In this document: one piece after another, positions 1 to 64,000 of the stretch
How positions within the stretch are numbered: the stretch's first letter is position 1
Layout: each line of letters begins with the position of its first letter
DNA from: Scytolyngbya sp. HA4215-MV1
GTDB taxonomy: Bacteria; Cyanobacteriota; Cyanobacteriia; Leptolyngbyales; Leptolyngbyaceae
DNA: 64,000 nt
Assembly: GCA_019359045.1 (NCBI GenBank)
Contig: JAHHIA010000005.1
Location: 372,001 to 436,000 of the forward strand
Direction of reading: 5' to 3'
The notes under the pieces: generated by a model
Databases searched by the model: none
What the model was told of the DNA's origin: nothing
The model's input: the letters and a program-made list of their open reading frames with translations, nothing else
Position numbers and translations under genes: made by a program

Positions 1-174
1 CAAGTCCTAGATGTTTACGACGCACTCACTCATCCCCGTTGCTATAAGCCTGCGTTTAGTGCACAGCATGCCCTTCGCATCATGCTAGAAGATGCTGCGA
101 AGGGATGGTATAACCCTGAATTGATACAAGCTTTTCTTCAATTCAAAGCGCAAGCGGTGCTGGTTGAAGGATGA
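1..174 (+). CDS. HD-GYP domain protein, C-terminal fragment
   Basis: The window opens inside this gene; 57 codons remain before a TGA stop. The fragment has the pattern DVYDALTHPRCYKPAFS, then an IMLEDAAKGW segment and NPELIQAFLQF. This is the typical end of HD-GYP phosphodiesterase domains, where DVYDALT..RPYK and (F/Y)(D/N)P.L...F are conserved. Such domains usually hydrolyse cyclic di-GMP and often sit behind a receiver domain. The metal-binding HD and GYP motifs lie upstream of the window, so activity and full architecture cannot be judged. The family call is fairly secure; the function is inferred from the family. Confidence 0.75.
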   Translation, partial: QVLDVYDALTHPRCYKPAFSAQHALRIMLEDAAKGWYNPELIQAFLQFKAQAVLVEG

Positions 175-176
175 TA

Positions 177-211
177 GTTAGGAGTTAGGAGTTAGGAGTT
201 AGGAGTTAGGA
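177..211. repeat. Heptanucleotide tandem repeat (5 x GTTAGGA)
   Basis: Five perfect head-to-tail copies of GTTAGGA start 3 bases after the HD-GYP stop codon, followed by a decayed copy (GTCAGAA). Short tandem heptamers of this kind are common between genes in filamentous cyanobacteria. The rest of the 135-base gap up to the next gene shows nothing else. Confidence 0.85.
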
Positions 212-309
212 GTCAGAAGATTTTTCGTTCTCATGTTCTGCTTGGGAATGCTCCTTTCGAGGCGCTGCCTCCAATGACTTCTATCATTCCCTCACTCCAT
301 CACTCTCTC

Positions 310-2331
310 CTATGCCGATAAATAGGTGTAGCTACTCAGACACCGTTCATAGTTTTGCAACAGGAGTTGCGACTCTTCGAGGGTAATGCGTTTATCGAGC
401 AGAGCTTGTTCTGTCTGGCGACGAATGCTTTCGATCAGGTCTTCGGAATCATATTGCACATATCCCAGCACCTCATGCATGGTGTCGCCTTTGACGACAT
501 GTTCAATCTGGTAGCCTTTGGGGGTGAGCTGGATATGGATGGCGTTGGTGTCGCCAAATAGGTTGTGCAGGTTGCCCATAATCTCCTGATAGGCACCGCT
601 GAGGAACATGCCCAGATAATAAGGCTCTGCCGATTTCAGGGGGTGCAGTTCCAGTACAGATTTGACATCGCGCAGATCGATAAATTGGTCGATTTTGCCG
701 TCGCTATCACAGGTGAGGTCTGCCAGGGTGCCGCGCTGGGTGGGTTCTTCGTCCAATCGGTGAATCGGCATGATTGGGAAGAGTTGGTCGATCGCCCAGC
801 TATCAGGTGCCGACTGAAATACCGAGAGATTGACGTAGTAAATCGATGCCATGATCTTTTCCAGATCTTCCAGATCATCGGGCACATATTCTTGCTGGCG
901 GGCAATCGCGAGAATCTTATGGCAGCAGGACCAGTAGAGCCGTTCCACTCGGGCGCGTTCGGTCAAGCTCAAGTAGCCAAAATTGAATAGACTAATTGCC
1001 TCTTCTTTGAACTGAACTGCGTCGTGATATGCCTCCTGATAGTTCTCAAGAGCGATCGCTTCCCAAGTTTCATAAAGGTTGCGAATAATCAGGTGTTCCC
1101 GCTCTTTCAACGGTTCGGGGGGGCTGGCAGGGACATCACTGGTGCTGAGCACATCGAACACCAAAACCGATTGGTGCGAGGCGATCGCTCGTCCACTTTC
1201 GCTGACCAGTGTAGGAACCGGGATGCTTCGCTCAGTACAAGCCTCTTTGATTTCTGCCACGATGTCGTTGGCATAGTTCTGCATGTTGTAGTTTTTGGAG
1301 GCATAAAAGTTAGTTTTGGAGCCGTCGTAGTCTACCCCTAGCCCTCCCCCTACATCCAAATACTTCATATCGGCTCCCAGTCGTGCTAGTTCGACGTAGA
1401 TCTGGCTGGCTTCCCGAATCGCATCTTTGACGACCGCGATCGACGAAATCTGAGAACCAATGTGGAAGTGCAGGAGTTGCAGCGAACTCAGCATTTGGGC
1501 AGCTTGGAGCCGTTCCACTGCCTGAATCATTTCGGGAATGGTTAAGCCAAACTTGGCACGATCGCCGGCTGAGGTGCCCCAACGCCCCATCCCCTTGGTA
1601 CTGAGTTTTGCACGTACACCCAGAATCGGCTGAATTCCTAGCTTCCGCCCTGCCTCGATCACCAATGCCACCTCTTCCAGTTGCTCTAGCACAATGATGG
1701 GGGTCTGTCCCAACCGTTGCGCCAAAATGGCGGTTTCGATGTATTCCCGATCTTTGTAGCCGTTGCAGATCAGTAAAGCGCCTGGGGTATTGAGGGTTGC
1801 CAGGGCAATCATCAACTCAGGCTTGGAGCCTGCTTCCAGCCCAAACTGGTGGGGTTTGCCAAAGCGCACCAAATCTTCCACCAGGTGGCGTTGCTGGTTG
1901 CACTTTACCGGAAACACGCCTTTGTACGTTCCAGCGTAGCTGTAGCGAGCGATCGCTCGGGAAAAGGCAGCATTCAATCGCTCGATGCGGTCTTCGAGAA
2001 TGTCTGAAAATCGAATCAGTAAAGGTAGACCCAGGTTGCGCTTTTTCAGAGCATTGACCAACTCAAACAGATCGAGCGAGCCACCGCGATCGCCCTGTGG
2101 CGACACCGTTACATGTCCTGCTGCATTAATCGAAAAATAAGGCTCACCCCAACCCTGGATGCGATAGAGTTCTTCGCTTTTCTCGATCGTCCAGGTTGTT
2201 GCAGTTTCACCGATCGTTAGTTTGACACCGTTCGAGCTATCCATCACCTCAGCCCGATTTGGCTTCAACTTAGTGCCATTGTTGACTAGTTTCTCACTTG
2301 CCGCTTGAGCTTGAGTCGATTCGCCACCCAT
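310..2331 (-). CDS. speA: Biosynthetic arginine decarboxylase
   Basis: PLP-dependent fold-III decarboxylase that converts arginine to agmatine and CO2, the first step of polyamine synthesis by the agmatine route. The 673-residue length fits the SpeA family (about 630-680). The PLP-lysine context GVFPVKCNQQ is present, followed by GLEAGSKPEL, a HIGSQ motif and a long C-terminal region ending near RCLSSYTYLSA. I place the start at the ATG at 2331 (MGGESTQ). A GTG at 2349 in the same frame would add six residues and has a poorly spaced ribosome site. It is transcribed away from ndk, and the 243-base gap between them (2332-2574) shows no feature I can name. Confidence 0.95.
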   Translation of the reverse strand: MGGESTQAQAASEKLVNNGTKLKPNRAEVMDSSNGVKLTIGETATTWTIEKSEELYRIQGWGEPYFSINAAGHVTVSPQGDRGGSLDLFELVNALKKRNLGLPLLIRFSDILEDRIERLNAAFSRAIARYSYAGTYKGVFPVKCNQQRHLVEDLVRFGKPHQFGLEAGSKPELMIALATLNTPGALLICNGYKDREYIETAILAQRLGQTPIIVLEQLEEVALVIEAGRKLGIQPILGVRAKLSTKGMGRWGTSAGDRAKFGLTIPEMIQAVERLQAAQMLSSLQLLHFHIGSQISSIAVVKDAIREASQIYVELARLGADMKYLDVGGGLGVDYDGSKTNFYASKNYNMQNYANDIVAEIKEACTERSIPVPTLVSESGRAIASHQSVLVFDVLSTSDVPASPPEPLKEREHLIIRNLYETWEAIALENYQEAYHDAVQFKEEAISLFNFGYLSLTERARVERLYWSCCHKILAIARQQEYVPDDLEDLEKIMASIYYVNLSVFQSAPDSWAIDQLFPIMPIHRLDEEPTQRGTLADLTCDSDGKIDQFIDLRDVKSVLELHPLKSAEPYYLGMFLSGAYQEIMGNLHNLFGDTNAIHIQLTPKGYQIEHVVKGDTMHEVLGYVQYDSEDLIESIRRQTEQALLDKRITLEESQLLLQNYERCLSSYTYLSA

Positions 2332-2574
2332 CCTTGTACCTGTCCTCACAACCTTTTAGATAGCCAGTCTATCGCACTCACTCAGGAGTTGTAGGTAAGA
2401 TGGCTGACGATCGGGCTGAACGAAATTTTGGATGTTTCGGCATCGCAGGATGTATTGAAGCTTTGCCTAACCCAGCTGGTTTCATTTCCCCATGCCTGAG
2501 TCGCAAATGGCATCGGAGCCGTTCTGAGTTAATCTGGATGCTGTATTCAGTTAGTTCAAGATGAGGGAAGCGCT

Positions 2575-3024
2575 TTGGAACGGACATTTTTGGCAATTAA
2601 ACCGGATGGTGTGCAGCGTAAGCTGATCGGTGAGATTATTAGCCGATTTGAAGCAAAAGGCTTTACGCTGGTGGGTCTGAAGTTGGTCAACGTGAGCCGT
2701 GAACTGGCGGAAACCCATTACGGCGTTCATCGGGAAAGACCTTTCTTTCAGGGGTTGGTTGAGTTCATCACGTCTGGTCCCGTAGTGGCAATGGTTTGGG
2801 AAGGGGAAGGGGTAATTGCCTCTGCCAGAAAGATGATTGGCGCTACCAACCCGTTGAATGCTGAACCGGGAACGATTCGGGGTGATTTTGGGGTCAGTGT
2901 AGGACGCAATTTGATCCATGGTTCCGATGCGCCTGAAACGGCTCAAAGCGAGATTAGCCTGTGGTTTAAAGATGAGGAACTGGCGAATTGGCAACCCACG
3001 ATTACACCCTGGATTTATGAATAA
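2575..3024 (+). CDS. ndk: Nucleoside diphosphate kinase (TTG start)
   Basis: Transfers the gamma-phosphate between nucleoside triphosphates and diphosphates through a phosphohistidine. The 149-residue protein begins [15 protein letters not shown], the usual N-terminus of the family, which fixes the start at a TTG codon rather than an ATG. The catalytic histidine lies in [13 protein letters not shown], near residue 118 as usual, and the C-terminal W.Y/E signature is present. A GAGG about 9 bases upstream can serve as ribosome binding site. The gene stands alone; a hairpin follows at 3118. Confidence 0.96.
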
Positions 3025-3062
3025 TCTAAGCTGGTAGCGTGCTGTCAAGCCAAACGCGAGGT

Positions 3063-3150
3063 TTTCGCGATCGCGAAACCCCAAAGCTTGATTGATGATG
3101 CGCTACGCTGGCATCCAAGACCTCCGAGGTTGTTAAAACTTCGGAGGTCT
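3063..3150. repeat. HIP1-centred palindrome and inverted-repeat hairpin after ndk
   Basis: Two structures follow ndk. The first is the 16-base perfect palindrome TTTCGCGATCGCGAAA (3063-3078), centred on the cyanobacterial HIP1 octamer. The second is a 10-base perfect inverted repeat, AGACCTCCGA (3118-3127) and TCGGAGGTCT (3141-3150), around a 13-base loop with inner GTT/AAC pairing. No T-run follows, so it may be a dispersed palindromic repeat rather than a clean Rho-independent terminator, although it lies where an ndk terminator would be expected. Confidence 0.55.
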
Positions 3151-3198
3151 GCACCCAGACCAGATCTTTAAAATTGATCGAAAAAATTGATCGAACTT

Positions 3199-4248
3199 AT
3201 GAGTCAAGCTTTACGGGATATTCAGGGCGCGTTTGGGGCAGTAGTAGAAGCAGATGTCCCTGTCAGTTTTGGCAATGATGTGATGGCGTTGCAGGCGGCG
3301 ATCTCGGGGGTGGCATTGTACGATCGCACGCACTGGGGTCGAATTCGGGTCACCGATGCCGATCGTCTCAGTTTTTTGCACAACCAGAGCAGCAACGACT
3401 TCAAGATTCTGAAACCAGGGCAGGGGTGCGATACGGTTTTTCTGACCTCTACAGCTCGGACAATTGATCTCATCACGGCTTATGTGCTGGCAGATGCGGT
3501 ATGGTTGGTGACCTCGCCAGAACAAAGCCAGAAAGTGATGACAGTTCTCGATCGCTACATTTTCTTTGCCGACAAGGTAAAACTAACCGATGTTTCTGCC
3601 GAAACTGCTGCCTTCAGTCTGATTGGTCCCGCCAGCCATGCCTTACTAGATAAATTGGGGGCAGGAGCGCTGGTAGGTCAACCTTATGCCAGCCACCAAA
3701 CCCTTTGGCTTGCAGGGCAGGAAGTATTGGTCGCGGTGGGCAATGAGTTGGCGATCGCAGGCTATACAGTAATTGCTCCAATTGAGCAGGCAGCAAGCCT
3801 TTGGCAAAGCCTGGTGGCAGCAGATGCGGTGCCACTGGGTAATCGTGCTTGGCAGCAACTTCGCATTCAGCAGGGGCGTCCTATGCCCGGTCACGAGTTG
3901 ACCGAAGACTACAATCCGTTGGAAGCAGGGCTATGGCAAACCATTTCTTTTAACAAAGGGTGCTATATCGGGCAAGAAACGATCGCCCGTCTGGATACTT
4001 ATAAAGGCGTAAAGCAGCAGCTTTGGGGAATTCGCTTCCATCACTCCACTGAACTGGGTAGCCCAATCACTCTGGGTACAGACAAAGTGGGCACCTTGAC
4101 CAGCCTCACCCAGACTGAACAGGGTTATCTGGGCTTAGCTTATATCCGCACTAAAGTTGAGGCAGCCGCCGGTCTGAAGGTACAGGTGGGGAATTGGGAA
4201 GCGGAATTGGTGGATCTCCCGTTTGTGACCCGCGATCGGCAATCTTGA
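3199..4248 (+). CDS. ygfZ: YgfZ/GcvT-family folate-binding protein
   Basis: A tetrahydrofolate-binding protein of the YgfZ/IbaG-associated GcvT paralogue family, which supports assembly or repair of certain iron-sulfur enzymes. The signature KGCYIGQE, whose cysteine is functionally important in YgfZ, lies near residue 260, preceded by a GcvT-like N-terminal domain with ALYDRTHWGRIRV and FLHNQSSNDF. It is 349 residues long, close to the family norm. I use the ATG at 3199; the frame extends four codons further to a TTG at 3187. No good ribosome site is visible for either. Aminomethyltransferase GcvT is excluded by the YgfZ signature and the single-gene context. Confidence 0.85.
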   Translation: MSQALRDIQGAFGAVVEADVPVSFGNDVMALQAAISGVALYDRTHWGRIRVTDADRLSFLHNQSSNDFKILKPGQGCDTVFLTSTARTIDLITAYVLADAVWLVTSPEQSQKVMTVLDRYIFFADKVKLTDVSAETAAFSLIGPASHALLDKLGAGALVGQPYASHQTLWLAGQEVLVAVGNELAIAGYTVIAPIEQAASLWQSLVAADAVPLGNRAWQQLRIQQGRPMPGHELTEDYNPLEAGLWQTISFNKGCYIGQETIARLDTYKGVKQQLWGIRFHHSTELGSPITLGTDKVGTLTSLTQTEQGYLGLAYIRTKVEAAAGLKVQVGNWEAELVDLPFVTRDRQS

Positions 4249-4543
4249 TCGGCAGCAAACGCATGTTTCCAGGAAGCAGTATCTTTGGCTCCAAATATCA
4301 TCGATGCAGTTCCGAACTCGGATGATGCCGATCAAACTTCGTCGAAGCTAATCTTATGGCTGATGAATTTTGATATAACCTGATACAATCCCGCTCGATT
4401 TGGGCACTCTTGCATATAATTCAGTAGTTATTCGGTTGACTGGCAAACCGGGTGATTTTGAATAGGCTGTGAATGATTTTGTAAAACTAGCATGATCACT
4501 TAACAAAACCGTTCATAGATGTCGATTGCCACTCCTCTAAATT

Positions 4544-4616
4544 GGCGTTGCTGATTCTGGGTATAAATTGGGAGTTGTATGAATTGAAACTTCGTTCCAA
4601 TTCATACGGCTATTCA
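4544..4616. repeat. Dispersed hairpin repeat, copy A
   Basis: It starts GGCGTTGCTGATTCTGG and contains an inner hairpin ATGAATTG / CAATTCAT around the loop AAACTTCGTTC. It is nearly the same as copy B at 29089-29160 and shares the hairpin plan with copy C at 8474-8553. It occupies most of the end of the 420-base gap before the next gene. The rest of that gap (4249-4543) shows no clear feature. An element of this type is probably a REP- or MITE-like repeat. Confidence 0.75.
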
Positions 4617-4668
4617 GTACCCCCTCTTAATCCGCTTGTTATTCGTTGGAGCCATAGGGCATTCAGAA

Positions 4669-7600
4669 ATGCGAATTTCGCTTCGAATGTTGTTGATTGT
4701 GCCGTTTGTTCTGCAAGTGGTCGGAATTACAGGTTTGGTTGGCTATCTTTCCTATTGCAGTGGGCAAAAAGCAGTCACCGACCTTGCCGATCAATTAATC
4801 GAATCAACCAGCGATCGAGTCAAGGATCGCCTCGATAGTTTTTTAGGCAATGCCCAAAAAGTTTTAGCTATCAGCAAGCAAGCACTAGAAAGCCAACAAC
4901 TTGACGATACCAATTTTAAGCAATTAGAAAATTACTTCTTTCAAACCTTACCCTTATATGACGATTTTACGGCGATCGGGCTTGGTAATACCCAAGGCGA
5001 AGCGCTTTTCATCGGCCATGATAGGCGAGGAATTCTCACTGTGCCAGGTTCTTGGATCTCTGGCGAAACGACCAACCGTTACCCCAAAGAGAATCGGCTC
5101 TATCGTCTGGATGCCCAGGGGAAGCGAATTGAACTGGTTCAAACGGTTCACAATTATGACCCCCGCCAGATAACGTGGTACAAAATTGCCGCAAAAAACG
5201 GCAAGCCATCCTGGACTCCGATTTATCCACTTCTGCTTGCCCCCCTTGCAAGTTCGGCGGCGGTGGCCCCTGTCTACAAAAATCAACAATTACGAGGGGT
5301 TTTATCGGTCACCGTTTCACTGAACGATATCAGTGAATTTCTGAATCATTTAGATTTTTCTCCGAATGGTCAAATATTCGTCATTGAGCGATCGGGGGAT
5401 TTAATTGCCACCTCCACCCTGGAGAAAACCTATGCTATTCATCTAGCAGCCAACCAGCGAAAGCTGATTCGGCTGAATGCAGTGAAGAGCCAAGACGGTT
5501 TAACCCAGGCGACGGCAAAGGCACTCCTGACTCATTTTGGTTCGTTCAAAAAAATTCGGCCATCTAAGTTTGACTTTGTGGATACGGTGTCGTTGAAGCA
5601 GGGAAAGCAGGCGCGTCAACGGTATTTTGCTAACGTCACCTCTTATCAAGACAAATATGGGCTGGACTGGCTGATTGTCACTGTGGTGCCAGAGTTTGAC
5701 TTCATGGGCGAAATCTATCGCAACTGGCGCCAAACCTTACTGCTTTGTGGGGTTGCCCTGAGCACTTCACTCGGATTTGGAATTTGGACAGCTCGCCGGA
5801 TTACGCATCCCCTAGTGCAGTTGACTCGGGCAACTGAGGCGTTTGCTTCGGGGCATTTAGATCGCCCAGTCTCTGCTACCCAGATCCTCGAAGTTGCGGC
5901 TCTATCCAAATCGTTTTGCCAAATGGCAAATCAGTTGAGTCGTTCTTTCCGATCGCTGCGCGAAAGTGAACAAAAGTTTTCGACGCTACTGGATAGTGTG
6001 CCTGTGGGTGTCAGTGTGTTTGATGCTGAGGGTAATTTGCTCTTGGTCAATCGGCAAGGAGCGGCAATTACTGGACAGGAAACTGCGCCGGTGCCCGCTA
6101 AGCAAATCTCAGAAGTTTATCGAGTCTATGTCGCAGGGACCGATCGTCCATACCCTACTGATCAACTCCCCGCAATGCGGGTACTACGGGGTGAGATGAG
6201 CGATAACAATGACATTGAAATTGAGGTGAATGGTCGTCGGATTCCCCTTGAAGTAAAAACAATGCCAGTCATTGATGAAACTGGCAAAGTGATCTATGTC
6301 ATCAATGCTTTTCAAGATATTACCGATCGACAGCAAGCTGAACAATTTCGCCTCAACTATGCGCGTGAATTAGAACGACAAATCTCCGAAAAAACATCGG
6401 CTTTACAAGTCTCTCAAACTAAGCTGAGTGACATTCTGGACAATACGATTGCTACTATCTTTAACTTTCATCTATTTGATGATGGTTCCATTGCCTACCA
6501 ATACGTTTCCAATGGGTGCATTGATCTCTGTGGTTATACCCCGAAAGAAATTATCGCCGACCCAGAATTGTGGCGCTCACGAGTGCATCCAGATGACTGG
6601 CAATCGATTTTGGTGCCAACCTATCACAGCATTCTGAATGGACAAAAACAGCCGCCTAGAGAAGAATTTCGCTATCGTCACCGCGATAATTCTTTGCGTT
6701 GGATTGGATCTCGGATTTCTGCCCGTTGGGATGAAGCTGCTCACGCCTGGAACGTCACTGTCGTCAATACCGATATCACCGAACGCAAACAGGTAGAACT
6801 GGAGCTTCAAAAAAACAAAGAATTGGCTGAAGCCGCAAACCAGGCAAAGGGAAACTTCATTGCCAACATGAGTCATGAGTTGCGATCGCCCCTGAATGCC
6901 ATTTTGGGCTTTGCCCATCTACTCAAACGAGACCCGCTGATTCCACCAGCCCAGCAAGAAAATGCTGCGATTATTGAACGCAGTGGTGCCCATTTACTCA
7001 ACATCATCAATCAAGTACTCGATCTTGCCAAAATCGAAGCCAAACGTGCCACTCTCAATGCAACTGACTTTGACCTCTGGGCACTCCTGCATGACGTTCA
7101 TGACCTGTTCAAACTCAAAGCCCTCGACAAAAATGTTGCTTTTTGCCTGGAACAATCGCCCGATATACCCAGGCTGGTATACACCGATGAAGTGAAACTG
7201 CGACAAGTGCTGATCAACTTACTTGACAACGCCCTCAAGTTTACCGATCGTGGTCATGTGACTCTGCGAGTTAGCATATCTGAGCAATCGAAGTTGGAGC
7301 CATTCCATCCATTGAACCACTCCACTCAGCATCACCAGAACGATACGCCCACCCGGATTCAATTTGAAGTCGAAGATAGCGGTAGCGGGATTTCTATCGT
7401 TGATCAGCAAAAACTATTTGAAGCTTTTAGCCAAACCCAAAGTGGACAACAAAAATCTGGAACCGGATTAGGACTCACCATTAGCCGTGAATTTGTCCGC
7501 ATTATGGGGGGAGACATCTCAGTAGAAAGCCATCTGGGTCAGGGCAGTTATTTCCGATTTGATATTCTGCTGCTGACCAAGCATCTCTCGCATGACCCGC

Positions 7601-8286
7601 AGCCCGACGATTGCCCCATCATCGGACTTGCCCCCGGACAGCCTCGCTATCGCTTTCTCATTGTGGATGACAATCCAGTCAATCGTCGGTTATTAGTGCA
7701 ATTGCTCAGTGTTTTAGAAGTGGATTTACAAGAAGCTGCGAATGGCATGGACGCGATCGCCCTGTGGAAGGACTGGCACCCCGATTTAATCTGGATGGAC
7801 TTGCGAATGCCTGAGCTTGATGGCTACGAAGTGACCCGTCAGATTCGTCAACTTGAAACCGCCCAAGCAGTTCAATCTCCCGTGATTGTGATTGGCATTT
7901 CGGCAACGGGTTTGACCAACCATCACGAAATCGCGATCGCGTCTGGTTGCAACGATTTCATCAGCAAACCCTTCGCTGAATCCGAAATTTTTGCGACCCT
8001 CAAGCGCCATCTCGATTTGCAATATCGCTATGCTGGAGTGTCATGCTTTGCCAACCAAGCGATCGATGAAACTCGGGTAGCTGTATGGATCAATGCTTTA
8101 CCCGAAGACCTCCAGACTGCACTCAAGCAATCTGTTATTCTCGGCTATACCCACCAAATTCAAGACATCATTCACCAAATCGAGACCCAAAACCCCAACT
8201 TGTCAACGGTCTTTAAAAATCTCGCCGAAGAATTTGAATATACCCAAATTCTTTACTTCCTAGACATTGCCCAGCAAACCCGTTGA
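4669..8286 (+). CDS. Membrane hybrid sensor histidine kinase (Cache-HAMP-PAS-PAS-HisKA-HATPase-REC)
   Basis: A signal-transducing kinase of about 1,205 residues. From the N-terminus: a membrane segment (about 7-29), a large extracytoplasmic dCache-like sensor (about 40-345), a second membrane helix (about 352-375), HAMP, two PAS domains (about 440-560 and 590-715), HisKA with phospho-acceptor in ANMSHELRSPLNAILG, an HATPase domain with DSGSGIS and TGLGLTIS, and a receiver with phosphorylation site LIWMDLRMPELDG. A 90-residue tail follows without a clear HPt motif. I chose the ATG at 4669 because the membrane helix follows directly; the frame runs to a TTG at 4636. The ligand is unknown. No partner regulator lies beside it, so it may signal through an unlinked HPt or regulator. 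Confidence 0.9.
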   Translation: MRISLRMLLIVPFVLQVVGITGLVGYLSYCSGQKAVTDLADQLIESTSDRVKDRLDSFLGNAQKVLAISKQALESQQLDDTNFKQLENYFFQTLPLYDDFTAIGLGNTQGEALFIGHDRRGILTVPGSWISGETTNRYPKENRLYRLDAQGKRIELVQTVHNYDPRQITWYKIAAKNGKPSWTPIYPLLLAPLASSAAVAPVYKNQQLRGVLSVTVSLNDISEFLNHLDFSPNGQIFVIERSGDLIATSTLEKTYAIHLAANQRKLIRLNAVKSQDGLTQATAKALLTHFGSFKKIRPSKFDFVDTVSLKQGKQARQRYFANVTSYQDKYGLDWLIVTVVPEFDFMGEIYRNWRQTLLLCGVALSTSLGFGIWTARRITHPLVQLTRATEAFASGHLDRPVSATQILEVAALSKSFCQMANQLSRSFRSLRESEQKFSTLLDSVPVGVSVFDAEGNLLLVNRQGAAITGQETAPVPAKQISEVYRVYVAGTDRPYPTDQLPAMRVLRGEMSDNNDIEIEVNGRRIPLEVKTMPVIDETGKVIYVINAFQDITDRQQAEQFRLNYARELERQISEKTSALQVSQTKLSDILDNTIATIFNFHLFDDGSIAYQYVSNGCIDLCGYTPKEIIADPELWRSRVHPDDWQSILVPTYHSILNGQKQPPREEFRYRHRDNSLRWIGSRISARWDEAAHAWNVTVVNTDITERKQVELELQKNKELAEAANQAKGNFIANMSHELRSPLNAILGFAHLLKRDPLIPPAQQENAAIIERSGAHLLNIINQVLDLAKIEAKRATLNATDFDLWALLHDVHDLFKLKALDKNVAFCLEQSPDIPRLVYTDEVKLRQVLINLLDNALKFTDRGHVTLRVSISEQSKLEPFHPLNHSTQHHQNDTPTRIQFEVEDSGSGISIVDQQKLFEAFSQTQSGQQKSGTGLGLTISREFVRIMGGDISVESHLGQGSYFRFDILLLTKHLSHDPQPDDCPIIGLAPGQPRYRFLIVDDNPVNRRLLVQLLSVLEVDLQEAANGMDAIALWKDWHPDLIWMDLRMPELDGYEVTRQIRQLETAQAVQSPVIVIGISATGLTNHHEIAIASGCNDFISKPFAESEIFATLKRHLDLQYRYAGVSCFANQAIDETRVAVWINALPEDLQTALKQSVILGYTHQIQDIIHQIETQNPNLSTVFKNLAEEFEYTQILYFLDIAQQTR

Positions 8287-8414
8287 AGATTTTCATCCGG
8301 TTGCCTGACGGATATGAATAAAAGTCCATAGCGTTTGATCCTGACAGACTCTACCCAACAGGGTTAGTAAATGGTTCGGCTACCCGCGTCAATTTGGATT
8401 TTTAGGGTTTTAAT

Positions 8415-8455
8415 CTTCAGATTTTCTGAAGCAGGGACAGGCAAATGCCTGTCCC
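8415..8455. repeat. Two adjacent inverted repeats downstream of the hybrid kinase
   Basis: CTTCAGA (8415-8421) pairs with TCTGAAG (8425-8431) across three T residues. GGGACAGGCA (8434-8443) pairs with TGCCTGTCCC (8446-8455) across two A residues. Both are perfect. They lie in the 338-base gap between two convergent genes and may end transcription from one or both sides, though no long T-run follows. The second is of a dispersed palindrome type common in cyanobacteria. The remainder of the gap is copy C of the hairpin repeat and unremarkable sequence. Confidence 0.5.
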
Positions 8456-8473
8456 CACCAGGCTATTCAAGCG

Positions 8474-8553
8474 GCGTTGCCCAACAACGGTATGAAGATG
8501 GTGCTGAATGATTTGCAACTTCGTTCCAAATCATCCTGCTTTTCAGCAACGCC
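8474..8553. repeat. Dispersed hairpin repeat, copy C
   Basis: This 80-base element is bounded by perfect inverted ends GGCGTTGC (8474) and GCAACGCC (ending 8553). The inner stem is ATGATTTG / CAAATCAT around the loop CAACTTCGTTC. The same loop occurs in copies A and B, where the stem reads ATGAATTG / CAATTCAT, so both stem arms have changed together. The complete ends suggest this copy is closest to the full element. Confidence 0.7.
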
Positions 8554-8624
8554 ACTCAAGCTAAGTTGGTAAAACACACTTTCCCTGGCTCTGCTGGGAA
8601 ATACCCCTGGGCGGCTCTGCTTGC

Positions 8625-9413
8625 CTAATCGATGTTGATAGAAGTCGGTGAAGAAGCACTGGTGCTCGTTGCTGCTAGAGGTTTGCGGAAATCAGCATAG
8701 AGTTTATCGCGCCAGGTGAAGAAAGGTTCAAATGTAGCAACATCAGCTATGCCAGGGACACCTTTGCCCTTTAGTTGTTCCGGAATATTCAGATAGGGTC
8801 CCTCTGGGAATTTGATATACATCGACAACCCAGCAACGGCAAAATCTGCCAGGGTTGGTTGGTCGGTAACCAGGTAAGGCTGTTGCATCAAAATGAAGCA
8901 AAGAGATGCTAGATCATGCTTCAGGGCTTCTTGAGCTGTTTTGGCAACATCGGTGCCCATGCCAATACCGAGACTGAGAAAGCTGAAGAACTCAGTAGGA
9001 ATTGAGCTAACCAGTGTTCTGAGTGGGTCTGGGGTGGTACTGGGTAATAGAGCGGTACGGAAGCCCTGACTGCCCAGAGCTGCCAGTAGTGCTTTACGAG
9101 CATTTAAGCCGATCAGTTCATCCGCCCATTGTTCAATCAGATAGCAAAGCCCTTTAAGTTTAGGATCGCTAGGAATAATGGGGCGATCGGGATAAGTCTT
9201 GTCGAGATATTCGGCGATCGCAGTAGAATCCGCAATCACCTCATTGCCATCTTTGAGGACAGGCACCTGGCGCTGACCCGACAAACGATAGAGATCAATT
9301 TGCCCAATTCCTGGCGTGACCTGAATCTTGCGATAAGCCAGACCCTTGTAATCCAGAATCAAGCGAACCTTCTCAACGTAGTGCGATAGCTCAAATTGAT
9401 AAAGCTCCAGCAT
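8625..9413 (-). CDS. Glutathione S-transferase family protein
   Basis: A soluble 262-residue protein with an N-terminal thioredoxin-like GST domain (MLELYQFELSHYVEKVR, with Ser/Tyr near residues 10-12 as candidate glutathione-activating residues, then QVPVLKDG and DSTAIAEYLD that bind glutathione) and an all-helical C-terminal GST domain. The start is the ATG at 9413, preceded by AGGAG at good spacing; the frame continues 14 codons upstream without support. The substrate cannot be told. It faces the fasciclin gene, leaving a 221-base divergent promoter region (9414-9634). Confidence 0.88.
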   Translation of the reverse strand: MLELYQFELSHYVEKVRLILDYKGLAYRKIQVTPGIGQIDLYRLSGQRQVPVLKDGNEVIADSTAIAEYLDKTYPDRPIIPSDPKLKGLCYLIEQWADELIGLNARKALLAALGSQGFRTALLPSTTPDPLRTLVSSIPTEFFSFLSLGIGMGTDVAKTAQEALKHDLASLCFILMQQPYLVTDQPTLADFAVAGLSMYIKFPEGPYLNIPEQLKGKGVPGIADVATFEPFFTWRDKLYADFRKPLAATSTSASSPTSINID

Positions 9414-9634
9414 TAGTTCATCTCCTGCATATGTCTGAGTTTCAGCACTACTCAAATAACCATAAGGTCAATCATACAGCCAGAAAAATCTTGTCGGTGT
9501 CAGTTGGAAGAAGGATTTTATGTCCTGGTTCTTCTCTTTTTAAGATCCAACCAGGGGTAGAGAAAAGCCTAAGACGGGCAACGTAACCTTAAATTTGCAG
9601 AACTTCACATCTTGCTTCACAAAAGGAGAGTTCC

Positions 9635-10666
9635 ATGACTCTAGAGACACAGAATAATCGGTTCACTCGCTTGGCGATTTTAGCCAGCGTCGTTAGTGCT
9701 GGCGTGCTGTTCAGTCTACCTGGATTGGCACAGACGACTTTCTATCGGGGACGAGTGATGATTTCCCCAGACGAACAGATGCGGTTAGCTGCTGAAAAGC
9801 CTGCTTCAGATAGCATGGGACCCTCAGCTTCTTCTACCATGACACCCTCCACTTCGACAGCCCCTGCTTCGATGGAACCGACAGCTTCGACGCCTCTACC
9901 TGGAGGTAGCCAGGTGACTCCTGGTACGGTTCCTCCAAACGCCAGCCCATCGGCGCAGCAAGTTCCGGGTACTTCCATGGAGACCACCACTCCCTCCACT
10001 TCGAGTTCCCAAAGTGATATGACGGGTTTGTCAATGGGGACACCTACACCCTCTACTCCTGGTTCCCGGAATGATGTAACGGGCACTTCGATGGAAACCA
10101 CCACTCCCTCCACTTCGAGTTCCCAAAGTGATATGACGGGTCTGTCAATGGGGACACCTACACCCTCTACTCCTGGTTCCCGGAATGATAGTCAAATGAT
10201 GCCCAGTCAGAGGTCTGGGAGTTCTCTGTCTGCGACCTCTAGCGATTCCAGCACCAATACGGTGGTTCAAGCAGTTGCTGCGAATGGCTCATTTAGAACT
10301 CTAACGGCAGCGCTCAAAGCCGCAGATCTGACAGACGTCTTATCGCAAGAAGGCCCTTTCACGATTTTTGCCCCGACGGATGCGGCATTTGCAGCATTAC
10401 CCCCAGGCACTCTGGCAAAGCTGCTCAAGCCAGAGAATAAGGCAATGTTGATCAAAGTCCTGACTTATCATGTGGTGTCTGGTAGAGTTTCCTCAAATCA
10501 GCTAACGTCTGGTGCAGTGAATACAGTTGAAGGTAAGTCTGTCGAAATTCAGGTCAGCGATGGTGGCGTTCAGGTCAACGATGCCAGAGTGATCCAGCCA
10601 GATGTGAATGCCAGTAATGGAGTGATTCACGCGATTAACAAAGTGATTTTGCCACCTGATATGTAA
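9635..10666 (+). CDS. Exported fasciclin (FAS1) protein with Ser/Thr/Pro repeat linker
   Basis: A 343-residue protein with AAGGAG before its ATG. An N-terminal signal peptide runs to about residue 33 (SLPGLAQ). A long Ser/Thr/Pro/Met-rich linker follows (about 50-205), including two near-identical 38-residue units. One FAS1 domain makes up the C-terminus (about 208-343), with the hallmark FTIFAPTDAAFAALP, YHVVSGRV and a late NGVIHAINKVILPP. FAS1 domains act in cell-surface adhesion and matrix binding. The linker resembles a flexible stalk and may be glycosylated (inference). A strong terminator follows. Confidence 0.9.
   Translation: MTLETQNNRFTRLAILASVVSAGVLFSLPGLAQTTFYRGRVMISPDEQMRLAAEKPASDSMGPSASSTMTPSTSTAPASMEPTASTPLPGGSQVTPGTVPPNASPSAQQVPGTSMETTTPSTSSSQSDMTGLSMGTPTPSTPGSRNDVTGTSMETTTPSTSSSQSDMTGLSMGTPTPSTPGSRNDSQMMPSQRSGSSLSATSSDSSTNTVVQAVAANGSFRTLTAALKAADLTDVLSQEGPFTIFAPTDAAFAALPPGTLAKLLKPENKAMLIKVLTYHVVSGRVSSNQLTSGAVNTVEGKSVEIQVSDGGVQVNDARVIQPDVNASNGVIHAINKVILPPDM
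9971..10190 (+). repeat. Two-copy 114-base in-frame tandem repeat
   Basis: Two consecutive units with period 114 bases (9971-10084 and 10085-about 10190) encode TSMETTTPSTSSSQSD...TPTPSTPGSRND twice within the fasciclin linker. The units differ at only a few silent or near-silent positions, so the duplication is recent or kept uniform by recombination. The second unit is slightly truncated at its 3' end. Confidence 0.9.
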
Positions 10667-10700
10667 ATCTTTGTCTTCAATCCTACCTACGCTCATTTTT

Positions 10701-10729
10701 AAGGGTGCCTTGAACGGGCACCCTTTTTT
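10701..10729 (+). terminator. Rho-independent terminator of the fasciclin gene
   Basis: AAGGGTGCC and GGCACCCTT form a perfect stem, with a seven-base loop and a run of T residues overlapping and following the 3' arm. It sits 35 bases after the fasciclin stop and just before the convergent ArsC-like gene. The A-rich 5' arm could make it work for both strands. Confidence 0.88.
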
Positions 10730-10737
10730 GTGAGGGT

Positions 10738-11094
10738 CTACACGCCCAATTTTTGCCGAATGACTTCATCTTTGTCGCGAAATCCGACCAGCACCGCTGT
10801 GCCGTCTTTGACAAACAAAGGACGCTTCAGTAACATGGCATCTTTGGCAAATGCTTCGACCCATTGTTCATCTTCCCAAGCATCTTTTTCAGTGCCTAAA
10901 GCCCGATATGATTGACCAGATGTATTCCGCATGGGCTTCGATCCCAGTGCCTTCATCCAGTTTTGAATCATTTCACGATCGGGGGGTTGCTCTTTGGTAT
11001 TGATAAATTCGTAGGCAACTCCGTTATTTTCGAGCCAGGTGAATGCTTTTTTGCAGGTGCCACAATTAGGAATTCCGTAAACTTGGAGAGCCAT
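10738..11094 (-). CDS. ArsC/Spx-family thioredoxin-fold protein
   Basis: A 118-residue cytoplasmic protein of the ArsC/YffB/Spx family. The N-terminus holds the redox motif PNCGTCKKAFTWLE with a CxxC pair (residues about 11-14), and the C-terminal KRPLFVKDG is typical of the family. It is a better match to the YffB/Spx-like group than to true arsenate reductase, so the substrate is uncertain; it may be a glutathione-dependent reductase. No arsenic genes lie next to it. Confidence 0.85.
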   Translation of the reverse strand: MALQVYGIPNCGTCKKAFTWLENNGVAYEFINTKEQPPDREMIQNWMKALGSKPMRNTSGQSYRALGTEKDAWEDEQWVEAFAKDAMLLKRPLFVKDGTAVLVGFRDKDEVIRQKLGV

Positions 11095-11160
11095 GACTCG
11101 ATTACACTACACAACATTTCATAGTCTAAGGTAGCTGAATTGCTTCAAGATTTCTAAAGG

Positions 11161-11979
11161 TCACCCCTGAAATTGGCTCACCAGTTTTGATGCTTGATCA
11201 AGGAAAGCCAAATTTACGTGGGTGCAATAGTTTGGGTGTTGGGCGATCGCGGTTACCACAGTTGCCAGATTAGCATTGCCCTTTCTTGCTCCTAGCCCGT
11301 TGATCGCGCATTCAATTTGACGGGCACCTGCATTAAGAGCAGAGATCGAATTGGCAACCGCAAGTCCTCGATCGTCATGACAGTGAACCGCGATCGTAGC
11401 TTGGTCAATGTTGGCAACTCGCTGAATCACAGACTGAACCAATGCGGCAAAGTCTTCTGGAGCGGAATTGCCCAATGTGTCGGGAAGGTTGATGGTTGTT
11501 GCGCCCGATTGGATGGCGGTTTCGAACGATCGACATAAAAAATCTGGGTCACTCTTCAGGGCATTAAACGCACTCCACTCCACATCATCCCGATAATTGC
11601 GAGCCAGTTGTATAGTGCTGCGAATTAAATCTAATGTTTCATCCAGGGTTGATCGGGCTTGGCGGGGTACATCCACTGGCGTATACACATGAATTCTGCC
11701 GTGGATTGCAGGTTTAATTGCCAGGGCGACATCCATAACTTCATCGGGTTTCGAGCCAGCCAACCCACAGATGGTTGCCTGTTTTACCTGTTTGGACACT
11801 GCTAACAAAGCATCAAAATCTTTGCGAAAGGCACCGGGGTATCCCACCTCAATAATGTCAACCCCCATGTCGTCAAGCAATTCAGCCAGTTGTATTTTTT
11901 GCTCGAGGGTAAACGCGACACCCGGGGTCAGTTCGCCATCTCGAAGAGTCGTGTCAAAAATAATGATCTTTTCATTCAT
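11161..11979 (-). CDS. Short DRE-TIM metallolyase (isopropylmalate/homocitrate synthase-like)
   Basis: A 272-residue TIM-barrel enzyme of the HMGL-like family that condenses or cleaves acyl-CoA and 2-oxoacids. Visible motifs are FDTTLRDGELTPG (metal and substrate binding), VHCHDDRGLAVAN (metal-binding HxH) and NGLGARKGNANL, which corresponds to the NGxGERxGN loop of LeuA and NifV but with ARK in place of ER. It lacks the C-terminal subdomains and regulatory domain of LeuA (over 500 residues) and is shorter than NifV. The substrate is unknown, and it stands alone. A secondary acyl-CoA synthase or lyase is possible. Confidence 0.75.
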   Translation of the reverse strand: MNEKIIIFDTTLRDGELTPGVAFTLEQKIQLAELLDDMGVDIIEVGYPGAFRKDFDALLAVSKQVKQATICGLAGSKPDEVMDVALAIKPAIHGRIHVYTPVDVPRQARSTLDETLDLIRSTIQLARNYRDDVEWSAFNALKSDPDFLCRSFETAIQSGATTINLPDTLGNSAPEDFAALVQSVIQRVANIDQATIAVHCHDDRGLAVANSISALNAGARQIECAINGLGARKGNANLATVVTAIAQHPNYCTHVNLAFLDQASKLVSQFQG

Positions 11980-12095
11980 GGGGTTGTAAGGAGTTTATCT
12001 GGGCAATTTGGAGCGATCGTCCCAAATTTATATTAAGTAGAGACCAGATGCGGTGACTATCTGTTATTAGGAAAATGTCACACAAGGAGAAAATT

Positions 12096-12812
12096 ATGCG
12101 CATCAAATATATATTTATACCCCTAGGTTGTCTGCTGATTTTCGCCTGGGTTACTGTATTTGCTCAACAGGAAAGAAATACTTTTGCCCAAAATGGAGAG
12201 AAAGAAGGGGCTGCAAAGCAGGCAAGTCGAGTGGATCTGAATCCGCACAAAGGGCAAGACATCGGTTATGTTTACGAAGCTTTTTTAAGTCCGCATCAAG
12301 AGCCTGGCGAAGAAAAAGATACCCCTGCTTTAACCCCTAAAGAATTTCGTTCTACAGCACCCTCGTTGCTCAGAAGTGAGCGCAAGTCGCGGGGGCATGG
12401 GACACTGCGCTTTACAAAAGACCTGAGTAAAGCCTACGTGGATGTCAAGGTCGAGAATGTTGATCCTAAGGAAGTGGTAATGTTCCATATCCATTGCGGC
12501 AGACCTGACACGTTAGGTCCCATTCTGGTGGATTTCGCTTTTTCCGGGAATATTCAAGAAAACCTGGCTGATGGCGTTTATTCAGTGGAACTCACAAATA
12601 CCAATATCGAAAACACGAGTAAATCTGCACATGGTCTTGTGGGTGCCTACACGGTGGGATGCCCAATTGCGCCAGGATTACCCGATAAGGTCAAAACCAT
12701 TGCGGGTATGGAGTATATTGCACAGCAAGGACAGCTTTACTTCAATTTGCATACCAAGGGTCAGACCTATTTCGGCGATATGCGGGGGCAAATCCATCCA
12801 GTAGTGCGTTGA
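12096..12812 (+). CDS. Exported CHRD-domain protein
   Basis: A 238-residue secreted protein. Its ATG at 12096 has AAGGAG six bases upstream, which decides against an in-frame ATG at 12075. A signal peptide covers about residues 1-24. The mature part is a CHRD domain (about 60-235): AFLSPHQEP near the start, then GHGTLRFT, VVMFHIHCG with conserved histidines, and a C-terminal YFNLHTKGQTYFGDMRGQI that matches the closing motif of the family. CHRD domains occur in animal chordin and many bacterial surface or periplasmic proteins; no biochemical role is established in bacteria. Confidence 0.88.
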   Translation: MRIKYIFIPLGCLLIFAWVTVFAQQERNTFAQNGEKEGAAKQASRVDLNPHKGQDIGYVYEAFLSPHQEPGEEKDTPALTPKEFRSTAPSLLRSERKSRGHGTLRFTKDLSKAYVDVKVENVDPKEVVMFHIHCGRPDTLGPILVDFAFSGNIQENLADGVYSVELTNTNIENTSKSAHGLVGAYTVGCPIAPGLPDKVKTIAGMEYIAQQGQLYFNLHTKGQTYFGDMRGQIHPVVR

Positions 12813-12832
12813 GCAAGCGTTGATGAAGAAAT

Positions 12833-12874
12833 GAGTCCCGTCTGCAAGAGGAACAGCCTTTGCCGACGGGACTC
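12833..12874. terminator. Inverted repeat between CHRD and ferritin-like genes
   Basis: GAGTCCCGTC (12833-12842) and GACGGGACTC (12865-12874) are perfectly complementary, and the interior can pair further (GCAA with TTGC). It lies 20 bases after the CHRD stop between two convergent genes. No T-run follows, so termination is likely but not proven by the sequence. Confidence 0.6.
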
Positions 12875-13044
12875 GTTGAGGTAATGAGATTGGACAGAAT
12901 ATCAGGCAGCATTGCCCAATCGCAGTGCCTCCCTCCCTCCTGCAGTTGTCTCCGCATTTGGCAAGTTGGAGAAGACCTGACTTACTTTAGAGTTGAAGCC
13001 AAATACTTTATCCGCTTGCCCCGTAGTGGAAAGAGGATTGCGAC

Positions 13045-13695
13045 TCACACCTTCAAGATCCAGGCTGAACGGTTTTCGGCACTGATAAAGGAGGAAGGAA
13101 CATAGGGAATATTAACGCCTAAAGAGACGAAAGCGGCTCGAATTGCCGTTGCATGAGCAGATTCGGTTGAGCCAATGCTGGCACCTGCGGTGATGAGTGC
13201 TGGCGTCTTGAGCTTGGCAACTTCGGTGGTATAGGCGATCGCAGCATCGATTTCCAAAGCAAGGGCAAGTTTTGCAATATTGACATCGGAATCGACGTTC
13301 CCTTCTCCCCGTTGAATATAGGATGAAACATCATAGCTGGCTTCTGCGGCGACCGGTTTTCCCCCCAAGCTCTGAACTGCTTTGGTAAGGGCATCTCGAT
13401 GCGCTTTGTGGTCTGCTTGATTGCGAAGTGCTAACGCTTTAACTGCTCGCCCTACGTCTGTATCGCTTAGTTTCCCTGCAGCAAAACTATATGCCCAAAT
13501 CGCTTGATGCTCGTAGTAAAGGGCATTGTTCAAAATTGTAGCATCGCCGTTCCCTTTGGCAGCGTAACTGGGGCGGGCGGTGAGCGCAGACAAACCCAGG
13601 GCGGAGGAAACCCCTGCGATCGCACTACCGACTAACATGCCCCGGCGGCTAAAAGACTTGGCTCGACGCGCTGGTAAGATCAATCGTTCAGACAT
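13045..13695 (-). CDS. Tat-exported ferritin-like protein
   Basis: A 216-residue protein with a twin-arginine signal: SRRGMLVG near residue 17 and a hydrophobic stretch ending SYAA. The mature domain is a four-helix ferritin-like bundle with spaced acidic and histidine residues, YYEHQAIWAY, NQADHKAHRD, ALEIDAAIAY and TESAHATAIR, which could bind a di-metal site. Tat export suggests a folded, metal-loaded protein reaching the periplasm or thylakoid lumen. An AGGAG precedes the ATG. Function is not known; metal storage or a stress role is conceivable. Confidence 0.82.
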   Translation of the reverse strand: MSERLILPARRAKSFSRRGMLVGSAIAGVSSALGLSALTARPSYAAKGNGDATILNNALYYEHQAIWAYSFAAGKLSDTDVGRAVKALALRNQADHKAHRDALTKAVQSLGGKPVAAEASYDVSSYIQRGEGNVDSDVNIAKLALALEIDAAIAYTTEVAKLKTPALITAGASIGSTESAHATAIRAAFVSLGVNIPYVPSSFISAENRSAWILKV

Positions 13696-13785
13696 TGAGT
13701 ATATCTCCTAGTATCAATAGTGGTATCTATGGAGAGATACGCTGCTGCTTTTAGATTGGATGTGTGGGAATAATAAGGGGCAGAT

Positions 13786-14862
13786 TCAGTTTGGTCTCAG
13801 TTTGGTCGAGATCTCGTCTTGTCCGATGATTTGTCCCTGACGATCGAACAGAACAGTGCCGATTTTGAGCGCCTCATTGCCGTACTTCTGCACATACGCC
13901 CTGGCTCTTTGAGAAATCTGCGTTGCCAATGACGAGAAGACACTCTCTGCGAGTTTCAATTCCACTAAAATTTTGTAGGCAGCGTCTGCGGTCTTTGCAT
14001 TGAGGACGGCTTCTACTGTTTGGAGATTGCCCCCGTTTCTGACTACGGCAGCGCTGATAATTTCTAACTTGGCATCGGCTAAGTGACTTGATGTGTTGAA
14101 AATTCCTCCTGCTAGTTTAATCAACTTGCCTTGATAGCCCAATAACAGTACCGATCGGGCACCTTGCACTCCCGCTTCCAGCAACAGTGCCCCAATCCAA
14201 TTGCCGGTTTGGACAATTCGCGCTTCTGTAATCCCCATCCGTTGGGCAACTTGCATACCGTGACTACCAATACAAAAGACCAAATCGGGCTGGGTTTGAA
14301 CTTTAGTGTGAAGAATTTGGCGCAGATCGTCTAGATGGGCTTCGGTGGAGAGAGGTTGCGAAATGCCACTGGTGCCGAGCAGCGACAATCCTTCTAAAAC
14401 GCCAAAAGCGGCGTTAGACGTGCGTTGTGCTAATTGGCGTCCTTCTGGCAGGACGATCGTCACGGTGACGGTGAGATCGGGGGGAATCAGGGGCAGCAGA
14501 TTGGTTTCAAACAATTGACGGGCATAGCGGTAAATGGCTAGTTCGCCTGCTGCGGTTTTACCAATGCCTTCTCCAGCTTCTAGAATCAGGGGGTACGATC
14601 GTCGGTCTTGTAATTGCACCCATGCCCAAATCGGTGTATCGCGGGTCAAGTCCAAATTGTCGCCTGGATCGCTGAGCGTCATTGCTAAAGCGCTCTCCGT
14701 CTGGAGTCTCGCCACCTGTTGAATCGGAATGGTGGCGTCGCCCGGCATCAGATCAAGGGTCACGGTTTCGATCGATTCAGGGGAGGGGCTTTGCAGGTGC
14801 AATAGGGCAGCTTTGGCGGCGGCAACGGCGAAAACGGGGAGGGTGTAACCTGTACGTGCCAT
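13786..14862 (-). CDS. cbiD: Cobalt-precorrin-5B C1-methyltransferase
   Basis: Methylates C1 of the corrin ring during anaerobic-type cobalamin synthesis, using S-adenosylmethionine. Family marks include the N-terminal RTGYTLPVFAVAAAKAAL, the EGIGKTAAGELAIYR stretch, GTSGISQPLS and the GSHGMQVAQ/GNWIGALL segment. I start at the ATG at 14862 (MARTGYTLP), the usual family beginning; the frame reaches back 15 low-complexity codons. It follows bioA by 69 bases on the same strand and may be co-transcribed with it. cobK, of the same pathway, lies at 25.2 kb. Confidence 0.92.
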   Translation of the reverse strand: MARTGYTLPVFAVAAAKAALLHLQSPSPESIETVTLDLMPGDATIPIQQVARLQTESALAMTLSDPGDNLDLTRDTPIWAWVQLQDRRSYPLILEAGEGIGKTAAGELAIYRYARQLFETNLLPLIPPDLTVTVTIVLPEGRQLAQRTSNAAFGVLEGLSLLGTSGISQPLSTEAHLDDLRQILHTKVQTQPDLVFCIGSHGMQVAQRMGITEARIVQTGNWIGALLLEAGVQGARSVLLLGYQGKLIKLAGGIFNTSSHLADAKLEIISAAVVRNGGNLQTVEAVLNAKTADAAYKILVELKLAESVFSSLATQISQRARAYVQKYGNEALKIGTVLFDRQGQIIGQDEISTKLRPN

Positions 14863-14931
14863 AGAGGGATGGGGAGACGCGGAGATGGGGGAATGAGAAA
14901 GTGTCACATTCTCAATTTAATCATTCAAGCT

Positions 14932-16212
14932 TTAGCGATCGAGAATCCGGTGAATGACTTGATACACCGACTCCAGTTCAGTCGAGGTGATGCAGTAAGG
15001 CGGCATGATGTAGAGGGTGTTACCCAATGGGCGCAACAAAAATCCTGCTGCCAAAAACTGCGCTTTCAGGACGGGGGCGATCGCATTAAAATAACCGCTA
15101 GCTTCGTCAGTTTTGATCTCCATGGCAGCGATCGTGCCGCAGATGCGAAAGTGCTCTAAGCGGGGATGGTCACGCAACCAACGATCAAGGAATTGTCGAT
15201 GCCAGGTTTCCAGTTGGCGATAGGCTTCGGGATTTTGTTCCAGCAGTTCTAAAGAAACCACGCCTGTGGCGCAAGCCAGAGGATTGCCCGTGTAAGAATG
15301 TCCGTGATAGAAGGTATGGGCAAGATCATCGCTATAAAAAGCTTGGTAAATCGCTTCGGTGGCAACGGTGACTGCTAGGGGCAAACAACCACCCGACAAG
15401 CCTTTGGAGAGACAAATCAAATCGGGCTGGGTTGCCGATTTCAAGCAGGCGAATAGTTCGCCCGTTCGCCCAAATCCGGTCATGACTTCGTCGTAGATCA
15501 ACAGCACGTTGAACTGACGCGCCAGGGTTTGGAGTTGTTGCAAAAACTGAGGGCGACACATCCGCATTCCCCCAGCCCCCTGCACCAGCGGTTCGATGAA
15601 AATGCCAATGATGCGATCGCTCTGGGTTTTCAGTAAATGAGCGATCTTCTCCAATGCCTGCGCTTCTTTCGTCTCTACATTTAGATCATCATCAAAAGTG
15701 GCTGGAAACGGCACCAATTCGGTCTCAAACATCAGTGGGTAAAATGGCTGCCACCAGCTTGATCCAGCCCCAATCGACATTGCCCCGATCGTATCGCCAT
15801 GATATCCCCCTTCAAAGGTAAGGAAGGTGGTGCGTTGATGTTCACCCTGATTGCGCCAGTATTGAAACGCCATCTTCAGCGCCACTTCCACCGATGTTGA
15901 TCCATTATCTGAAAAGAATACGCGCGATAAGGGCGAAGGTAAATGATTCAGCAATTTGCCCGCCAAGGTTTCTGCCGGATCATGGGTAAATCCGGCAAAA
16001 ATGACGTGTTCCAGGGTCTGCGCCTGTTGATAGAGGGCTGCAGCCAGTGCCGGATGGCTGTGCCCGTGAATTGTCACCCACCAACTGGAAATGCCATCCA
16101 AAATTTGTCGTCCATCTTCCAGTTCCAACCAAACGCCCTGCGCCCGCTTGACGGGCAGCGGTGCTGGGGTGGTTTTCATTTGGGTAAAGGGTCGCCAGAT
16201 GGGAGAATCCAT
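14932..16212 (-). CDS. bioA: Adenosylmethionine-8-amino-7-oxononanoate aminotransferase
   Basis: PLP enzyme that aminates 7-keto-8-aminopelargonate (KAPA) to diaminopelargonate (DAPA) in biotin synthesis. The 426-residue protein shows WRPFTQMK, GISSWWVTIHGH, IYDEVMTGFGRTG (cofactor-contacting Asp) and LSKGLSGG with the PLP lysine, all typical of BioA. The start is the ATG at 16212. The reading frame continues 80 codons upstream, but only through heptamer repeats and the antisense of the next gene. It lies in a run with birA and next to a biotin-dependent carboxylase, suggesting local biotin supply. Confidence 0.94.
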   Translation of the reverse strand: MDSPIWRPFTQMKTTPAPLPVKRAQGVWLELEDGRQILDGISSWWVTIHGHSHPALAAALYQQAQTLEHVIFAGFTHDPAETLAGKLLNHLPSPLSRVFFSDNGSTSVEVALKMAFQYWRNQGEHQRTTFLTFEGGYHGDTIGAMSIGAGSSWWQPFYPLMFETELVPFPATFDDDLNVETKEAQALEKIAHLLKTQSDRIIGIFIEPLVQGAGGMRMCRPQFLQQLQTLARQFNVLLIYDEVMTGFGRTGELFACLKSATQPDLICLSKGLSGGCLPLAVTVATEAIYQAFYSDDLAHTFYHGHSYTGNPLACATGVVSLELLEQNPEAYRQLETWHRQFLDRWLRDHPRLEHFRICGTIAAMEIKTDEASGYFNAIAPVLKAQFLAAGFLLRPLGNTLYIMPPYCITSTELESVYQVIHRILDR

Positions 16213-16213
16213 G

Positions 16214-16278
16214 GATTTTGGATTTGCGATTTGCGATTTGCGATTTTGTGATTTTGGGTTTTGGGTTTTAGATTTTGA
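16214..16278. repeat. Degenerate heptanucleotide tandem repeat upstream of bioA
   Basis: Consecutive seven-base units, GATTTTG, GATTTGC three times, GATTTTG, then GTTTTGG-type variants, form a run immediately upstream of the bioA start codon. The unit differs from the GTTAGGA repeat at 177. It is likely a slippage-derived cyanobacterial STRR. It replaces any recognisable ribosome site for bioA. Confidence 0.8.
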
Positions 16279-16342
16279 CTCCCGACTCCTGATTCCCTGC
16301 TCTTTAAGTTTTGGGTCAGGTTTGCGCTTTACTCCCCACCTC

Positions 16343-16753
16343 TCACTTCTTGCCTTCGGCCAGGTAAGCCCGCCAACCACCCAGGTGGGAGATGTCGGGG
16401 GCATCCACGATCGCAAACGGTTCACACAAGAATCCTTTGACTTCTTCGCCATCCTCTAACACCAGCGTGCCAATGCCCAAAGGCGAGGGAATGTTGGCGA
16501 CAAAGCGCCCAAACCCTGCGGGGGGTAATTCCCACACTTCCACTTCGATCGCGGCACCCTGCCTGTCTGCCTGACGAATCAGCCCAGGTTTGGGAATGCT
16601 GCCTCCCTGCAAAGCATAGAGTTTATAAATGGGTTGGGTTCGGCACGATCGCACCCATGTGCCCTGTTCTTCAGTCAGTTGGTAGTTGAGGGGTTGTCCG
16701 GTCAGGTGGGCACCCACCACTGCGATTTTGATCCGGGATTCAGAAGCGGTCAT
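16343..16753 (-). CDS. Allophanate hydrolase C-terminal domain as a separate gene
   Basis: A 136-residue protein that matches only the C-terminal domain of allophanate hydrolase (AtzF-like, gamma-glutamylcyclotransferase-like fold). Visible matches are [55 protein letters not shown] and VKGFLCEP. In known AtzF enzymes this domain follows the amidase in one chain and is linked to decarboxylation of the amidase product, N-carboxycarbamate. Here it is a separate frame with its own ATG, 304 bases after the amidase stop, so the enzyme is probably two-subunit. No clear ribosome site is visible. Confidence 0.85.
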
Positions 16754-17057
16754 TGCAATTTAAGACGTTGATGGATAGGAAAAAATGGATTTAGTTAAGC
16801 CTTTTGAGTCAAGCCTTTCACCCATTGCCGAAAGGCTTTAGTGTTTGGCTGAGTCCTTTAGGTTGTTGAAGCTCAAGCGTGACCATGACCAATTTTGCTA
16901 GCGAAGGGTGGTTTTAGTATAGCGACTTGCGATGCAGAGTTTAGCTGTTCTTAGTGTTAGGAGTCCTGTAGAAATAACTTGGGCAGGCAAGGGGCTTAAG
17001 CCCCTTGTTCAAGCTACTTAGAGCACCTAGTTGAGAAATTTATTCTTACAAGCTGCC
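16754..17057. other. Spacer between the two allophanate hydrolase parts, with a 20-base palindrome
   Basis: No coding frame with family resemblance is visible in these 304 bases. The spacer holds a perfect 20-base palindrome, CAAGGGGCTTAAGCCCCTTG, at 16988-17007, 51 bases past the amidase stop on the minus strand. Palindromes built on GGGGCTTAAGCCCC are a known dispersed type in cyanobacteria. It could end transcription or be the scar of an inserted repeat. Confidence 0.65.
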
Positions 17058-18461
17058 TCAAGGATTGGTTGCCTCGATCGCTGCCAGAGGAATGCCCGTC
17101 GCCCCTACAGTGCCTCCTAACTTGGCATGAAAAAGCCCTCCCAGTTGACACAGGAACGCATCTTGCCACGCCGGTGCCATGAAGGTGATGCCGGTGGGTA
17201 AGCCGTTGGTTTGAAAGCCACTAGGAACGGCGATCGCGCTTAAATCCAGCAGGTTAACAAAGTTGGTGTATAGTCCCAGATTGCGATTGAGAACAAAGGG
17301 TTCGGCTTGCACTTCAGCCAGCGTGTAAATGGTGCCTGTGGTCGGCAAAGCCAGGATATCGATCTCAGCCCATTGCTGCTCTGCCTGACGTTTTAACGCC
17401 ATCAGCCGATAGAAATCTTGAAACACGGTAATGGCATCCATTTGGTTGCCCCCCAGAATAATTTGTTGTACCACCGGATCGATACTGGGGTGATCCTGCT
17501 CCAAAAACTGTCCCACTGCAGCTGTGCGTTCTGCCACCCATGACCCCTCGTACAACATGCGCGCTGTTTGGGCAAAGGGTTTGAAGTCGATCTCAATGAT
17601 CTCCCCTCCCATTGCTACCCATTGCGCCAATGCTGCCTGATAGTTTTTCTCGGCATCCACATTGCCAAAGAAGTCGAGATCGGCTCGATCGGGCACGCCA
17701 ATTCGCAAAGACTGTATCTCTGGAACTGGCACCGAGGACAGGATTCGCGAGAATGGATCTTCAGGATCAAACCCGCCTGCCACGTGCAAAACTCTTGCGG
17801 CATCGGCGCAGGTGAGAGCAAAAATCGAGACGCAATCGAGGCTCCGCACCGCAGGTACCACCCCCTGAGTGCTGAGGTAGCCTTTGGTCGGCTTCAACCC
17901 GACAATATTTGTGAAGGCGGCGGGAACCCGACCCGACCCCGCCGTATCGGTGCCTAGGGCAAAGCTGACTAATCCGGCGGCAACCGCTGCCCCCGATCCG
18001 GCACTCGATCCACCGGGAATGTAGGTGGGATCAAAGGGATTACGACAGACGCCATAGGGCGATCGCGTGCCCACCAGTCCTGTGGCAAACTGATCCAGAT
18101 TGGTTTTGCCGATGGGAATTGCCCCTGCGGCACAGAGCTTTTCTACCACTGTTGCCGATCGGGCTGGCACATAGGCAAATTCAGGACAGGCAGCTGTGGT
18201 GGGCACCCCCGCCCAGTCGATATTATCCTTCACCGCAAACGGAATACCATAAAGTGGCAACCCTGCCGGCTCTTGCTCCTGCAAAGCCTTTGCCCGTGCC
18301 AACGTCTCCGCTAACGGAGCCAAATAAATCCAAATCGCCGGATCCGCATAGCGCTCAATTCGCTCATACACCTGAGCCACGATCGCCGCCGGTGTAGTTT
18401 CCCCATTGCGGTAAGCTCGCAACAGCGATCGCACATCTAAACTCTCCCCATTCATTCCCAT
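17058..18461 (-). CDS. atzF: Allophanate hydrolase, amidase subunit
   Basis: An amidase-signature enzyme of about 467 residues that hydrolyses allophanate, releasing ammonia. The Ser-cisSer-Lys triad is visible: Lys78 in GIPFAVKDN, Ser152 in PGGSSAGSG and Ser176 in GTDTAGSGRVPA. The spacing (74 and 98 residues) matches what I recall for AtzF (Lys91, Ser165, Ser189). The C-terminal domain is missing here and encoded separately at 16343-16753. I prefer the ATG at 18461; the frame opens at a GTG at 18476 that overlaps the birA stop, and an ATG at 18455 is also possible. It lies directly behind birA, implying co-transcription. A generic amidase or GatA is less likely given the neighbours. Confidence 0.88.
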   Translation of the reverse strand: MGMNGESLDVRSLLRAYRNGETTPAAIVAQVYERIERYADPAIWIYLAPLAETLARAKALQEQEPAGLPLYGIPFAVKDNIDWAGVPTTAACPEFAYVPARSATVVEKLCAAGAIPIGKTNLDQFATGLVGTRSPYGVCRNPFDPTYIPGGSSAGSGAAVAAGLVSFALGTDTAGSGRVPAAFTNIVGLKPTKGYLSTQGVVPAVRSLDCVSIFALTCADAARVLHVAGGFDPEDPFSRILSSVPVPEIQSLRIGVPDRADLDFFGNVDAEKNYQAALAQWVAMGGEIIEIDFKPFAQTARMLYEGSWVAERTAAVGQFLEQDHPSIDPVVQQIILGGNQMDAITVFQDFYRLMALKRQAEQQWAEIDILALPTTGTIYTLAEVQAEPFVLNRNLGLYTNFVNLLDLSAIAVPSGFQTNGLPTGITFMAPAWQDAFLCQLGGLFHAKLGGTVGATGIPLAAIEATNP

Positions 18462-18472
18462 TCCATCCCCCT

Positions 18473-19369
18473 TCACTCCTTTACCTCATCACCCCAATCC
18501 ACTACCCGTCCCGACACAAACGCCTTTACCCCTCCTTCCGGTAATTCCACTAACAACCGCCCCATGCCATCGATCCCAGCCCCCTGTCCCATCAATGATT
18601 CTTCTGCCAGTGAGACTGTCAAGGGACGGTTTCGCAAAAAATCGCGATCGTGCAACTCCGACAGAAAAGGAGTTAATCCAGCTTCAGCGGGATCAATTGT
18701 CCGCAACACGTCGGTCATTTGCAATAGCGAATCGCGCAATTGCGCCAGCAATTCCCATTCAGTTGGAATCACCGGAGCAAGCTGGTGCAAACTGATGGCG
18801 TGACCAATTTGTGCCGAACTTAAGCCCACCTGGGCAAAGTCCACGCAGCGATTGAGACCAATCCCCACTACTACGCGCGTGGCTGTAGACTGGCTCCCCG
18901 ATGTCGCTTCACACAAAATGCCTGCCAGTTTGTGTTCCTTGGCAAACACATCGTTTGCCCACTTGAGTTGCAGTGAGTTGGTTAGGTCAGGCACCCGCGC
19001 TTCCACTGCCCGGATGACCGCTAACCCTGCTACTAAACTCAGTCCAGACAGTTGATGCGGCAGCAAATGATCCAGCACCAGACTGGTGGTCAACACACCC
19101 GCTGGAGAGTGCCAGGTGCGCCCATGTTGCCCGCGCCCTGCGGTTTGGCGACGGGTAAATACGACATCGCCATGCTGCAACTCGGTTGCATGGTCGATCG
19201 CCCAACGATTGGTACTGGGACATTCCTCCAGCCAATGCAACCAATCAGGTAAAGGTGAAACCTCATCATTCACGGAAGAATAAGAAACCGAAGAAAAGGG
19301 ATGCACAGAAATGAACTGAAAATAATTGTGAGCACTCAAATGGATAAGGATGGTGGAATTCAATAACAT
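18473..19369 (-). CDS. birA: Biotin-protein ligase (no DNA-binding domain)
   Basis: Attaches biotin to carrier-protein lysines through biotinyl-AMP. The 298-residue protein has STNRWA, the biotin/ATP loop GRGQHGRTW, LKWANDV and KLAGILCE, all diagnostic. There is no N-terminal helix-turn-helix, so it is a class I ligase, not a repressor. The first 40 residues are unlike the family and the true start may be internal; I use the ATG at 19369 rather than the upstream TTG. It is divergent from the guanidine operon, whose carboxylase carries a biotin lysine, and its stop abuts the amidase gene. Confidence 0.9.
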   Translation of the reverse strand: MLLNSTILIHLSAHNYFQFISVHPFSSVSYSSVNDEVSPLPDWLHWLEECPSTNRWAIDHATELQHGDVVFTRRQTAGRGQHGRTWHSPAGVLTTSLVLDHLLPHQLSGLSLVAGLAVIRAVEARVPDLTNSLQLKWANDVFAKEHKLAGILCEATSGSQSTATRVVVGIGLNRCVDFAQVGLSSAQIGHAISLHQLAPVIPTEWELLAQLRDSLLQMTDVLRTIDPAEAGLTPFLSELHDRDFLRNRPLTVSLAEESLMGQGAGIDGMGRLLVELPEGGVKAFVSGRVVDWGDEVKE

Positions 19370-19671
19370 CGGCAATTTTCTAATCGTCAGGGCTGCGCAT
19401 ACCCTACGGGAAGCAAGCTATGGGCTAACAACTTGGCGATAAGCAAACAGTGGCAGGCCGAATGCGAAGCTCCTACAACCAAATTAGCGGTTTGATTGTG
19501 TTCCCGACCCTAAAGGAAATCGCCGATAATCCGAACCTCAGAATTCAATTGCTCTACACATCGATGGCCTTTAAATAGTTAAATTTATCTAGTGGTATAA
19601 TTTATGCTGCGTCAGCCAATTTTCTAATGGTATAGGAGTCTTTACCAAAATCGATCTGAATTTCAAAAATG

Positions 19672-19712
19672 GTAGTCAGGGATACGCTTCTGTCTCACTC
19701 CTGTGATAGGGT
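19672..19712 (+). promoter_or_regulatory. NtcA-type promoter of the guanidine operon
   Basis: GTA at 19672-19674 and TAC at 19683-19685 are separated by exactly eight bases, giving the NtcA consensus GTAN8TAC. After 21 bases comes TAGGGT (19707-19712), which fits the TAN3T -10 box. This matches the canonical class II NtcA-activated promoter layout (GTAN8TAC-N20-24-TAN3T). Transcription would begin near 19719 and run through the riboswitch. A TATAAT at 19596 could mark a second, upstream promoter. Confidence 0.65.
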
Positions 19713-19781
19713 AAGTAGAAGTTTATCGACTAAGGCATCGCGAAGAGATTCATTTAGCCTAGAAAAGTTTGATCAGGATTT

Positions 19782-19975
19782 GCTTCTAGGGTTCCGATTT
19801 GGCTTATGGGTCATATGTCTGGTCCGAGAGAAGCACTCGCACTTAACTTCGATTAATTTGGCTCGATTAAGCGAACTGAATTGATTGACTAGTCACAGAG
19901 CGAGCACACGGCGGGAGAAAAGCCCGGGAGAGCCACACAGTCTTGTACAACTGTTGGTCATTCCTGGGCTTTTCT
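19782..19975 (+). promoter_or_regulatory. Guanidine-I (ykkC) riboswitch
   Basis: The conserved ykkC/guanidine-I blocks appear in order: CTAGGGTTCCG (19786-19796), CTGGTCCGAGAG (19819-19830) and ACACGGCGGGAGAAAAGCCC (from 19906) followed by GGGAGA. P1 is formed by GCTTCT (19782-19787) and AGAAGC (19829-19834). A second helix base is CTCGC (19836-19840) with GCGAG (19900-19904). The class senses free guanidine and commonly controls guanidine carboxylases and exporters. It ends about 75 bases before the first gene of the operon, whose products use guanidine. Confidence 0.95.
19916..19975 (+). terminator. Riboswitch-controlled terminator
   Basis: AGAAAAGCCCGGGA (19916-19929), which belongs to the 3' conserved part of the aptamer, can pair with TCCTGGGCTTTTCT (19962-19975) to form a 14-bp stem with one G-U pair. 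The 3' arm is T-rich. Ligand-bound aptamer would hold the 5' arm and prevent this hairpin, so guanidine should switch transcription on. Confidence 0.8.
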
Positions 19976-20050
19976 GTTGGAATCAATGAGTTCTTCCGCT
20001 GCTTTAGCACTGAGACAAATTATGCAAGTCAAAGAACTTGAGGAGGATTT

Positions 20051-20809
20051 ATGGTGCAAGCATCGGTTTTGCCAGAGACGAGCGCGATCGACCCCAACCT
20101 GATTTTGTTGGATGAAAAGCTACCCGGTGGGGCATACTGGCATAGCGTGATCAAGCGAGGCAATACCTTACGGATCACTGATTTAGAAGGCTCTCAGGGC
20201 GTTTCCTTGATTTGCTACAACGCCGATAGCCCGATCGAACGACTCAATGTTGCCGACACTGCCAAAATCCAATTCAATGCGTTTTTGCAAAAAGGCAAGG
20301 TCATGTATTCCGACATGGGACGTATCCTATTTTCTATTACCGAAGACACATCTGGATATCATGACTTGATCTGCGGCTGTAGCAATGCTGCCAGCAACGC
20401 TGCCAAATATGGCGTGGGACCTTATAACAAATATGGGGAAAGCGACTACAACAATTCGCGCAATAACTTTCTTAAAGCGCTGGGTAAACGGGGTTTAACT
20501 CGTAAAGACTTGATGCCCAACATTAACTTGTTCAGCCGCGTAGCTGTGCGGCCCAATGGCGATCTGTCCTACGTTGCGGGCTGCGAGAAGCCGGGTAGTT
20601 TTGTGGATCTGCGGGCTGAGATGAATGTGCTGGTGGTCGTTTCCAATTGCCCCCATGTGTTACATCCTGACACGGTTTACAAACCCAAGCCGATTCAATT
20701 GACAATTTGGCGATCGCCTGCTCCGGCTGCTGACGATCTCTGTCGCACTGCTAACGAAGAAGTGATACGCGGATTCATCAACACCGATGCGTTATTCGCT
20801 CAAGTGTAA
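20051..20809 (+). CDS. Urea carboxylase-associated protein 1 (carboxyguanidine deiminase subunit)
   Basis: A 252-residue DUF1989-family protein, the UAAP1 type that accompanies urea/guanidine carboxylases. Family literature identifies the UAAP1/UAAP2 pair as the two-subunit carboxyguanidine deiminase CgdAB, which converts carboxyguanidine to allophanate and ammonia. Visible features are PGGAYWHSVIKRG, RITDLEGSQGVSLICYNA and HDLICGCS with His104, Cys108 and Cys110, candidate metal or catalytic residues. A GAGGAGG lies just upstream of the ATG. First gene after the guanidine riboswitch; the next begins 35 bases later. I do not assign which of CgdA or CgdB this is. Confidence 0.9.
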   Translation: MVQASVLPETSAIDPNLILLDEKLPGGAYWHSVIKRGNTLRITDLEGSQGVSLICYNADSPIERLNVADTAKIQFNAFLQKGKVMYSDMGRILFSITEDTSGYHDLICGCSNAASNAAKYGVGPYNKYGESDYNNSRNNFLKALGKRGLTRKDLMPNINLFSRVAVRPNGDLSYVAGCEKPGSFVDLRAEMNVLVVVSNCPHVLHPDTVYKPKPIQLTIWRSPAPAADDLCRTANEEVIRGFINTDALFAQV

Positions 20810-20844
20810 TCGTCAGAACAATTCCCAAATTTAAGGATAAAACC

Positions 20845-21483
20845 ATGGTCACTCACTTATCGATCGAACGTGATCCCGCTATTGCAATCTATGACGAAGA
20901 ACTCGCTGCCCGTCAACCCTGGTCACGGGTGATCAAAAAGGGACAAGTCTTGCGGATTATTGATCTGCTGGCGAATCAAGCCGTGGATACTTTGATTTAC
21001 AACGCTCATGATTCCTCTGAACGCTACAGCGCCCCCGATACAGTAGTACGGCAGGGCAATATTTTCATCACTACGGGCACGCAACTCATTTCCAACGAAG
21101 GCAACGTGATGATGACCGTGGTTCATGACGATTGTGGCAAGCACGATACGCTGGGCGGTGCGTGCAGCATGGAAAGCAACTCGGTGCGCTATGGCTTACA
21201 CAAAAAACATCTCCATGCCTGTGTGGAAAATTACTTGCTGGAGTTGAGTCAGTATGAAATGAACAAGCGCGATTTGGTCAGCAATATCAACTTCTACATG
21301 AATGTGCCGGTCAGTGAAGACGGCACGTTGGAAATTGTGGATGGCATTTCCGAAGCCGGAAAAATGGTGGATTTGCGAGCAGAAATGGATGTGATGGTAT
21401 TGATTTCCAATTGTCCCCAAATCAATAACCCATGTAATGCGTATAATCCGACGCCGGTGCGGTTGATTGTCTGGAATGAGTAA
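20845..21483 (+). CDS. Urea carboxylase-associated protein 2 (carboxyguanidine deiminase subunit)
   Basis: A 212-residue DUF1989-family protein of the UAAP2 type, paralogous to the preceding gene (shared [17 protein letters not shown], the HDTLGGACS region and [19 protein letters not shown]). The upstream protein has HDLICGCS at the place where this one has HDTLGGACS, so one cysteine differs between the subunits, in keeping with a heteromer of unequal partners. It should act with UAAP1 on carboxyguanidine. The carboxylase gene starts four bases after its stop, or overlaps it if an earlier ATG is used, indicating translational coupling. Confidence 0.9.
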
Positions 21484-21487
21484 ACGT

Positions 21488-24400
21488 ATGTTCCGTAAAG
21501 TTCTCATTGCCAATCGGGGTGAAATTGCTTGCCGAGTGATTCGGACGCTCGATCGTCTGGGCATTGCTTCGGTTGCTGTTTATTCAGATGCAGATGCCCA
21601 TGCTCAGCATGTATCGATGGCGACGGAAGCGGTGTGGATTGGGGCGGCACCTGTAGCGGAGAGCTACTTGCGCTACGATCGCATCCTGGAAGTTGCACAA
21701 ACGACAGGAGCGCAGGCAATTCATCCCGGTTATGGCTTTTTGAGTGAGAACATTGAGTTTGCGATCGCGTGTGAAGCCGCTGGGATTGTCTTTATTGGTC
21801 CAACCCCGCAGCAAATTCGCGCGTTTGGCTTGAAACACACCGCGCGTGAATTGGCAGCACAAAACCAGGTGCCGCTGGTGCCTGGGAGCGGATTACTAGA
21901 GAGTCTGGAAGCAGCTCAGATTGCTGCCGCTACGATCGGCTATCCTGTAATGCTGAAAAGTACGGCGGGGGGTGGGGGCATTGGGATGCAGGTGTGTACC
22001 AGCGAGGTAGATCTGGTCGATGCCTTTGAGAAAGTACAACGGCTAAGTCAAACCAACTTCAAACAAGGGGGACTATTTTTAGAGAAATATATTCAAACGG
22101 CACGACACATTGAAGTCCAAATCTTTGGCGATGGTGAGGGACATGTGATTGCCCTGAGCGAACGAGATTGTTCTACACAACGACGCAATCAAAAAGTCAT
22201 TGAGGAGACCCCTGCACCGGGTATCAGCCCTGCCCTGCGACAGCAACTTTCAGAAGATGCGGTGCGATTAGCACAGGCAGTCAACTATCGATCGGCGGGA
22301 ACGGTTGAATTTGTCTTCGATGTTGCCACCCAGCAGATTTACTTTCTCGAAGTCAATACCCGCCTTCAGGTGGAGCATGGTGTGACAGAAAAAGTCTGTG
22401 GAATTGACTTGGTAGAGTGGATGGTGCGTCTGGCAGCTGGGGATTCTGCCTTTTTGCAGAATTATCAACATCAACCGCAAGGGCACTCTATTCAGGTGAG
22501 AATTTATGCTGAAGATGCTCACAAAAATTTTCAGCCCAGTGCGGGGCTGTTGAGTGAGGTGCGCTTTCCTGAAACCGTGCGCTGTGATGCCTGGATCGAA
22601 GCCGGAACCGAAGTCACCCCCTATTACGATCCGCTATTGGCAAAGGTGATTGTCTATGGAGAAAATCGGCAGGCTGCGATCGCCCAACTCCAGTCCGCTC
22701 TCCAGGCATCCGAAATTGCGGGCATTGAAACCAATTTGGACTATTTGCGCCAAGCGATCGCCCGTCCCAAATTCATCCAGGGAATCGTCAGCACTCGCGA
22801 TCTCAACGCTTTTGTTTACCAACCGCGCACGATCGATGTACTCGACGCAGGCACCTATACCACGATTCAGGACTATCCCGGACGAATAGGCTATTGGGAT
22901 GTGGGCGTGCCACCCTCCGGTCCCATGGATCACCTGGCGTTTCGGTTGGCAAACCGGATTTTGGGCAACCCCGAATCTGCGGCAGGACTCGAATGTACGG
23001 TGATGGGTCCTAGTTTACGCTTCAACTGCGATACGGTAATTTGTCTCACCGGGGCAGCCATGAAAGCCACGCTGAACGGGCAACCGATTCCCTATTGGAC
23101 TGCCATTCCCGTCAGCGCTGGCAGCACCCTCAAACTCAAAACGATTCAAGGACACGGCTATCGTACCTATATCGCCATCCAGCATGGTTTTGATGTGCCA
23201 GAGTACCTGGGCAGCAAAGCCACGTTTACGTTGGGACAGTTTGGCGGACATGCGGGACGAACCTTACGCGCAGGTGACGTGTTGCGGTTGGAGCTGGGCA
23301 GCGTCAAAGCAGCAGAGCAACCTTCTCCCCTTCCCCCCTCCCTCATGCCCCAATACACCAACGAATGGGAAATCGGTGTGCTCTACGGTCCTCATGGCGC
23401 GCCCGATTTCTTCACCGAAGCCGATATTGAGATGTTCTTCTCAACCCGTTGGACAATTCACCACAACTCAGCCCGAACAGGGATTCGGCTGGTGGGTCCC
23501 AAACCGCATTGGGCAAGGACAGATGGCGGGGAAGCTGGCTTGCATCCCTCTAATATTCACGACAATGCCTATGCGATTGGCACGATCGACTTCACAGGCG
23601 ACATGCCAATCATCCTGGCGCACGATGGACCCAGCTTAGGCGGATTTGTCTGTCCCGCCACGATCGTCCAGGCAGAACTCTGGAAAATTGGACAACTGAA
23701 ACCCGGGGACACTGTTCGCTTTCATTGTCTGACCGCAGAAGTTGCCCGCCAGCTTGAATTGGAGCAAGATCATCAGGTTGCAGCGCTGAGACATGAAGCA
23801 GTAGAAACCCCATCCCTTCATCCCTCCATCCCCCCATCTCCCCTCATCTCTTCTCCCATCCTGCATCAATTCACCACCACACCTAGTCAAATCGCCGTGA
23901 CCTATCGCCAGGCAGGAGATCGCTACCTATTGGTAGAATACGGTCCCCTAGTGTTGGATTTGAATCTGCGATTCTGTGTGCATGGGTTGATGACTTGGCT
24001 CCAAGCTAACCCTATAACGGGCATCATTGACCTGACACCGGGGATTCGATCGCTGCAAATTCATTACGACAATCGGGTATTGCCAGCGCAAGCGTTGCTC
24101 AACACACTCGTTGCAGCGGAAGCTGAACTACCGGACATTGAGGATCTGGAGATTCCAACTCGAATTGTTCATTTGCCACTTTCTTGGGATGATGCCTCGA
24201 CCCAATTGGCGATCGAGAAGTATATGCAATCGGTGCGATCGGATGCGCCCTGGTGTCCCAGTAATATTGAATTCATACGTCGGATTAATGGACTGGATAG
24301 TATTGAGCAGGTGCGTGACGTCGTATTCAATGCCAGTTATTTAGTCATGGGATTGGGGGATGTCTATTTGGGGGCACCCGTGGCGACGCCGCTTGATCCT

Positions 24401-25111
24401 CGGCATCGCTTAGTCACGACTAAATATAATCCCGCCCGTACCTGGACTCCTGAAAATGCGGTTGGAATTGGTGGGGCTTATCTGTGTATTTATGGCATGG
24501 AAGGACCGGGAGGCTATCAGTTTGTGGGACGGACGGTTCCCGTATGGAATCGCTATAAACAAACCGAGGATTTTACGCAACCCTGGTTGTTGCGCTTTTT
24601 TGACCAAATTCGCTTCTTTCCGGTAACCCCCGATGAATTGCTACGCTATCGGGAAGCGGTGATTCAGGGCAAGGTGAAGCTGGAGATTCGAGAAGAAACG
24701 TTTAGTTTGCGGCAATATCATGAGTTGTTGCAGACGAATGCAGACGAAATTGCTGTGTTCAAAGCCAAACAGCAAGCTGCGTTTGCCATAGAACGCGATC
24801 GCTGGGTTGCAGCAGGAGAGTTTGCCCGTCAAGAGGTTTTGGAAGAGATTGAAGTGCCGGAAGTGCCGGAAGTGACTTTACCGGAACAATCTGAAGCGAT
24901 CGTGGCTCATGTGTCTGCTAATGTCTGGCAAGTGTTGGTGCAACCGGGCGATCGGGTGGCAGAGGGCGATCGGCTGCTGATTCTGGAAGCGATGAAAATG
25001 GAAATTGCGGTGTTTGCAGAAGGCGCAGGTACGATGACAGCGGTGTTCTGTCAACCCGGGCAAACGGTGACGGCAGGGCAATGGTTGGCGGCAATTCAGA
25101 GAGAGAGATGA
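21488..25111 (+). CDS. Biotin-dependent urea/guanidine carboxylase
   Basis: A 1,207-residue enzyme that carboxylates urea or, in operons with UAAP1/2, guanidine. Domains in order: biotin carboxylase (1-about 450; [41 protein letters not shown]), an AHS2/KipA-like carboxyltransferase half (about 455-770; [20 protein letters not shown]), a Pro/Ser-rich linker (about 778-800), an AHS1/KipI-like half (about 805-1040), a helical region, and a C-terminal biotin carrier with LEAMKMEI, biotin on Lys1170. The ATG at 21488 gives the family N-terminus; ATG 21476 overlaps the previous stop. Substrate preference for guanidine is inferred from the riboswitch. Confidence 0.93.
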
Positions 25112-25190
25112 AGGGGTGAAGGGGGCTGCTGAGGACGGTTTTAAGCGCGATGAGATATATTCAACTTCTTGACGCAGGAAGCCTCAGGGG

Positions 25191-25220
25191 TTGACAAATT
25201 CCCTGTAAAATCCAAATCAT
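25191..25220 (+). promoter_or_regulatory. Possible sigma-70 promoter of cobK
   Basis: TTGACA (25191-25196) is a perfect -35 box; AATCAT (25215-25220) 18 bases later is a weak -10 (four of six). It lies 22 bases before the GTG start of cobK, which would give a very short leader. The match may be chance. Confidence 0.3.
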
Positions 25221-25242
25221 CCATCTACAATCCAATAGAGTA

Positions 25243-25986
25243 GTGAAACGAGTGTTGATTTTGGGGGGAACGGGGGATGCAGTGGCGTTAGCAGCGAGAA
25301 CTGCTGCAATTCCAGAGATTGAGGTGATTACTTCTCTGGCAGGGCGCACTCGTCAACCGCTGGTTTCATCTCAAAATACGCGCATTGGCGGATTTGGTGG
25401 GGTTGCTGGACTGGTGGAATACTTGCGGGACCAGCAGATCGATCGGGTGATTGATGCGACCCATCCCTTTGCCGCGAAAATTTCGTTCAATGCGGCGGCG
25501 GCCGCACTAGAGGTGGGAATTCCGCACCTGATGGTGATCCGTCCGGCGTGGCAACCTATCCCAGGCGATCGCTGGATCGAGGTCGAAAGTAACGCAGCGG
25601 CAGCTACTCGCTTGCCCAACCTTGCCCAGCGCATTTTCCTAACGATCGGGCGACAGGAATTGTCCACTTTTGCCTATCTTCGGGACCTCTGGTTTCTGAT
25701 GCGGATGATCGATCCGCCCCAACCTGATGTCCCTGTGCCACCTGGCAAACTCTTACTGGAACGGGGACCTTTTTCCCTCGACCAAGAGCGATCGTTGCTG
25801 CACCAGTACCAGATTGAGGCGATCGTCAGCAAAAACAGTGGCGGCGATGCCACCTACGCCAAAATCATCGCCGCTCGTGAGTTGGGATTGCCTGTGATCA
25901 TGGTGCAACGTCCCGCCATGCCCCCAGGCGAGCAAGTGAATACGCTAGAGGCTGCCCTGGCTTGGATTGAACAGATAGGGTCGTAG
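25243..25986 (+). CDS. cobK: Precorrin-6A/cobalt-precorrin-6A reductase
   Basis: NAD(P)H-dependent reductase of the corrin ring in cobalamin synthesis. The 247-residue protein shows VLILGGTGDAVALA (nucleotide-binding turn), VIDATHPFAAKIS, which is the family signature, LTIGRQELSTF and SKNSGGDATYAKI. It begins with GTG. The gene lies 131 bases behind the carboxylase and could be read through from that operon, or have its own promoter. With cbiD at 13.8 kb it is the second corrin gene flanking the guanidine locus; no others of the pathway are in the window. Confidence 0.92.
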   Translation: MKRVLILGGTGDAVALAARTAAIPEIEVITSLAGRTRQPLVSSQNTRIGGFGGVAGLVEYLRDQQIDRVIDATHPFAAKISFNAAAAALEVGIPHLMVIRPAWQPIPGDRWIEVESNAAAATRLPNLAQRIFLTIGRQELSTFAYLRDLWFLMRMIDPPQPDVPVPPGKLLLERGPFSLDQERSLLHQYQIEAIVSKNSGGDATYAKIIAARELGLPVIMVQRPAMPPGEQVNTLEAALAWIEQIGS

Positions 25987-26177
25987 GGCACCGACTTTCT
26001 TACTCTCCGCGTCCCTACGTCCTCCTTTCTCCCAGACAGTCTCGACACCGCCTCTTAATCAGTGATACATTAGTACTATTCGTCACACCTAAATATCCAA
26101 TACGGATGACGTTGACAGAAGCGCAGAGTTATCAAAGCTTTGGGAGTTCTCCCCAAAAAGATGGAGTTGGAGTGGTT

Positions 26178-27509
26178 ATGTCTGCCCAATGGACCTCTGA
26201 ACATGTGTTGGCGCTGGCACCGGATGCGGCATCTGCCAAGAATGGGCAAGGGCTTGCGATGCTTAATAAATGGTCATCGCTGGGACAACAAGCATCGGTC
26301 ATTTGGGGAGAATGCCAAGGCAGTGGCAAGACGCCCTACCGCACGCAAATTGATGTGAGCGAACCCGCTTTTCGCTGTAGTTGCCCCAGTCGCAAATTCC
26401 CCTGCAAACATAGTCTGGCGTTGTTTTTGTTGCGAGCAGAACACCCCAATGTGTTTGAGGCAAAAGCACCGCCGGATTGGGTGACAGAATGGTTGACCAC
26501 ACGATCGCAACGGGCAGAAAAGCAAGCTGAAAAACAGGCAAAGCCATCGTCCCAGACGACCGATCCATCGGCGCAGGCGAAGCGAACGGCTGCACGGCAG
26601 CAAAAAGTCAATGCCGGCGTTCAGGAGTTGCGCCTCTGGTTGGAAGACCGCATTCGACAAGGGCTGGCAACTGTGCCACAAGAGTCTTACCAGACTTGGG
26701 ATAGAGTGGCTTCCCGCATGATTGATGCCCAAGCCCCCGGATTGGCCCGGCAAGTTCGTATGCTGGCGGGCATTGCCCATAGTGGCGGTGGGTGGAGCGA
26801 TCGCCTGTTAGAACAATTGGGACGAATCTACTTGATCACCGAAGGATTTCAGCGCCTTGAGCGCCTACCTATTCCTGTCCAGTCTGATCTGCGAACCCAA
26901 ATTGGCTGGAGTCTGAGTCAGGAAGAGGTGCTCAGCACTCAACCGGCTCAAGCCGATTGTTGGCTGGTGGTGGGGCAACGCACCGACACGGACGATCGCC
27001 TCAAAACTCGCCGCACTTGGCTGTTGGGGTTAAGCAGTGCCACCTTTGCCTTGCTGCTAGATTTTGCCCATGGACAGCAACCCTTTGAGCAAAATTTTTT
27101 ACTGGGAACTTGTCAGGAAGCTGAGTTCGTTTTTTATCCCAGCGCTTACCCCCTTCGCGCCCTGCTCAAAACTCGCCAGGAAGCCGTCTTGCTATCTCAA
27201 CCACCGTCAGGTGCCGACATTTCTACAGCGATCGCGCGCTACAATCGAGCGTTTGCTGTCTGTCCCTGGCTGGAACAGTTTCCCCTGCTGTTGCAAGCCG
27301 TACTGCCCATACGAGAAGGCGATCGCTGGTTGATTCAAGATGTTCAGGGTGTTGGGTTACCCCTTTCTCCCCGCATCGACCCCAAACAAGGTTGGCAATT
27401 ACTCGCCTTGAGTGGGGGCAAATCGTTGACGCTGTTTGGAGAATGGAACGGTACGGATCTACTGCCCTTGACTGTTTGGCTGGAGGATCGGTTTTATGAG
27501 CTTAAATAA
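26178..27509 (+). CDS. SWIM zinc-finger protein
   Basis: A 443-residue protein with one SWIM zinc finger, CSCPSRKFPCKHSLAL, where Cys67, Cys69, Cys76 and His78 fit CxCxnCxH. SWIM fingers bind DNA or proteins. A charged Gln/Lys/Ala-rich stretch (about 105-140) links it to a C-terminal region rich in Trp and Leu with no recognised fold. I start at the ATG at 26178 (MSAQWTSEHVLALAPD), preceded by GGAG; the frame reaches an ATG at 26106. It is the first gene of a six-gene cassette, and its end overlaps the next gene by 14 bases. Specific function unknown. Confidence 0.88.
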   Translation: MSAQWTSEHVLALAPDAASAKNGQGLAMLNKWSSLGQQASVIWGECQGSGKTPYRTQIDVSEPAFRCSCPSRKFPCKHSLALFLLRAEHPNVFEAKAPPDWVTEWLTTRSQRAEKQAEKQAKPSSQTTDPSAQAKRTAARQQKVNAGVQELRLWLEDRIRQGLATVPQESYQTWDRVASRMIDAQAPGLARQVRMLAGIAHSGGGWSDRLLEQLGRIYLITEGFQRLERLPIPVQSDLRTQIGWSLSQEEVLSTQPAQADCWLVVGQRTDTDDRLKTRRTWLLGLSSATFALLLDFAHGQQPFEQNFLLGTCQEAEFVFYPSAYPLRALLKTRQEAVLLSQPPSGADISTAIARYNRAFAVCPWLEQFPLLLQAVLPIREGDRWLIQDVQGVGLPLSPRIDPKQGWQLLALSGGKSLTLFGEWNGTDLLPLTVWLEDRFYELK

Positions 27510-29079
27510 ACTGGCAGAGGGGGATGCCTGGCAAAAAGTGGTTTCTGCTGCCCTGTTGGGCACCGATCGGCAACCCTTTACCCTGCCAACTGCACCGGGG
27601 CAACTGGGACAATTCCTTCCCCAACTGGCACACTTATCCAGCGAAGCCACGTTATTGACTGCCGCTGCGGCTCTGGCGTTACATAAGCATGCAGGTTGGC
27701 TGCCCCCCCAATTGCCTGTCCCTGCTCCCATACCCCATGAAACGGGGGAACCGTATGATGACCTGCCTCGCTGTAGCCCTCGCGCAGCACGACTATTGCA
27801 ACAAATGCTTCAAGGACAACATGCTGTCGTGTTGCCAGAGTGGTTGATCCTGGCAGCGCAAAGGGGGCAACGAGTCCCCGAACTGGAGTTGCCTGAACTG
27901 CTGGATCTGGGCAAGCAGCGACGAGACTTACGTGCCAAAATTTTGTGGGTTCTGGGGCAACGGGGCAGGTGGTTGGCGGCGCAGAATCCTGAATGGAAGT
28001 ATGCGGTTACGGTAGCGACCGAAGAAGATTGGGAAACCGGGCATCAGGCTGCCCGAGAGTTGTATTTTCAGGACTTGCGGGCGAACAATCCCGATCGCGC
28101 CAGAGAATTGCTGCAAACCACCTGGAAGCAGGAAGTTGCCAGCGATCGCGCCAAGTTTCTGGAAACTTTTTCGATTGGGTTGAGTATGGCGGATGAGCCT
28201 TTTTTAACGGCAGGGTTGAACGATCGCGGTAAAGAGGTGCGTCGCGTTGCCGCTGATCTGCTGGCAAGGTTGCCTGATGCCCCCCTTAGCCAACACATTG
28301 CAACCCACACCACGCGCTATTTGACCCTTGTACCTCAACCTACACCCACGCTCCAGGTGGAGTTGCCTGATACCCTCAATGCCTCCCTGATTCAGGCGGG
28401 GATTGAGCCGAAACTTGCCCAGCCGATCTCAGAAAAATTGGGAGAAAAAGCCGGCTGGCTGTTTCAACTGATTGGGGCAACGCCTTTGACCGTTTGGGAG
28501 GATTGGGGCATGACTCCGGTCGAAATTGTTGCACTGGTCAGAAACCATGAATGGGAAGGGGTGTTGCTGGGAGGATGGGCGCTGGCGGCACAGCGGCAGC
28601 AAAGGAGTGAGTGGAGCGAAGCCTTGTTAAATCGATGGTTAACGGAAAACTCTGGGGAAATGCTACCGGGTGTCAGCTTAGAAAATTTATTCGAGATCCT
28701 ACCCAACGATACTCAAGATCAGTTTCTCACCCAAATGTTGAGCGCCGATCGCAATCCTCTCTCCGATTCCCGCACACTCTGGTTTTTACGACAGAGTCGT
28801 CAGGAATGGAGCGCTGTTTTGGCGCATTGGGTTTTGTTGAGACTGGAAGCCCAGATCGCTCAAACTGCCCAGTCTCCAACCAACTATTCCTGGGAACTTT
28901 GGACTGCACTCAAAGATTTTGCCCGTTTCATGCCTGTCTCATTACTACCGGAAGCGATAAAATTGCAAACCCTACTTCCCGCCCATTCTCCCTGGAGCCA
29001 AAGTTTGGAGGCATTTTTAACCCTCTTACAATTTCGACAGGACATTGTGCAAGCCTTTGAGATCGCCGGTGGTAGCTAA
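27496..29079 (+). CDS. DUF5691 helical-repeat protein
   Basis: A 527-residue protein of the DUF5691 family, known from cassettes with SWIM, MoxR and VWA proteins but without an assigned function. It begins AWQKVVSAALLGTDRQPF. The middle part looks like HEAT-type helical repeats (for example around RAKFLETFSIGLSMADEPFL and the following DRGKEVRRVAADLLARLPD), suggesting a scaffold. Its start lies inside the SWIM gene (14-base overlap), so the two proteins are translationally coupled and probably work together. No membrane segment or catalytic motif is visible. Confidence 0.82.
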   Translation: MSLNKLAEGDAWQKVVSAALLGTDRQPFTLPTAPGQLGQFLPQLAHLSSEATLLTAAAALALHKHAGWLPPQLPVPAPIPHETGEPYDDLPRCSPRAARLLQQMLQGQHAVVLPEWLILAAQRGQRVPELELPELLDLGKQRRDLRAKILWVLGQRGRWLAAQNPEWKYAVTVATEEDWETGHQAARELYFQDLRANNPDRARELLQTTWKQEVASDRAKFLETFSIGLSMADEPFLTAGLNDRGKEVRRVAADLLARLPDAPLSQHIATHTTRYLTLVPQPTPTLQVELPDTLNASLIQAGIEPKLAQPISEKLGEKAGWLFQLIGATPLTVWEDWGMTPVEIVALVRNHEWEGVLLGGWALAAQRQQRSEWSEALLNRWLTENSGEMLPGVSLENLFEILPNDTQDQFLTQMLSADRNPLSDSRTLWFLRQSRQEWSAVLAHWVLLRLEAQIAQTAQSPTNYSWELWTALKDFARFMPVSLLPEAIKLQTLLPAHSPWSQSLEAFLTLLQFRQDIVQAFEIAGGS

Positions 29080-29088
29080 CCATGCCTC

Positions 29089-29160
29089 GGCGTTGCTGAT
29101 TCTGGATATGAATTGGGAGTTGTATGAATTGAAACGTCGTTCCAATTCATATTGCTGTAG
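29089..29160. repeat. Dispersed hairpin repeat, copy B
   Basis: Starts GGCGTTGCTGATTCTGG and repeats copy A (4544) with about half a dozen changes over the first 65 bases. The inner hairpin is ATGAATTG / CAATTCAT around AAACGTCGTTC. It sits 9 bases after the DUF5691 stop, in the 192-base gap before the MoxR gene, and so lies within the transcript of the cassette, where it could act as an RNA hairpin. The rest of this gap is AT-rich and unremarkable. Confidence 0.75.
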
Positions 29161-29271
29161 CACTATCCAGATTTCTTATCCAACTTCAAGTCAAACTCTC
29201 GCTCATATCAGTACTCTCCACGGTCTGACAACTCATCCAATCACAATTTTGTACTCATTTAAATTATAGAA

Positions 29272-30417
29272 ATGGCAACCACAAAATCGAAATCCACTCA
29301 CTCTCATTCTCAATCCACACCTGAATCTGCCTCCCCTGCCTCTGCCCTACTGCGAGACCATGCAGAGCAACAGTTTGCCCATGAATTGCAGGAACTGGCA
29401 AAAGCTGATCAACGGCAACGTCCCCCCAATTGGCAACTCTCTCCTTGGGCGGTGTCGATTTATTTGATGGGAGGCACGCTGGATAATGGCTTTGAGGTTT
29501 CACCTAAGTACATTGGTAATCGACGCCTCATGGAAGTGGCGATCGCTACTCTGGCAACCGATCGCGCCTTGCTCTTGTATGGCGTTCCCGGTACTGCCAA
29601 ATCCTGGGTGTCGGAGCATTTAGCCGCCGCAATTTCTGGCGATTCGACACGACTGATTCAGGGCACAGCAGGCACCAGTGAAGAAGCGATTCGCTATGGT
29701 TGGAACTATGCCCGCTTGCTAGCCGAAGGTCCCTCGATGGAGGCGCTGGTCGCCAGCCCGATGATGCGCGCCATGGCAAATGGCAAAATTGCTCGAGTTG
29801 AAGAACTGACACGCATTCCCTCGGATGTGCAGGATACGTTGATTACAGTATTGTCAGAAAAAGTGCTGCCCATTCCGGAACTAAATACCGAAGTACAAGC
29901 AACCAAGGGTTTCAACGTCATTGCCACGGCAAATAATCGCGATCGCGGCGTCAATGAGCTTTCCAGTGCGTTGAAACGTCGCTTTAACACAGTGATTCTG
30001 CCAGTACCGGACTCGATCGAATCGGAAGTAGCGATCGTCCACCAGCGGGTCACCAGCCTGGGACGGGCGTTAGAATTGCCTGCCGAAGTGCCTGCATTGG
30101 AGGAAATCAATCGTGTTGTCACGATCTTTCGGGAATTGCGCAATGGCGTGACGATCGATGGCAAAACGAAACTCAAGTCGCCCACCAGCACCCTCAGCCC
30201 TGCCGAAGCGATTTCTGTGGTTAGCAGTGGCATGGCACTTTCGGCTCACTTTGGCGATGGGGCACTGAAAGCCAATGATTTAATGTCCGCCTTAGTGGGC
30301 GCAGTCATTAAAGACCCCATTCAAGATCAGGTGGTCTGGAAAGAATATCTGGAGACCGTGGTCAAAGAACGAGATGGTTGGAAAGATCTGTACCGAGCAA
30401 GTCGAGAAATGCTCTAG
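29272..30417 (+). CDS. MoxR-family AAA+ ATPase
   Basis: A 381-residue AAA+ ATPase. It has Walker A GVPGTAKS (104-111), a Walker B-like KIARVEEL (172-179) in which the usual first Asp is Glu, sensor 1 TANNRD (219-224) and an arginine-finger region LKRRFNTV (235-241), then a helical lid. MoxR ATPases form rings that remodel or metallate partners together with VWA proteins (as in RavA-ViaA or CbbQ-CbbO). The VWA partner here is at 33512. The N-terminal 25 residues are Ser/Thr-rich and disordered. The remodelled target is unknown; DUF5682 and DUF5691 are candidates. Confidence 0.9.
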   Translation: MATTKSKSTHSHSQSTPESASPASALLRDHAEQQFAHELQELAKADQRQRPPNWQLSPWAVSIYLMGGTLDNGFEVSPKYIGNRRLMEVAIATLATDRALLLYGVPGTAKSWVSEHLAAAISGDSTRLIQGTAGTSEEAIRYGWNYARLLAEGPSMEALVASPMMRAMANGKIARVEELTRIPSDVQDTLITVLSEKVLPIPELNTEVQATKGFNVIATANNRDRGVNELSSALKRRFNTVILPVPDSIESEVAIVHQRVTSLGRALELPAEVPALEEINRVVTIFRELRNGVTIDGKTKLKSPTSTLSPAEAISVVSSGMALSAHFGDGALKANDLMSALVGAVIKDPIQDQVVWKEYLETVVKERDGWKDLYRASREML

Positions 30418-30521
30418 GGGGTTGGCGAGATGTTTTGAGAAGTCGAAAATCCGCCAAAATCATCCTGCCCAAACTCCTTGATTCGTTCATCGAAAATGAC
30501 AGATTTCCCAGAGTAGACATT

Positions 30522-32861
30522 ATGTCAGTTCATGTGTTTGGCATCCGTCATCACGGACCCGGTTCAGCGCGCAGCCTGGGTCAGGCATTAACAACACTCC
30601 AACCCGATATTTTGCTGGTGGAAGGTCCCGCCGATGCAGAACCCATCCTGCCGCTCATCCTGCATCGTCAGATGCGCCCTCCTGTCGCTTTGTTGGTCTA
30701 CGTCCCAGACCAGTCTCAACAAGCTGCCTACTATCCTTTTGCCGTCTTTTCACCTGAATGGCAGGCGATTCGTTTTGCCCTCCAGCAACAAATTCCAGTG
30801 CGATTAATGGACTTGCCCCAAGCGCATCGGTTTGCTATGGAAAGCCAGGAAAAGCAACAAGAGCAGGGTGATAAAGGCAAGGAGAATGGGACAGAGCAAA
30901 GTGCTCATGCTACTACTCCTTCTGCCCCAGATCCTCCACCTTCCCCACCCTCGGTCAACGTTCGCTTTGACCCACTCGATTTGCTGGCGCAAGCAGCGGG
31001 TTATCGCGATGGAGAACGCTGGTGGGAACATTTGGTAGAACAACGCCAGGACAGTACGGAATTGTTTGCAGCAATTTTGGCAGCAATGACAGTGCTCCGG
31101 TCTGAAATCGAGCCGGGATTGGTCAATCCAGATCCCTTGGAAGCGCAGCGAGAAGCTTTTATGCGAAAAACGATTCGCACGGTTGAAAAGCAGGGCTTTC
31201 AAAAAATTGCGGTGGTCTGTGGGGCATGGCACGCGCCTGCACTGGTGCAAAGACCCCCTGCTAAAGACGATGAGGCTTTGCTAAAAGGATTGCCAAAACT
31301 TAAGGTCGAAACGACCTGGGTTCCCTGGACGTACGGACGCTTGTCGATGAGTAGTGGCTATGGGGCGGGCGTGGAGTCGCCGGGTTGGTATCAGCATCTG
31401 TGGCAGCACGGGGCACGGAGCCAAAAACAGCGCCGACAAAAGGATTTTAGCCCAACGCTGGAGAGTTCCATCCGGTGGATGACCCAGGTGGCACGGTTGC
31501 TGCGAAAACAAGATCTGGATGCCTCTCCTGCCAGTGTGATTGAGGCAGTCCGGTTGGCGGAGACATTGGCAGCCCTGCGCGATCGCCCCCTCCCTGGCTT
31601 GTTGGAACTGAACGAGGCGACTCAAACGGTCTTGTGCTTCGGTGATCCACTGCCGATGCAACTCATTCATCAACAGTTGGTAGTAGGTGAACGGTTGGGG
31701 CGAGTGCCAGCAGAAACGCCCATGGTGCCCCTTCAGCAAGATCTCCAGCGACAACAAAAGCGATCGCGGCTGAAACCAGATGCCACCGAAACCCCTTTGG
31801 AGTTGGATCTACGCAAACCGCTCGATCTGGAGCGATCTCACCTACTGCATCGGCTTGCCCTCCTAAATCTACCCTGGGGTAAGCCTCAATCGGTTGGCAA
31901 TGCGAAAGGAACCTTTCGGGAGTCTTGGCGCTTGCAGTGGCAACCGGAATTTGCCATCCAGTTAATCGAAGCAGGCGTTTGGGGCAACACGATTGAAGTG
32001 GCTGCGGCTGCTTGGACCTGCGATCGGGCAAACCGAGCGAATTTGCCTGAACTGACCCGACTGATTGATCACACCCTATTGGCAAACCTGCCCCTAGCCA
32101 CTACTCATTTGATTAACCGGTTGCAAGCTGAAGCTGCGATCGCCAGTGATCTGACTCATCTCATGACAGCATTGCCACCCTTGGTCAATACGATGCGCTA
32201 TGGCACTGTGCGTCAGTTGGAAACAGCGGTGATGGGACATGTGGTAGATGGGTTAATCGCCCGAATTTGCATTGGCTTGCCTGTCGCCTGTGCGTCGCTG
32301 GATGATGATGCCGCAACTCAGCTGTATCCTTTGTTGGTGGCAGTACATGGGGCGATCGGGTTAATTCAGCAAGCCGACATCCTGGAGATGTGGCAACAAG
32401 TGCTTGCCAAACTGGCAGACCAGCAGGGCTTACATGGATTAATCGCTGGACGCTGTGGTCGGTTGCTGTTTGAAGCAGGTGTCTTTCAATCAGACGATAT
32501 GGCGCGGCGGTTGGGGGTCGCGCTTTCGACTGTCAGTGAACCGACTCAAGCGGCGGCTTGGTTGGAGGGCTTTCTCTCTGGCAGCGGGCTGTTGCTGTTG
32601 CACAATCCGGCACTCTGGCAAGTGCTAGACGATTGGGTGATGCAACTTGCCCCAGAGACTTTTACGGCAATCGTGCCCCTATTGCGGCGCACGTTTTCGA
32701 CCTTTCCTGCACCAGAGCGGCGTCAGATGGGAGAGCGGGTAAGGCTGCAAGGGCAAACGGCAAGCGGCAAACAGTCGTGGCAGGCTGGCGGCGAATTTGA
32801 TCGCGATCGAGCAGATGCCATTCTGCCCTTGCTGGCTCAATTACTGGGAGTTTCCACCTAA
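30522..32861 (+). CDS. DUF5682 protein with TIKI/ChaN-like GxxH motifs
   Basis: A 779-residue protein of the DUF5682 family. The N-terminal domain (1-about 240) begins VFGIRHHGPGSARSLGQAL and contains LLVEGPADAE, AFMRKTI and VVCGAWHAPAL. These supply two GxxH motifs (Gly7-His10 and Gly234-His237), Glu34 and Arg215, the pattern of the TIKI/TraB/EreA/ChaN hydrolase superfamily, so it may be a metal-dependent hydrolase (inference). An acidic, Gln/Pro-rich insert spans about 107-145. The rest is helical and leucine-rich. The ATG at 30522 is used; the frame runs back into the MoxR gene without support. Function unknown. Confidence 0.82.
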   Translation: MSVHVFGIRHHGPGSARSLGQALTTLQPDILLVEGPADAEPILPLILHRQMRPPVALLVYVPDQSQQAAYYPFAVFSPEWQAIRFALQQQIPVRLMDLPQAHRFAMESQEKQQEQGDKGKENGTEQSAHATTPSAPDPPPSPPSVNVRFDPLDLLAQAAGYRDGERWWEHLVEQRQDSTELFAAILAAMTVLRSEIEPGLVNPDPLEAQREAFMRKTIRTVEKQGFQKIAVVCGAWHAPALVQRPPAKDDEALLKGLPKLKVETTWVPWTYGRLSMSSGYGAGVESPGWYQHLWQHGARSQKQRRQKDFSPTLESSIRWMTQVARLLRKQDLDASPASVIEAVRLAETLAALRDRPLPGLLELNEATQTVLCFGDPLPMQLIHQQLVVGERLGRVPAETPMVPLQQDLQRQQKRSRLKPDATETPLELDLRKPLDLERSHLLHRLALLNLPWGKPQSVGNAKGTFRESWRLQWQPEFAIQLIEAGVWGNTIEVAAAAWTCDRANRANLPELTRLIDHTLLANLPLATTHLINRLQAEAAIASDLTHLMTALPPLVNTMRYGTVRQLETAVMGHVVDGLIARICIGLPVACASLDDDAATQLYPLLVAVHGAIGLIQQADILEMWQQVLAKLADQQGLHGLIAGRCGRLLFEAGVFQSDDMARRLGVALSTVSEPTQAAAWLEGFLSGSGLLLLHNPALWQVLDDWVMQLAPETFTAIVPLLRRTFSTFPAPERRQMGERVRLQGQTASGKQSWQAGGEFDRDRADAILPLLAQLLGVST

Positions 32862-32891
32862 TGGCACAGGCAGCGTTTGGAGCAGAAAGTC

Positions 32892-33482
32892 ATGGCAGAT
32901 TTTGAATGGGAAAGTCTTTTGAGGCAATTCAGCCAAAAGCTGATTGCAGAGTTGAACGATCGCAACCGTGAACAGATTCCGCCCGCCACGATCGCGGCTG
33001 GCTGGCTGGGGTATCCCGGTGCCTCCGAAGCCCAAATCGTCCAGGCAGAAACCCGGTTGGGCACCCAATTTCCTCCCTCCTACCGAGAATTCTTACAGGT
33101 GTCCAATGGTTGGATAAATGCCGATTGGACGACGCTCCAACTGTGGTCAACCGAAGAAGTTACCTGGTTCCGTAACAGTAAACCCGACTGGATTTGGCCT
33201 CCCTACACCAATGCAAGACCCTCAGTCCCCGATGAAAAATATTTTATTTATGGAGAAAGCCAAGACCCGGTGCACCTGCGTGCTGAGTATTTAGACACTG
33301 CATTGGAGATTAGCAGCGATAGTGGCGATGGTGATATCTACTTACTGATCCCTGCTGTTATCGATCGCCGAGGAGAATGGGAAGCCTGGCATTTTGGCAG
33401 TAAGCTACCGGGTGCGTACCGCTATCGCTCTTTCTATGAATTAATGCAAAAAGCCCTTGAATGGGGCAAATTTGTGAATTGA
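32892..33482 (+). CDS. SUKH-1 (SMI1/KNR4) family protein
   Basis: A 196-residue protein with a SMI1/KNR4 domain: YPGASEAQIVQAETRLGTQFP then PSYREFLQVSNGW, and a late GDIYLLIPAV. SUKH proteins often serve as immunity proteins against polymorphic toxins, but also as general adaptor modules. GGAG lies before the ATG at 32892, which I prefer to the TTG at 32877. It is inserted between DUF5682 and the VWA gene, 30 bases after the former and 29 before the latter. No toxin is recognisable nearby, so an adaptor role inside the cassette is at least as likely. Confidence 0.82.
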   Translation: MADFEWESLLRQFSQKLIAELNDRNREQIPPATIAAGWLGYPGASEAQIVQAETRLGTQFPPSYREFLQVSNGWINADWTTLQLWSTEEVTWFRNSKPDWIWPPYTNARPSVPDEKYFIYGESQDPVHLRAEYLDTALEISSDSGDGDIYLLIPAVIDRRGEWEAWHFGSKLPGAYRYRSFYELMQKALEWGKFVN

Positions 33483-33511
33483 AATTGGCAAATAATTCCC
33501 CGTGTTTACTT

Positions 33512-34729
33512 ATGACTCATCCAGTTACCCCAAACGCTCAACTTCCAACTTCTACAGAACGATTGCGCCGCTGGCGACTGATCTTGGGTGGCGGTGCGGC
33601 GGACGGAATTTGTGTTCAAGGGCAGGAAACTGGGCAGGGAACCGAAATGACAGCGGGGTTGAATCTCAATACGACGGATCAGGCGATCGATCAAGCGCTG
33701 ACAGCTCTTTACGATCGCGAACGATCGGCAGGGTTGGGAGCCTCTTCGCCCAAGGTCGCGCGATGGTTAGGGGACATCCGCACCTATTTCCCAACTTCTG
33801 TCGTCAAGGTGATGCAGCAAGATGCGTTAGAGCGATTAAATTTGCGGCAAATGTTGCTAGAACCAGAAATGCTCGAAGCGGTGGAACCTGATGTTCATTT
33901 GGTGTCAAACCTCTTGTCCCTGAGTCAGGTGATGCCTGGTAAAACCAAAGAAACTGCGCGAATTGTGGTACGGCGCGTGGTCGAGGATCTCCTCCGTAAA
34001 CTCGAAAACCCAACGCGGCAAGCGATTCTCGGTAGCCTAAACCGGGCAACTCGCAATCGTCGTCCTCGCCATCACGAAATTGATTGGCATCGCACGATTC
34101 GGGCAAACTTAAAACACTACCAACCCGACTACCACTCCATCATTCCAGAAACACGCATTGGATATGGACGAAAACGTTCTGCTCTACGAGAAATCATTCT
34201 ATGTGTCGATCAGAGTGGTTCAATGGCAGCTTCAGTCGTCTATGCTGGCATCTTCAGTGCCGTTCTAGCATCATTGCCTGCCATAAAAACTCAGTTGGTC
34301 GTATTTGATACGGCAGTGGTCGATTTGACTGAGATGCTACAAGATCCGGTAGACGTGTTATTCGGCACCCAATTAGGCGGTGGAACCGATATCAACCAAG
34401 CACTTGCCTATTGTCAGGCATTGGTTCGTCATCCGCAAGAGACGATTCTCGTGCTCATTAGTGATTTATACGAGGGTGGGAATCAAACCGAAATGCGAAA
34501 GCGGATTCACTCACTGGTGGCGTCGGGTATTCAATTCATCACGCTGCTGGCGTTGAATGATCAAGGTGCCCCCTGCTATGACCACGACAATACTCATTTT
34601 CTGGCATCTTTAGGAGTTCCTGCTTTTGCTTGTACGCCGGATCTTTTTCCTGACTTGATGGCAGCCGCGATTAATCGTCAAGATCTCAAGCAATGGGCAG
34701 CGACTCAGGAAATTGCGATCGCGCGTTAA
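33512..34729 (+). CDS. VWA-domain protein, partner of the MoxR ATPase
   Basis: A 405-residue protein. The C-terminal half is a von Willebrand A domain with a complete MIDAS: DQSGS (233-237), the Thr of LGGGTDIN and the Asp of LVLISDLYEGG, so it should bind a divalent metal. The N-terminal half is helical with a basic patch (RATRNRRPRHHEIDWHRTIR) like other chelatase-type VWA proteins. Start at the ATG at 33512; the frame begins inside the SUKH gene at a less likely codon. It closes the cassette. The MoxR-VWA pairing is the best-supported functional link here; the physiological process is unknown. Confidence 0.9.
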   Translation: MTHPVTPNAQLPTSTERLRRWRLILGGGAADGICVQGQETGQGTEMTAGLNLNTTDQAIDQALTALYDRERSAGLGASSPKVARWLGDIRTYFPTSVVKVMQQDALERLNLRQMLLEPEMLEAVEPDVHLVSNLLSLSQVMPGKTKETARIVVRRVVEDLLRKLENPTRQAILGSLNRATRNRRPRHHEIDWHRTIRANLKHYQPDYHSIIPETRIGYGRKRSALREIILCVDQSGSMAASVVYAGIFSAVLASLPAIKTQLVVFDTAVVDLTEMLQDPVDVLFGTQLGGGTDINQALAYCQALVRHPQETILVLISDLYEGGNQTEMRKRIHSLVASGIQFITLLALNDQGAPCYDHDNTHFLASLGVPAFACTPDLFPDLMAAAINRQDLKQWAATQEIAIAR

Positions 34730-34807
34730 CCATTACAGCCATCCCCAATGGCAGGCGCTATAGACGATCGCAGAAGGCTTGATCTTGTCCCACCAGAACC
34801 CTACTCT

Positions 34808-36127
34808 TCAGAAATTAGCAACTCTAGATACGTGCTTCCCAGGGGAAATTTTACGTTTTCCAGCCAGGGTTCTTTCAATCGCTTCTTTGTACATATCCGC
34901 AATTTCCCACCACCTGAATAAAATCTCCTTGCTTTTCAAGATGCCTGCATTTAAATCATGGAGAAGCGTCTGTTCCATCTGACTCAAATAGGTTTGACGG
35001 GGGAGATTGCGAAAGAACTGGCAATAGCTCTCCACTCGATTGTCTACAACAAAGCCATAACGTTCGTGATCCAGCAAATCGTCCATTCTTTCACAGCGAA
35101 TGGAGAGAACAAGTCTGCCACAGGATAAATATTCGGGAATTTTGAGACTGGCGCAGGTGAATTGATCATCCAGGTAGAGATATTTATTGTAGGGGGCAAC
35201 ACAAAGATTTGCGGCTCCAATATACAAAGCGGCGACTGATTGCGGTTGCCTGCCAGTAAACACGACTGGCGCTTGATATTGCCGCGCCAGATCTTCCAAC
35301 TCTGATTGCTTCCTGCCATCCCCGACCATATAAAGCACTACATTGGCAGGGCGCTCTCGCCCGAGGGCTTCAATCATCGCTCCGGGTTCTTGAATAAAGC
35401 GATTGAGAGAGCCGACATAGGTCAAGACCAAATCATCTACCTTGATGCCCAGTTGTTGCCGACATTGGTTGCGATCGCGTACCTTAAAAATCTCAGAATC
35501 GACTCCGTAGGGAATGGGAAATATTGGTTGTTGAGGTGTGACTTGACCATGAGCTTGTAGCATTTTTTGCATTTGCCTGGTCTCCACAACAATGCTATCA
35601 ACTGCTTGGCTCCAGTGTTTTCTCAAAGCCAAACGAAATGGCTGAATCCCTATACTAGTAAGTTGTTTTAGCCATCCTGCTTGTTGTATTTTTTGATATT
35701 TGTAGAATGCTTCAATCAGGATTAAAGTGGGAATTTGGTAAGGGTGAAATGCCTGGGCAAACATGCCCAACCATGCCCATTCCTTTTCAAAAATCAGGTC
35801 AAAATCGGTGGCATGTTTCTGGGCAAATTGAGCGATCGTCTGCCGATATTTCCAAAATGCAATGTAGTTGGGCAGCGCAAAATACTCCTGTGTGCTTTGT
35901 TGCTCTTTTGAGGATAGCTGCGTGGGGTCAAGTATGGTTAGATAGCGATGCTCCGGGTGGTCATACGGCTGCGGATCAAGCATTTTTCGATAGACTAATG
36001 TAATCTCAAAATCTTCTGCCAGGTAGGGGAGCATTGGCAGAGTACTGCGGATATAGGGAGAGTGGGCAGTATAGTGAATTCCTGGCAAGGCGAAACAGAT
36101 ACGGGGTTTCTTAGCGATGATTTTCAT
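34808..36127 (-). CDS. Glycosyltransferase (GT4-like, GT-B fold)
   Basis: A 439-residue GT-B glycosyltransferase. The acceptor half has ICFALPGIHYTAHSPYI and the donor half LTYVGSLNRFIQEPGAMIEAL, YMVGDGRKQSELEDLA, VVFTGRQP and IPEYLSCGRLVLS, the usual GT4 nucleotide-sugar pocket with a proline in place of the more common Glu-x7-Glu context. The ATG at 36127 is used; a GTG three codons earlier (36136) is possible. Sugar and acceptor cannot be read. It converges with the VWA gene and has no polysaccharide cluster beside it. Confidence 0.85.
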   Translation of the reverse strand: MKIIAKKPRICFALPGIHYTAHSPYIRSTLPMLPYLAEDFEITLVYRKMLDPQPYDHPEHRYLTILDPTQLSSKEQQSTQEYFALPNYIAFWKYRQTIAQFAQKHATDFDLIFEKEWAWLGMFAQAFHPYQIPTLILIEAFYKYQKIQQAGWLKQLTSIGIQPFRLALRKHWSQAVDSIVVETRQMQKMLQAHGQVTPQQPIFPIPYGVDSEIFKVRDRNQCRQQLGIKVDDLVLTYVGSLNRFIQEPGAMIEALGRERPANVVLYMVGDGRKQSELEDLARQYQAPVVFTGRQPQSVAALYIGAANLCVAPYNKYLYLDDQFTCASLKIPEYLSCGRLVLSIRCERMDDLLDHERYGFVVDNRVESYCQFFRNLPRQTYLSQMEQTLLHDLNAGILKSKEILFRWWEIADMYKEAIERTLAGKRKISPGKHVSRVANF

Positions 36128-36804
36128 AAGAATCACGACGATCGCTTGAATTTTTGGTATTGACCAGTAAACCGTTGCACCCCTTGTTATTCGGCCTTTT
36201 TGAGGACTCCTGGAAATTAAAAACTGATGAGTAGATTGACTTTCATCTCAGAAGATGGTTTAAAAGCTAAAAAAATCGCTCTTCAAATCCAGATAGGATT
36301 GCGATAAAATAATTCGATCAAGATTACATAAAAGCATTCTGCAGCACCTTTTCCACAAAATTTTTCATTTCACCAATGATTTAGGGATGCTGTGTAGATG
36401 AGGTGGCTAGCTTGGATCGTTCAAGATGATAACCAATCCGCTGCTCAGTTTGCGTTCTCTGGATTTACTCATCAGGTCATACTGGTGTCTTGATCCATTC
36501 ACCGCACTCATTCATTATGACAAATTCCTAAATTTTCAAAGATTTCAGGAAAAGACTTTAAAATTCCATATAGGTTCTAAAAGAGATCCGTAGATCTTGC
36601 TTAAAAAAATGCTGTGAACCTGGCTTTTGCCTGTTGGAAACAGAGGTCGTAGAGATTGACGATGTGTCCGAAATCATGATCGCTGGACATTTGCTGAATC
36701 ATATGAAACGCGCAAATGATTAAGCTTTATCGAAAAATATAAAAAACTAAATGATCGCCCTCTCCATTGGATTCGGAGAAAAGACTGATAGGGGTTTAGA
36801 AGGC
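36128..36804. other. Long AT-rich intergenic region
   Basis: About 675 bases between two minus-strand genes. Base composition is clearly more AT-rich than the surroundings. I see no coding frame of conserved appearance, no strong inverted repeat and no RNA family I recognise. The part next to 36127 must hold the promoter of the glycosyltransferase. Confidence 0.6.
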
Positions 36805-37704
36805 TTAATCACAACGAGTGACCTGAGCAGTTTGTAGCACAATCTGATCAATCGCTTGAACCAGGACATCGCCCGATTGTTCAGACTGGTTCACCACAAT
36901 ACTAAAGGCGATCGTGCCATAGTTGGGGGCTTCCAGATAACCAGAAAGTGCTCTCACCCCATTCAAGGTTCCAGTCTTGGCATGAACCTTGCCTTCGACT
37001 GGCGTTTTGCGGAAGCGATTTCGTAATGTGCCACTGACGCCTGCAACTGGCAAAGAGCTATAAAACACCCCATTTTCGTCAGCGGTATACATGCCTTTGA
37101 GCAACTGCACAAAAGTCGATGGTTTGACTCGGTTTTTGCGAGAAAGTCCGGAACCATCAAACTGGGTGTAACTTGCGGGATTGACCCCTAAGGAGGTCAA
37201 TACACGCCGCACAGCATTTTGCCCCCCAATGTGCCGCAGGAGTGCATCCGCAGAGGCATTATCACTTTCTCGATTGACAATCTGAATCCACTTTTCCAGG
37301 GTTGCAAACGTTTTCGGAGTGCGATCGTCAACCATTCGCAATGCAGCGGCTGTGGTTAATAACTTGACGTTGGATGCGGGAATGAGCAATGCATCTGGAT
37401 TGTACCGATAGAGGGTGGCTGGCTCTGCCAGTGGTTCGATCAAAATCCCCCACTGTGCGGTTTCGAATTTAGGACTGCGGACGATCGAGGTAATCGCCAA
37501 TGCCAAATCACCCGGGCAAAACTGAGAAGTACTCCGTAACGCTTTTGGCTGAACCAGTGGACTGGGGGGGGCAATCTTCTGGGTCGTCTGAGCAAAAACA
37601 CCTTCATGACCGTTGAAGTTTCCGATACTGACTGCAACGATCGTTGCAGTCACTGTGGTGGTGATGCCACATAGCCAGCCCAAAGGTTGTGTTTTCAATC
37701 CCAC
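36805..37704 (-). CDS. Compact PBP4-like D-Ala-D-Ala carboxypeptidase/endopeptidase
   Basis: A penicillin-binding serine peptidase of the S13 (DacB/PBP4) group acting on peptidoglycan stem peptides outside the cytoplasmic membrane. All three active-site motifs are visible: SNVK (Ser111, Lys114), SDN (147-149) and KTG (243-245). The signal/anchor segment is about 10-38. At 299 residues it is much shorter than typical PBP4 (about 450-480). Only 33 residues separate SNVK from SDN, so the inserted accessory domains II and III are absent. Start codon GTG with GAGG seven bases upstream. A FUR-family box lies in the promoter. Confidence 0.85.
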   Translation of the reverse strand: MGLKTQPLGWLCGITTTVTATIVAVSIGNFNGHEGVFAQTTQKIAPPSPLVQPKALRSTSQFCPGDLALAITSIVRSPKFETAQWGILIEPLAEPATLYRYNPDALLIPASNVKLLTTAAALRMVDDRTPKTFATLEKWIQIVNRESDNASADALLRHIGGQNAVRRVLTSLGVNPASYTQFDGSGLSRKNRVKPSTFVQLLKGMYTADENGVFYSSLPVAGVSGTLRNRFRKTPVEGKVHAKTGTLNGVRALSGYLEAPNYGTIAFSIVVNQSEQSGDVLVQAIDQIVLQTAQVTRCD

Positions 37705-37767
37705 AATCTTGCCTCATCCTGCGTTGAACTAAAGTTTCTTACACCCAATCCTGGAGTGCTCCGGAGA

Positions 37768-37791
37768 ACTATATCATGATAATGATTATCG
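37768..37791 (-). promoter_or_regulatory. FUR-family operator in the PBP4-like promoter
   Basis: On the minus strand the sequence GATAATCATTATC (37778-37790) is a perfect match to two adjoining hexamers of the Fur consensus. Seen as a 7-1-7 palindrome it is TGATAAT-G-ATTATCG, one base from perfect. A TATAGT -10-like box (37768-37773) follows directly on the minus strand, so the site would overlap the promoter, 64 bases or more upstream of the GTG start. Fur, Zur and PerR sites look alike in cyanobacteria, so the regulator is not determined. Confidence 0.6.
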
Positions 37792-37983
37792 TTTTTTGTA
37801 TTGACGATTACCCTGCTGCCAATCCTGCTCGATCGATTTTGGCGAGAGGTGCCCCGCAAAAAGCGTTGGCTGAGCTTGCCACAGGGTGAGAATTTTGATG
37901 CCCTATTCAGGATGATGGATTTGCCTGACTCAAAAAGTATGGCTTCCTACGCTTTGTTGCAGAGTTTTTCCGCGATCGGGGCA

Positions 37984-40900
37984 TCATGCTTGGGCATCTT
38001 TTCTGTCTGTCCAGTGTTGAATGGCGTTTGCCAGTTGCTTGAGCCTGACGGGTTTCGTTAAATAATCATTGGCTCCTGCTTCCAGACATTTTTCTCGATC
38101 GCCCGTCATGGCTAATGCGGTCAGAGCAATGATGGGAATCTCAGTCAAGGCTGGATCGAGACGAATCTGACGGGTGGCTTCTAGACCATCCATTCCCGGC
38201 ATCTGGATATCCATCAAAATCAAGTCCGGTTGGTGTGCTTTGGCAAGGTCGATCGCTGCCTGCCCATCGGATGCGAGGAGAATACGATAACCTTTGGCTT
38301 CGAGGTAGTCAGAAACTGTACTGATATTGGCTACGTTATCTTCGACTAACAAAATCCGGGGAGCATCGCTGGCAACTTCGTCAATCGGGGAGAAGTCCGG
38401 TTCTAGTGGGAGGGCTAACGGATTTGGGGTTGTCCCTTCTGGGGTAAGAAGAACACCGGGAGTACAGGGAAGATCGATCGTGAAGCAACTGCCCACCCCT
38501 AAGTCGCTGGTGACTCCCACCCTGCCACCATGGAGTTCAACAATCCGCTTGACAAGCGACAGTCCTAAGCCAGTGCCCGTATATTGACGATTGAGGGCGC
38601 TATCGATTTGGACAAAGGGTTGAAACAATTTTTTGATATTTTCGGGAGTAATGCCGATGCCAGTGTCAGTGACCGAAAACCGAACCCAGCAGACAGAATC
38701 TGCTCTATCTTGTGGTGTCGGACGTTGAACTTGCAGGGTAATCTGTCCCCCTTCGGGTGTGAATTTGACCGCGTTATTGAGTAGGTTAATGAGCACCTGG
38801 CGGGTGCGCCGTTCATCAACCACGAGGTTAGGGAGATGGGTTGGTAGCTTGACCTGAACCTGGATGTTTTTTTGGAGCGCTTGCTGTTTGATAAATGCCA
38901 GACTAGATTGACAAAGATGATGGATAGAGGTTGAAGTGTAGGTCAGTTCAATCTGTCCGGCTTCAATTTTTGCTACGTCCAAAATATCGTTGATCAGTTC
39001 CAGGAGATGGGTGCCACTGGACTCAATGGTTTGTAGCGCTTTTAGCTGTCGCTCATTTATATTTCCAAAGACTTGTTCTTGTAAGCCTTCTGTCATGCCT
39101 AAGATGGCGTTGAGGGGTGTGCGCAGCTCGTGGCTCATATTTGCTAGAAACTCATCTTTCAGTCGAGTGGCACGGGCGAGTTCTTCATTGGTTTGTTGCA
39201 GTTGCGCTTCTGATTGTTTGCGATCGGTGATATCTCGAACGAAAAAGACCACTTCGTCATTGCCGCAAGGGGCAACGCGTACTTCTTCGTAGCACACTTT
39301 GCCCTCAATCCAAATTTGCTGTTCATAACTCTGTACTGTTTGAGTCTCCAGCACTTGCTGAAGGGCAAAATATTGACTTTCAGCATGCACGGTCGAAATA
39401 TTTGGCAGTAGTGCTTCGTGAAAACGTTTGCCAATCACCTGCTGGGGGTCTACCAAATTGCTAACCAAAGGTGAGGTTAAGAAATCGACATATCGACCGT
39501 CGCGATTGACCCGAAAAACCAGATCGGGCATTGCCAAAAGTGTGGCACGAGCACGTTCTTCGCTGCGTTGGAGGGCTTCTTGGATGGCTTTGCGTTCACG
39601 CAGTGCAGCTTGCTGTTCGCTAATATCCATGGCAATACCAAACAAGCGAGTGACCTGTCCGGCTGCATTTTGAGTAATTTCTGCTTTGGCGAAAATATAA
39701 CCTGACGAGCCATCCGCTCGGATAATCTGTAGGTCCGTTGTGTAAGGTTCCCCAGTCTGAATGGCTCGCTCGATGAGTTGGTTAAAGCGAACCCGCTCAT
39801 CGGGTGGAAAGTATTGCAGTAGTTCTTCATAAGAGGGTTCTGGGTTGGTGGGGGCGAGTCCAAAGATTCTAAAAATCTCAGCCGACCAGGTAATTTTTCG
39901 AGTTTGTACGTCCAATTCCCAACTGCCGAGATGGGCGACCTGTTGTGCTTCGCGTAAACTGGCTTCACTTTGCTGTAAGGCAGCAGTGCGTTGTGCTACC
40001 CGGTCTTCTAATTCTCGGTTCAATTGTTCCAGCGCTTGAGTGGCGTATTCTCGCTCGATCGCAATTTTGGTAACGTTGACTACTAAAGCGATGACTTCTA
40101 GCTCTCGTGCTTGCGGGCTGTGGATGGTTCGGTGATAAACGGCAAAGGTTGCCAAAACGGAACCATCGCTTGCAATAACGGGGACGGACCAGCATGATCG
40201 CAAGTCATAGGACAACGCCAAGTCTTTATAGTTCTGCCAGAGTGGATCGGTGGCAATATCGGAAACAATCACTGGCGCTCGACGAAACGCAGCCGTTCCA
40301 CAAGAACCCACTCCCTCGCCAATGGAGAGATCTTCAAGCGCTTGATTGTAGGCTGCGGGCAAATGGGGAGCCGCACCATAGTGCAATTTACCTTCGCGAT
40401 CGCAAAGCAAAATAGAGCAGAGTGCCCCTTCCAGTTGCTCCTCTGATGTCCGTGCTAGCTGATCGAGAATCTCTAACAGGGGTTCCGCTTTCGCTATTCG
40501 CTCTAGAATTGAATTTTGAAAGGCTAACCGCAACTCAGCTTGTTTGCGATCGTTGATATCAAGATGGGTTCCCGTCATCCGTAAGGGATTGCCTGCCGCA
40601 TCCCATTCCACCACCTTGCCTCGTGCCAGCACCCAAACCCACATGCCCGATCGATGATGCATCCGCAGTTCGCATTCGTAGACCTGGGTTGCTCTGCAAA
40701 AGTGTTGCTCCAGCGCCAGAGTTGCTTTCTGTAAATCTTCGGGATGGATGTAATGTCGCCAGGTTTCGATACTAATCGGTTCCAGGGCTGGCAGGGTATA
40801 GCCAATGATCTCTGCCCAGCGATCGTTTAAGGTCAAGGCTCCTGTTGGAATCGACCAATCCCATAGCCCAATTCCCGAACCTTCTAGCGCAAGTTGCAGC

Positions 40901-41328
40901 CGCTCTTTGGTTTGATCCAGGATGATCTGAGAATGGTGGCGTTCTATCCGAATCTTGGCTTCCCGAATCTCTCGCCGCACTGCTTCTGGCAATCGAGTCA
41001 GGTTCTCCTTCATCAGGTAATCATGAGCACCCGCTTTCATCAGTTCCACGGCAGAGGTTTCGCCGACAGTGCCTGACACTACGATAAAAGGAAGATTCGG
41101 CTGGATCTGCTGCACGATTTTGAGTGCGGTTGGGGCATTGAATCCGGGTAAGTTGTAGTCGGAGATCAGCACATCCCACATTCGACTGTGCAGCGCGGTT
41201 TGGAGTGTTGCTGCTGTTTCCACCCGTTCCCAGACGATGTTAAATCCGTTGCGCCGCAATTCTCGAAGGATCAAGAGTGTGTCATCCTCCGAATCTTCCA
41301 CGATCAGCACATTGAGCAGATCACTCAT
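37984..41328 (-). CDS. Hybrid histidine kinase with two receivers (REC-PAS-GAF-PAS-PAS-HisKA-HATPase-REC)
   Basis: A 1,114-residue cytoplasmic hybrid kinase. Domains in order: an N-terminal receiver (about 6-125; LISDYNLPGF), PAS_3 (about 150-270), GAF (about 285-440), two more PAS domains (about 465-590 and 600-715), HisKA with NMSHELRTPLNAILGM, HATPase with DTGIGI and TGLGLSLV, and a C-terminal receiver with LILMDIQMPGMDG. The core kinase and receiver closely resemble those of the first gene in the operon (46761-51590). It begins three bases after the stop of the stand-alone regulator. The signal is unknown. Confidence 0.9.
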   Translation of the reverse strand: MSDLLNVLIVEDSEDDTLLILRELRRNGFNIVWERVETAATLQTALHSRMWDVLISDYNLPGFNAPTALKIVQQIQPNLPFIVVSGTVGETSAVELMKAGAHDYLMKENLTRLPEAVRREIREAKIRIERHHSQIILDQTKERLQLALEGSGIGLWDWSIPTGALTLNDRWAEIIGYTLPALEPISIETWRHYIHPEDLQKATLALEQHFCRATQVYECELRMHHRSGMWVWVLARGKVVEWDAAGNPLRMTGTHLDINDRKQAELRLAFQNSILERIAKAEPLLEILDQLARTSEEQLEGALCSILLCDREGKLHYGAAPHLPAAYNQALEDLSIGEGVGSCGTAAFRRAPVIVSDIATDPLWQNYKDLALSYDLRSCWSVPVIASDGSVLATFAVYHRTIHSPQARELEVIALVVNVTKIAIEREYATQALEQLNRELEDRVAQRTAALQQSEASLREAQQVAHLGSWELDVQTRKITWSAEIFRIFGLAPTNPEPSYEELLQYFPPDERVRFNQLIERAIQTGEPYTTDLQIIRADGSSGYIFAKAEITQNAAGQVTRLFGIAMDISEQQAALRERKAIQEALQRSEERARATLLAMPDLVFRVNRDGRYVDFLTSPLVSNLVDPQQVIGKRFHEALLPNISTVHAESQYFALQQVLETQTVQSYEQQIWIEGKVCYEEVRVAPCGNDEVVFFVRDITDRKQSEAQLQQTNEELARATRLKDEFLANMSHELRTPLNAILGMTEGLQEQVFGNINERQLKALQTIESSGTHLLELINDILDVAKIEAGQIELTYTSTSIHHLCQSSLAFIKQQALQKNIQVQVKLPTHLPNLVVDERRTRQVLINLLNNAVKFTPEGGQITLQVQRPTPQDRADSVCWVRFSVTDTGIGITPENIKKLFQPFVQIDSALNRQYTGTGLGLSLVKRIVELHGGRVGVTSDLGVGSCFTIDLPCTPGVLLTPEGTTPNPLALPLEPDFSPIDEVASDAPRILLVEDNVANISTVSDYLEAKGYRILLASDGQAAIDLAKAHQPDLILMDIQMPGMDGLEATRQIRLDPALTEIPIIALTALAMTGDREKCLEAGANDYLTKPVRLKQLANAIQHWTDRKDAQA

Positions 41329-41331
41329 GGG

Positions 41332-41754
41332 TTATAGTCCTTGTGGCAAAGGTTGATTAATCACCGCCCAGAACAGACCCAGTTGGCATACCGCATCTGT
41401 GAACTGCTCAAACTCAACTGGCTTGCGGACATAGCTATTTGCCCCCAGGCTATAGCTCTCAACAATATCGCGATCTTCACTTGAAGAGGTAAGTACTACC
41501 ACAGGTAACAAGCGAGTGCGTTCATTTGCCCGAATCTGTCGTAACACTTCCAATCCATCAATTTTAGGGAGCTTTAGATCCAGTAAAACAACACAGGGAA
41601 GTGGATCAAGATTAAATAGAGTTGTCAATGCTTCTTCTCCGTTTCTGGCAACCAAAATTTCGTTGCCAATCTTGCCTCGCCGCAAAGCTCGAAGCGTCAA
41701 TTTTTCATCATCGGGATTATCTTCGACCAGCAAAATGGCACGTAAAGCGGTCAT
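41332..41754 (-). CDS. Rcp1-like single-domain response regulator
   Basis: A 140-residue receiver with no output domain. It shows the acidic pair ED (11-12), phospho-acceptor Asp59 in VVLLDLKLPK, the switch Thr/Ser in VVVLTSSSED and Lys111 in YVRKP, the Rcp1 type that partners phytochrome-like kinases. The preceding kinase (41758-46764) has no receiver of its own, so this protein is the obvious phosphate acceptor. Gaps of three bases on both sides place it within a tight operon. Confidence 0.93.
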   Translation of the reverse strand: MTALRAILLVEDNPDDEKLTLRALRRGKIGNEILVARNGEEALTTLFNLDPLPCVVLLDLKLPKIDGLEVLRQIRANERTRLLPVVVLTSSSEDRDIVESYSLGANSYVRKPVEFEQFTDAVCQLGLFWAVINQPLPQGL

Positions 41755-41757
41755 GGC

Positions 41758-44700
41758 TTAAGCTCCTGCCTGGGTAGGTGTATGGGGCACGGTGAAGTAA
41801 ATGGTGGCACCTTTTTCTAAGGCGGCTTCTGCCCAAACTTTTCCGCCATGACGATGGATCGCCCGTTGAACTGTGGCTAACCCAATCCCTGTGCCCGGAA
41901 ATTCGTAGGTGTTGTGTAAGCGTTGGAAGACGCGAAAGAGCATTTTGGCATAAGCCATATCAAAACCTGCACCGTCGTCGCGCACAAAATAGATAGGATG
42001 CGCTTCTGTTTGTATTACACCAAATTCAATCCGGGCTGTGTTATGGTGACTAGTAAATTTCCAGGCATTCTGCAACAAATTGTTGATGACAACGCGCATC
42101 AGAGTAGCATCGGCGGAGACAACTACACCAGGTGCAATCACCACTGTAACCTGCCGTTCTGGTTCTGCGATTTGTAAATCATGGATCTGTTCTTGTACTA
42201 ATGTACTGAGGTTCACCACATCGTATTGCATATCTGTGCGGGACACGCGAGACAGGCGTAGTAAGTCATCAATTAGCATTCCCATGCGGCTCACATTGTT
42301 CCGAATCCGATCGAAATAATCTTTGCCATCCTCATCAAATTGGTCGCCATAGTCTTCCAGCAAAGCTTTGCTGAAACCGTCGATCGCCCGCAACGGTGAG
42401 CGCAGATCGTGAGAAACTGAGTAGGCAAACGCTTCCAATTCGCGATTGGAGGCTTCTAGTTGGGCACTTGTTTGCAAGAGTTGAGTTTCCGCCCGCTTAT
42501 TCTCGGTGATATCAAAGTTAATCCCGATCATGTGCTGAGGCATGCCCTGTTCGTTGCGCTGCACGAGTGCATAAGCTTTGATAAAACGAATGGTGCCATC
42601 GGGATGGATCACTCGAAATTCGGGATCGTAGTCTTTTGTGCCTTCTAGTGCTTGCTGAATTGCTGCTTCGGCGAGGGGGCGATCGTCTGGATGTAAACTG
42701 TTTGCCCAGGCATCATAGACACTGGCGAACTGATCGGGCGTGATGCCGTAGAGTTCATACATGCGATCGTCCCAGGTCAGGATATTTTGAACGACATTCC
42801 AATCCCAAATGCCGAGTGCGGCTGACTTCACAGCCAGGGTCAGGCGAGCGGAAAGATTGCGGAGTTCTTCCTCAGTCCGTTTACGATCGGTAATGTCGAG
42901 CACTGTGCCGATCAGTTGAATCAACTGACCCGTCGCATCGACGATGGGTTCTCCGCGTGCTTGTATATACCCAAAAGAGCCATCGGGATGACAGATTCGA
43001 CATTCAATCTCGTAGGATTGTCGAGTTTCGATCGCCATTTGTACCACTTGCTCATGATGGCTGCGATCGTCTATGTGGAACAGTTGTTGAAGTTCGTGAA
43101 AACTTGGGGGGGCTGTGCCAGGATCTCGTCCAAAAATGCGAAAGACTTCTTCTGACCAGGTAATTTGCTCGGTTGACAAATCAAATTCCCAACTGCCTAA
43201 TTTGCCAATCCGCTGAGCAGTTTTCAGATGGGCATCGCTTTTTCGTAATTGTTCTTCCACTTGCTTACTGCCAGTAATGTCTCGATGCGTGCCAATCATT
43301 CGCAAAGGATTCCCTTGCGAATCTCGACTGACTGCTTTGCCGTAGTTGGCAATCCAACGGTATTCGCCCGTTTTGCTCTGAACTCGGTAGTCAAATTTGT
43401 AGGGAATCGTTGCATCCTGGAAGTGCGCATTGAGCCGTTCCATCACCCAAGGTTTGTCATCAGAGTGAACTAATTGCTCCCATACACTGACATTGGCTGG
43501 TAACTCATCAGGCTCAAAACCCAACATTTCTAACCACCGAGGGCTGAGATACAAATCGCCAGTGGCGACATTCCAGTCCCATAAGCCATCCCCCGCAGCT
43601 TCGAGTGCCAGGTGCAGGCGTTCTTCACTGATGCGTAGGGCTGCTTCGGCTTGCTTGCGATCGCGGGCATCGAATAGGGTAGAACGGCTGTAAAGGTAAG
43701 TGCCCTCAGCATTCTTGACGGCAATCGCACTCAAAAATACCGGGAAAATGCTGCTATCTTGACAAATTAAATCAAGTTCGAGATCTTGAATCTGTCCTTG
43801 GCGCTTAAACTCAGGATAGGCTTTTTCAAATGTCAGCAAACTCGCTGCTGTCAGGAGATTCGCAAAGGATTTACCGAGGATTTCTGTACGGGTATAGCCT
43901 AACCATTGCAATGCAGTATCGTTAATCGCGACGATTTGACCTTCACTATCAAGAGAGTGATAACCACAGGGTGCATGATTATAGAGATCTTCGACTTCGC
44001 GCGTATATTGGGCGACGGCTTGTTCTGATTGCTTGCGATCGGTAATGTCAATGTGGCAACCAATCATCCGGATAGGACTACCCGTCTGATTCCATTCGAT
44101 CACCTGCCCCGAACAGAGCACCCAAACCGTAGAGCCATCCTTATGGCGATACCGAACTTCGTTAGAGTAAGGAATTTCTCCATGACTTTGGACATGGCGA
44201 TCGAAACTTTCCAGCACAATGGGTAAATCTTCGGGAAAGATCAGATGTTGCCAAGTCTCTGGCAAGTTGGGCAATTCTTCATCTCGATAGCCAAACATGC
44301 GCTTGAAACCAGGACTCAAGTATTCTTGATCGTTTTGCAGATCCCAATCCCAATAGCCTGCCAGAATAATGTCCAGAATGTTCTCCAGCAGTTTAAATTC
44401 TCGGCGGACTTGCTCTGCCTGGATCTTCTCCGCTTCAGCCTTTTTGAGATCGGTGATATCCCGCGCGATCGTCGAAAAATGGCCAACCTGACCATTCTGC
44501 TGACGATGTGCCACAATGACCTGCCAGACGGGAAATTCACTGCCATCACGGCGGCGAAATCGTGTTTCTCCTGCCCAAAAACCTCGCTCTACACACTGGG
44601 GGAGAGCTTCCTGTAGGATTAGGTTTGCCATCTGGGGCGAATGGTAATCGGAGATCTGGGTATTTAAAATGTCCTCGTTGGGGGAAATGCCCAATAGGGT

Positions 44701-46764
44701 CTGACCTGCCTGATTGAGATACAACACCTGCCCGGTGCTATTGGCAGAGGCGATGATGTCTCGCGCTGCTTCTAGAATATCCAGACGACTCTGTGCCTGT
44801 TCTTCTGCCAGTTTACGATCGCTGATATCTGTAACCGTACCGACATAGCCGACAATGTTACCTGCTGCGTCTTGCTCTGCAACCGCTTGGCCAAAAGCCC
44901 AGGTGATTTGCCCGGCTGAATTTTGAAATCGATACTCCAGCCGAAATGGACGGTTTACCTGAGCTGCGGCATACCATTCTGTGGAGACCAATTCGCGATC
45001 GTCGGGATGAATGCCATTGACCCAGCCAAAGCCCGCTGCCTCTTCGGGACTGAGTCCGGCTATCTGGCACCAGCGCTCATTGACATAAAGGCAATGTCCT
45101 ACTGCATCGGTCTGAAAAATTCCCACAGGAGCTGTTTCAGTCAGCGTTGCGTAGCGCTGCTCGCTGGCACGTAGCGTTGCTTCGATGCGCTGTCGCTTTG
45201 CCAGTTCAGCTTGTGCTTGTTGGTAGGCGGTGGCTTGCTGAATGGCGATCGCAATCTGCCCTACCAGTTGATCCAATAAGTCCAACTCAAGGGTTTGCCA
45301 TCGACGAGGACCAGAACACTGGTGAACTACTAATAAACCCCATAGCCCATCTCTGAGTAAAATTGGCGCAACGAGATTGGCTTTTACTTCAAATTGTTCG
45401 AGTAATTGCACATGGCATGGGGTGAGATCTGCTTGATAGATATCGTCGATCGCTCGTTTTCTAACAGTTGAATAGTTGCCTTTGGCATTTTGCTGAAAGC
45501 AAGTGTCTTGAATCTGGTTGCCCAATGCTACCGTCCAACCGGACAACACCGACTCTGTGAGGATGGTGCCGCTCATATCGGGCTGAAATTGGTAGATCAG
45601 CACCCGGTCTGCGTGGAGAAATTGCTGCACCTCGGTGACGGTCGTTTCTAGAATCTCCTCTAACTGAAGCGATTGTCGGATACACAGGGCAATTTTGGTA
45701 ACTAGCTGCTCTCGCTTTGCCTGTGCTTTAATTTCGGCTGTTCGTTGCTCAACCTGCTGCTCCAATTCAGCGGTATAGGTTTCCAGCAGTCTGACTTTTT
45801 CTGCTTCGAGCTGAGATACTTTTTGTTCCAGGATTTCCGTTAAATTGTATAGCTCCAGGGGGTTCAACACTTTCAAGAGACTGGTTTGGGTAATGATGCC
45901 CACCAGTTCTCCTTGACTCCCTGTCACAACTAAGCGTCGGATCAGTCGCTGCGCCATCATCTGCTGCACTGCCCACAAAGACTCGTCAGGCGCGATCGTA
46001 AACACGGGAGCACTCATGACAGACTCTGCCTGAACGCTTGCTAAGTTGAGGCTCAGTGATTGGAATTGAACAATATCGCGCTCCGTGAGGATGCCCAGCG
46101 GAATTCGTAAGGGCTGATTTGGCTCGGTGGAATCGGGTGTTTCTGAGTTGCGCACCGCCTCGCGTATCAGCAAAATCGACCCCACGCGATGGGTTGCCAT
46201 TAATTGCGCGATCGTCAGCATGGAAACTTGAGGATTGGCACAAATGACCTCCGCTGTCATCACTTCTGACACCAGGCGCAGCCGCAACAAGTCCGCAGGA
46301 CGCGACAGTTGTCGCAAACTCTCGTGGGTCAGCAAGCCCACAATGCGATCCTGCTCATCCAGCAAGGGCAGATGGCGAATCCGTTGCTGCTGGATGAAGT
46401 TGGTGGCTGAGAAAATGTCGGTGAAGCCAGACTCGCGCATACTCAGGACGGGAGATGCCATCACTTCATGGATAAGGAGGCTTTCTAAAGAACGCTGTTG
46501 GGCGCTCAGACGGACAATATCCCGCTCGGTCAAAATTCCCAGAAGTCTCTCATTTTCGACCACTAATACACAACTCGATCGAGCTTCGAGGTGGAGATCA
46601 GACAAGGAGTGATCGGTTTGGGGGGCAGACGCACACATTGAACGCAATCTGCTCATTTGGACGATCGCATCCATGACCGTCGCATTCGGCGAAATCAGCA
46701 GAGGATCGCGAACGATCGCAGACTGGAGATCCATTGGGGTGAGCAAGATTGCAGCAGTTCTCAT
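41758..46764 (-). CDS. CBS-GAF-multi-PAS histidine kinase without receiver
   Basis: A kinase of about 1,668 residues. The N-terminus has four CBS motifs (about 1-300; LLGILTERDIV, GLLTHESLRQL, LGILTERDIVQ, GIITQTSLLKV). A coiled coil, a GAF domain (about 360-520), seven or so PAS/PAC modules (about 530-1430), a phytochrome-type HisKA with SVSHDLRSPLRAIDGF and an HATPase with DDGAGFDM and TGIGLATV follow. No receiver follows. The ATG at 46764 overlaps the previous stop as ATGA, deciding the start against a frame that runs to 46866. CBS modules bind adenine nucleotides in many proteins, so energy or nucleotide sensing is possible (inference). Confidence 0.9.
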   Translation of the reverse strand: MRTAAILLTPMDLQSAIVRDPLLISPNATVMDAIVQMSRLRSMCASAPQTDHSLSDLHLEARSSCVLVVENERLLGILTERDIVRLSAQQRSLESLLIHEVMASPVLSMRESGFTDIFSATNFIQQQRIRHLPLLDEQDRIVGLLTHESLRQLSRPADLLRLRLVSEVMTAEVICANPQVSMLTIAQLMATHRVGSILLIREAVRNSETPDSTEPNQPLRIPLGILTERDIVQFQSLSLNLASVQAESVMSAPVFTIAPDESLWAVQQMMAQRLIRRLVVTGSQGELVGIITQTSLLKVLNPLELYNLTEILEQKVSQLEAEKVRLLETYTAELEQQVEQRTAEIKAQAKREQLVTKIALCIRQSLQLEEILETTVTEVQQFLHADRVLIYQFQPDMSGTILTESVLSGWTVALGNQIQDTCFQQNAKGNYSTVRKRAIDDIYQADLTPCHVQLLEQFEVKANLVAPILLRDGLWGLLVVHQCSGPRRWQTLELDLLDQLVGQIAIAIQQATAYQQAQAELAKRQRIEATLRASEQRYATLTETAPVGIFQTDAVGHCLYVNERWCQIAGLSPEEAAGFGWVNGIHPDDRELVSTEWYAAAQVNRPFRLEYRFQNSAGQITWAFGQAVAEQDAAGNIVGYVGTVTDISDRKLAEEQAQSRLDILEAARDIIASANSTGQVLYLNQAGQTLLGISPNEDILNTQISDYHSPQMANLILQEALPQCVERGFWAGETRFRRRDGSEFPVWQVIVAHRQQNGQVGHFSTIARDITDLKKAEAEKIQAEQVRREFKLLENILDIILAGYWDWDLQNDQEYLSPGFKRMFGYRDEELPNLPETWQHLIFPEDLPIVLESFDRHVQSHGEIPYSNEVRYRHKDGSTVWVLCSGQVIEWNQTGSPIRMIGCHIDITDRKQSEQAVAQYTREVEDLYNHAPCGYHSLDSEGQIVAINDTALQWLGYTRTEILGKSFANLLTAASLLTFEKAYPEFKRQGQIQDLELDLICQDSSIFPVFLSAIAVKNAEGTYLYSRSTLFDARDRKQAEAALRISEERLHLALEAAGDGLWDWNVATGDLYLSPRWLEMLGFEPDELPANVSVWEQLVHSDDKPWVMERLNAHFQDATIPYKFDYRVQSKTGEYRWIANYGKAVSRDSQGNPLRMIGTHRDITGSKQVEEQLRKSDAHLKTAQRIGKLGSWEFDLSTEQITWSEEVFRIFGRDPGTAPPSFHELQQLFHIDDRSHHEQVVQMAIETRQSYEIECRICHPDGSFGYIQARGEPIVDATGQLIQLIGTVLDITDRKRTEEELRNLSARLTLAVKSAALGIWDWNVVQNILTWDDRMYELYGITPDQFASVYDAWANSLHPDDRPLAEAAIQQALEGTKDYDPEFRVIHPDGTIRFIKAYALVQRNEQGMPQHMIGINFDITENKRAETQLLQTSAQLEASNRELEAFAYSVSHDLRSPLRAIDGFSKALLEDYGDQFDEDGKDYFDRIRNNVSRMGMLIDDLLRLSRVSRTDMQYDVVNLSTLVQEQIHDLQIAEPERQVTVVIAPGVVVSADATLMRVVINNLLQNAWKFTSHHNTARIEFGVIQTEAHPIYFVRDDGAGFDMAYAKMLFRVFQRLHNTYEFPGTGIGLATVQRAIHRHGGKVWAEAALEKGATIYFTVPHTPTQAGA

Positions 46765-49700
46765 AAATCCCTCGACTGGCGGGCTAAAAGGGTTTGTATT
46801 GTTTGGTTGAGGTCTTTCAGTCGCACAGGTTTGGCGAGATATTCCGTGGCTCCAGCAGCCAAACATTTTTGGCGATCGCCCTGCATTGCCAATGCGGTCA
46901 GCGCAATGATCGGGATCTGCGCCAATTGGGGATCTTGGTGAATTGTTTGAATGGCTTCTAAGCCATCCATTTCGGGCATTTGGATATCCATCAAAATTAG
47001 GTCAGGCTGGTGAGTTTGAGTCAAGCGGATTGCTTCCCGTCCGTTTTTTGCCACCAGGATACGATAGCCTTTTGCGCTCAGATAGTCGGAGAAGGTGCTG
47101 ATATTGGCTGCGTTGTCTTCTGCTAGGAGGATGAGGGGCTGAGGGGCGATCGTCGATTCAGCGGGGAGTTCAGATGCGGCGATCGCCGTTGGGATGAATG
47201 TTTGAGGTGCAAGATGGACGAGAGATGCGGCTGGCTGGTTCGCAATCTGACACCTAGCAGGTAACCGCACCGTAAAGCAGCTTCCCTGTCCTAGTTTACT
47301 GTGTAGATTAATTTCTCCCCCATGCAGTTCGACGATGCGCTTGAGCAGGGCTAACCCCAATCCGGTTCCTTCATATTGACGGTTGAGTTTGCTGTCAATT
47401 TGGATAAAGGGTTGAAAGAGTTTGGCTTGATCGGCAGCGGCAATGCCAATGCCTGTATCAGTTACAGCAATACAGAAATAATAATCTTCTAGTGGATCAC
47501 AGGCTGCTTGCGGATCATCTTGGAACAATTGCGCTGTATGTGAACGGAATAGCGAAATGCGCTCAGCTAAGTTCACCTCAATGGGTTCAAGATAAACTTC
47601 TAAACTGATCTGACCGCCCGAGGGAGTAAACTTCACGGCATTGGTCAATAAATTAATTAACACCTGCCGCATCCGGCGCTCATCTAGCGCAATTTCTCTG
47701 GGTTCTGGTGGCAAGGTTACTTTCAGTTGAATCTGTTTTTTGAATGCCTGTTGTTTGACAAAGTCCAGACTGGATCGACAAAGTTGAGCGACTGAAGTGC
47801 TTGTAATGTTCAGTTCTAGCTTTCCAGCTTCAATTTTGGAAAGTTCGAGAATGTCGTTAATCAATCCCAGCAAATGCTGCCCACTGCGTTCGATCGTGGC
47901 GATCGCTTTCTGTTGCCGATCGTTCAAACCTCCAAATGTGTTTTCCTGCAAGCCCTCCGACATACCTAGAATGGCATTGAGTGGAGTGCGGAGTTCGTGG
48001 CTCATGTTGGCGAGAAATTCATCTTTGAGGCGAGTGGCGCGGAGCAATTCGGCATTGGTTCGCTCAAGCTGCTGTTCATAGGCTTTGTGAACTCGCCGAT
48101 CGCGGGCAATCGTGGAAATAAATTCGACTTCTCCTCGAGGGGATTTATGGACAAGGATGAGTTGAGACAGGGGAATTTCTTGCCCTTCTGCATCCAGCAA
48201 GGCGGTTTCGCTAATCCAGCTTCCGTGCGCGATCGCAGTGGGTAATCCCTGTTGCAGAATCAGATCGGTTGCCCATTGGGGATGGTAATCGATGATATGG
48301 CGTTGCCTCACGGCTGCCTCACTCTCTAAGCCACAAATCTGCCTGAGTGCCGTATTGTTCCAGATAATATTGCCTGCCAGGTCTGACATACTAATGTAGT
48401 CGGTCGAAGCTTCCAGGATGGCAATGAGGCGATTTTGTTCCTGTTCCAGGCGTTTGCGCTCGGTGATGTCTTGAGCAGCCCCAATAGTTTGCTTGGCTTG
48501 TCCTCTGGCATCGCGGCTGAAGACAGAATCGCGACTATAGAGCCAACGCCATTCGCCATTCGCATGTCTCATGCGATATTCAAATTCAAAGATTTCGCCA
48601 TCTTGAGCGGCGTAGATCTGAGCCTGATAACGGGACAATCGGTCTAAATCATCAGGGTGGATCAAATTTTGGAACAGATTTGATCCCATGGCTCGAATCT
48701 CTGCCGGTGTGTAGCCAAGCGTGGTTGCGATCTCCCGGTTGCTGTAAACATTGCGCTGTTCTTGTATATCATATAGATAGAGAATATTGGGTGAGGCTTC
48801 AGAAATTTGTTGAATAAAGCGCTGACTTTCTTGGAGGGCAAGTTCGGTTTGTTTGCGATCGGTAATATCGGTTAAGGTGCCAATGTAGCCAATCACTTGA
48901 CCCGTCGCATCTATTTCCTTGGCCACTTGGATGTAATACCAGTTAATGCTGCCATCGGGACGCAGATGTCTGCCCTCGCCATGGTTGAGGATTTGTTGGC
49001 TCGAATCGCATTGTGCATAGTTTTCAGTCCATTGGGCAAGCATGCGATCGCGATCGTCGGGATGCAGGGCTTCGACCCACCCCCTGCCCAGAGCAGATTC
49101 TTTGGGTCTACCTGTCATTTCGCTCCAGCGATCGTTGACATAAGTACAATTCAGCGGTTCATCAAATTGAAAAATGGCAACTGGAGCGACGGTGGCTAGC
49201 GTCGCATAGCGACGTTCGCTGTCCCGTAGGGCCGTTTCTGCCAGTTTGCGCTGAGTGATTTCGGTTTCTGAGCCGCTCATGCGAATGACTTGTCCTGATT
49301 CATCATGCAATGCCTGCGCCCGATCGAGCACCCACATGTAGCTGCCATCTTTGCGTTGAGTGCGATATTCGACTTCAAAGAACTCCGTTTTACCCGAAAA
49401 GTGATCGTCCACCGCAGCCATGACGCGATCGTAGTCCTCAGGATGCATTCGGCTTAAGCACTCATCGGGCGAATCTCCAATTTCGTCATCGGTAAAGCCG
49501 CGCATCTGCTTCCACCGACTGGAAAAGAAGATTTTATTGTTGGTGAGATCCCAATCCCAGATGCCATCATTAGTTCCCTTCAACGCCAACTGCCAGCGTT
49601 CTTCGCTGGTTCGCAGAGCCGCAGTCCGTTCGGCTACCTGGTTTTCTAATTCTTCATTCAACCGCTCCAGCGCTCGTATGGCTCGTTCGCGCTCCAATTC

Positions 49701-51590
49701 TGCCGCCGCGCGCGCGGCAAAGACACGCAACAGGTTTTCTGCCCATTCTGGATCGGAGATCGGCTGCTGATTGAGAATACACAGATTGCCAATCGGGTTG
49801 CCCTGCGTATCGTACAAGGCGATGCCCAGATAGCTTTCTGCACCCATGTTAACCAAGTCGAGATCGTCGGGAAACTGCTGTTGAACTAAGGCTTCGCAAT
49901 AAAATTTGCCATTCTGCAAGGTTCGTTCGCAAGGGGTTTTCGCAGGATGGTAGAAAAAAGTCGGTTGCAAGGCACCGTTTGCCCAAAATGCTAGTGCATG
50001 CAGTGTATCGTCAACCTGTTCGGTCACCAGGGCATAGGAAACCTGCAAAGCCTCAGCAATGTGACTGACTAAAGCAGGGAAAAAGTTTTCTCCGGTAGTA
50101 GCGGCGGTTCCTTCGATCAGATTTTGCAGGGCATTTTCAGCCCGTTTGCGTTCAGCCTCGATCTGCACCCGTCTGCTGATATCCCGGATGAGCCAGCGCA
50201 AACTCGTGCCGTTACCCGAATTGTCAGGCATAGGTACAACTGTTACCTCGGCAGGAAATGTATTGCCCTGTTGAGGTTGGAACGTGATGTCCCAGGTCTG
50301 TTTTTGGTTTTGGTGCGCCAATTGATTCAACTGGGTATAAAACCCTGAACGGTGGGATCGGGCGATGAAGAGCGCCAGGGGTTTACCTACTAAAAAGGGC
50401 TGTGAAACTGCAAACTGAACTGCGATCGCCCGGTTCGCTGACTGAATGATCCCTCGTGTATTCGTGACCAAATAGCCATCGGGGGCAAAGTCGAATAAAT
50501 CCAGATATTTCAACCGTTCTTCTGCCAGTTGGAGATTCTGCCCTCTCAGCTCTTCTTCGGCAACCTGTAATTCTTCCAGCGTTCGCTGCAATTTCTCATG
50601 GGTCTGCTCAAGGTCATTATCATCATCTTCAGCGGCGACCTCTTTGGCTGAGCGGGATTGCCCTTCTTGTGGTAGTTCTGCCAGCCTGGTTTGGGTTGGC
50701 TGCTTGGCTTTAAGACGCGCTTGCATTAAGCGCTCGACGATACCGTAGATTGCCATCGGATTGAGCTGATTGAGCACCAGCGGTTGCGTCACAATGCCCA
50801 CCAAGCAACCGTTGTCGTCGGTCATCACCACTTGAGTTGTCTGCTGCGTTTGCATCAACTGTTGTATGTCCCACAAGGAACAGCCTGACGCCATCGCCAC
50901 AATGGGCGCATTCATTACGGTTTCAACCTGAATCGTTGCAAAATTTAATTCTAGGGATAGCCACTGAACGACATCTCGATCGGTCACAATGCCAACGGGC
51001 ATGGGATTGGGGGCTTCAGGGTTTTGCAGGGGCTGGTCCTGACTCCTGGTTTCCACAATCACCACAGAATGCACGCCATGGGCTGCCATAATCTGGGTCA
51101 GTTCGGCGAGGGTGGCGGTGGATGCTGCCTGGATCACAGTCTGCGCCATCACTTCTGCCGCAGGGGTCAGATGTAACAGGTCAAGCGAGGGAAAGAGTGG
51201 TTGTAGGCTGTCGTGGGTGAGCAATCCCACGATGGTTCCTGCATCGTCCACTACGGGCAAGTGGTGAATCTGGTGTCGCTGCAACAGACCGAGGGGAACA
51301 AATACATCGGTAAAATCTGTGAGGTTAAGGATGCATACAGGCGCGGACATGATATTTGCGATCGCTTGCTCTACCGGATTTTGCCCCGCAGCGCTCAGGC
51401 GCACCAGATCAAGCGCTGTGACCATTCCCACTAGCCGATCGTCCTCCAGCACCAATTCACAGGTTGTGCCGTCAAGGAACATCTGCGCGATCGCATCGCT
51501 TCCATTGGCGGTGGGTGTGAGGTTGAGGGGATGACGGGCGATTGCAGTCGCCAGTTCAACGGGGAACAATACGGTAGCTGGGTCGATCAT
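46761..51590 (-). CDS. CBS-PAS-GAF-PAS hybrid histidine kinase
   Basis: A 1,609-residue kinase, first gene of the signalling operon. Four CBS motifs (about 1-290; LVGMVTALDLV, GLLTHDSLQ, GIVTDRDVV, GIVTQPLVL), a helical linker (about 325-385), PAS (about 385-490), GAF (about 505-665), four PAS/PAC modules (about 690-1190), HisKA with NMSHELRTPLNAILGM, HATPase with DTGIGIA and TGLGLALL, and a C-terminal receiver with LILMDIQMPEMDG. No membrane segment is visible. The CBS half is paralogous to the next gene and the kinase/receiver half to the last gene of the operon. Ligand unknown. Confidence 0.9.
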   Translation of the reverse strand: MIDPATVLFPVELATAIARHPLNLTPTANGSDAIAQMFLDGTTCELVLEDDRLVGMVTALDLVRLSAAGQNPVEQAIANIMSAPVCILNLTDFTDVFVPLGLLQRHQIHHLPVVDDAGTIVGLLTHDSLQPLFPSLDLLHLTPAAEVMAQTVIQAASTATLAELTQIMAAHGVHSVVIVETRSQDQPLQNPEAPNPMPVGIVTDRDVVQWLSLELNFATIQVETVMNAPIVAMASGCSLWDIQQLMQTQQTTQVVMTDDNGCLVGIVTQPLVLNQLNPMAIYGIVERLMQARLKAKQPTQTRLAELPQEGQSRSAKEVAAEDDDNDLEQTHEKLQRTLEELQVAEEELRGQNLQLAEERLKYLDLFDFAPDGYLVTNTRGIIQSANRAIAVQFAVSQPFLVGKPLALFIARSHRSGFYTQLNQLAHQNQKQTWDITFQPQQGNTFPAEVTVVPMPDNSGNGTSLRWLIRDISRRVQIEAERKRAENALQNLIEGTAATTGENFFPALVSHIAEALQVSYALVTEQVDDTLHALAFWANGALQPTFFYHPAKTPCERTLQNGKFYCEALVQQQFPDDLDLVNMGAESYLGIALYDTQGNPIGNLCILNQQPISDPEWAENLLRVFAARAAAELERERAIRALERLNEELENQVAERTAALRTSEERWQLALKGTNDGIWDWDLTNNKIFFSSRWKQMRGFTDDEIGDSPDECLSRMHPEDYDRVMAAVDDHFSGKTEFFEVEYRTQRKDGSYMWVLDRAQALHDESGQVIRMSGSETEITQRKLAETALRDSERRYATLATVAPVAIFQFDEPLNCTYVNDRWSEMTGRPKESALGRGWVEALHPDDRDRMLAQWTENYAQCDSSQQILNHGEGRHLRPDGSINWYYIQVAKEIDATGQVIGYIGTLTDITDRKQTELALQESQRFIQQISEASPNILYLYDIQEQRNVYSNREIATTLGYTPAEIRAMGSNLFQNLIHPDDLDRLSRYQAQIYAAQDGEIFEFEYRMRHANGEWRWLYSRDSVFSRDARGQAKQTIGAAQDITERKRLEQEQNRLIAILEASTDYISMSDLAGNIIWNNTALRQICGLESEAAVRQRHIIDYHPQWATDLILQQGLPTAIAHGSWISETALLDAEGQEIPLSQLILVHKSPRGEVEFISTIARDRRVHKAYEQQLERTNAELLRATRLKDEFLANMSHELRTPLNAILGMSEGLQENTFGGLNDRQQKAIATIERSGQHLLGLINDILELSKIEAGKLELNITSTSVAQLCRSSLDFVKQQAFKKQIQLKVTLPPEPREIALDERRMRQVLINLLTNAVKFTPSGGQISLEVYLEPIEVNLAERISLFRSHTAQLFQDDPQAACDPLEDYYFCIAVTDTGIGIAAADQAKLFQPFIQIDSKLNRQYEGTGLGLALLKRIVELHGGEINLHSKLGQGSCFTVRLPARCQIANQPAASLVHLAPQTFIPTAIAASELPAESTIAPQPLILLAEDNAANISTFSDYLSAKGYRILVAKNGREAIRLTQTHQPDLILMDIQMPEMDGLEAIQTIHQDPQLAQIPIIALTALAMQGDRQKCLAAGATEYLAKPVRLKDLNQTIQTLLARQSRDL

Positions 51591-51688
51591 CCTTGAAGCA
51601 CTCCCACTTCAACCAATTATTCGTCTTTCCTTAATGTTCCCCGATTGTTTTTGGAATTGTCTAAAAACATTTCTTTACAGTTCTTTAT

Positions 51689-51773
51689 AACCTGATGGCA
51701 AGCCTGGAAATTAGCACATCGAGAGCCGCATAACACACCAAGACTACAGCAAATTCAGTGTCGCCATCAGGTT
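51689..51773. repeat. Long-spaced inverted repeat between RND and kinase operons
   Basis: AACCTGATGGC (51689-51699) and GCCATCAGGTT (51763-51773) are perfect inverted copies 63 bases apart. They lie in the 209-base gap between the 3' end of the efflux operon and the start of the kinase operon on the same strand. A long terminator-like hairpin after the RND gene or a bipartite protein site are both possible. Confidence 0.55.
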
Positions 51774-51799
51774 GTCATTGCCAACCCGATGGATCAAGG

Positions 51800-54700
51800 C
51801 TACCGGGTTTGGAGATGTCTAGGTCGATTGCGCCAGAGTTTGTAATAGAGAATCGGAACAGCCGATCGCGACAGCAACAAAGATGCGACTTCTCCTGCCA
51901 TTAAGGAGATAGCTAAGCCCTGAAAGATGGGGTCCGCTAAGATGATGGCTGACCCCACCACCACTGCTGCCGCCGTCAGGAGCATCGGACGAAATCGCAC
52001 GGCTCCGGCATCAATGACAGCTTCTTCTAGGGGCATTCCTTCCTTCAGGCGCAGTTCAATAAAGTCCACCAGAATAATCGAGTTCCGCACGACAATTCCG
52101 GCTCCGGCGATGAAGCCAATCATGGAGGTGGCGGTGAAGAATGATCCCATGAACCAGTGTGCGGGCATAATGCCGATTAGCGAGAAGGGAATGGCTGCCA
52201 TAATGACCAGTGGCGTGGTAAACGATTGGAACCAGCCCACGACCAGCGCATAAATCAACACCAGCACAACCGCAAAAGCCATCCCCAGATCGCGAAAGAC
52301 CTCATAGGTAACTTGCCATTCACCATCCCACTTGATTCCATAAGTTTCGGTGATGGGGGGTTGTTCAGTCAGGTAGGTTTGGACTTTGCTTCCAGTCGCC
52401 GGAACCAATTGGTCAATTTTCGGTTGCAGGTTGAGCATGGCGTAGACGGCGCTCTCGACTCTGCCGGAAACATCTCCCAAAACATAGACAACCGGTTGGA
52501 GATTTTTGTGGTAAATGCTGGTATCGGCGATCGTCGTTTCTGTGTTCACTAGCGTACTCAGGGGGACTCGGTTACCATTGCTTCCCTGGAGGTTGAGAGA
52601 TTGTAGATCATCTAGACTGGTGCGATTTGCCTGACTTAAGCGCAAGTAAACTGCAACATCCTCGCGCGCATTGTCATCGTGGAGTAGTCCCACGGTTTGT
52701 CCCGTAAGTGCCATTTGCAAAACTTGAGAAATCTGGCTGGGGCTGATGCCATTCAGTGCGGCTTTTTCGCGATCGATGACGAATCGATAATTGGTTTGCG
52801 GCGTTTCCACATACCAATCCACATCCACGACGCCTGCACTGGATTGATATAACTGGCGAATTTGGGTGGCGAGGTCAATCTGTCCCGGGTAATCGGGACC
52901 GTATACTTCGGTTACCAGCGTTTGCAGCACTGGGGGACCCGGGGGAATTTCGGCGACCTGAAGGCGGGCACGGTAGCGATCGGCAATTTCCTTGAGCTGG
53001 GGGCGAATCGCTTTGGCAATGGTGTGACTTTGGCGGTGACGATCGCCTTTGGGCAAAAAGTTCACCTGAATATCGGCAACATTGGCACCCGATCGTAAAA
53101 AATAATGCCGCACCAATCCATTGAAGTTGTAGGGAGAAGCGGTGCCCACATAGCTTTGATAGTTCAGCACTTCCGGCACCGTAGCCAGATATTGCCCCAT
53201 TTCTCGCGTCACTCTAGCGGTTTGCTCTAGCGTGGTGCCTTCTGGCAGATTCAACACTATCTGCAACTCACTTTTGTTGTCGAAAGGTAGCATTTTCAAA
53301 ATCACCAACCGGAATCCTGCCAGTCCGCCCACAATGCAGACCAATGCCAACACGGTTGCGACTAAAAAAGTGGTGCCTCGTTGGGGGAAATGCACCAGTG
53401 GGTACATCCAGCGACGATACAGTTGACTCAGGGCATCCTCGCTATGATTCTGGACAGTGTGACTGGCACGGCTAAACACTCGCAGGGTTGTCCAGGGCAC
53501 TACGACAAACGCCACCAGAGCCGAGAAGATCATGGCTGCCGATGCCCCCAGCGGAATTGGGCGCATATAAGGTCCCATCAACCCACCGACAAATGCCATG
53601 GGTAAGATGGCAGCAATCACTGCCAGCGTCGCCAAAATTGTCGGATTGCCCACTTCATCCACTGCTTCCAAAACAATCTGTTGCAGAGTGCGACGACGAT
53701 TGGTAGCGTGTTGTAAACGAGTTTTGTTTTCTGGCAATTGCAGATGTCGCCCGACATTTTCTACCACCACGATCGCATCATCCACCAGAATCCCGATAGA
53801 AAAAATCAATGCAAAAAATGTGACCCGATTCAACGTGAAGCCATAAAAAACAAAACTGGCGAGGGTTAACGCCAATGTGACAGGAATTGAGACTGCAACG
53901 ACGATCGCCTCTTTTTTGCCCATCACCCATCCCATCAACAGCGTGACTGAACCCACTGCAATGAGCATATGAAAAAGCAATTCGTTAGAGCGCTCAGCTG
54001 CGGTCTCGCCATAGTCCCGTGTAACGGTGAGATAGACATTGTTGGGAAGATAGTTGCGCTGAATTTGCGCTAGTTTTTCTAAAACATGATGAGAGACTTG
54101 AATCGCATTGGCACCCGATCGTTTGGCAATCGCGATCGTGACCGCTTCAGTTTCTGCAATGGCTTTAGCTGGCTCCCGCGAGGCTTTTGGGGGTTGATTT
54201 CCCTGCCCGAAAAAAACGTAACTTGCGGGTTCTTCGGCACCATCCGTAATTGTCGCGACATCCCGCAAATAAACGGGCTGGTTGTTAGCAACCGCAATTA
54301 CTAATCCTTGGGCATCTTCTGGCGATCGAATAAAACTCTGGGTTCTGACTAAAAAGGATTGATTATTTTGATTGAAATTGCCACTGGCAAGCTCAGCGTT
54401 TTGAGCCTGAAATGCCTGTGAAATTTCCAGCGGGGTTAACCCGAACGCATTCAGCCTTGCCGGATCAAGGTCTACCCGAAGTTGGCGTTTTTGCCCACCA
54501 ATGATCGTGGTTTCTGAAACATTGGGAACTTGTTTGATTTGTTCGTCTAATTGAGCCGCAATTTGGCGTAATTCTGCGCCCGTACTCTGCTCTCCCCAGA
54601 GTGTTAGCGCCAAAATGGGGACATCATCGATGGATCTCGATTTAATCAGGGGCTGCGACACCCCCGGAGGGATTTTGTCAAAGTTGGCATAGAGCTTGTT

Positions 54701-55084
54701 GTAAAGCTGAACGATCGCATTTTCCGGATTTTGACCGACCAAAAATCGCACGATGACCAGCGATGAACCGGGACGGGACGTAGAGTAAACATATTCCACA
54801 CCGGGCAGCTCTTTAATTAACTTCTCCATCGGTGCAGTAACGCGCTGCTCAACATCTTTTGTCGATGCGCCTGGCATCTGGACAAAGACATCCGCCATGG
54901 GCACCGTAATTTGGGGCTCTTCTTCCCGTGGCAAAATTAAGGTCGCACCAATCCCCAAGAGCAGTGCCACCAAAATAATCAGTGGTGTGAGCTTAGAATC
55001 GATAAACTGTTTTGCTAACTGACCCACAAAACCCAATTTGTGGAGGGGAAGAGAATTTTGTTCAGCCTGTGGACGATCGTTCAT
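51800..55084 (-). CDS. RND efflux transporter (AcrB family)
   Basis: Inner-membrane proton-driven exporter of 1,094 residues. N-terminal helix [16 protein letters not shown], porter domain starting [18 protein letters not shown], the membrane core with [16 protein letters not shown] (two TM4 acids used in proton relay in the family), and a second half with [19 protein letters not shown]. The start is the ATG at 55084, overlapping the stop of the preceding gene as ATGA. It is the last gene of the operon that starts with sulfide:quinone oxidoreductase and has its membrane fusion protein two genes upstream. No outer-membrane TolC is in the operon. Substrate unknown; a sulfur compound or metal is suggested by context. 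Confidence 0.92.
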
Positions 55085-55617
55085 GGCGCTCTCATTCCCC
55101 CTTTCATCATGGCAGGCATCCCCTGTTGGATAAATTGGGTCACCTCCTCGGCGTGTTCGCAAATCGCTGCAACCAGATCCGGATCGCTCGATGTTTCCGT
55201 GATTTCAATCCCTTGGGCAGTGAGGCGCAGTTGGCGTTGATATTGATTGGCTGATCGAATCAGGATCGGCAGGGTTGAACTCATGGCAATCATGGGGATG
55301 GGTTGCCCCCGGTTCACGCGATCGTACATCTCAGAAACATGGGCTTGAATCAGCGCTGCAACTTCAGGATGGTGGGATTCTGTGACTGTACGAATCCCCT
55401 TGGGAATAGCTGTGACTGTACGCTCAATCAAATTGTGATTGGCAAAAAGCTGATGAATGGTTTGCGTGTCGCCCGGGTATCCCATGCCTGGATTTACGAT
55501 CGTCACCGCAGGTGATGCGACGGGATATCGACCCATGGGTGCATGGGCGACTCGGAAAAGGAGGAAAACTCCAATCAGAATCAATGCAAAAACCCAGACT
55601 AGAGATTGACGCTGCAT
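55081..55617 (-). CDS. Membrane-anchored periplasmic protein, unknown
   Basis: A 178-residue protein with perfect AGGAGG eight bases before the ATG at 55617. An N-terminal membrane anchor or signal (about 5-22) precedes a soluble domain containing [24 protein letters not shown] and [18 protein letters not shown]. Histidines and one cysteine (ICEH) are spaced as if for a metal or thiol site. I do not recognise a named family. It lies between the fusion protein and the pump, 19 bases after the former and overlapping the latter by four, so it is likely a dedicated periplasmic partner of the efflux system. Confidence 0.75.
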
Positions 55618-55636
55618 GGAAACCTCCTGCGAAAAG

Positions 55637-56926
55637 TTAGGGTTGTGTAATGACAGGTTGTCCTTCACTGAGCTGAGGAATGTGATTGGTAATCAGCCGA
55701 TCTCCTGTCGTGAGTCCCGACACAATTTCTATCTGCCCACTTTGCACTTTGCCTGTTTTTACCCAACGCAATACAGCCCTGGGTTGAGCGGCGGTTGCTT
55801 CTACCACGTAAACCCCTTGCAACTGCCCACGTTGAATGAAGGCATCCCTGGGAATCAGAATTGTTTCTTGGGGTTCACCGAAGGGTAAGGTAACCCGTCC
55901 AAACATCCCAGAAATTAAACGACCAGAATTATGGAGTGGAATTTTGACCAGGAAACTGCGGGAGGTTGTGTCAGCCGATGGCACGATTTGCCGAATTGTG
56001 GAGCGATCGGTTTGATTAGCAGCATCCACCCTCACCTGTACAGACTGTCCTACTCGAACCCAGCGCAGTTTCTCTTCGGGAACAGAGAGTTCTAGTTGGA
56101 GGCGATGGGGGTTTTCTACCTTCAATAAAGCGGTGCCGGGGGCTGTCATCTCGCCTTCATAGGCAAGTTTTTGGACAACTACTCCGTCAAAAGGAGCCAC
56201 GATCGTACCGTAGCGCTCGCTGGCGCTGGCTGAGTCAACCCCCGATTTTGCCTGGTTAACTGCTGCACGGGATTGGGCGATCGCGGCTTGGGATTGTTGC
56301 ACTCCGGCTACAACCTGTGCCAATCGGGCTTTTGCTTCCTCAAAGCGGGTATTTGCCTCATCCAACTGTGATTGAGAAACGGCTCCTTCGGCTTGCAATT
56401 GTGCCATGCGACGCTGATTGATCTGGGCTAATCGGAGCGATGCTTGGGCTTCTACCTGTTGAGCTTGCAACTGGTGGAAGGTTGCCTGAGACCGCACAAC
56501 TTCTGCTTGCGCTTGTGCCACGCCCGATTGTGCCTGATTGGTTTGAGCAACCATGTCCATCACATCGATTTGGGCAAGAATCTCGCCTTTTTGGAAGCGA
56601 TCGCCGGACTCTAGCGATAGCTGAGTAATCCGTCCCATGACACGGGTCGAAAGGGTTGCCTGCTCTAACGGTCGGATCGTTCCCGATAGATCTAACGTGG
56701 CAGGTCGGGACTGGGGACGAATGGTGAGAGTGGTGACTGCGATCGCGGGCACAGATACCACTTGTTCAGAATGCGGCGATCGAGTCCATTGCACAATGCT
56801 CCAGATCCCTCCTGCCAAAATTAGTGCACCCCCTAACAACCATCCCCATTTTTGAACCGATAAAGTTGGGAAGTGGGAATGCTTTGGCTTCAGGGGTTCA
56901 TCAAACGATTGCTTGGAAGTGGTCAT
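55637..56926 (-). CDS. RND membrane fusion protein (HlyD family)
   Basis: A 429-residue periplasmic adaptor with one N-terminal membrane helix (about 26-46). The lipoyl-like halves flank a long Gln/Ala-rich coiled-coil hairpin (about 120-245; VAQAQAEVVRSQATF and similar). A beta-barrel region includes GEMTAPGTALLKV and VSVPEEKLRWV-type residues, and the C-terminal membrane-proximal domain has GLTTGDRLI. GGAG precedes the ATG. It should link the RND pump encoded two genes downstream to an outer-membrane channel. Confidence 0.93.
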   Translation of the reverse strand: MTTSKQSFDEPLKPKHSHFPTLSVQKWGWLLGGALILAGGIWSIVQWTRSPHSEQVVSVPAIAVTTLTIRPQSRPATLDLSGTIRPLEQATLSTRVMGRITQLSLESGDRFQKGEILAQIDVMDMVAQTNQAQSGVAQAQAEVVRSQATFHQLQAQQVEAQASLRLAQINQRRMAQLQAEGAVSQSQLDEANTRFEEAKARLAQVVAGVQQSQAAIAQSRAAVNQAKSGVDSASASERYGTIVAPFDGVVVQKLAYEGEMTAPGTALLKVENPHRLQLELSVPEEKLRWVRVGQSVQVRVDAANQTDRSTIRQIVPSADTTSRSFLVKIPLHNSGRLISGMFGRVTLPFGEPQETILIPRDAFIQRGQLQGVYVVEATAAQPRAVLRWVKTGKVQSGQIEIVSGLTTGDRLITNHIPQLSEGQPVITQP

Positions 56927-56940
56927 GGTCTACTTCTCCG

Positions 56941-57297
56941 CTATCCCCCGATTGCTCCTGGACGATATCCCCGTTGCACAGGGTAACCGCAACCTTGCCA
57001 TGCTAAAACGCCCCCTTGCAGGTTGTAGACCTGTCGGTATCCCTGAGTGACTAGCCACTGAGCCATCAGCGCACTCCGATATCCTGACAGGCAGGTGAGG
57101 GCGATCGGCTGATCTTTGGGAATGCTTTTTAGAATCTGGCTTCTACTGAGTCTTCGTGCTCCTGGAACATGTCCCAGCCAATATTCCAACCAGCCTCGTA
57201 CATCAATGATCAACAACTGATTTTTTTGTGATTTGAGTTGAGTAGAAGTAAGTAGAATTGGATTGGTCAATCCTTTATTTTTTGATTTCAATTTCAT
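56941..57297 (-). CDS. Single-domain rhodanese (sulfurtransferase)
   Basis: A 118-residue rhodanese. It has IIDVRGWLEYWLGHVPGA and the active-site loop CLSGYRS (69-75) with persulfide-forming Cys69. It should transfer sulfane sulfur produced by sulfide:quinone oxidoreductase, encoded upstream in the same operon, to thiol acceptors. AAGGA lies seven bases before the ATG. No membrane segment is visible, so it is cytoplasmic. It ends 14 bases before the fusion protein gene. Confidence 0.92.
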   Translation of the reverse strand: MKLKSKNKGLTNPILLTSTQLKSQKNQLLIIDVRGWLEYWLGHVPGARRLSRSQILKSIPKDQPIALTCLSGYRSALMAQWLVTQGYRQVYNLQGGVLAWQGCGYPVQRGYRPGAIGG

Positions 57298-57346
57298 TTT
57301 CTATTCCTTTGCTAATCTTGATAATCTACGTAATTTTAATAGCCCC

Positions 57347-57742
57347 TCAAACTCGACTCATCACTGCAAATGATTTGATAAAAGGACCAGCCATGCGAGG
57401 ATCTTTGATCATGGCAGTATAGTCTCCTACCCGAAATTGCAACTTCCGACTCATATACGCCATACTCAATCCCATCATGTTTAAACCCTTGGTTTGCCAT
57501 TGCTGCCAATGTTCACGATCGGCACGCAAATCCCAATTCAACTTTTGCCCTGTGTAGGGTTCCGCAGCCACCACCCAACCTTCTTCAACAGTCAGCACAC
57601 CCGTAGGATTATTGCGATCGGCAAAACCATACCCAATTACGGAATTGAAATGAATTTTGGCAAGGGCGTCCGCTAATTCGGGTTCTGCGTTCCATTGCGT
57701 ACCAAACGCTTGCATCCATTCCAGTGAAAACAACTCTGCCAT
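57347..57742 (-). CDS. SCP2-like small-molecule-binding protein
   Basis: A 131-residue protein starting at the ATG at 57742 with GGAG eight bases upstream; the longer frame has no support. The pattern LFSLEWMQAFGTQWNAEPELADALAKI followed in the middle by GVLTVEEGWVV and later by LNWDLRADREHWQQW suggests an SCP-2 sterol-transfer-like fold, which binds hydrophobic ligands. This is a tentative family call. It sits between the ArsR regulator and rhodanese, so a role in the sulfur pathway, perhaps as a carrier, is inferred only from position. Confidence 0.6.
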   Translation of the reverse strand: MAELFSLEWMQAFGTQWNAEPELADALAKIHFNSVIGYGFADRNNPTGVLTVEEGWVVAAEPYTGQKLNWDLRADREHWQQWQTKGLNMMGLSMAYMSRKLQFRVGDYTAMIKDPRMAGPFIKSFAVMSRV

Positions 57743-57764
57743 TGAAATGCTCCAAATTGATTCT

Positions 57765-58067
57765 TTATCGAACATACTTGATTGAAGATTGATGAACATG
57801 AGCACATAAAGCGAGTAACTCGATATCAATCACTCGGTAATATCGCCAAACACCTTCACGACGACACGTGACTGCACCTGCATCTTTCATCAATCGCAAA
57901 TGTTTAGATACATTGCCCTGCTGGAGTCCGGTGCAATCGCAAATTTCTTGTACGCTTCGTTCTTGATTACAGAGCGCCGCCAGAATTTGTAGTCTGGCGG
58001 GTTCAGCTAAAAGCTTGAAGCGGTTGGCGAGTGCCTCGAGTTCATTGGGAGTTAACACCATCTCCAT
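57765..58067 (-). CDS. ArsR-family repressor with two candidate sensing cysteines
   Basis: A 100-residue winged-helix regulator, start at the ATG at 58067 with GAGGAG eight bases upstream. The helix-turn-helix is QEICDCTGLQQGNVSKHLRLM and the wing REGVWRYYRV. The metal motif of ArsR/SmtB is not evident. Cys33 (ALCNQE) and Cys88 (LALCAHV) occupy the places used by SqrR and BigR to form a sulfane-sulfur bridge; Cys43, Cys45 and Cys68 are extra. Placed between SQR and the rest of the operon, it probably represses the operon until persulfide appears. Confidence 0.85.
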   Translation of the reverse strand: MEMVLTPNELEALANRFKLLAEPARLQILAALCNQERSVQEICDCTGLQQGNVSKHLRLMKDAGAVTCRREGVWRYYRVIDIELLALCAHVHQSSIKYVR

Positions 58068-58226
58068 CAGCTTTCTCCTCCTCCAAATGCGCCACAGCGA
58101 ACAGATGACAATGCTCAATTACGATGGCGATGGCGATCTCCTGGGCAAAATTGGTTTTGTCACGTGATCTGCGCTCCAACCCGATATTGGCTAAACCCAC
58201 CCTGGCAAAAAGAACAGTCTGGCTGT

Positions 58227-59528
58227 TCAAAGAATCGGATGGCTTATGTGAAGGCTGGAGTCAGCCGATAAAGGTTCCACCAATGGCAATCCGATCGCGC
58301 GCAAGCCAGCCCGTTCAAACCAAGGCATCGTCCAACCCACTCGCATTTTGTCCATAAAGTATTTTTCAAATGCAGTTTTGGCCCACGATACCCAAATCCC
58401 CTTTGTGGTAAAGGCTCGGTGTCGATGTCCTTGCTGATCTGGCAACAACGGATCTGCTAGAAATAGCGCTCCCGTATCGCCAAAGTCGGCAAAGCAAATT
58501 GCCTGCAAGGTTGGTTTGATCGGCTGCCCAGAAATGACACCCAAGTCAAGAGCAATATTGTGGGCAACGGTCATTACCATTTCTTCGGTCATTTGTCCCA
58601 CTTTCGGAACACCAATAGGGATAGGAGTTGGCTCCACGGGTCGAAGTTGGGTGACAACTCCGACGGAGTAAACAGAGTCAAAGTTAGGATGACGATAGGT
58701 GGGAAGTACCGGAATAAACCCTTTGGCATCGGTTAATCCAGGGGCTTCACGCAGAAATCGCGGACCTCGGAAAGGTGGCAAAATCATGGCATATTGAAAG
58801 GGCAAACTGCGTCCGTCTGCCAGATACATTGTGTTTGGTTCAATGTGAGAAATTGCCGTGTTGTCCATTACATCAATCTGGCGATCGGCTAGCATTGCCC
58901 GAATTAACCAGCGCGAGTTCGCCATGCCACCAATGCCCAAATGTCCGGCATAGGGTTCGGCAGTCACAAAGGTGATAGGGATGTCTTGGCGCTGTCCTTT
59001 TTGGCGCAGCGTATGGTGAGCCAGTAGCGCAAATTCATAGGCAGGTCCAAAACAGCTGGCTCCTGGTGCCGCCCCCACCACGATCGGTCCAGGGTTTTGC
59101 AAGAATTTTGTCCATGCTTCGCGTGCCAATAAAGCATGGTGAGGATTACACACCGATTGAGTATAGCCGCCCTCTGGACCCAAGCCTGGTAAGGCATCTA
59201 GTGCCAACTCAGGTCCAGTTGCAATCACCACGTAATCGTAATCCAGTGTTTGATCTTTTAATGTAATTTGTTTTAATTTGGGGTCGATCGCAGTCACTGC
59301 ATCATAAATCAACTCAATACCGTGCTGCGGAACGATTTTGGCGAGTTCTAGTTGGATGCGATCGAGGGATTTCAATCCCAACCCAATCCAGGGAAGCGAG
59401 GGAACAAAGGTAAATTTGGGTTGATTGGAAATCAGCGTTACTTGATGGGAATGAGGTAATCTGTGTCTCAGTTCGTAAGCAGCAGGAAGCCCTCCTAATC
59501 CTGCTCCAATCACCACAACACGAGCCAT
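58227..59528 (-). CDS. sqr: Sulfide:quinone oxidoreductase
   Basis: A 433-residue FAD protein at the membrane that oxidises sulfide to sulfane sulfur and reduces quinone. It has the FAD dinucleotide motif VVVIGAGLGGLPAAYE, ATG motif VIATGPELAL, and three cysteines at 127 (SVCNPHH), 159 (GASCFGP) and 345 (AICFADFG). These correspond to the catalytic cysteines of SQR (128, 160 and 356 in the Acidithiobacillus enzyme). Type II NADH dehydrogenases lack this triplet. First gene of a seven-gene minus-strand operon, with a promoter/palindrome about 180 bases upstream. Confidence 0.88.
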   Translation of the reverse strand: MARVVVIGAGLGGLPAAYELRHRLPHSHQVTLISNQPKFTFVPSLPWIGLGLKSLDRIQLELAKIVPQHGIELIYDAVTAIDPKLKQITLKDQTLDYDYVVIATGPELALDALPGLGPEGGYTQSVCNPHHALLAREAWTKFLQNPGPIVVGAAPGASCFGPAYEFALLAHHTLRQKGQRQDIPITFVTAEPYAGHLGIGGMANSRWLIRAMLADRQIDVMDNTAISHIEPNTMYLADGRSLPFQYAMILPPFRGPRFLREAPGLTDAKGFIPVLPTYRHPNFDSVYSVGVVTQLRPVEPTPIPIGVPKVGQMTEEMVMTVAHNIALDLGVISGQPIKPTLQAICFADFGDTGALFLADPLLPDQQGHRHRAFTTKGIWVSWAKTAFEKYFMDKMRVGWTMPWFERAGLRAIGLPLVEPLSADSSLHISHPIL

Positions 59529-59705
59529 AAGCGTGACTCCTAAATGTCAGTTTTAATACTTTGAATCATCAAAATGAGAGGGATTGGGACAAAAGAGTGA
59601 GTCATTGTATCTACCCGATTGCCTGGTTATCCTTCCCCAACCCTGACTTTTGCCGTAAATCTGTTAGCGGGAAACAGAAAACAACTAGCAAGGATTGATA
59701 AGGCT

Positions 59706-59734
59706 ACTGTACTACTATACAGTTATATAGTCAA
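59706..59734 (-). promoter_or_regulatory. Promoter and palindromic operator of the sqr operon
   Basis: On the minus strand, TTGACT (59729-59734) and TACAGT (59706-59711) are 17 bases apart, a plausible -35/-10 pair. The palindrome ACTATA-CAGTTA-TATAGT (59714-59731) fills the spacer between them. A repressor bound there would block RNA polymerase, as expected for an ArsR-family protein. Start of transcription would be near 59699, giving a leader of about 170 bases. Confidence 0.5.
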
Positions 59735-59816
59735 TAATTTTATACTTTAAACTTCTATAAGCGATCGGGTCGGGTTCTTTACCAGGACAGTCCACCCGAT
59801 TCACATCCAAAGCACA

Positions 59817-59858
59817 CCCACGTTCAACCAGCGCATGATGCTGATGGTTGAACGTGGG
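59817..59858 (-). terminator. Strong hairpin downstream of psiE-like gene
   Basis: CCCACGTTCAACCA (59817-59830) pairs perfectly with TGGTTGAACGTGGG (59845-59858), and the 14-base interior contains GCAT-G-ATGC that can pair again. It lies 38 bases past the stop of the psiE-like gene on the minus strand and before the sqr promoter. There is no T-run on the minus strand, so it may be a hairpin-only terminator. Confidence 0.65.
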
Positions 59859-59895
59859 TAACCCCGTTTTTGGTAGACGACTCGTCTAGGCTTGG

Positions 59896-60492
59896 CTAAT
59901 GATTCAACGAGACAGATGCTTCCACTGGCAACTTGTCTTTTGGGTTGTCTCTGGAATGGATGTCTTGTGGATGAGTCTCTTGGAAACTGTTCATTTCTAA
60001 TTCGGTAGCCAGTTCCCGAATGCGTTTTGCAGAGAGGCGTTGTTCCGGGTCAATCCCCTCAAATGTGGGCGGTAGCCAAACGCGAACCACTAGAAGAACG
60101 GACAAAATGAACAAAAACGCACAAGCTGAAAGCACCTGACTCCAGGGGGTTTCCAAAACGCCCCGGACGATCACTTCTCGCAAAATTGATACGATCGAGA
60201 CCTCAACTGCAACCCCAATTGAAACCCGTTGTTCTTGTAGATAAATAATTAGCAGCCGAAACAACTCGACCAAAATGAGCAGAAACAAGATATCGGCAGT
60301 GACAGCAGAAAAATCGAGTGGGGGCCAGAGTGCTAAAAACATCTCTCGCAGTTGCATCACCATAAAGCTAAATAGCCCAATGCAGAGTGAAATGACAATT
60401 AAATCTTGAATGATTTCCAAAATGCGAACAATTCGATACCGCTTGATTCGTTCATAACGATTGATAGGGGGGGAAATCACAGAGTTCTGCAT
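59896..60492 (-). CDS. PsiE-family membrane protein
   Basis: A 198-residue integral membrane protein with four hydrophobic helices (about 28-48, 66-86, 98-112 weaker, 122-142) and a hydrophilic C-terminal tail rich in charged residues (about 150-198). The segments ILEIIQDLIVISLCIGLF and LEVSIV/REVIVRG-type region match the phosphate-starvation-inducible PsiE family. AAGGAG precedes the ATG by six bases. Function of PsiE is unknown. No Pho box was recognised upstream. Confidence 0.78.
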   Translation of the reverse strand: MQNSVISPPINRYERIKRYRIVRILEIIQDLIVISLCIGLFSFMVMQLREMFLALWPPLDFSAVTADILFLLILVELFRLLIIYLQEQRVSIGVAVEVSIVSILREVIVRGVLETPWSQVLSACAFLFILSVLLVVRVWLPPTFEGIDPEQRLSAKRIRELATELEMNSFQETHPQDIHSRDNPKDKLPVEASVSLNH

Positions 60493-60764
60493 CCGATGCT
60501 CCTTGAAACTGCGGGGTCATTTTCACCTTTCTCTCAGTTGACGAAACTAGCAAGGAGCGATCGCTCCTGCCAAAGAACGCCGTGAGCGAAGAAGTGCTCA
60601 GATGGGTTTAGCTTAGCTTCAATTGAGCTTATATTTGAAGTGGCTTTATATCAGAATAAATAATGATTTCTATTACACCGATTCCCCTCATTGCATACTT
60701 TCTTGCACCTTTGGCAGGAATAATGAATTCAAACGTATGAGTTCCTGTGAGTTCCTGGTCACAA

Positions 60765-60924
60765 GTATCTAATGCTGATTGACTGACAAAACTCCTCAAA
60801 TCCTGATTCTTGCGTAGGTTGGGTTAGCATGAGCGTAACCCAACGCAACCGCTGTTGGTGTTGGGTTTCACGTTGTTCAACCCAACCTACAAAAAAGATT
60901 TGTCAGTCAATCAGGTATCTAATG
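60765..60924. mobile_element. 140-bp MITE with 16-bp terminal inverted repeats and 10-bp target duplication
   Basis: The element spans 60775-60914. Its ends, CTGATTGACTGACAAA and TTTGTCAGTCAATCAG, are perfect 16-base inverted repeats. It is flanked by the direct repeat GTATCTAATG (60765-60774 and 60915-60924), a target-site duplication. Inside, GTAGGTTGGGTT and AACCCAACCTAC form a second inverted pair. There is no coding frame, so it needs a transposase from elsewhere. The remainder of the 468-base gap (60493-60764) shows no clear feature beyond likely promoter sequence for psiE. Confidence 0.88.
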
Positions 60925-60961
60925 TCTGATACACGGATGATTAATTTAGGTTGGGATCGAG

Positions 60962-61423
60962 CTATTTTTTAGCAACGCGATCGGGCAATTCCACAATTTC
61001 AAACCAGTAAGTACCCAACATTTTCATGATTTGTACCATTGACTCAAAAACCACAGGTTTCGCAATGAAAGAACTAACCCCCAAATCATAGGTTCGTAGA
61101 ATGTCTTCTTCGGCTTTGGAGGTTGTGAGGACAACGATCGGAATCTGCCGTAAATCTGGATTGGCTTTGATCTCTTTGAGCGCCTCTCGTCCATCCTTGC
61201 GAGGCATGTTCAGGTCCAGCAGAATGAGGCTGGGACGGGGGGAAGATTGAGGCTGGCTGTATTCGCCTCGATGATGCAAGTAATCCATTAATGCTTCACC
61301 ATCTTCAACAAAATGTAAATCGTTAGCCAACCGATTTTCTTCTAGCGCTTCTTGCATTAAGAAGCGATCGTCTGCATCATCTTCAGCCACCAAAATCGTA
61401 ATCGTTACACTTTTCTTAGCCAT
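60962..61423 (-). CDS. Rcp1-like response regulator
   Basis: A 153-residue receiver without output domain. Acidic cluster AEDDADD (13-19), phospho-acceptor Asp70 in LILLDLNMPRKDG, switch Thr in VVLTTSKAEED and Lys in FIAKPVVF. The ATG at 61423 lies inside the 3' end of the kinase gene (eight-base overlap), so the pair is translationally coupled and should form one phosphorelay. The longer frame upstream is antisense-free but unsupported. Confidence 0.93.
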   Translation of the reverse strand: MAKKSVTITILVAEDDADDRFLMQEALEENRLANDLHFVEDGEALMDYLHHRGEYSQPQSSPRPSLILLDLNMPRKDGREALKEIKANPDLRQIPIVVLTTSKAEEDILRTYDLGVSSFIAKPVVFESMVQIMKMLGTYWFEIVELPDRVAKK

Positions 61424-63788
61424 GGAAATCGTCTCTATGATGACACGGAATGTTGAAAATAAAGGTTGCACCTTTGCCAGGCTCACTCTCAGCCGTTAAT
61501 GTTCCACCATGGCGCTCAGCGATTTTACGGCAGATTGCTAGACCAATGCCAGTACCTTCATAGGTACCTCGTCCATGGAGCCGTTGAAAGATTTGAAAGA
61601 TACGATCGGTATATTTCTGTTCAAATCCAATGCCATTGTCGATGACTCGAATTTCACACCAGTCTTGACCCTGATGTTGGTATTGCTGAGATCGTACCTG
61701 GACAACAGGAACAACATCTTCCTGCTTAAATTTGAGCGCATTGCTAAGCAGATTTTGTAGAATTTGCCGCATTTGCAGGGCATCGGCTTCTACTTTGGGC
61801 AAAGGATCGATCTCAACGGTTGCTTTTGTCTGTTCAATCCGTATTTCCAGATCAGACAGCACTCCCTCCAGAATTTCAGTTAAATCAACCGATTCAAACG
61901 GTTGGGCTTTGGTGGTGACCCGAGAAAATGCCAGTAGATCATTGATCAAAATCTGCGCTCGACCTGCTGCATTGAGCATTCGTTCCAGATAATCTAGCCC
62001 CTTGTCATTGAGAGAATCTTTGCAAGTGGCTTTCAATCGATCGCCAAACGCCTGAATTTTCCGCAGAGGTTCTTGCAAATCGTGGGACGACACGTAGGCA
62101 AAATCCTGCAATTCGCGGTTGCTGATTTCCAGCCGCTCAGTCAGATGTCGTAGCTCTTGTACGGCCCGTTGGCGCTCCGCTATCTCTTTCTTCAGACTGG
62201 CTTCCATTTGCTTACGAGTGGTAATTTCACTTTCGATCGCAATGAAATGAATCAGTTTTCCGTTCCCATCTAGGACAGGGTTAATTTGTAAGAGTAGCCA
62301 ATAGGGATGCCCATCCTTGTGGTAGTTCAAAATCTCTCCTGAAAAGGGGAGATGCCGACATAAAGCATACCGAATCTCGGCAACGGTTTCTTGCGACGTT
62401 TTGGGTCCCTGGAGGAAACTACCGGGCTTCTGTCCGATCACCTCTTCTAAGGTATAGCCCGTAACCCGGTAAAAGCTCTCGTTGACCCACTCAATGTGTC
62501 CCTGCGGATCGGTGACGATCGCGACATTATCGGTTTGGCTGGCAATCAAAGACAACTTTTGTAACTCGAGTTCGGCAGCTTTGCGAGCCGTAATATCTGT
62601 GCGAATCGCCAAGTATTGATAGGGTTTGCCCCGTTCATCCAAAAACGGCACAATGGTGGTATCGACCCAGTAGAAAGAACCATCTTTTGCCCGGTTCTTA
62701 ATCTCAGCCCGCCAGGTTTGTCCACTGGCGATCGTTTTCCACATCTCGGTAAAAAACTCGTGGGTATGATATCCCGAATTGAGAAGGCGATGATTTTGCC
62801 CAATCAGTTCTGCTCGGCTGTATTTAGAGATTTCACAGAACTTATCGTTTACTGAGGTAATCGTGCCCTTGGGATCGGTAATGGCAACGATCGCGGTTTG
62901 GTCGATCGCATATTTGGCATCCCGTAGCTCCCGCTCAGTATGTTTTTGCTCCGTAATATTTTTCGCAATTCCTAAGAAACCTGTAATCTTACCTTCGGCA
63001 GTACGAATTGTCGTAATTGACAACAGAATTGGGATTCGGGAGCCATCTTTGCAGATATAAGTCCACTCTTGCTCTGCAACTTGTCCTAGCTTTGCTTTGG
63101 CGACAAAGACTTCAAACCCTGGTTCAATCGTGCAGTGTAGCTCCTCAGATAACTTCTGAGCCTGTGCTACAACTTCCTTCGGATCATGGATCAGCGCTGG
63201 GGTGGTTTTACCCACAACCTCTGCCGCTGTATACCCCAACATTGCTTCCGCACTGGCGTTGAAAGTTTGAATCGTACCTTGTAAGTCTGTTGAAATGATA
63301 GAAAAATTAGCACTATCCAAAATAGCTTGTTGGAGCATCGATAGTCCAGCCAACTTTTCCTCAGTCGTCTTACGTGAGGTGATGTCTGAACGAATTGCAA
63401 GATATTGATAGGGCTTGCCCTGTTCATTCAAGAAGGGAACGATCGTCGTGTCTACCCAATAAAATGAGCCATCCTTGGCACGATTTTTAATTTCAGAGCG
63501 CCAAGTTTGACCGTTCGCGATCGTCTTCCACATCGCCTTAAAAAATTCATGGGGATGATGCCCAGAGTTGAGAATGCGATGGTTTTGCCCAATTAACTCC
63601 TCACGGCTATATTTTGAGATTTCACAGAACTTATCATTGACAAAGGTGATAGTTCCTTGCACATCTGTAATGGCTAGAATAGCTGACTGGTCAAGGGCAT
63701 ATTTAATGTCTTTTAACTCTTTGACAGACTCACTCAAGGAATCTCCAGATTCACTCAAGGAATTTTCAGAAGGGACTGTGGCAGCCAT
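61416..63788 (-). CDS. Multi-PAS phytochrome-type histidine kinase
   Basis: A 790-residue soluble kinase. Four PAS/PAC modules: PAS1 (about 25-145), PAS2 (about 150-275), PAS3 (about 280-400) and PAS4 (about 405-530). PAS1 and PAS3 are nearly identical (both contain NDKFCEISKYSR, IGQNHR, AEIKNRAKDGSFYW-type segments and PYQYLAIR). A coiled coil leads to HisKA with AYVSSHDLQEPLRKIQAF and HATPase with DNGIGFEQ and TGIGLAI. There is no receiver; the coupled regulator follows. The ATG at 63788 has AAGGA nine bases upstream. No membrane or chromophore GAF domain is visible, so the signal is unknown. Confidence 0.92.
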   Translation of the reverse strand: MAATVPSENSLSESGDSLSESVKELKDIKYALDQSAILAITDVQGTITFVNDKFCEISKYSREELIGQNHRILNSGHHPHEFFKAMWKTIANGQTWRSEIKNRAKDGSFYWVDTTIVPFLNEQGKPYQYLAIRSDITSRKTTEEKLAGLSMLQQAILDSANFSIISTDLQGTIQTFNASAEAMLGYTAAEVVGKTTPALIHDPKEVVAQAQKLSEELHCTIEPGFEVFVAKAKLGQVAEQEWTYICKDGSRIPILLSITTIRTAEGKITGFLGIAKNITEQKHTERELRDAKYAIDQTAIVAITDPKGTITSVNDKFCEISKYSRAELIGQNHRLLNSGYHTHEFFTEMWKTIASGQTWRAEIKNRAKDGSFYWVDTTIVPFLDERGKPYQYLAIRTDITARKAAELELQKLSLIASQTDNVAIVTDPQGHIEWVNESFYRVTGYTLEEVIGQKPGSFLQGPKTSQETVAEIRYALCRHLPFSGEILNYHKDGHPYWLLLQINPVLDGNGKLIHFIAIESEITTRKQMEASLKKEIAERQRAVQELRHLTERLEISNRELQDFAYVSSHDLQEPLRKIQAFGDRLKATCKDSLNDKGLDYLERMLNAAGRAQILINDLLAFSRVTTKAQPFESVDLTEILEGVLSDLEIRIEQTKATVEIDPLPKVEADALQMRQILQNLLSNALKFKQEDVVPVVQVRSQQYQHQGQDWCEIRVIDNGIGFEQKYTDRIFQIFQRLHGRGTYEGTGIGLAICRKIAERHGGTLTAESEPGKGATFIFNIPCHHRDDFHG

Positions 63789-64000
63789 TGAATTTTCCTT
63801 GGAATTTTTCACCACAGTACGTCTGCATATCATTAGGACTCTACCTCAATGGTTTCTGTTTATCGGTACAGGTATATTTATAAGTACCCAGTTTAGTCCT
63901 TAAAAACAACCACTGAGATAGGCATCTCAGCATGAATCACACGAAGCATCAGGTTGATTGCAGCTAGGAGCGCATAAACCTGAATAGCTAGGAATTTAAC
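63789..64000. other. Window end upstream of the PAS kinase
   Basis: About 210 bases of AT-rich sequence that must contain the promoter of the minus-strand kinase gene. I see no gene or recognisable element before the window ends. Confidence 0.5.

Follow-up and report, generated by a model that had tools for sequence, protein, structure and literature searches.

A conserved MoxR-VWA gene module related to E. coli yehLMPQ and encoding a predicted ChaN/Ere/TraB-fold protein in a cyanobacterial genome

Five genes are inherited and kept as one set

Our analysis of a 64,000-nucleotide stretch of Scytolyngbya sp. HA4215-MV1 DNA (the window) supports the view that five of six adjacent genes, which encode SWIM, DUF5691, MoxR, DUF5682 and VWA proteins, constitute one ancient, conserved functional unit. 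Our preferred reading of this unit, to which we assign a probability of roughly one half, is that of a conserved chaperone-plus-enzyme module, wherein the MoxR-VWA pair would remodel DUF5682 and the SWIM and DUF5691 proteins would serve as adaptor. All six plus-strand genes of the original prediction were recovered, and its domain assignments matched those obtained with Pfam profiles. The first coordinate of each feature listed here is its likely start, chosen by homologue lengths and comparison with the E. coli Yeh proteins.

26178..27509, plus strand: SWIM zinc-finger protein, 443 aa (PF04434, 8e-6; open frame from 26106)
27496..29079, plus strand: DUF5691 protein, 527 aa (PF18944, 4e-127)
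29272..30417, plus strand: YehL-type MoxR AAA+ ATPase, 381 aa (AAA_5, PF07728, 3e-37)
30522..32861, plus strand: DUF5682 protein (YehM family), 779 aa (PF18934, 2e-288)
32892..33482, plus strand: SUKH-1 (SMI1/KNR4) protein, 196 aa (SMI1_KNR4/SUKH-1, PF09346, 4e-10)
33512..34729, plus strand: CoxE-type VWA protein (YehP family), 405 aa (VWA_CoxE, PF05762, 1e-51; open frame from 33461)

The 14-base overlap claimed for the SWIM and DUF5691 genes is exact (27496-27509). The claim of short gaps elsewhere needs amending: the intervals measure 192, 104, 30 and 29 nt, and the 192 nt that part the DUF5691 gene from moxR cannot be called short. Transcription as a single operon was left neither shown nor contradicted, because promoter-like and terminator-like sites across the region showed no excess over shuffled sequence. 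A cobalamin link via cbiJ, located just upstream (25243-25986), was dropped, as no cbiJ cluster recurs beside the cassette at other loci.

All four partners of DUF5682 were encoded nearby and in one order at 57 of the 64 loci with enough flanking sequence, which represent many phyla. The exact order SWIM-DUF5691-MoxR-DUF5682-VWA was seen at 48 of 80 loci, these being the loci nearest to the window's protein and hence a sample that leans towards the window's own architecture. Median intergenic gaps across loci ranged from -4 to 10 nt. Every DUF5691-positive genome also carried DUF5682, both among 58 relatives (11/11; p 2e-8) and in a phylum sample of 291 genomes (10/10; p about 1e-17), and presence among the relatives was patchy (16/58). 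In three near-complete genomes the five genes lie scattered round the chromosome and the full set is retained. Because these genomes keep every gene, the five-gene linkage is not only a matter of hitch-hiking. Their SWIM homologue lacks the zinc finger, which may therefore be dispensable. Thus, the SWIM, DUF5691, MoxR, DUF5682 and VWA genes are inherited as a set that stays complete even when scattered, and the conservation in other genomes on which the original prediction depended was found for all members except SUKH.

These data also bear on the opposite view, namely that the six genes are unrelated and are neighbours by chance. The 192-nt gap and some loci at which DUF5682 stands without neighbours (L037, L068 and L104) would fit such a view, but the gene order kept across phyla and the co-retention after scattering refute it for every gene but SUKH, to which it does apply; as an explanation of the cassette as a whole we give it next to no credence. 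The SUKH gene, which sits between the DUF5682 and VWA genes, was confined to the cassette of the window (1 of about 97 loci), and homologues at 59% occur in two genomes without the cassette. SUKH, originally counted as a member, is consequently a passenger outside the system.

Some variation surrounds the conserved set. The SWIM and DUF5691 proteins are fused into one protein at three loci, and DUF4132 proteins recur beside the cassette, if not at every locus; we therefore flag DUF4132 (YehI) as a recurrent, optional extra partner of the module. Heavy horizontal mobility was unsupported, given that the DUF5682 tree, in which long branches are unsure, keeps phyla largely together (18 changes vs 50 when shuffled).

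The module represents a variant form of E. coli yehLMPQ

A likeness that was absent from the original prediction is that to E. coli yehLMPQ (b2119-b2122), where YehL (MoxR), YehM (DUF5682) and YehP (VWA) are encoded consecutively together with the SWIM protein YehQ, and which is flanked by yehI (DUF4132). YehL, YehM and YehP are full-length colinear homologues of the window proteins, with 40% identity over 363 aa between the MoxR ATPase and YehL (E 7e-77) and 36% identity over 381 aa between the VWA protein and YehP. The moxR, DUF5682 and VWA genes are likewise consecutive on one strand, except that in the window SUKH parts DUF5682 from VWA. Unlike in the window, the E. coli SWIM gene comes last rather than first and DUF5691 is absent, and YehQ has two SWIM fingers and clearly resembles the window SWIM protein only at the finger. 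Since the window order (SWIM-DUF5691-MoxR-DUF5682-SUKH-VWA) thereby differs from the strict yehLMPQ arrangement, the cassette is a variant of this operon; true yehLMPQ-type loci occur in relatives (L028-L030).

The ATPase had no significant match to RavA (E 0.24 over 114 aa), and pairwise comparison with these two E. coli proteins places it with the YehL-type MoxR proteins, a named MoxR subfamily (PMC3893208, PMC11432383), and not with RavA. The proposed AAA+/VWA pairing was borne out by intact motifs on both sides. Across 85 MoxR rows, Walker A (GVPGTAKS), sensor-1 and the arginine motif (RR) are conserved and EE replaces DE in Walker B, while the VWA protein has a conserved MIDAS (DQSGS...GGGTD...SD) with complete DxSxS, T and D elements. 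In the SWIM protein the finger reads C-S-C-P-S-R-K-F-P-C-K-H, and its CxC...CxH pattern is invariant among those type-A SWIM homologues that possess it. DUF5691 is probably a HEAT-like helical repeat, as suggested by a sub-threshold match to HEAT_2 (E 0.02).

DUF5682 combines a predicted ChaN/Ere/TraB-fold domain with a helical scaffold

AF2 models of DUF5682 (pLDDT 87.4 and 91.4) comprise a ChaN/Ere/TraB-fold domain (residues 1 to about 305), a small helical bundle (about 309-390) and a helical solenoid (about 445-777). With the whole protein as query the solenoid dominated the fold search, so the N-domain was folded alone. Its best eight VIA-align chains had Z-scores of 6.5-10.0, with unrelated rows at 6.0 and below, and comprised three chains of Tetrahymena complex IV (Z 9.7-10.0), which includes a TraB-family subunit (PMC10060162), ChaN (2g5g; Z 8.6) and four Ere-type chains (Z 6.5-6.7), EreC among them. 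These scores are modest and derive from a predicted model; a Foldseek search gave no significant match, and a sequence search of solved structures with DUF5682 found none. The bundle at 309-390 resembled AAA+ lids (MCM, dynein, Cdc6; Z 5-6), a candidate that we rejected in favour of a common bundle after comparison with the MoxR lid (5.6%).

Sequence motifs point in the same direction as the predicted fold. Residues H10/H11, E34, R210-E211-x-x-M214 and G234-x-x-H237 are invariant in sets of 48 and 14 sequences, and the motifs G-x-x-H, E, R/D-(D/E)-x-x-M and G-x-x-H match ChaN and Ere sequences in order and spacing. All four persist from cyanobacteria to E. coli YehM despite 24-26% identity. 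In hhalign the N-domain scored 2.6% and 0.2% against ChaN and Ere, on a scale where the known pair ChaN-Ere itself reaches just 10%. Prediction supports well an N-domain of the ChaN/erythromycin-esterase/TraB fold, with an invariant His/Glu/Arg-Glu/His set, joined to a helical scaffold, which is in line with the original suggestion of a likely hydrolase insofar as DUF5682 resembles a hydrolase-superfamily protein. EreC, which has the fold predicted for DUF5682, is a metal-independent enzyme (PMC7979712). Unlike members of the ChaN/Ere/TraB-TIKI superfamily, DUF5682 has the large solenoid in addition and goes together with a MoxR-VWA pair. Within the superfamily, ChaN binds haem and the Ere enzymes are esterases; with a haem binder and a metal-independent enzyme among its members, the fold does not require a metal, and the metallation of a client raised in the original prediction is hypothetical. 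This assignment offers the first concrete catalytic hypothesis for DUF5682, with residues to mutate.

DUF5682 is the favoured client of the MoxR-VWA pair

In NorQ-NorD, a MoxR hexamer holds a finger of the VWA protein in its pore (PMC9976466, PMC13036017). By analogy, the MoxR hexamer of the module would grip its VWA partner in the same way, ATP turnover would shift the VWA domain, and the MIDAS site would hold the client, which would be DUF5682 and would be loaded, activated or opened in this way. An adaptor role is favoured for the SWIM and DUF5691 proteins, which may assemble into a second subcomplex and bring in the substrate or target of the enzyme. The client role originally proposed for DUF5682 is plausible, as this is the only co-encoded component that resembles an enzyme. 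NorQ-NorD, CbbQ-CbbO and CoxD-CoxE likewise couple an AAA+ ATPase to a MIDAS-bearing VWA protein, and the window protein matches Pfam VWA_CoxE; however, they belong to different MoxR subfamilies, and their clients (NO reductase, RuBisCO and CO dehydrogenase) are not encoded here.

Alternatively, the client could be an unlinked protein complex, which DUF5682, DUF5691 and SWIM would select and process as adaptors. This is possible, albeit a less favoured option. RavA-ViaA, the other MoxR-VWA pair of E. coli, has been connected with unlinked clients (PMC3893208, PMC10585395), DUF5682 carries a large helical scaffold, and the recurrent but inconstant DUF4132 would fit an optional client or adaptor. 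On the other hand, many MoxR-VWA systems co-encode their client, no unlinked partner was identified, and the enzyme-like features of DUF5682 single it out among the co-encoded proteins. RavA-ViaA belongs to a different subfamily (E 0.24 for the ATPase vs RavA, 0.08 for the VWA protein vs ViaA).

An ATP-dependent protease-like machine, wherein MoxR-VWA would unfold substrates chosen by SWIM-DUF5691, or deliver them to the TraB/TIKI-like domain of DUF5682, for cleavage by that domain, appears improbable to us. The activities of ChaN and the Ere enzymes argue against it, and any peptidase activity of DUF5682 is putative, even though one operon would supply every part and the fold superfamily includes the Tiki/TraB family, whose members are termed peptidases (PMC8939145). 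MoxR proteins are, in addition, remodellers with a VWA finger in the pore and not threading unfoldases (PMC13036017). A broader and speculative version, which we consider doubtful, is a new ATP-powered enzyme machine in which the MoxR-VWA motor would control or feed a ChaN/Ere/TIKI-fold hydrolase, possibly a protease, for targets picked by the SWIM and helical-repeat adaptor. If true, such a machine would be a core system of E. coli and occur across many bacterial phyla, yet have gone unrecognised.

A role in phage defence is unlikely

SUKH proteins are often linked to immunity, and one lies inside this particular cassette. Together with the patchy occurrence among relatives, this could suggest a system for phage defence or for conflict between bacteria, comparable to the MoxR-vWA ternary systems that Kaur et al. 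described in 2020 (PMC7159879), in which MoxR, vWA and a third protein similarly share an operon. The MoxR-VWA core idea is common to both, with a bpMoxR match that stayed below threshold (24.9 bits vs a 27-bit cut-off). Here, however, the third protein is DUF5682, VMAP, iSTAND and FtsH are lacking, and the VWA protein has no effector domain; that study makes no mention of SWIM, DUF5682 or Yeh proteins. Conflict systems show effector turnover (criterion from PMC7159879), whereas the core genes of the module and their order are invariant across phyla. None of the six proteins had a credible PADLOC match, the best being IetA with E 0.002 across 30 residues. Relatives were absent from viral contigs and appeared in only 36 of 72,556 plasmid records, and yehLMPQ is core in E. 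coli, where 5162 of the 5426 complete genomes carry it. The phage phenotype envisaged in the original prediction is thus disfavoured, and phage defence is an unlikely function.

The YehL class is a named MoxR subfamily. As the module is core in E. coli, its role can be pursued in a standard laboratory strain. Co-retention after scattering identifies the five proteins that need joint study, from which SUKH can be omitted. As the original prediction had stated, no process was found assigned to this gene combination in the literature searched; our searches returned no paper on DUF5682 or DUF5691 and no function for the YehL class. Several matches to the Yeh gene names were unrelated uses of the same letters. 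Two individual E. coli genes do appear incidentally in published work: yehM is among the genes mutated in copper-evolved E. coli, with no mechanism given (PMC12409786), and a study of butanol tolerance lists yehQ among the genes that it cloned and deleted (PMC6442406).

Gene content and conservation of the cassette

The six open reading frames and named domains of the predicted cassette (26178-34729, plus strand) were all found as described, including the exact 14-base overlap of the SWIM and DUF5691 genes. If each gene is taken to start where homologue lengths most favour it, the remaining gaps are, in order, 192, 104, 30 and 29 nt. The cassette showed no excess of promoter-like or terminator-like sites over shuffled sequence. 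The 192-nt DUF5691-MoxR gap contains an inverted repeat lacking a T run (ATGAATTG...CAATTCAT, 29124-29150), possibly an operator or hairpin.

A scan of genome contigs confirmed at least 583 stretches encoding DUF5682 relatives, and in the best 80, which were retained, partner genes were called with profiles built from the window's own proteins. These 80 loci span Cyanobacteriota, Chloroflexota, Pseudomonadota, Bacteroidota, Planctomycetota, Actinomycetota, Acidobacteriota and Verrucomicrobiota, as well as an Armatimonadota-type and a Deinococcus-group MAG. Among these best 80 of at least 583, 64 had space for a complete cassette, and in 57 of those 64 all four partners lay near DUF5682; 48 loci had the exact order SWIM-DUF5691-MoxR-DUF5682-VWA; median distances between neighbours in cassette loci were -4 to 10 nt. 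Five of the six genes originally grouped together are kept together across phyla, but SUKH occurred in no other cassette among these loci. Its 59% homologues were located in two genomes without the cassette (G017 and G027), and the window SUKH is a passenger. The cassette minus SUKH is a real and ancient five-gene module. In three loci (L046, L069 and L105) SWIM and DUF5691 form a single fused ORF, suggesting that the two proteins associate physically. In one relative (G016; L021, 5829-8114), DUF5682 is interrupted by a stop codon while the neighbouring genes are open, possibly reflecting a pseudogene, a sequencing error or a real break.

DUF5691 was found in 11 and DUF5682 in 16 of 58 relatives, with all 11 falling within the 16 (Fisher p 2e-8), and across 291 genomes of the phylum all 10 genomes with DUF5691 above cut-offs were among the 11 with DUF5682 (p 1e-17), although these p-values are optimistic since related genomes are not independent. 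Three near-complete genomes (G055, G110 and G334) carry the five genes at separate places (in G055, DUF5682 at 4.297 Mb, DUF5691 at 2.573, VWA at 1.640, MoxR at 0.460 and the SWIM homologue at 0.390 Mb), yet all five are present, so that hitch-hiking on one piece of DNA cannot explain the link. In scattered-gene genomes (L122-L125) the SWIM homologue has no zinc finger and keeps the C-terminal region alone: its matches begin at residue 163 of the query, and a search of all frames in the vicinity found no finger motif.

Relation to E. coli yehLMPQ

The window module is a variant of an E. coli operon that is known but uncharacterised. This analysis adds the DUF5682 fold assignment, the setting apart of SUKH, the co-retention despite scattering and the DUF4132 link. 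In E. coli K-12, yehL (MoxR), yehM (DUF5682), yehP (VWA) and yehQ (SWIM) are consecutive, and the named subfamilies of MoxR include YehL (PMC3893208, PMC11432383). From end to end, the window MoxR protein aligns with YehL at 40% over 363 aa and the window VWA protein with YehP at 36% over 381 aa; neither aligned significantly with RavA/ViaA. Three cyanobacterial relatives (L028-L030) carry the yehLMPQ arrangement, so both versions occur within one bacterial family.

We disfavour reading the cassette as a defence system: yehLMPQ is core in E. coli (query recovered at >=80% in 5162 of 5426 complete genomes, almost always chromosomal), cassette relatives are absent from viral contigs, rare on plasmids and without effector variation, and the PADLOC result counts against it.

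DUF4132 (YehI family, HEAT repeats) recurs beside both arrangements (L054, L060, L062, L074, L080, L090, L029, L030, L002): it adjoins the cassette after VWA in six Bacteroidota loci, lies upstream in two cyanobacterial yehLMPQ-type loci and is present in E. coli as yehI, where the yeh region additionally holds yehF, a gene of the WGR family, and a pseudogene, yehH. No DUF4132 was found in the window genome.

Predicted DUF5682 fold and proposed mechanism

DUF5682 comprises an N-terminal alpha/beta domain and a C-terminal solenoid, both predicted with high confidence. For the isolated N-domain, a ChaN/Ere/TraB fold was expected beforehand from motifs. The first eight rows of its fold search were all taken up by chains from Tetrahymena complex IV (Z 9.7-10.0), by ChaN (Z 8.6) and by proteins of the Ere type (Z 6.5-6.7). 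Tetrahymena complex IV includes a TraB-family subunit (PMC10060162), which we infer to be the matched chain. The ordered motifs RHH, E34, R210-E211-x-x-M214 and G234-x-x-H237 are invariant in 48 type-A sequences and in a set of 14 sequences, among them three yehLMPQ-type proteins of cyanobacteria and YehM of E. coli (24-26% identity), and cyanobacterial ChaN and Ere sequences show the identical motif order. In EreC, H50, E78 and H289 place the catalytic water (PMC7979712). Sequence-profile comparison with ChaN/Ere was uninformative, as even its positive control failed. Residues about 309-390 (31446-31691) form a helical bundle structurally like AAA+ lid regions (Z 5-6), a likeness that sequence comparison did not confirm.

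In NorQ-NorD, a finger of the VWA protein inserts into the AAA+ pore and the MIDAS grips the client, which ATP turnover twists (PMC9976466, PMC13036017). By analogy, the VWA finger would enter the MoxR pore and the MIDAS site would hold the client during twisting. The motifs required for this are intact in the window proteins; the Walker-B aspartate is glutamate in all aligned YehL-type proteins, a conservative change. DUF5682 would be the client, as originally proposed, and SWIM-DUF5691 an adaptor; this scheme is the least certain part of the interpretation.

Other loci in the window

A further region is a guanidine/urea degradation locus:
19775-19932, Guanidine-I riboswitch preceding the DUF1989 and urea-carboxylase-like genes
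20051-25111, the two DUF1989 genes and the 1214-aa biotin-dependent urea-carboxylase-like protein, with an amidase on the opposite strand

At 37984-51590 lie tandem, very large multi-PAS/GAF histidine kinases (ORFs of 1114, 1702 and 1609 aa; domains checked for the first two).
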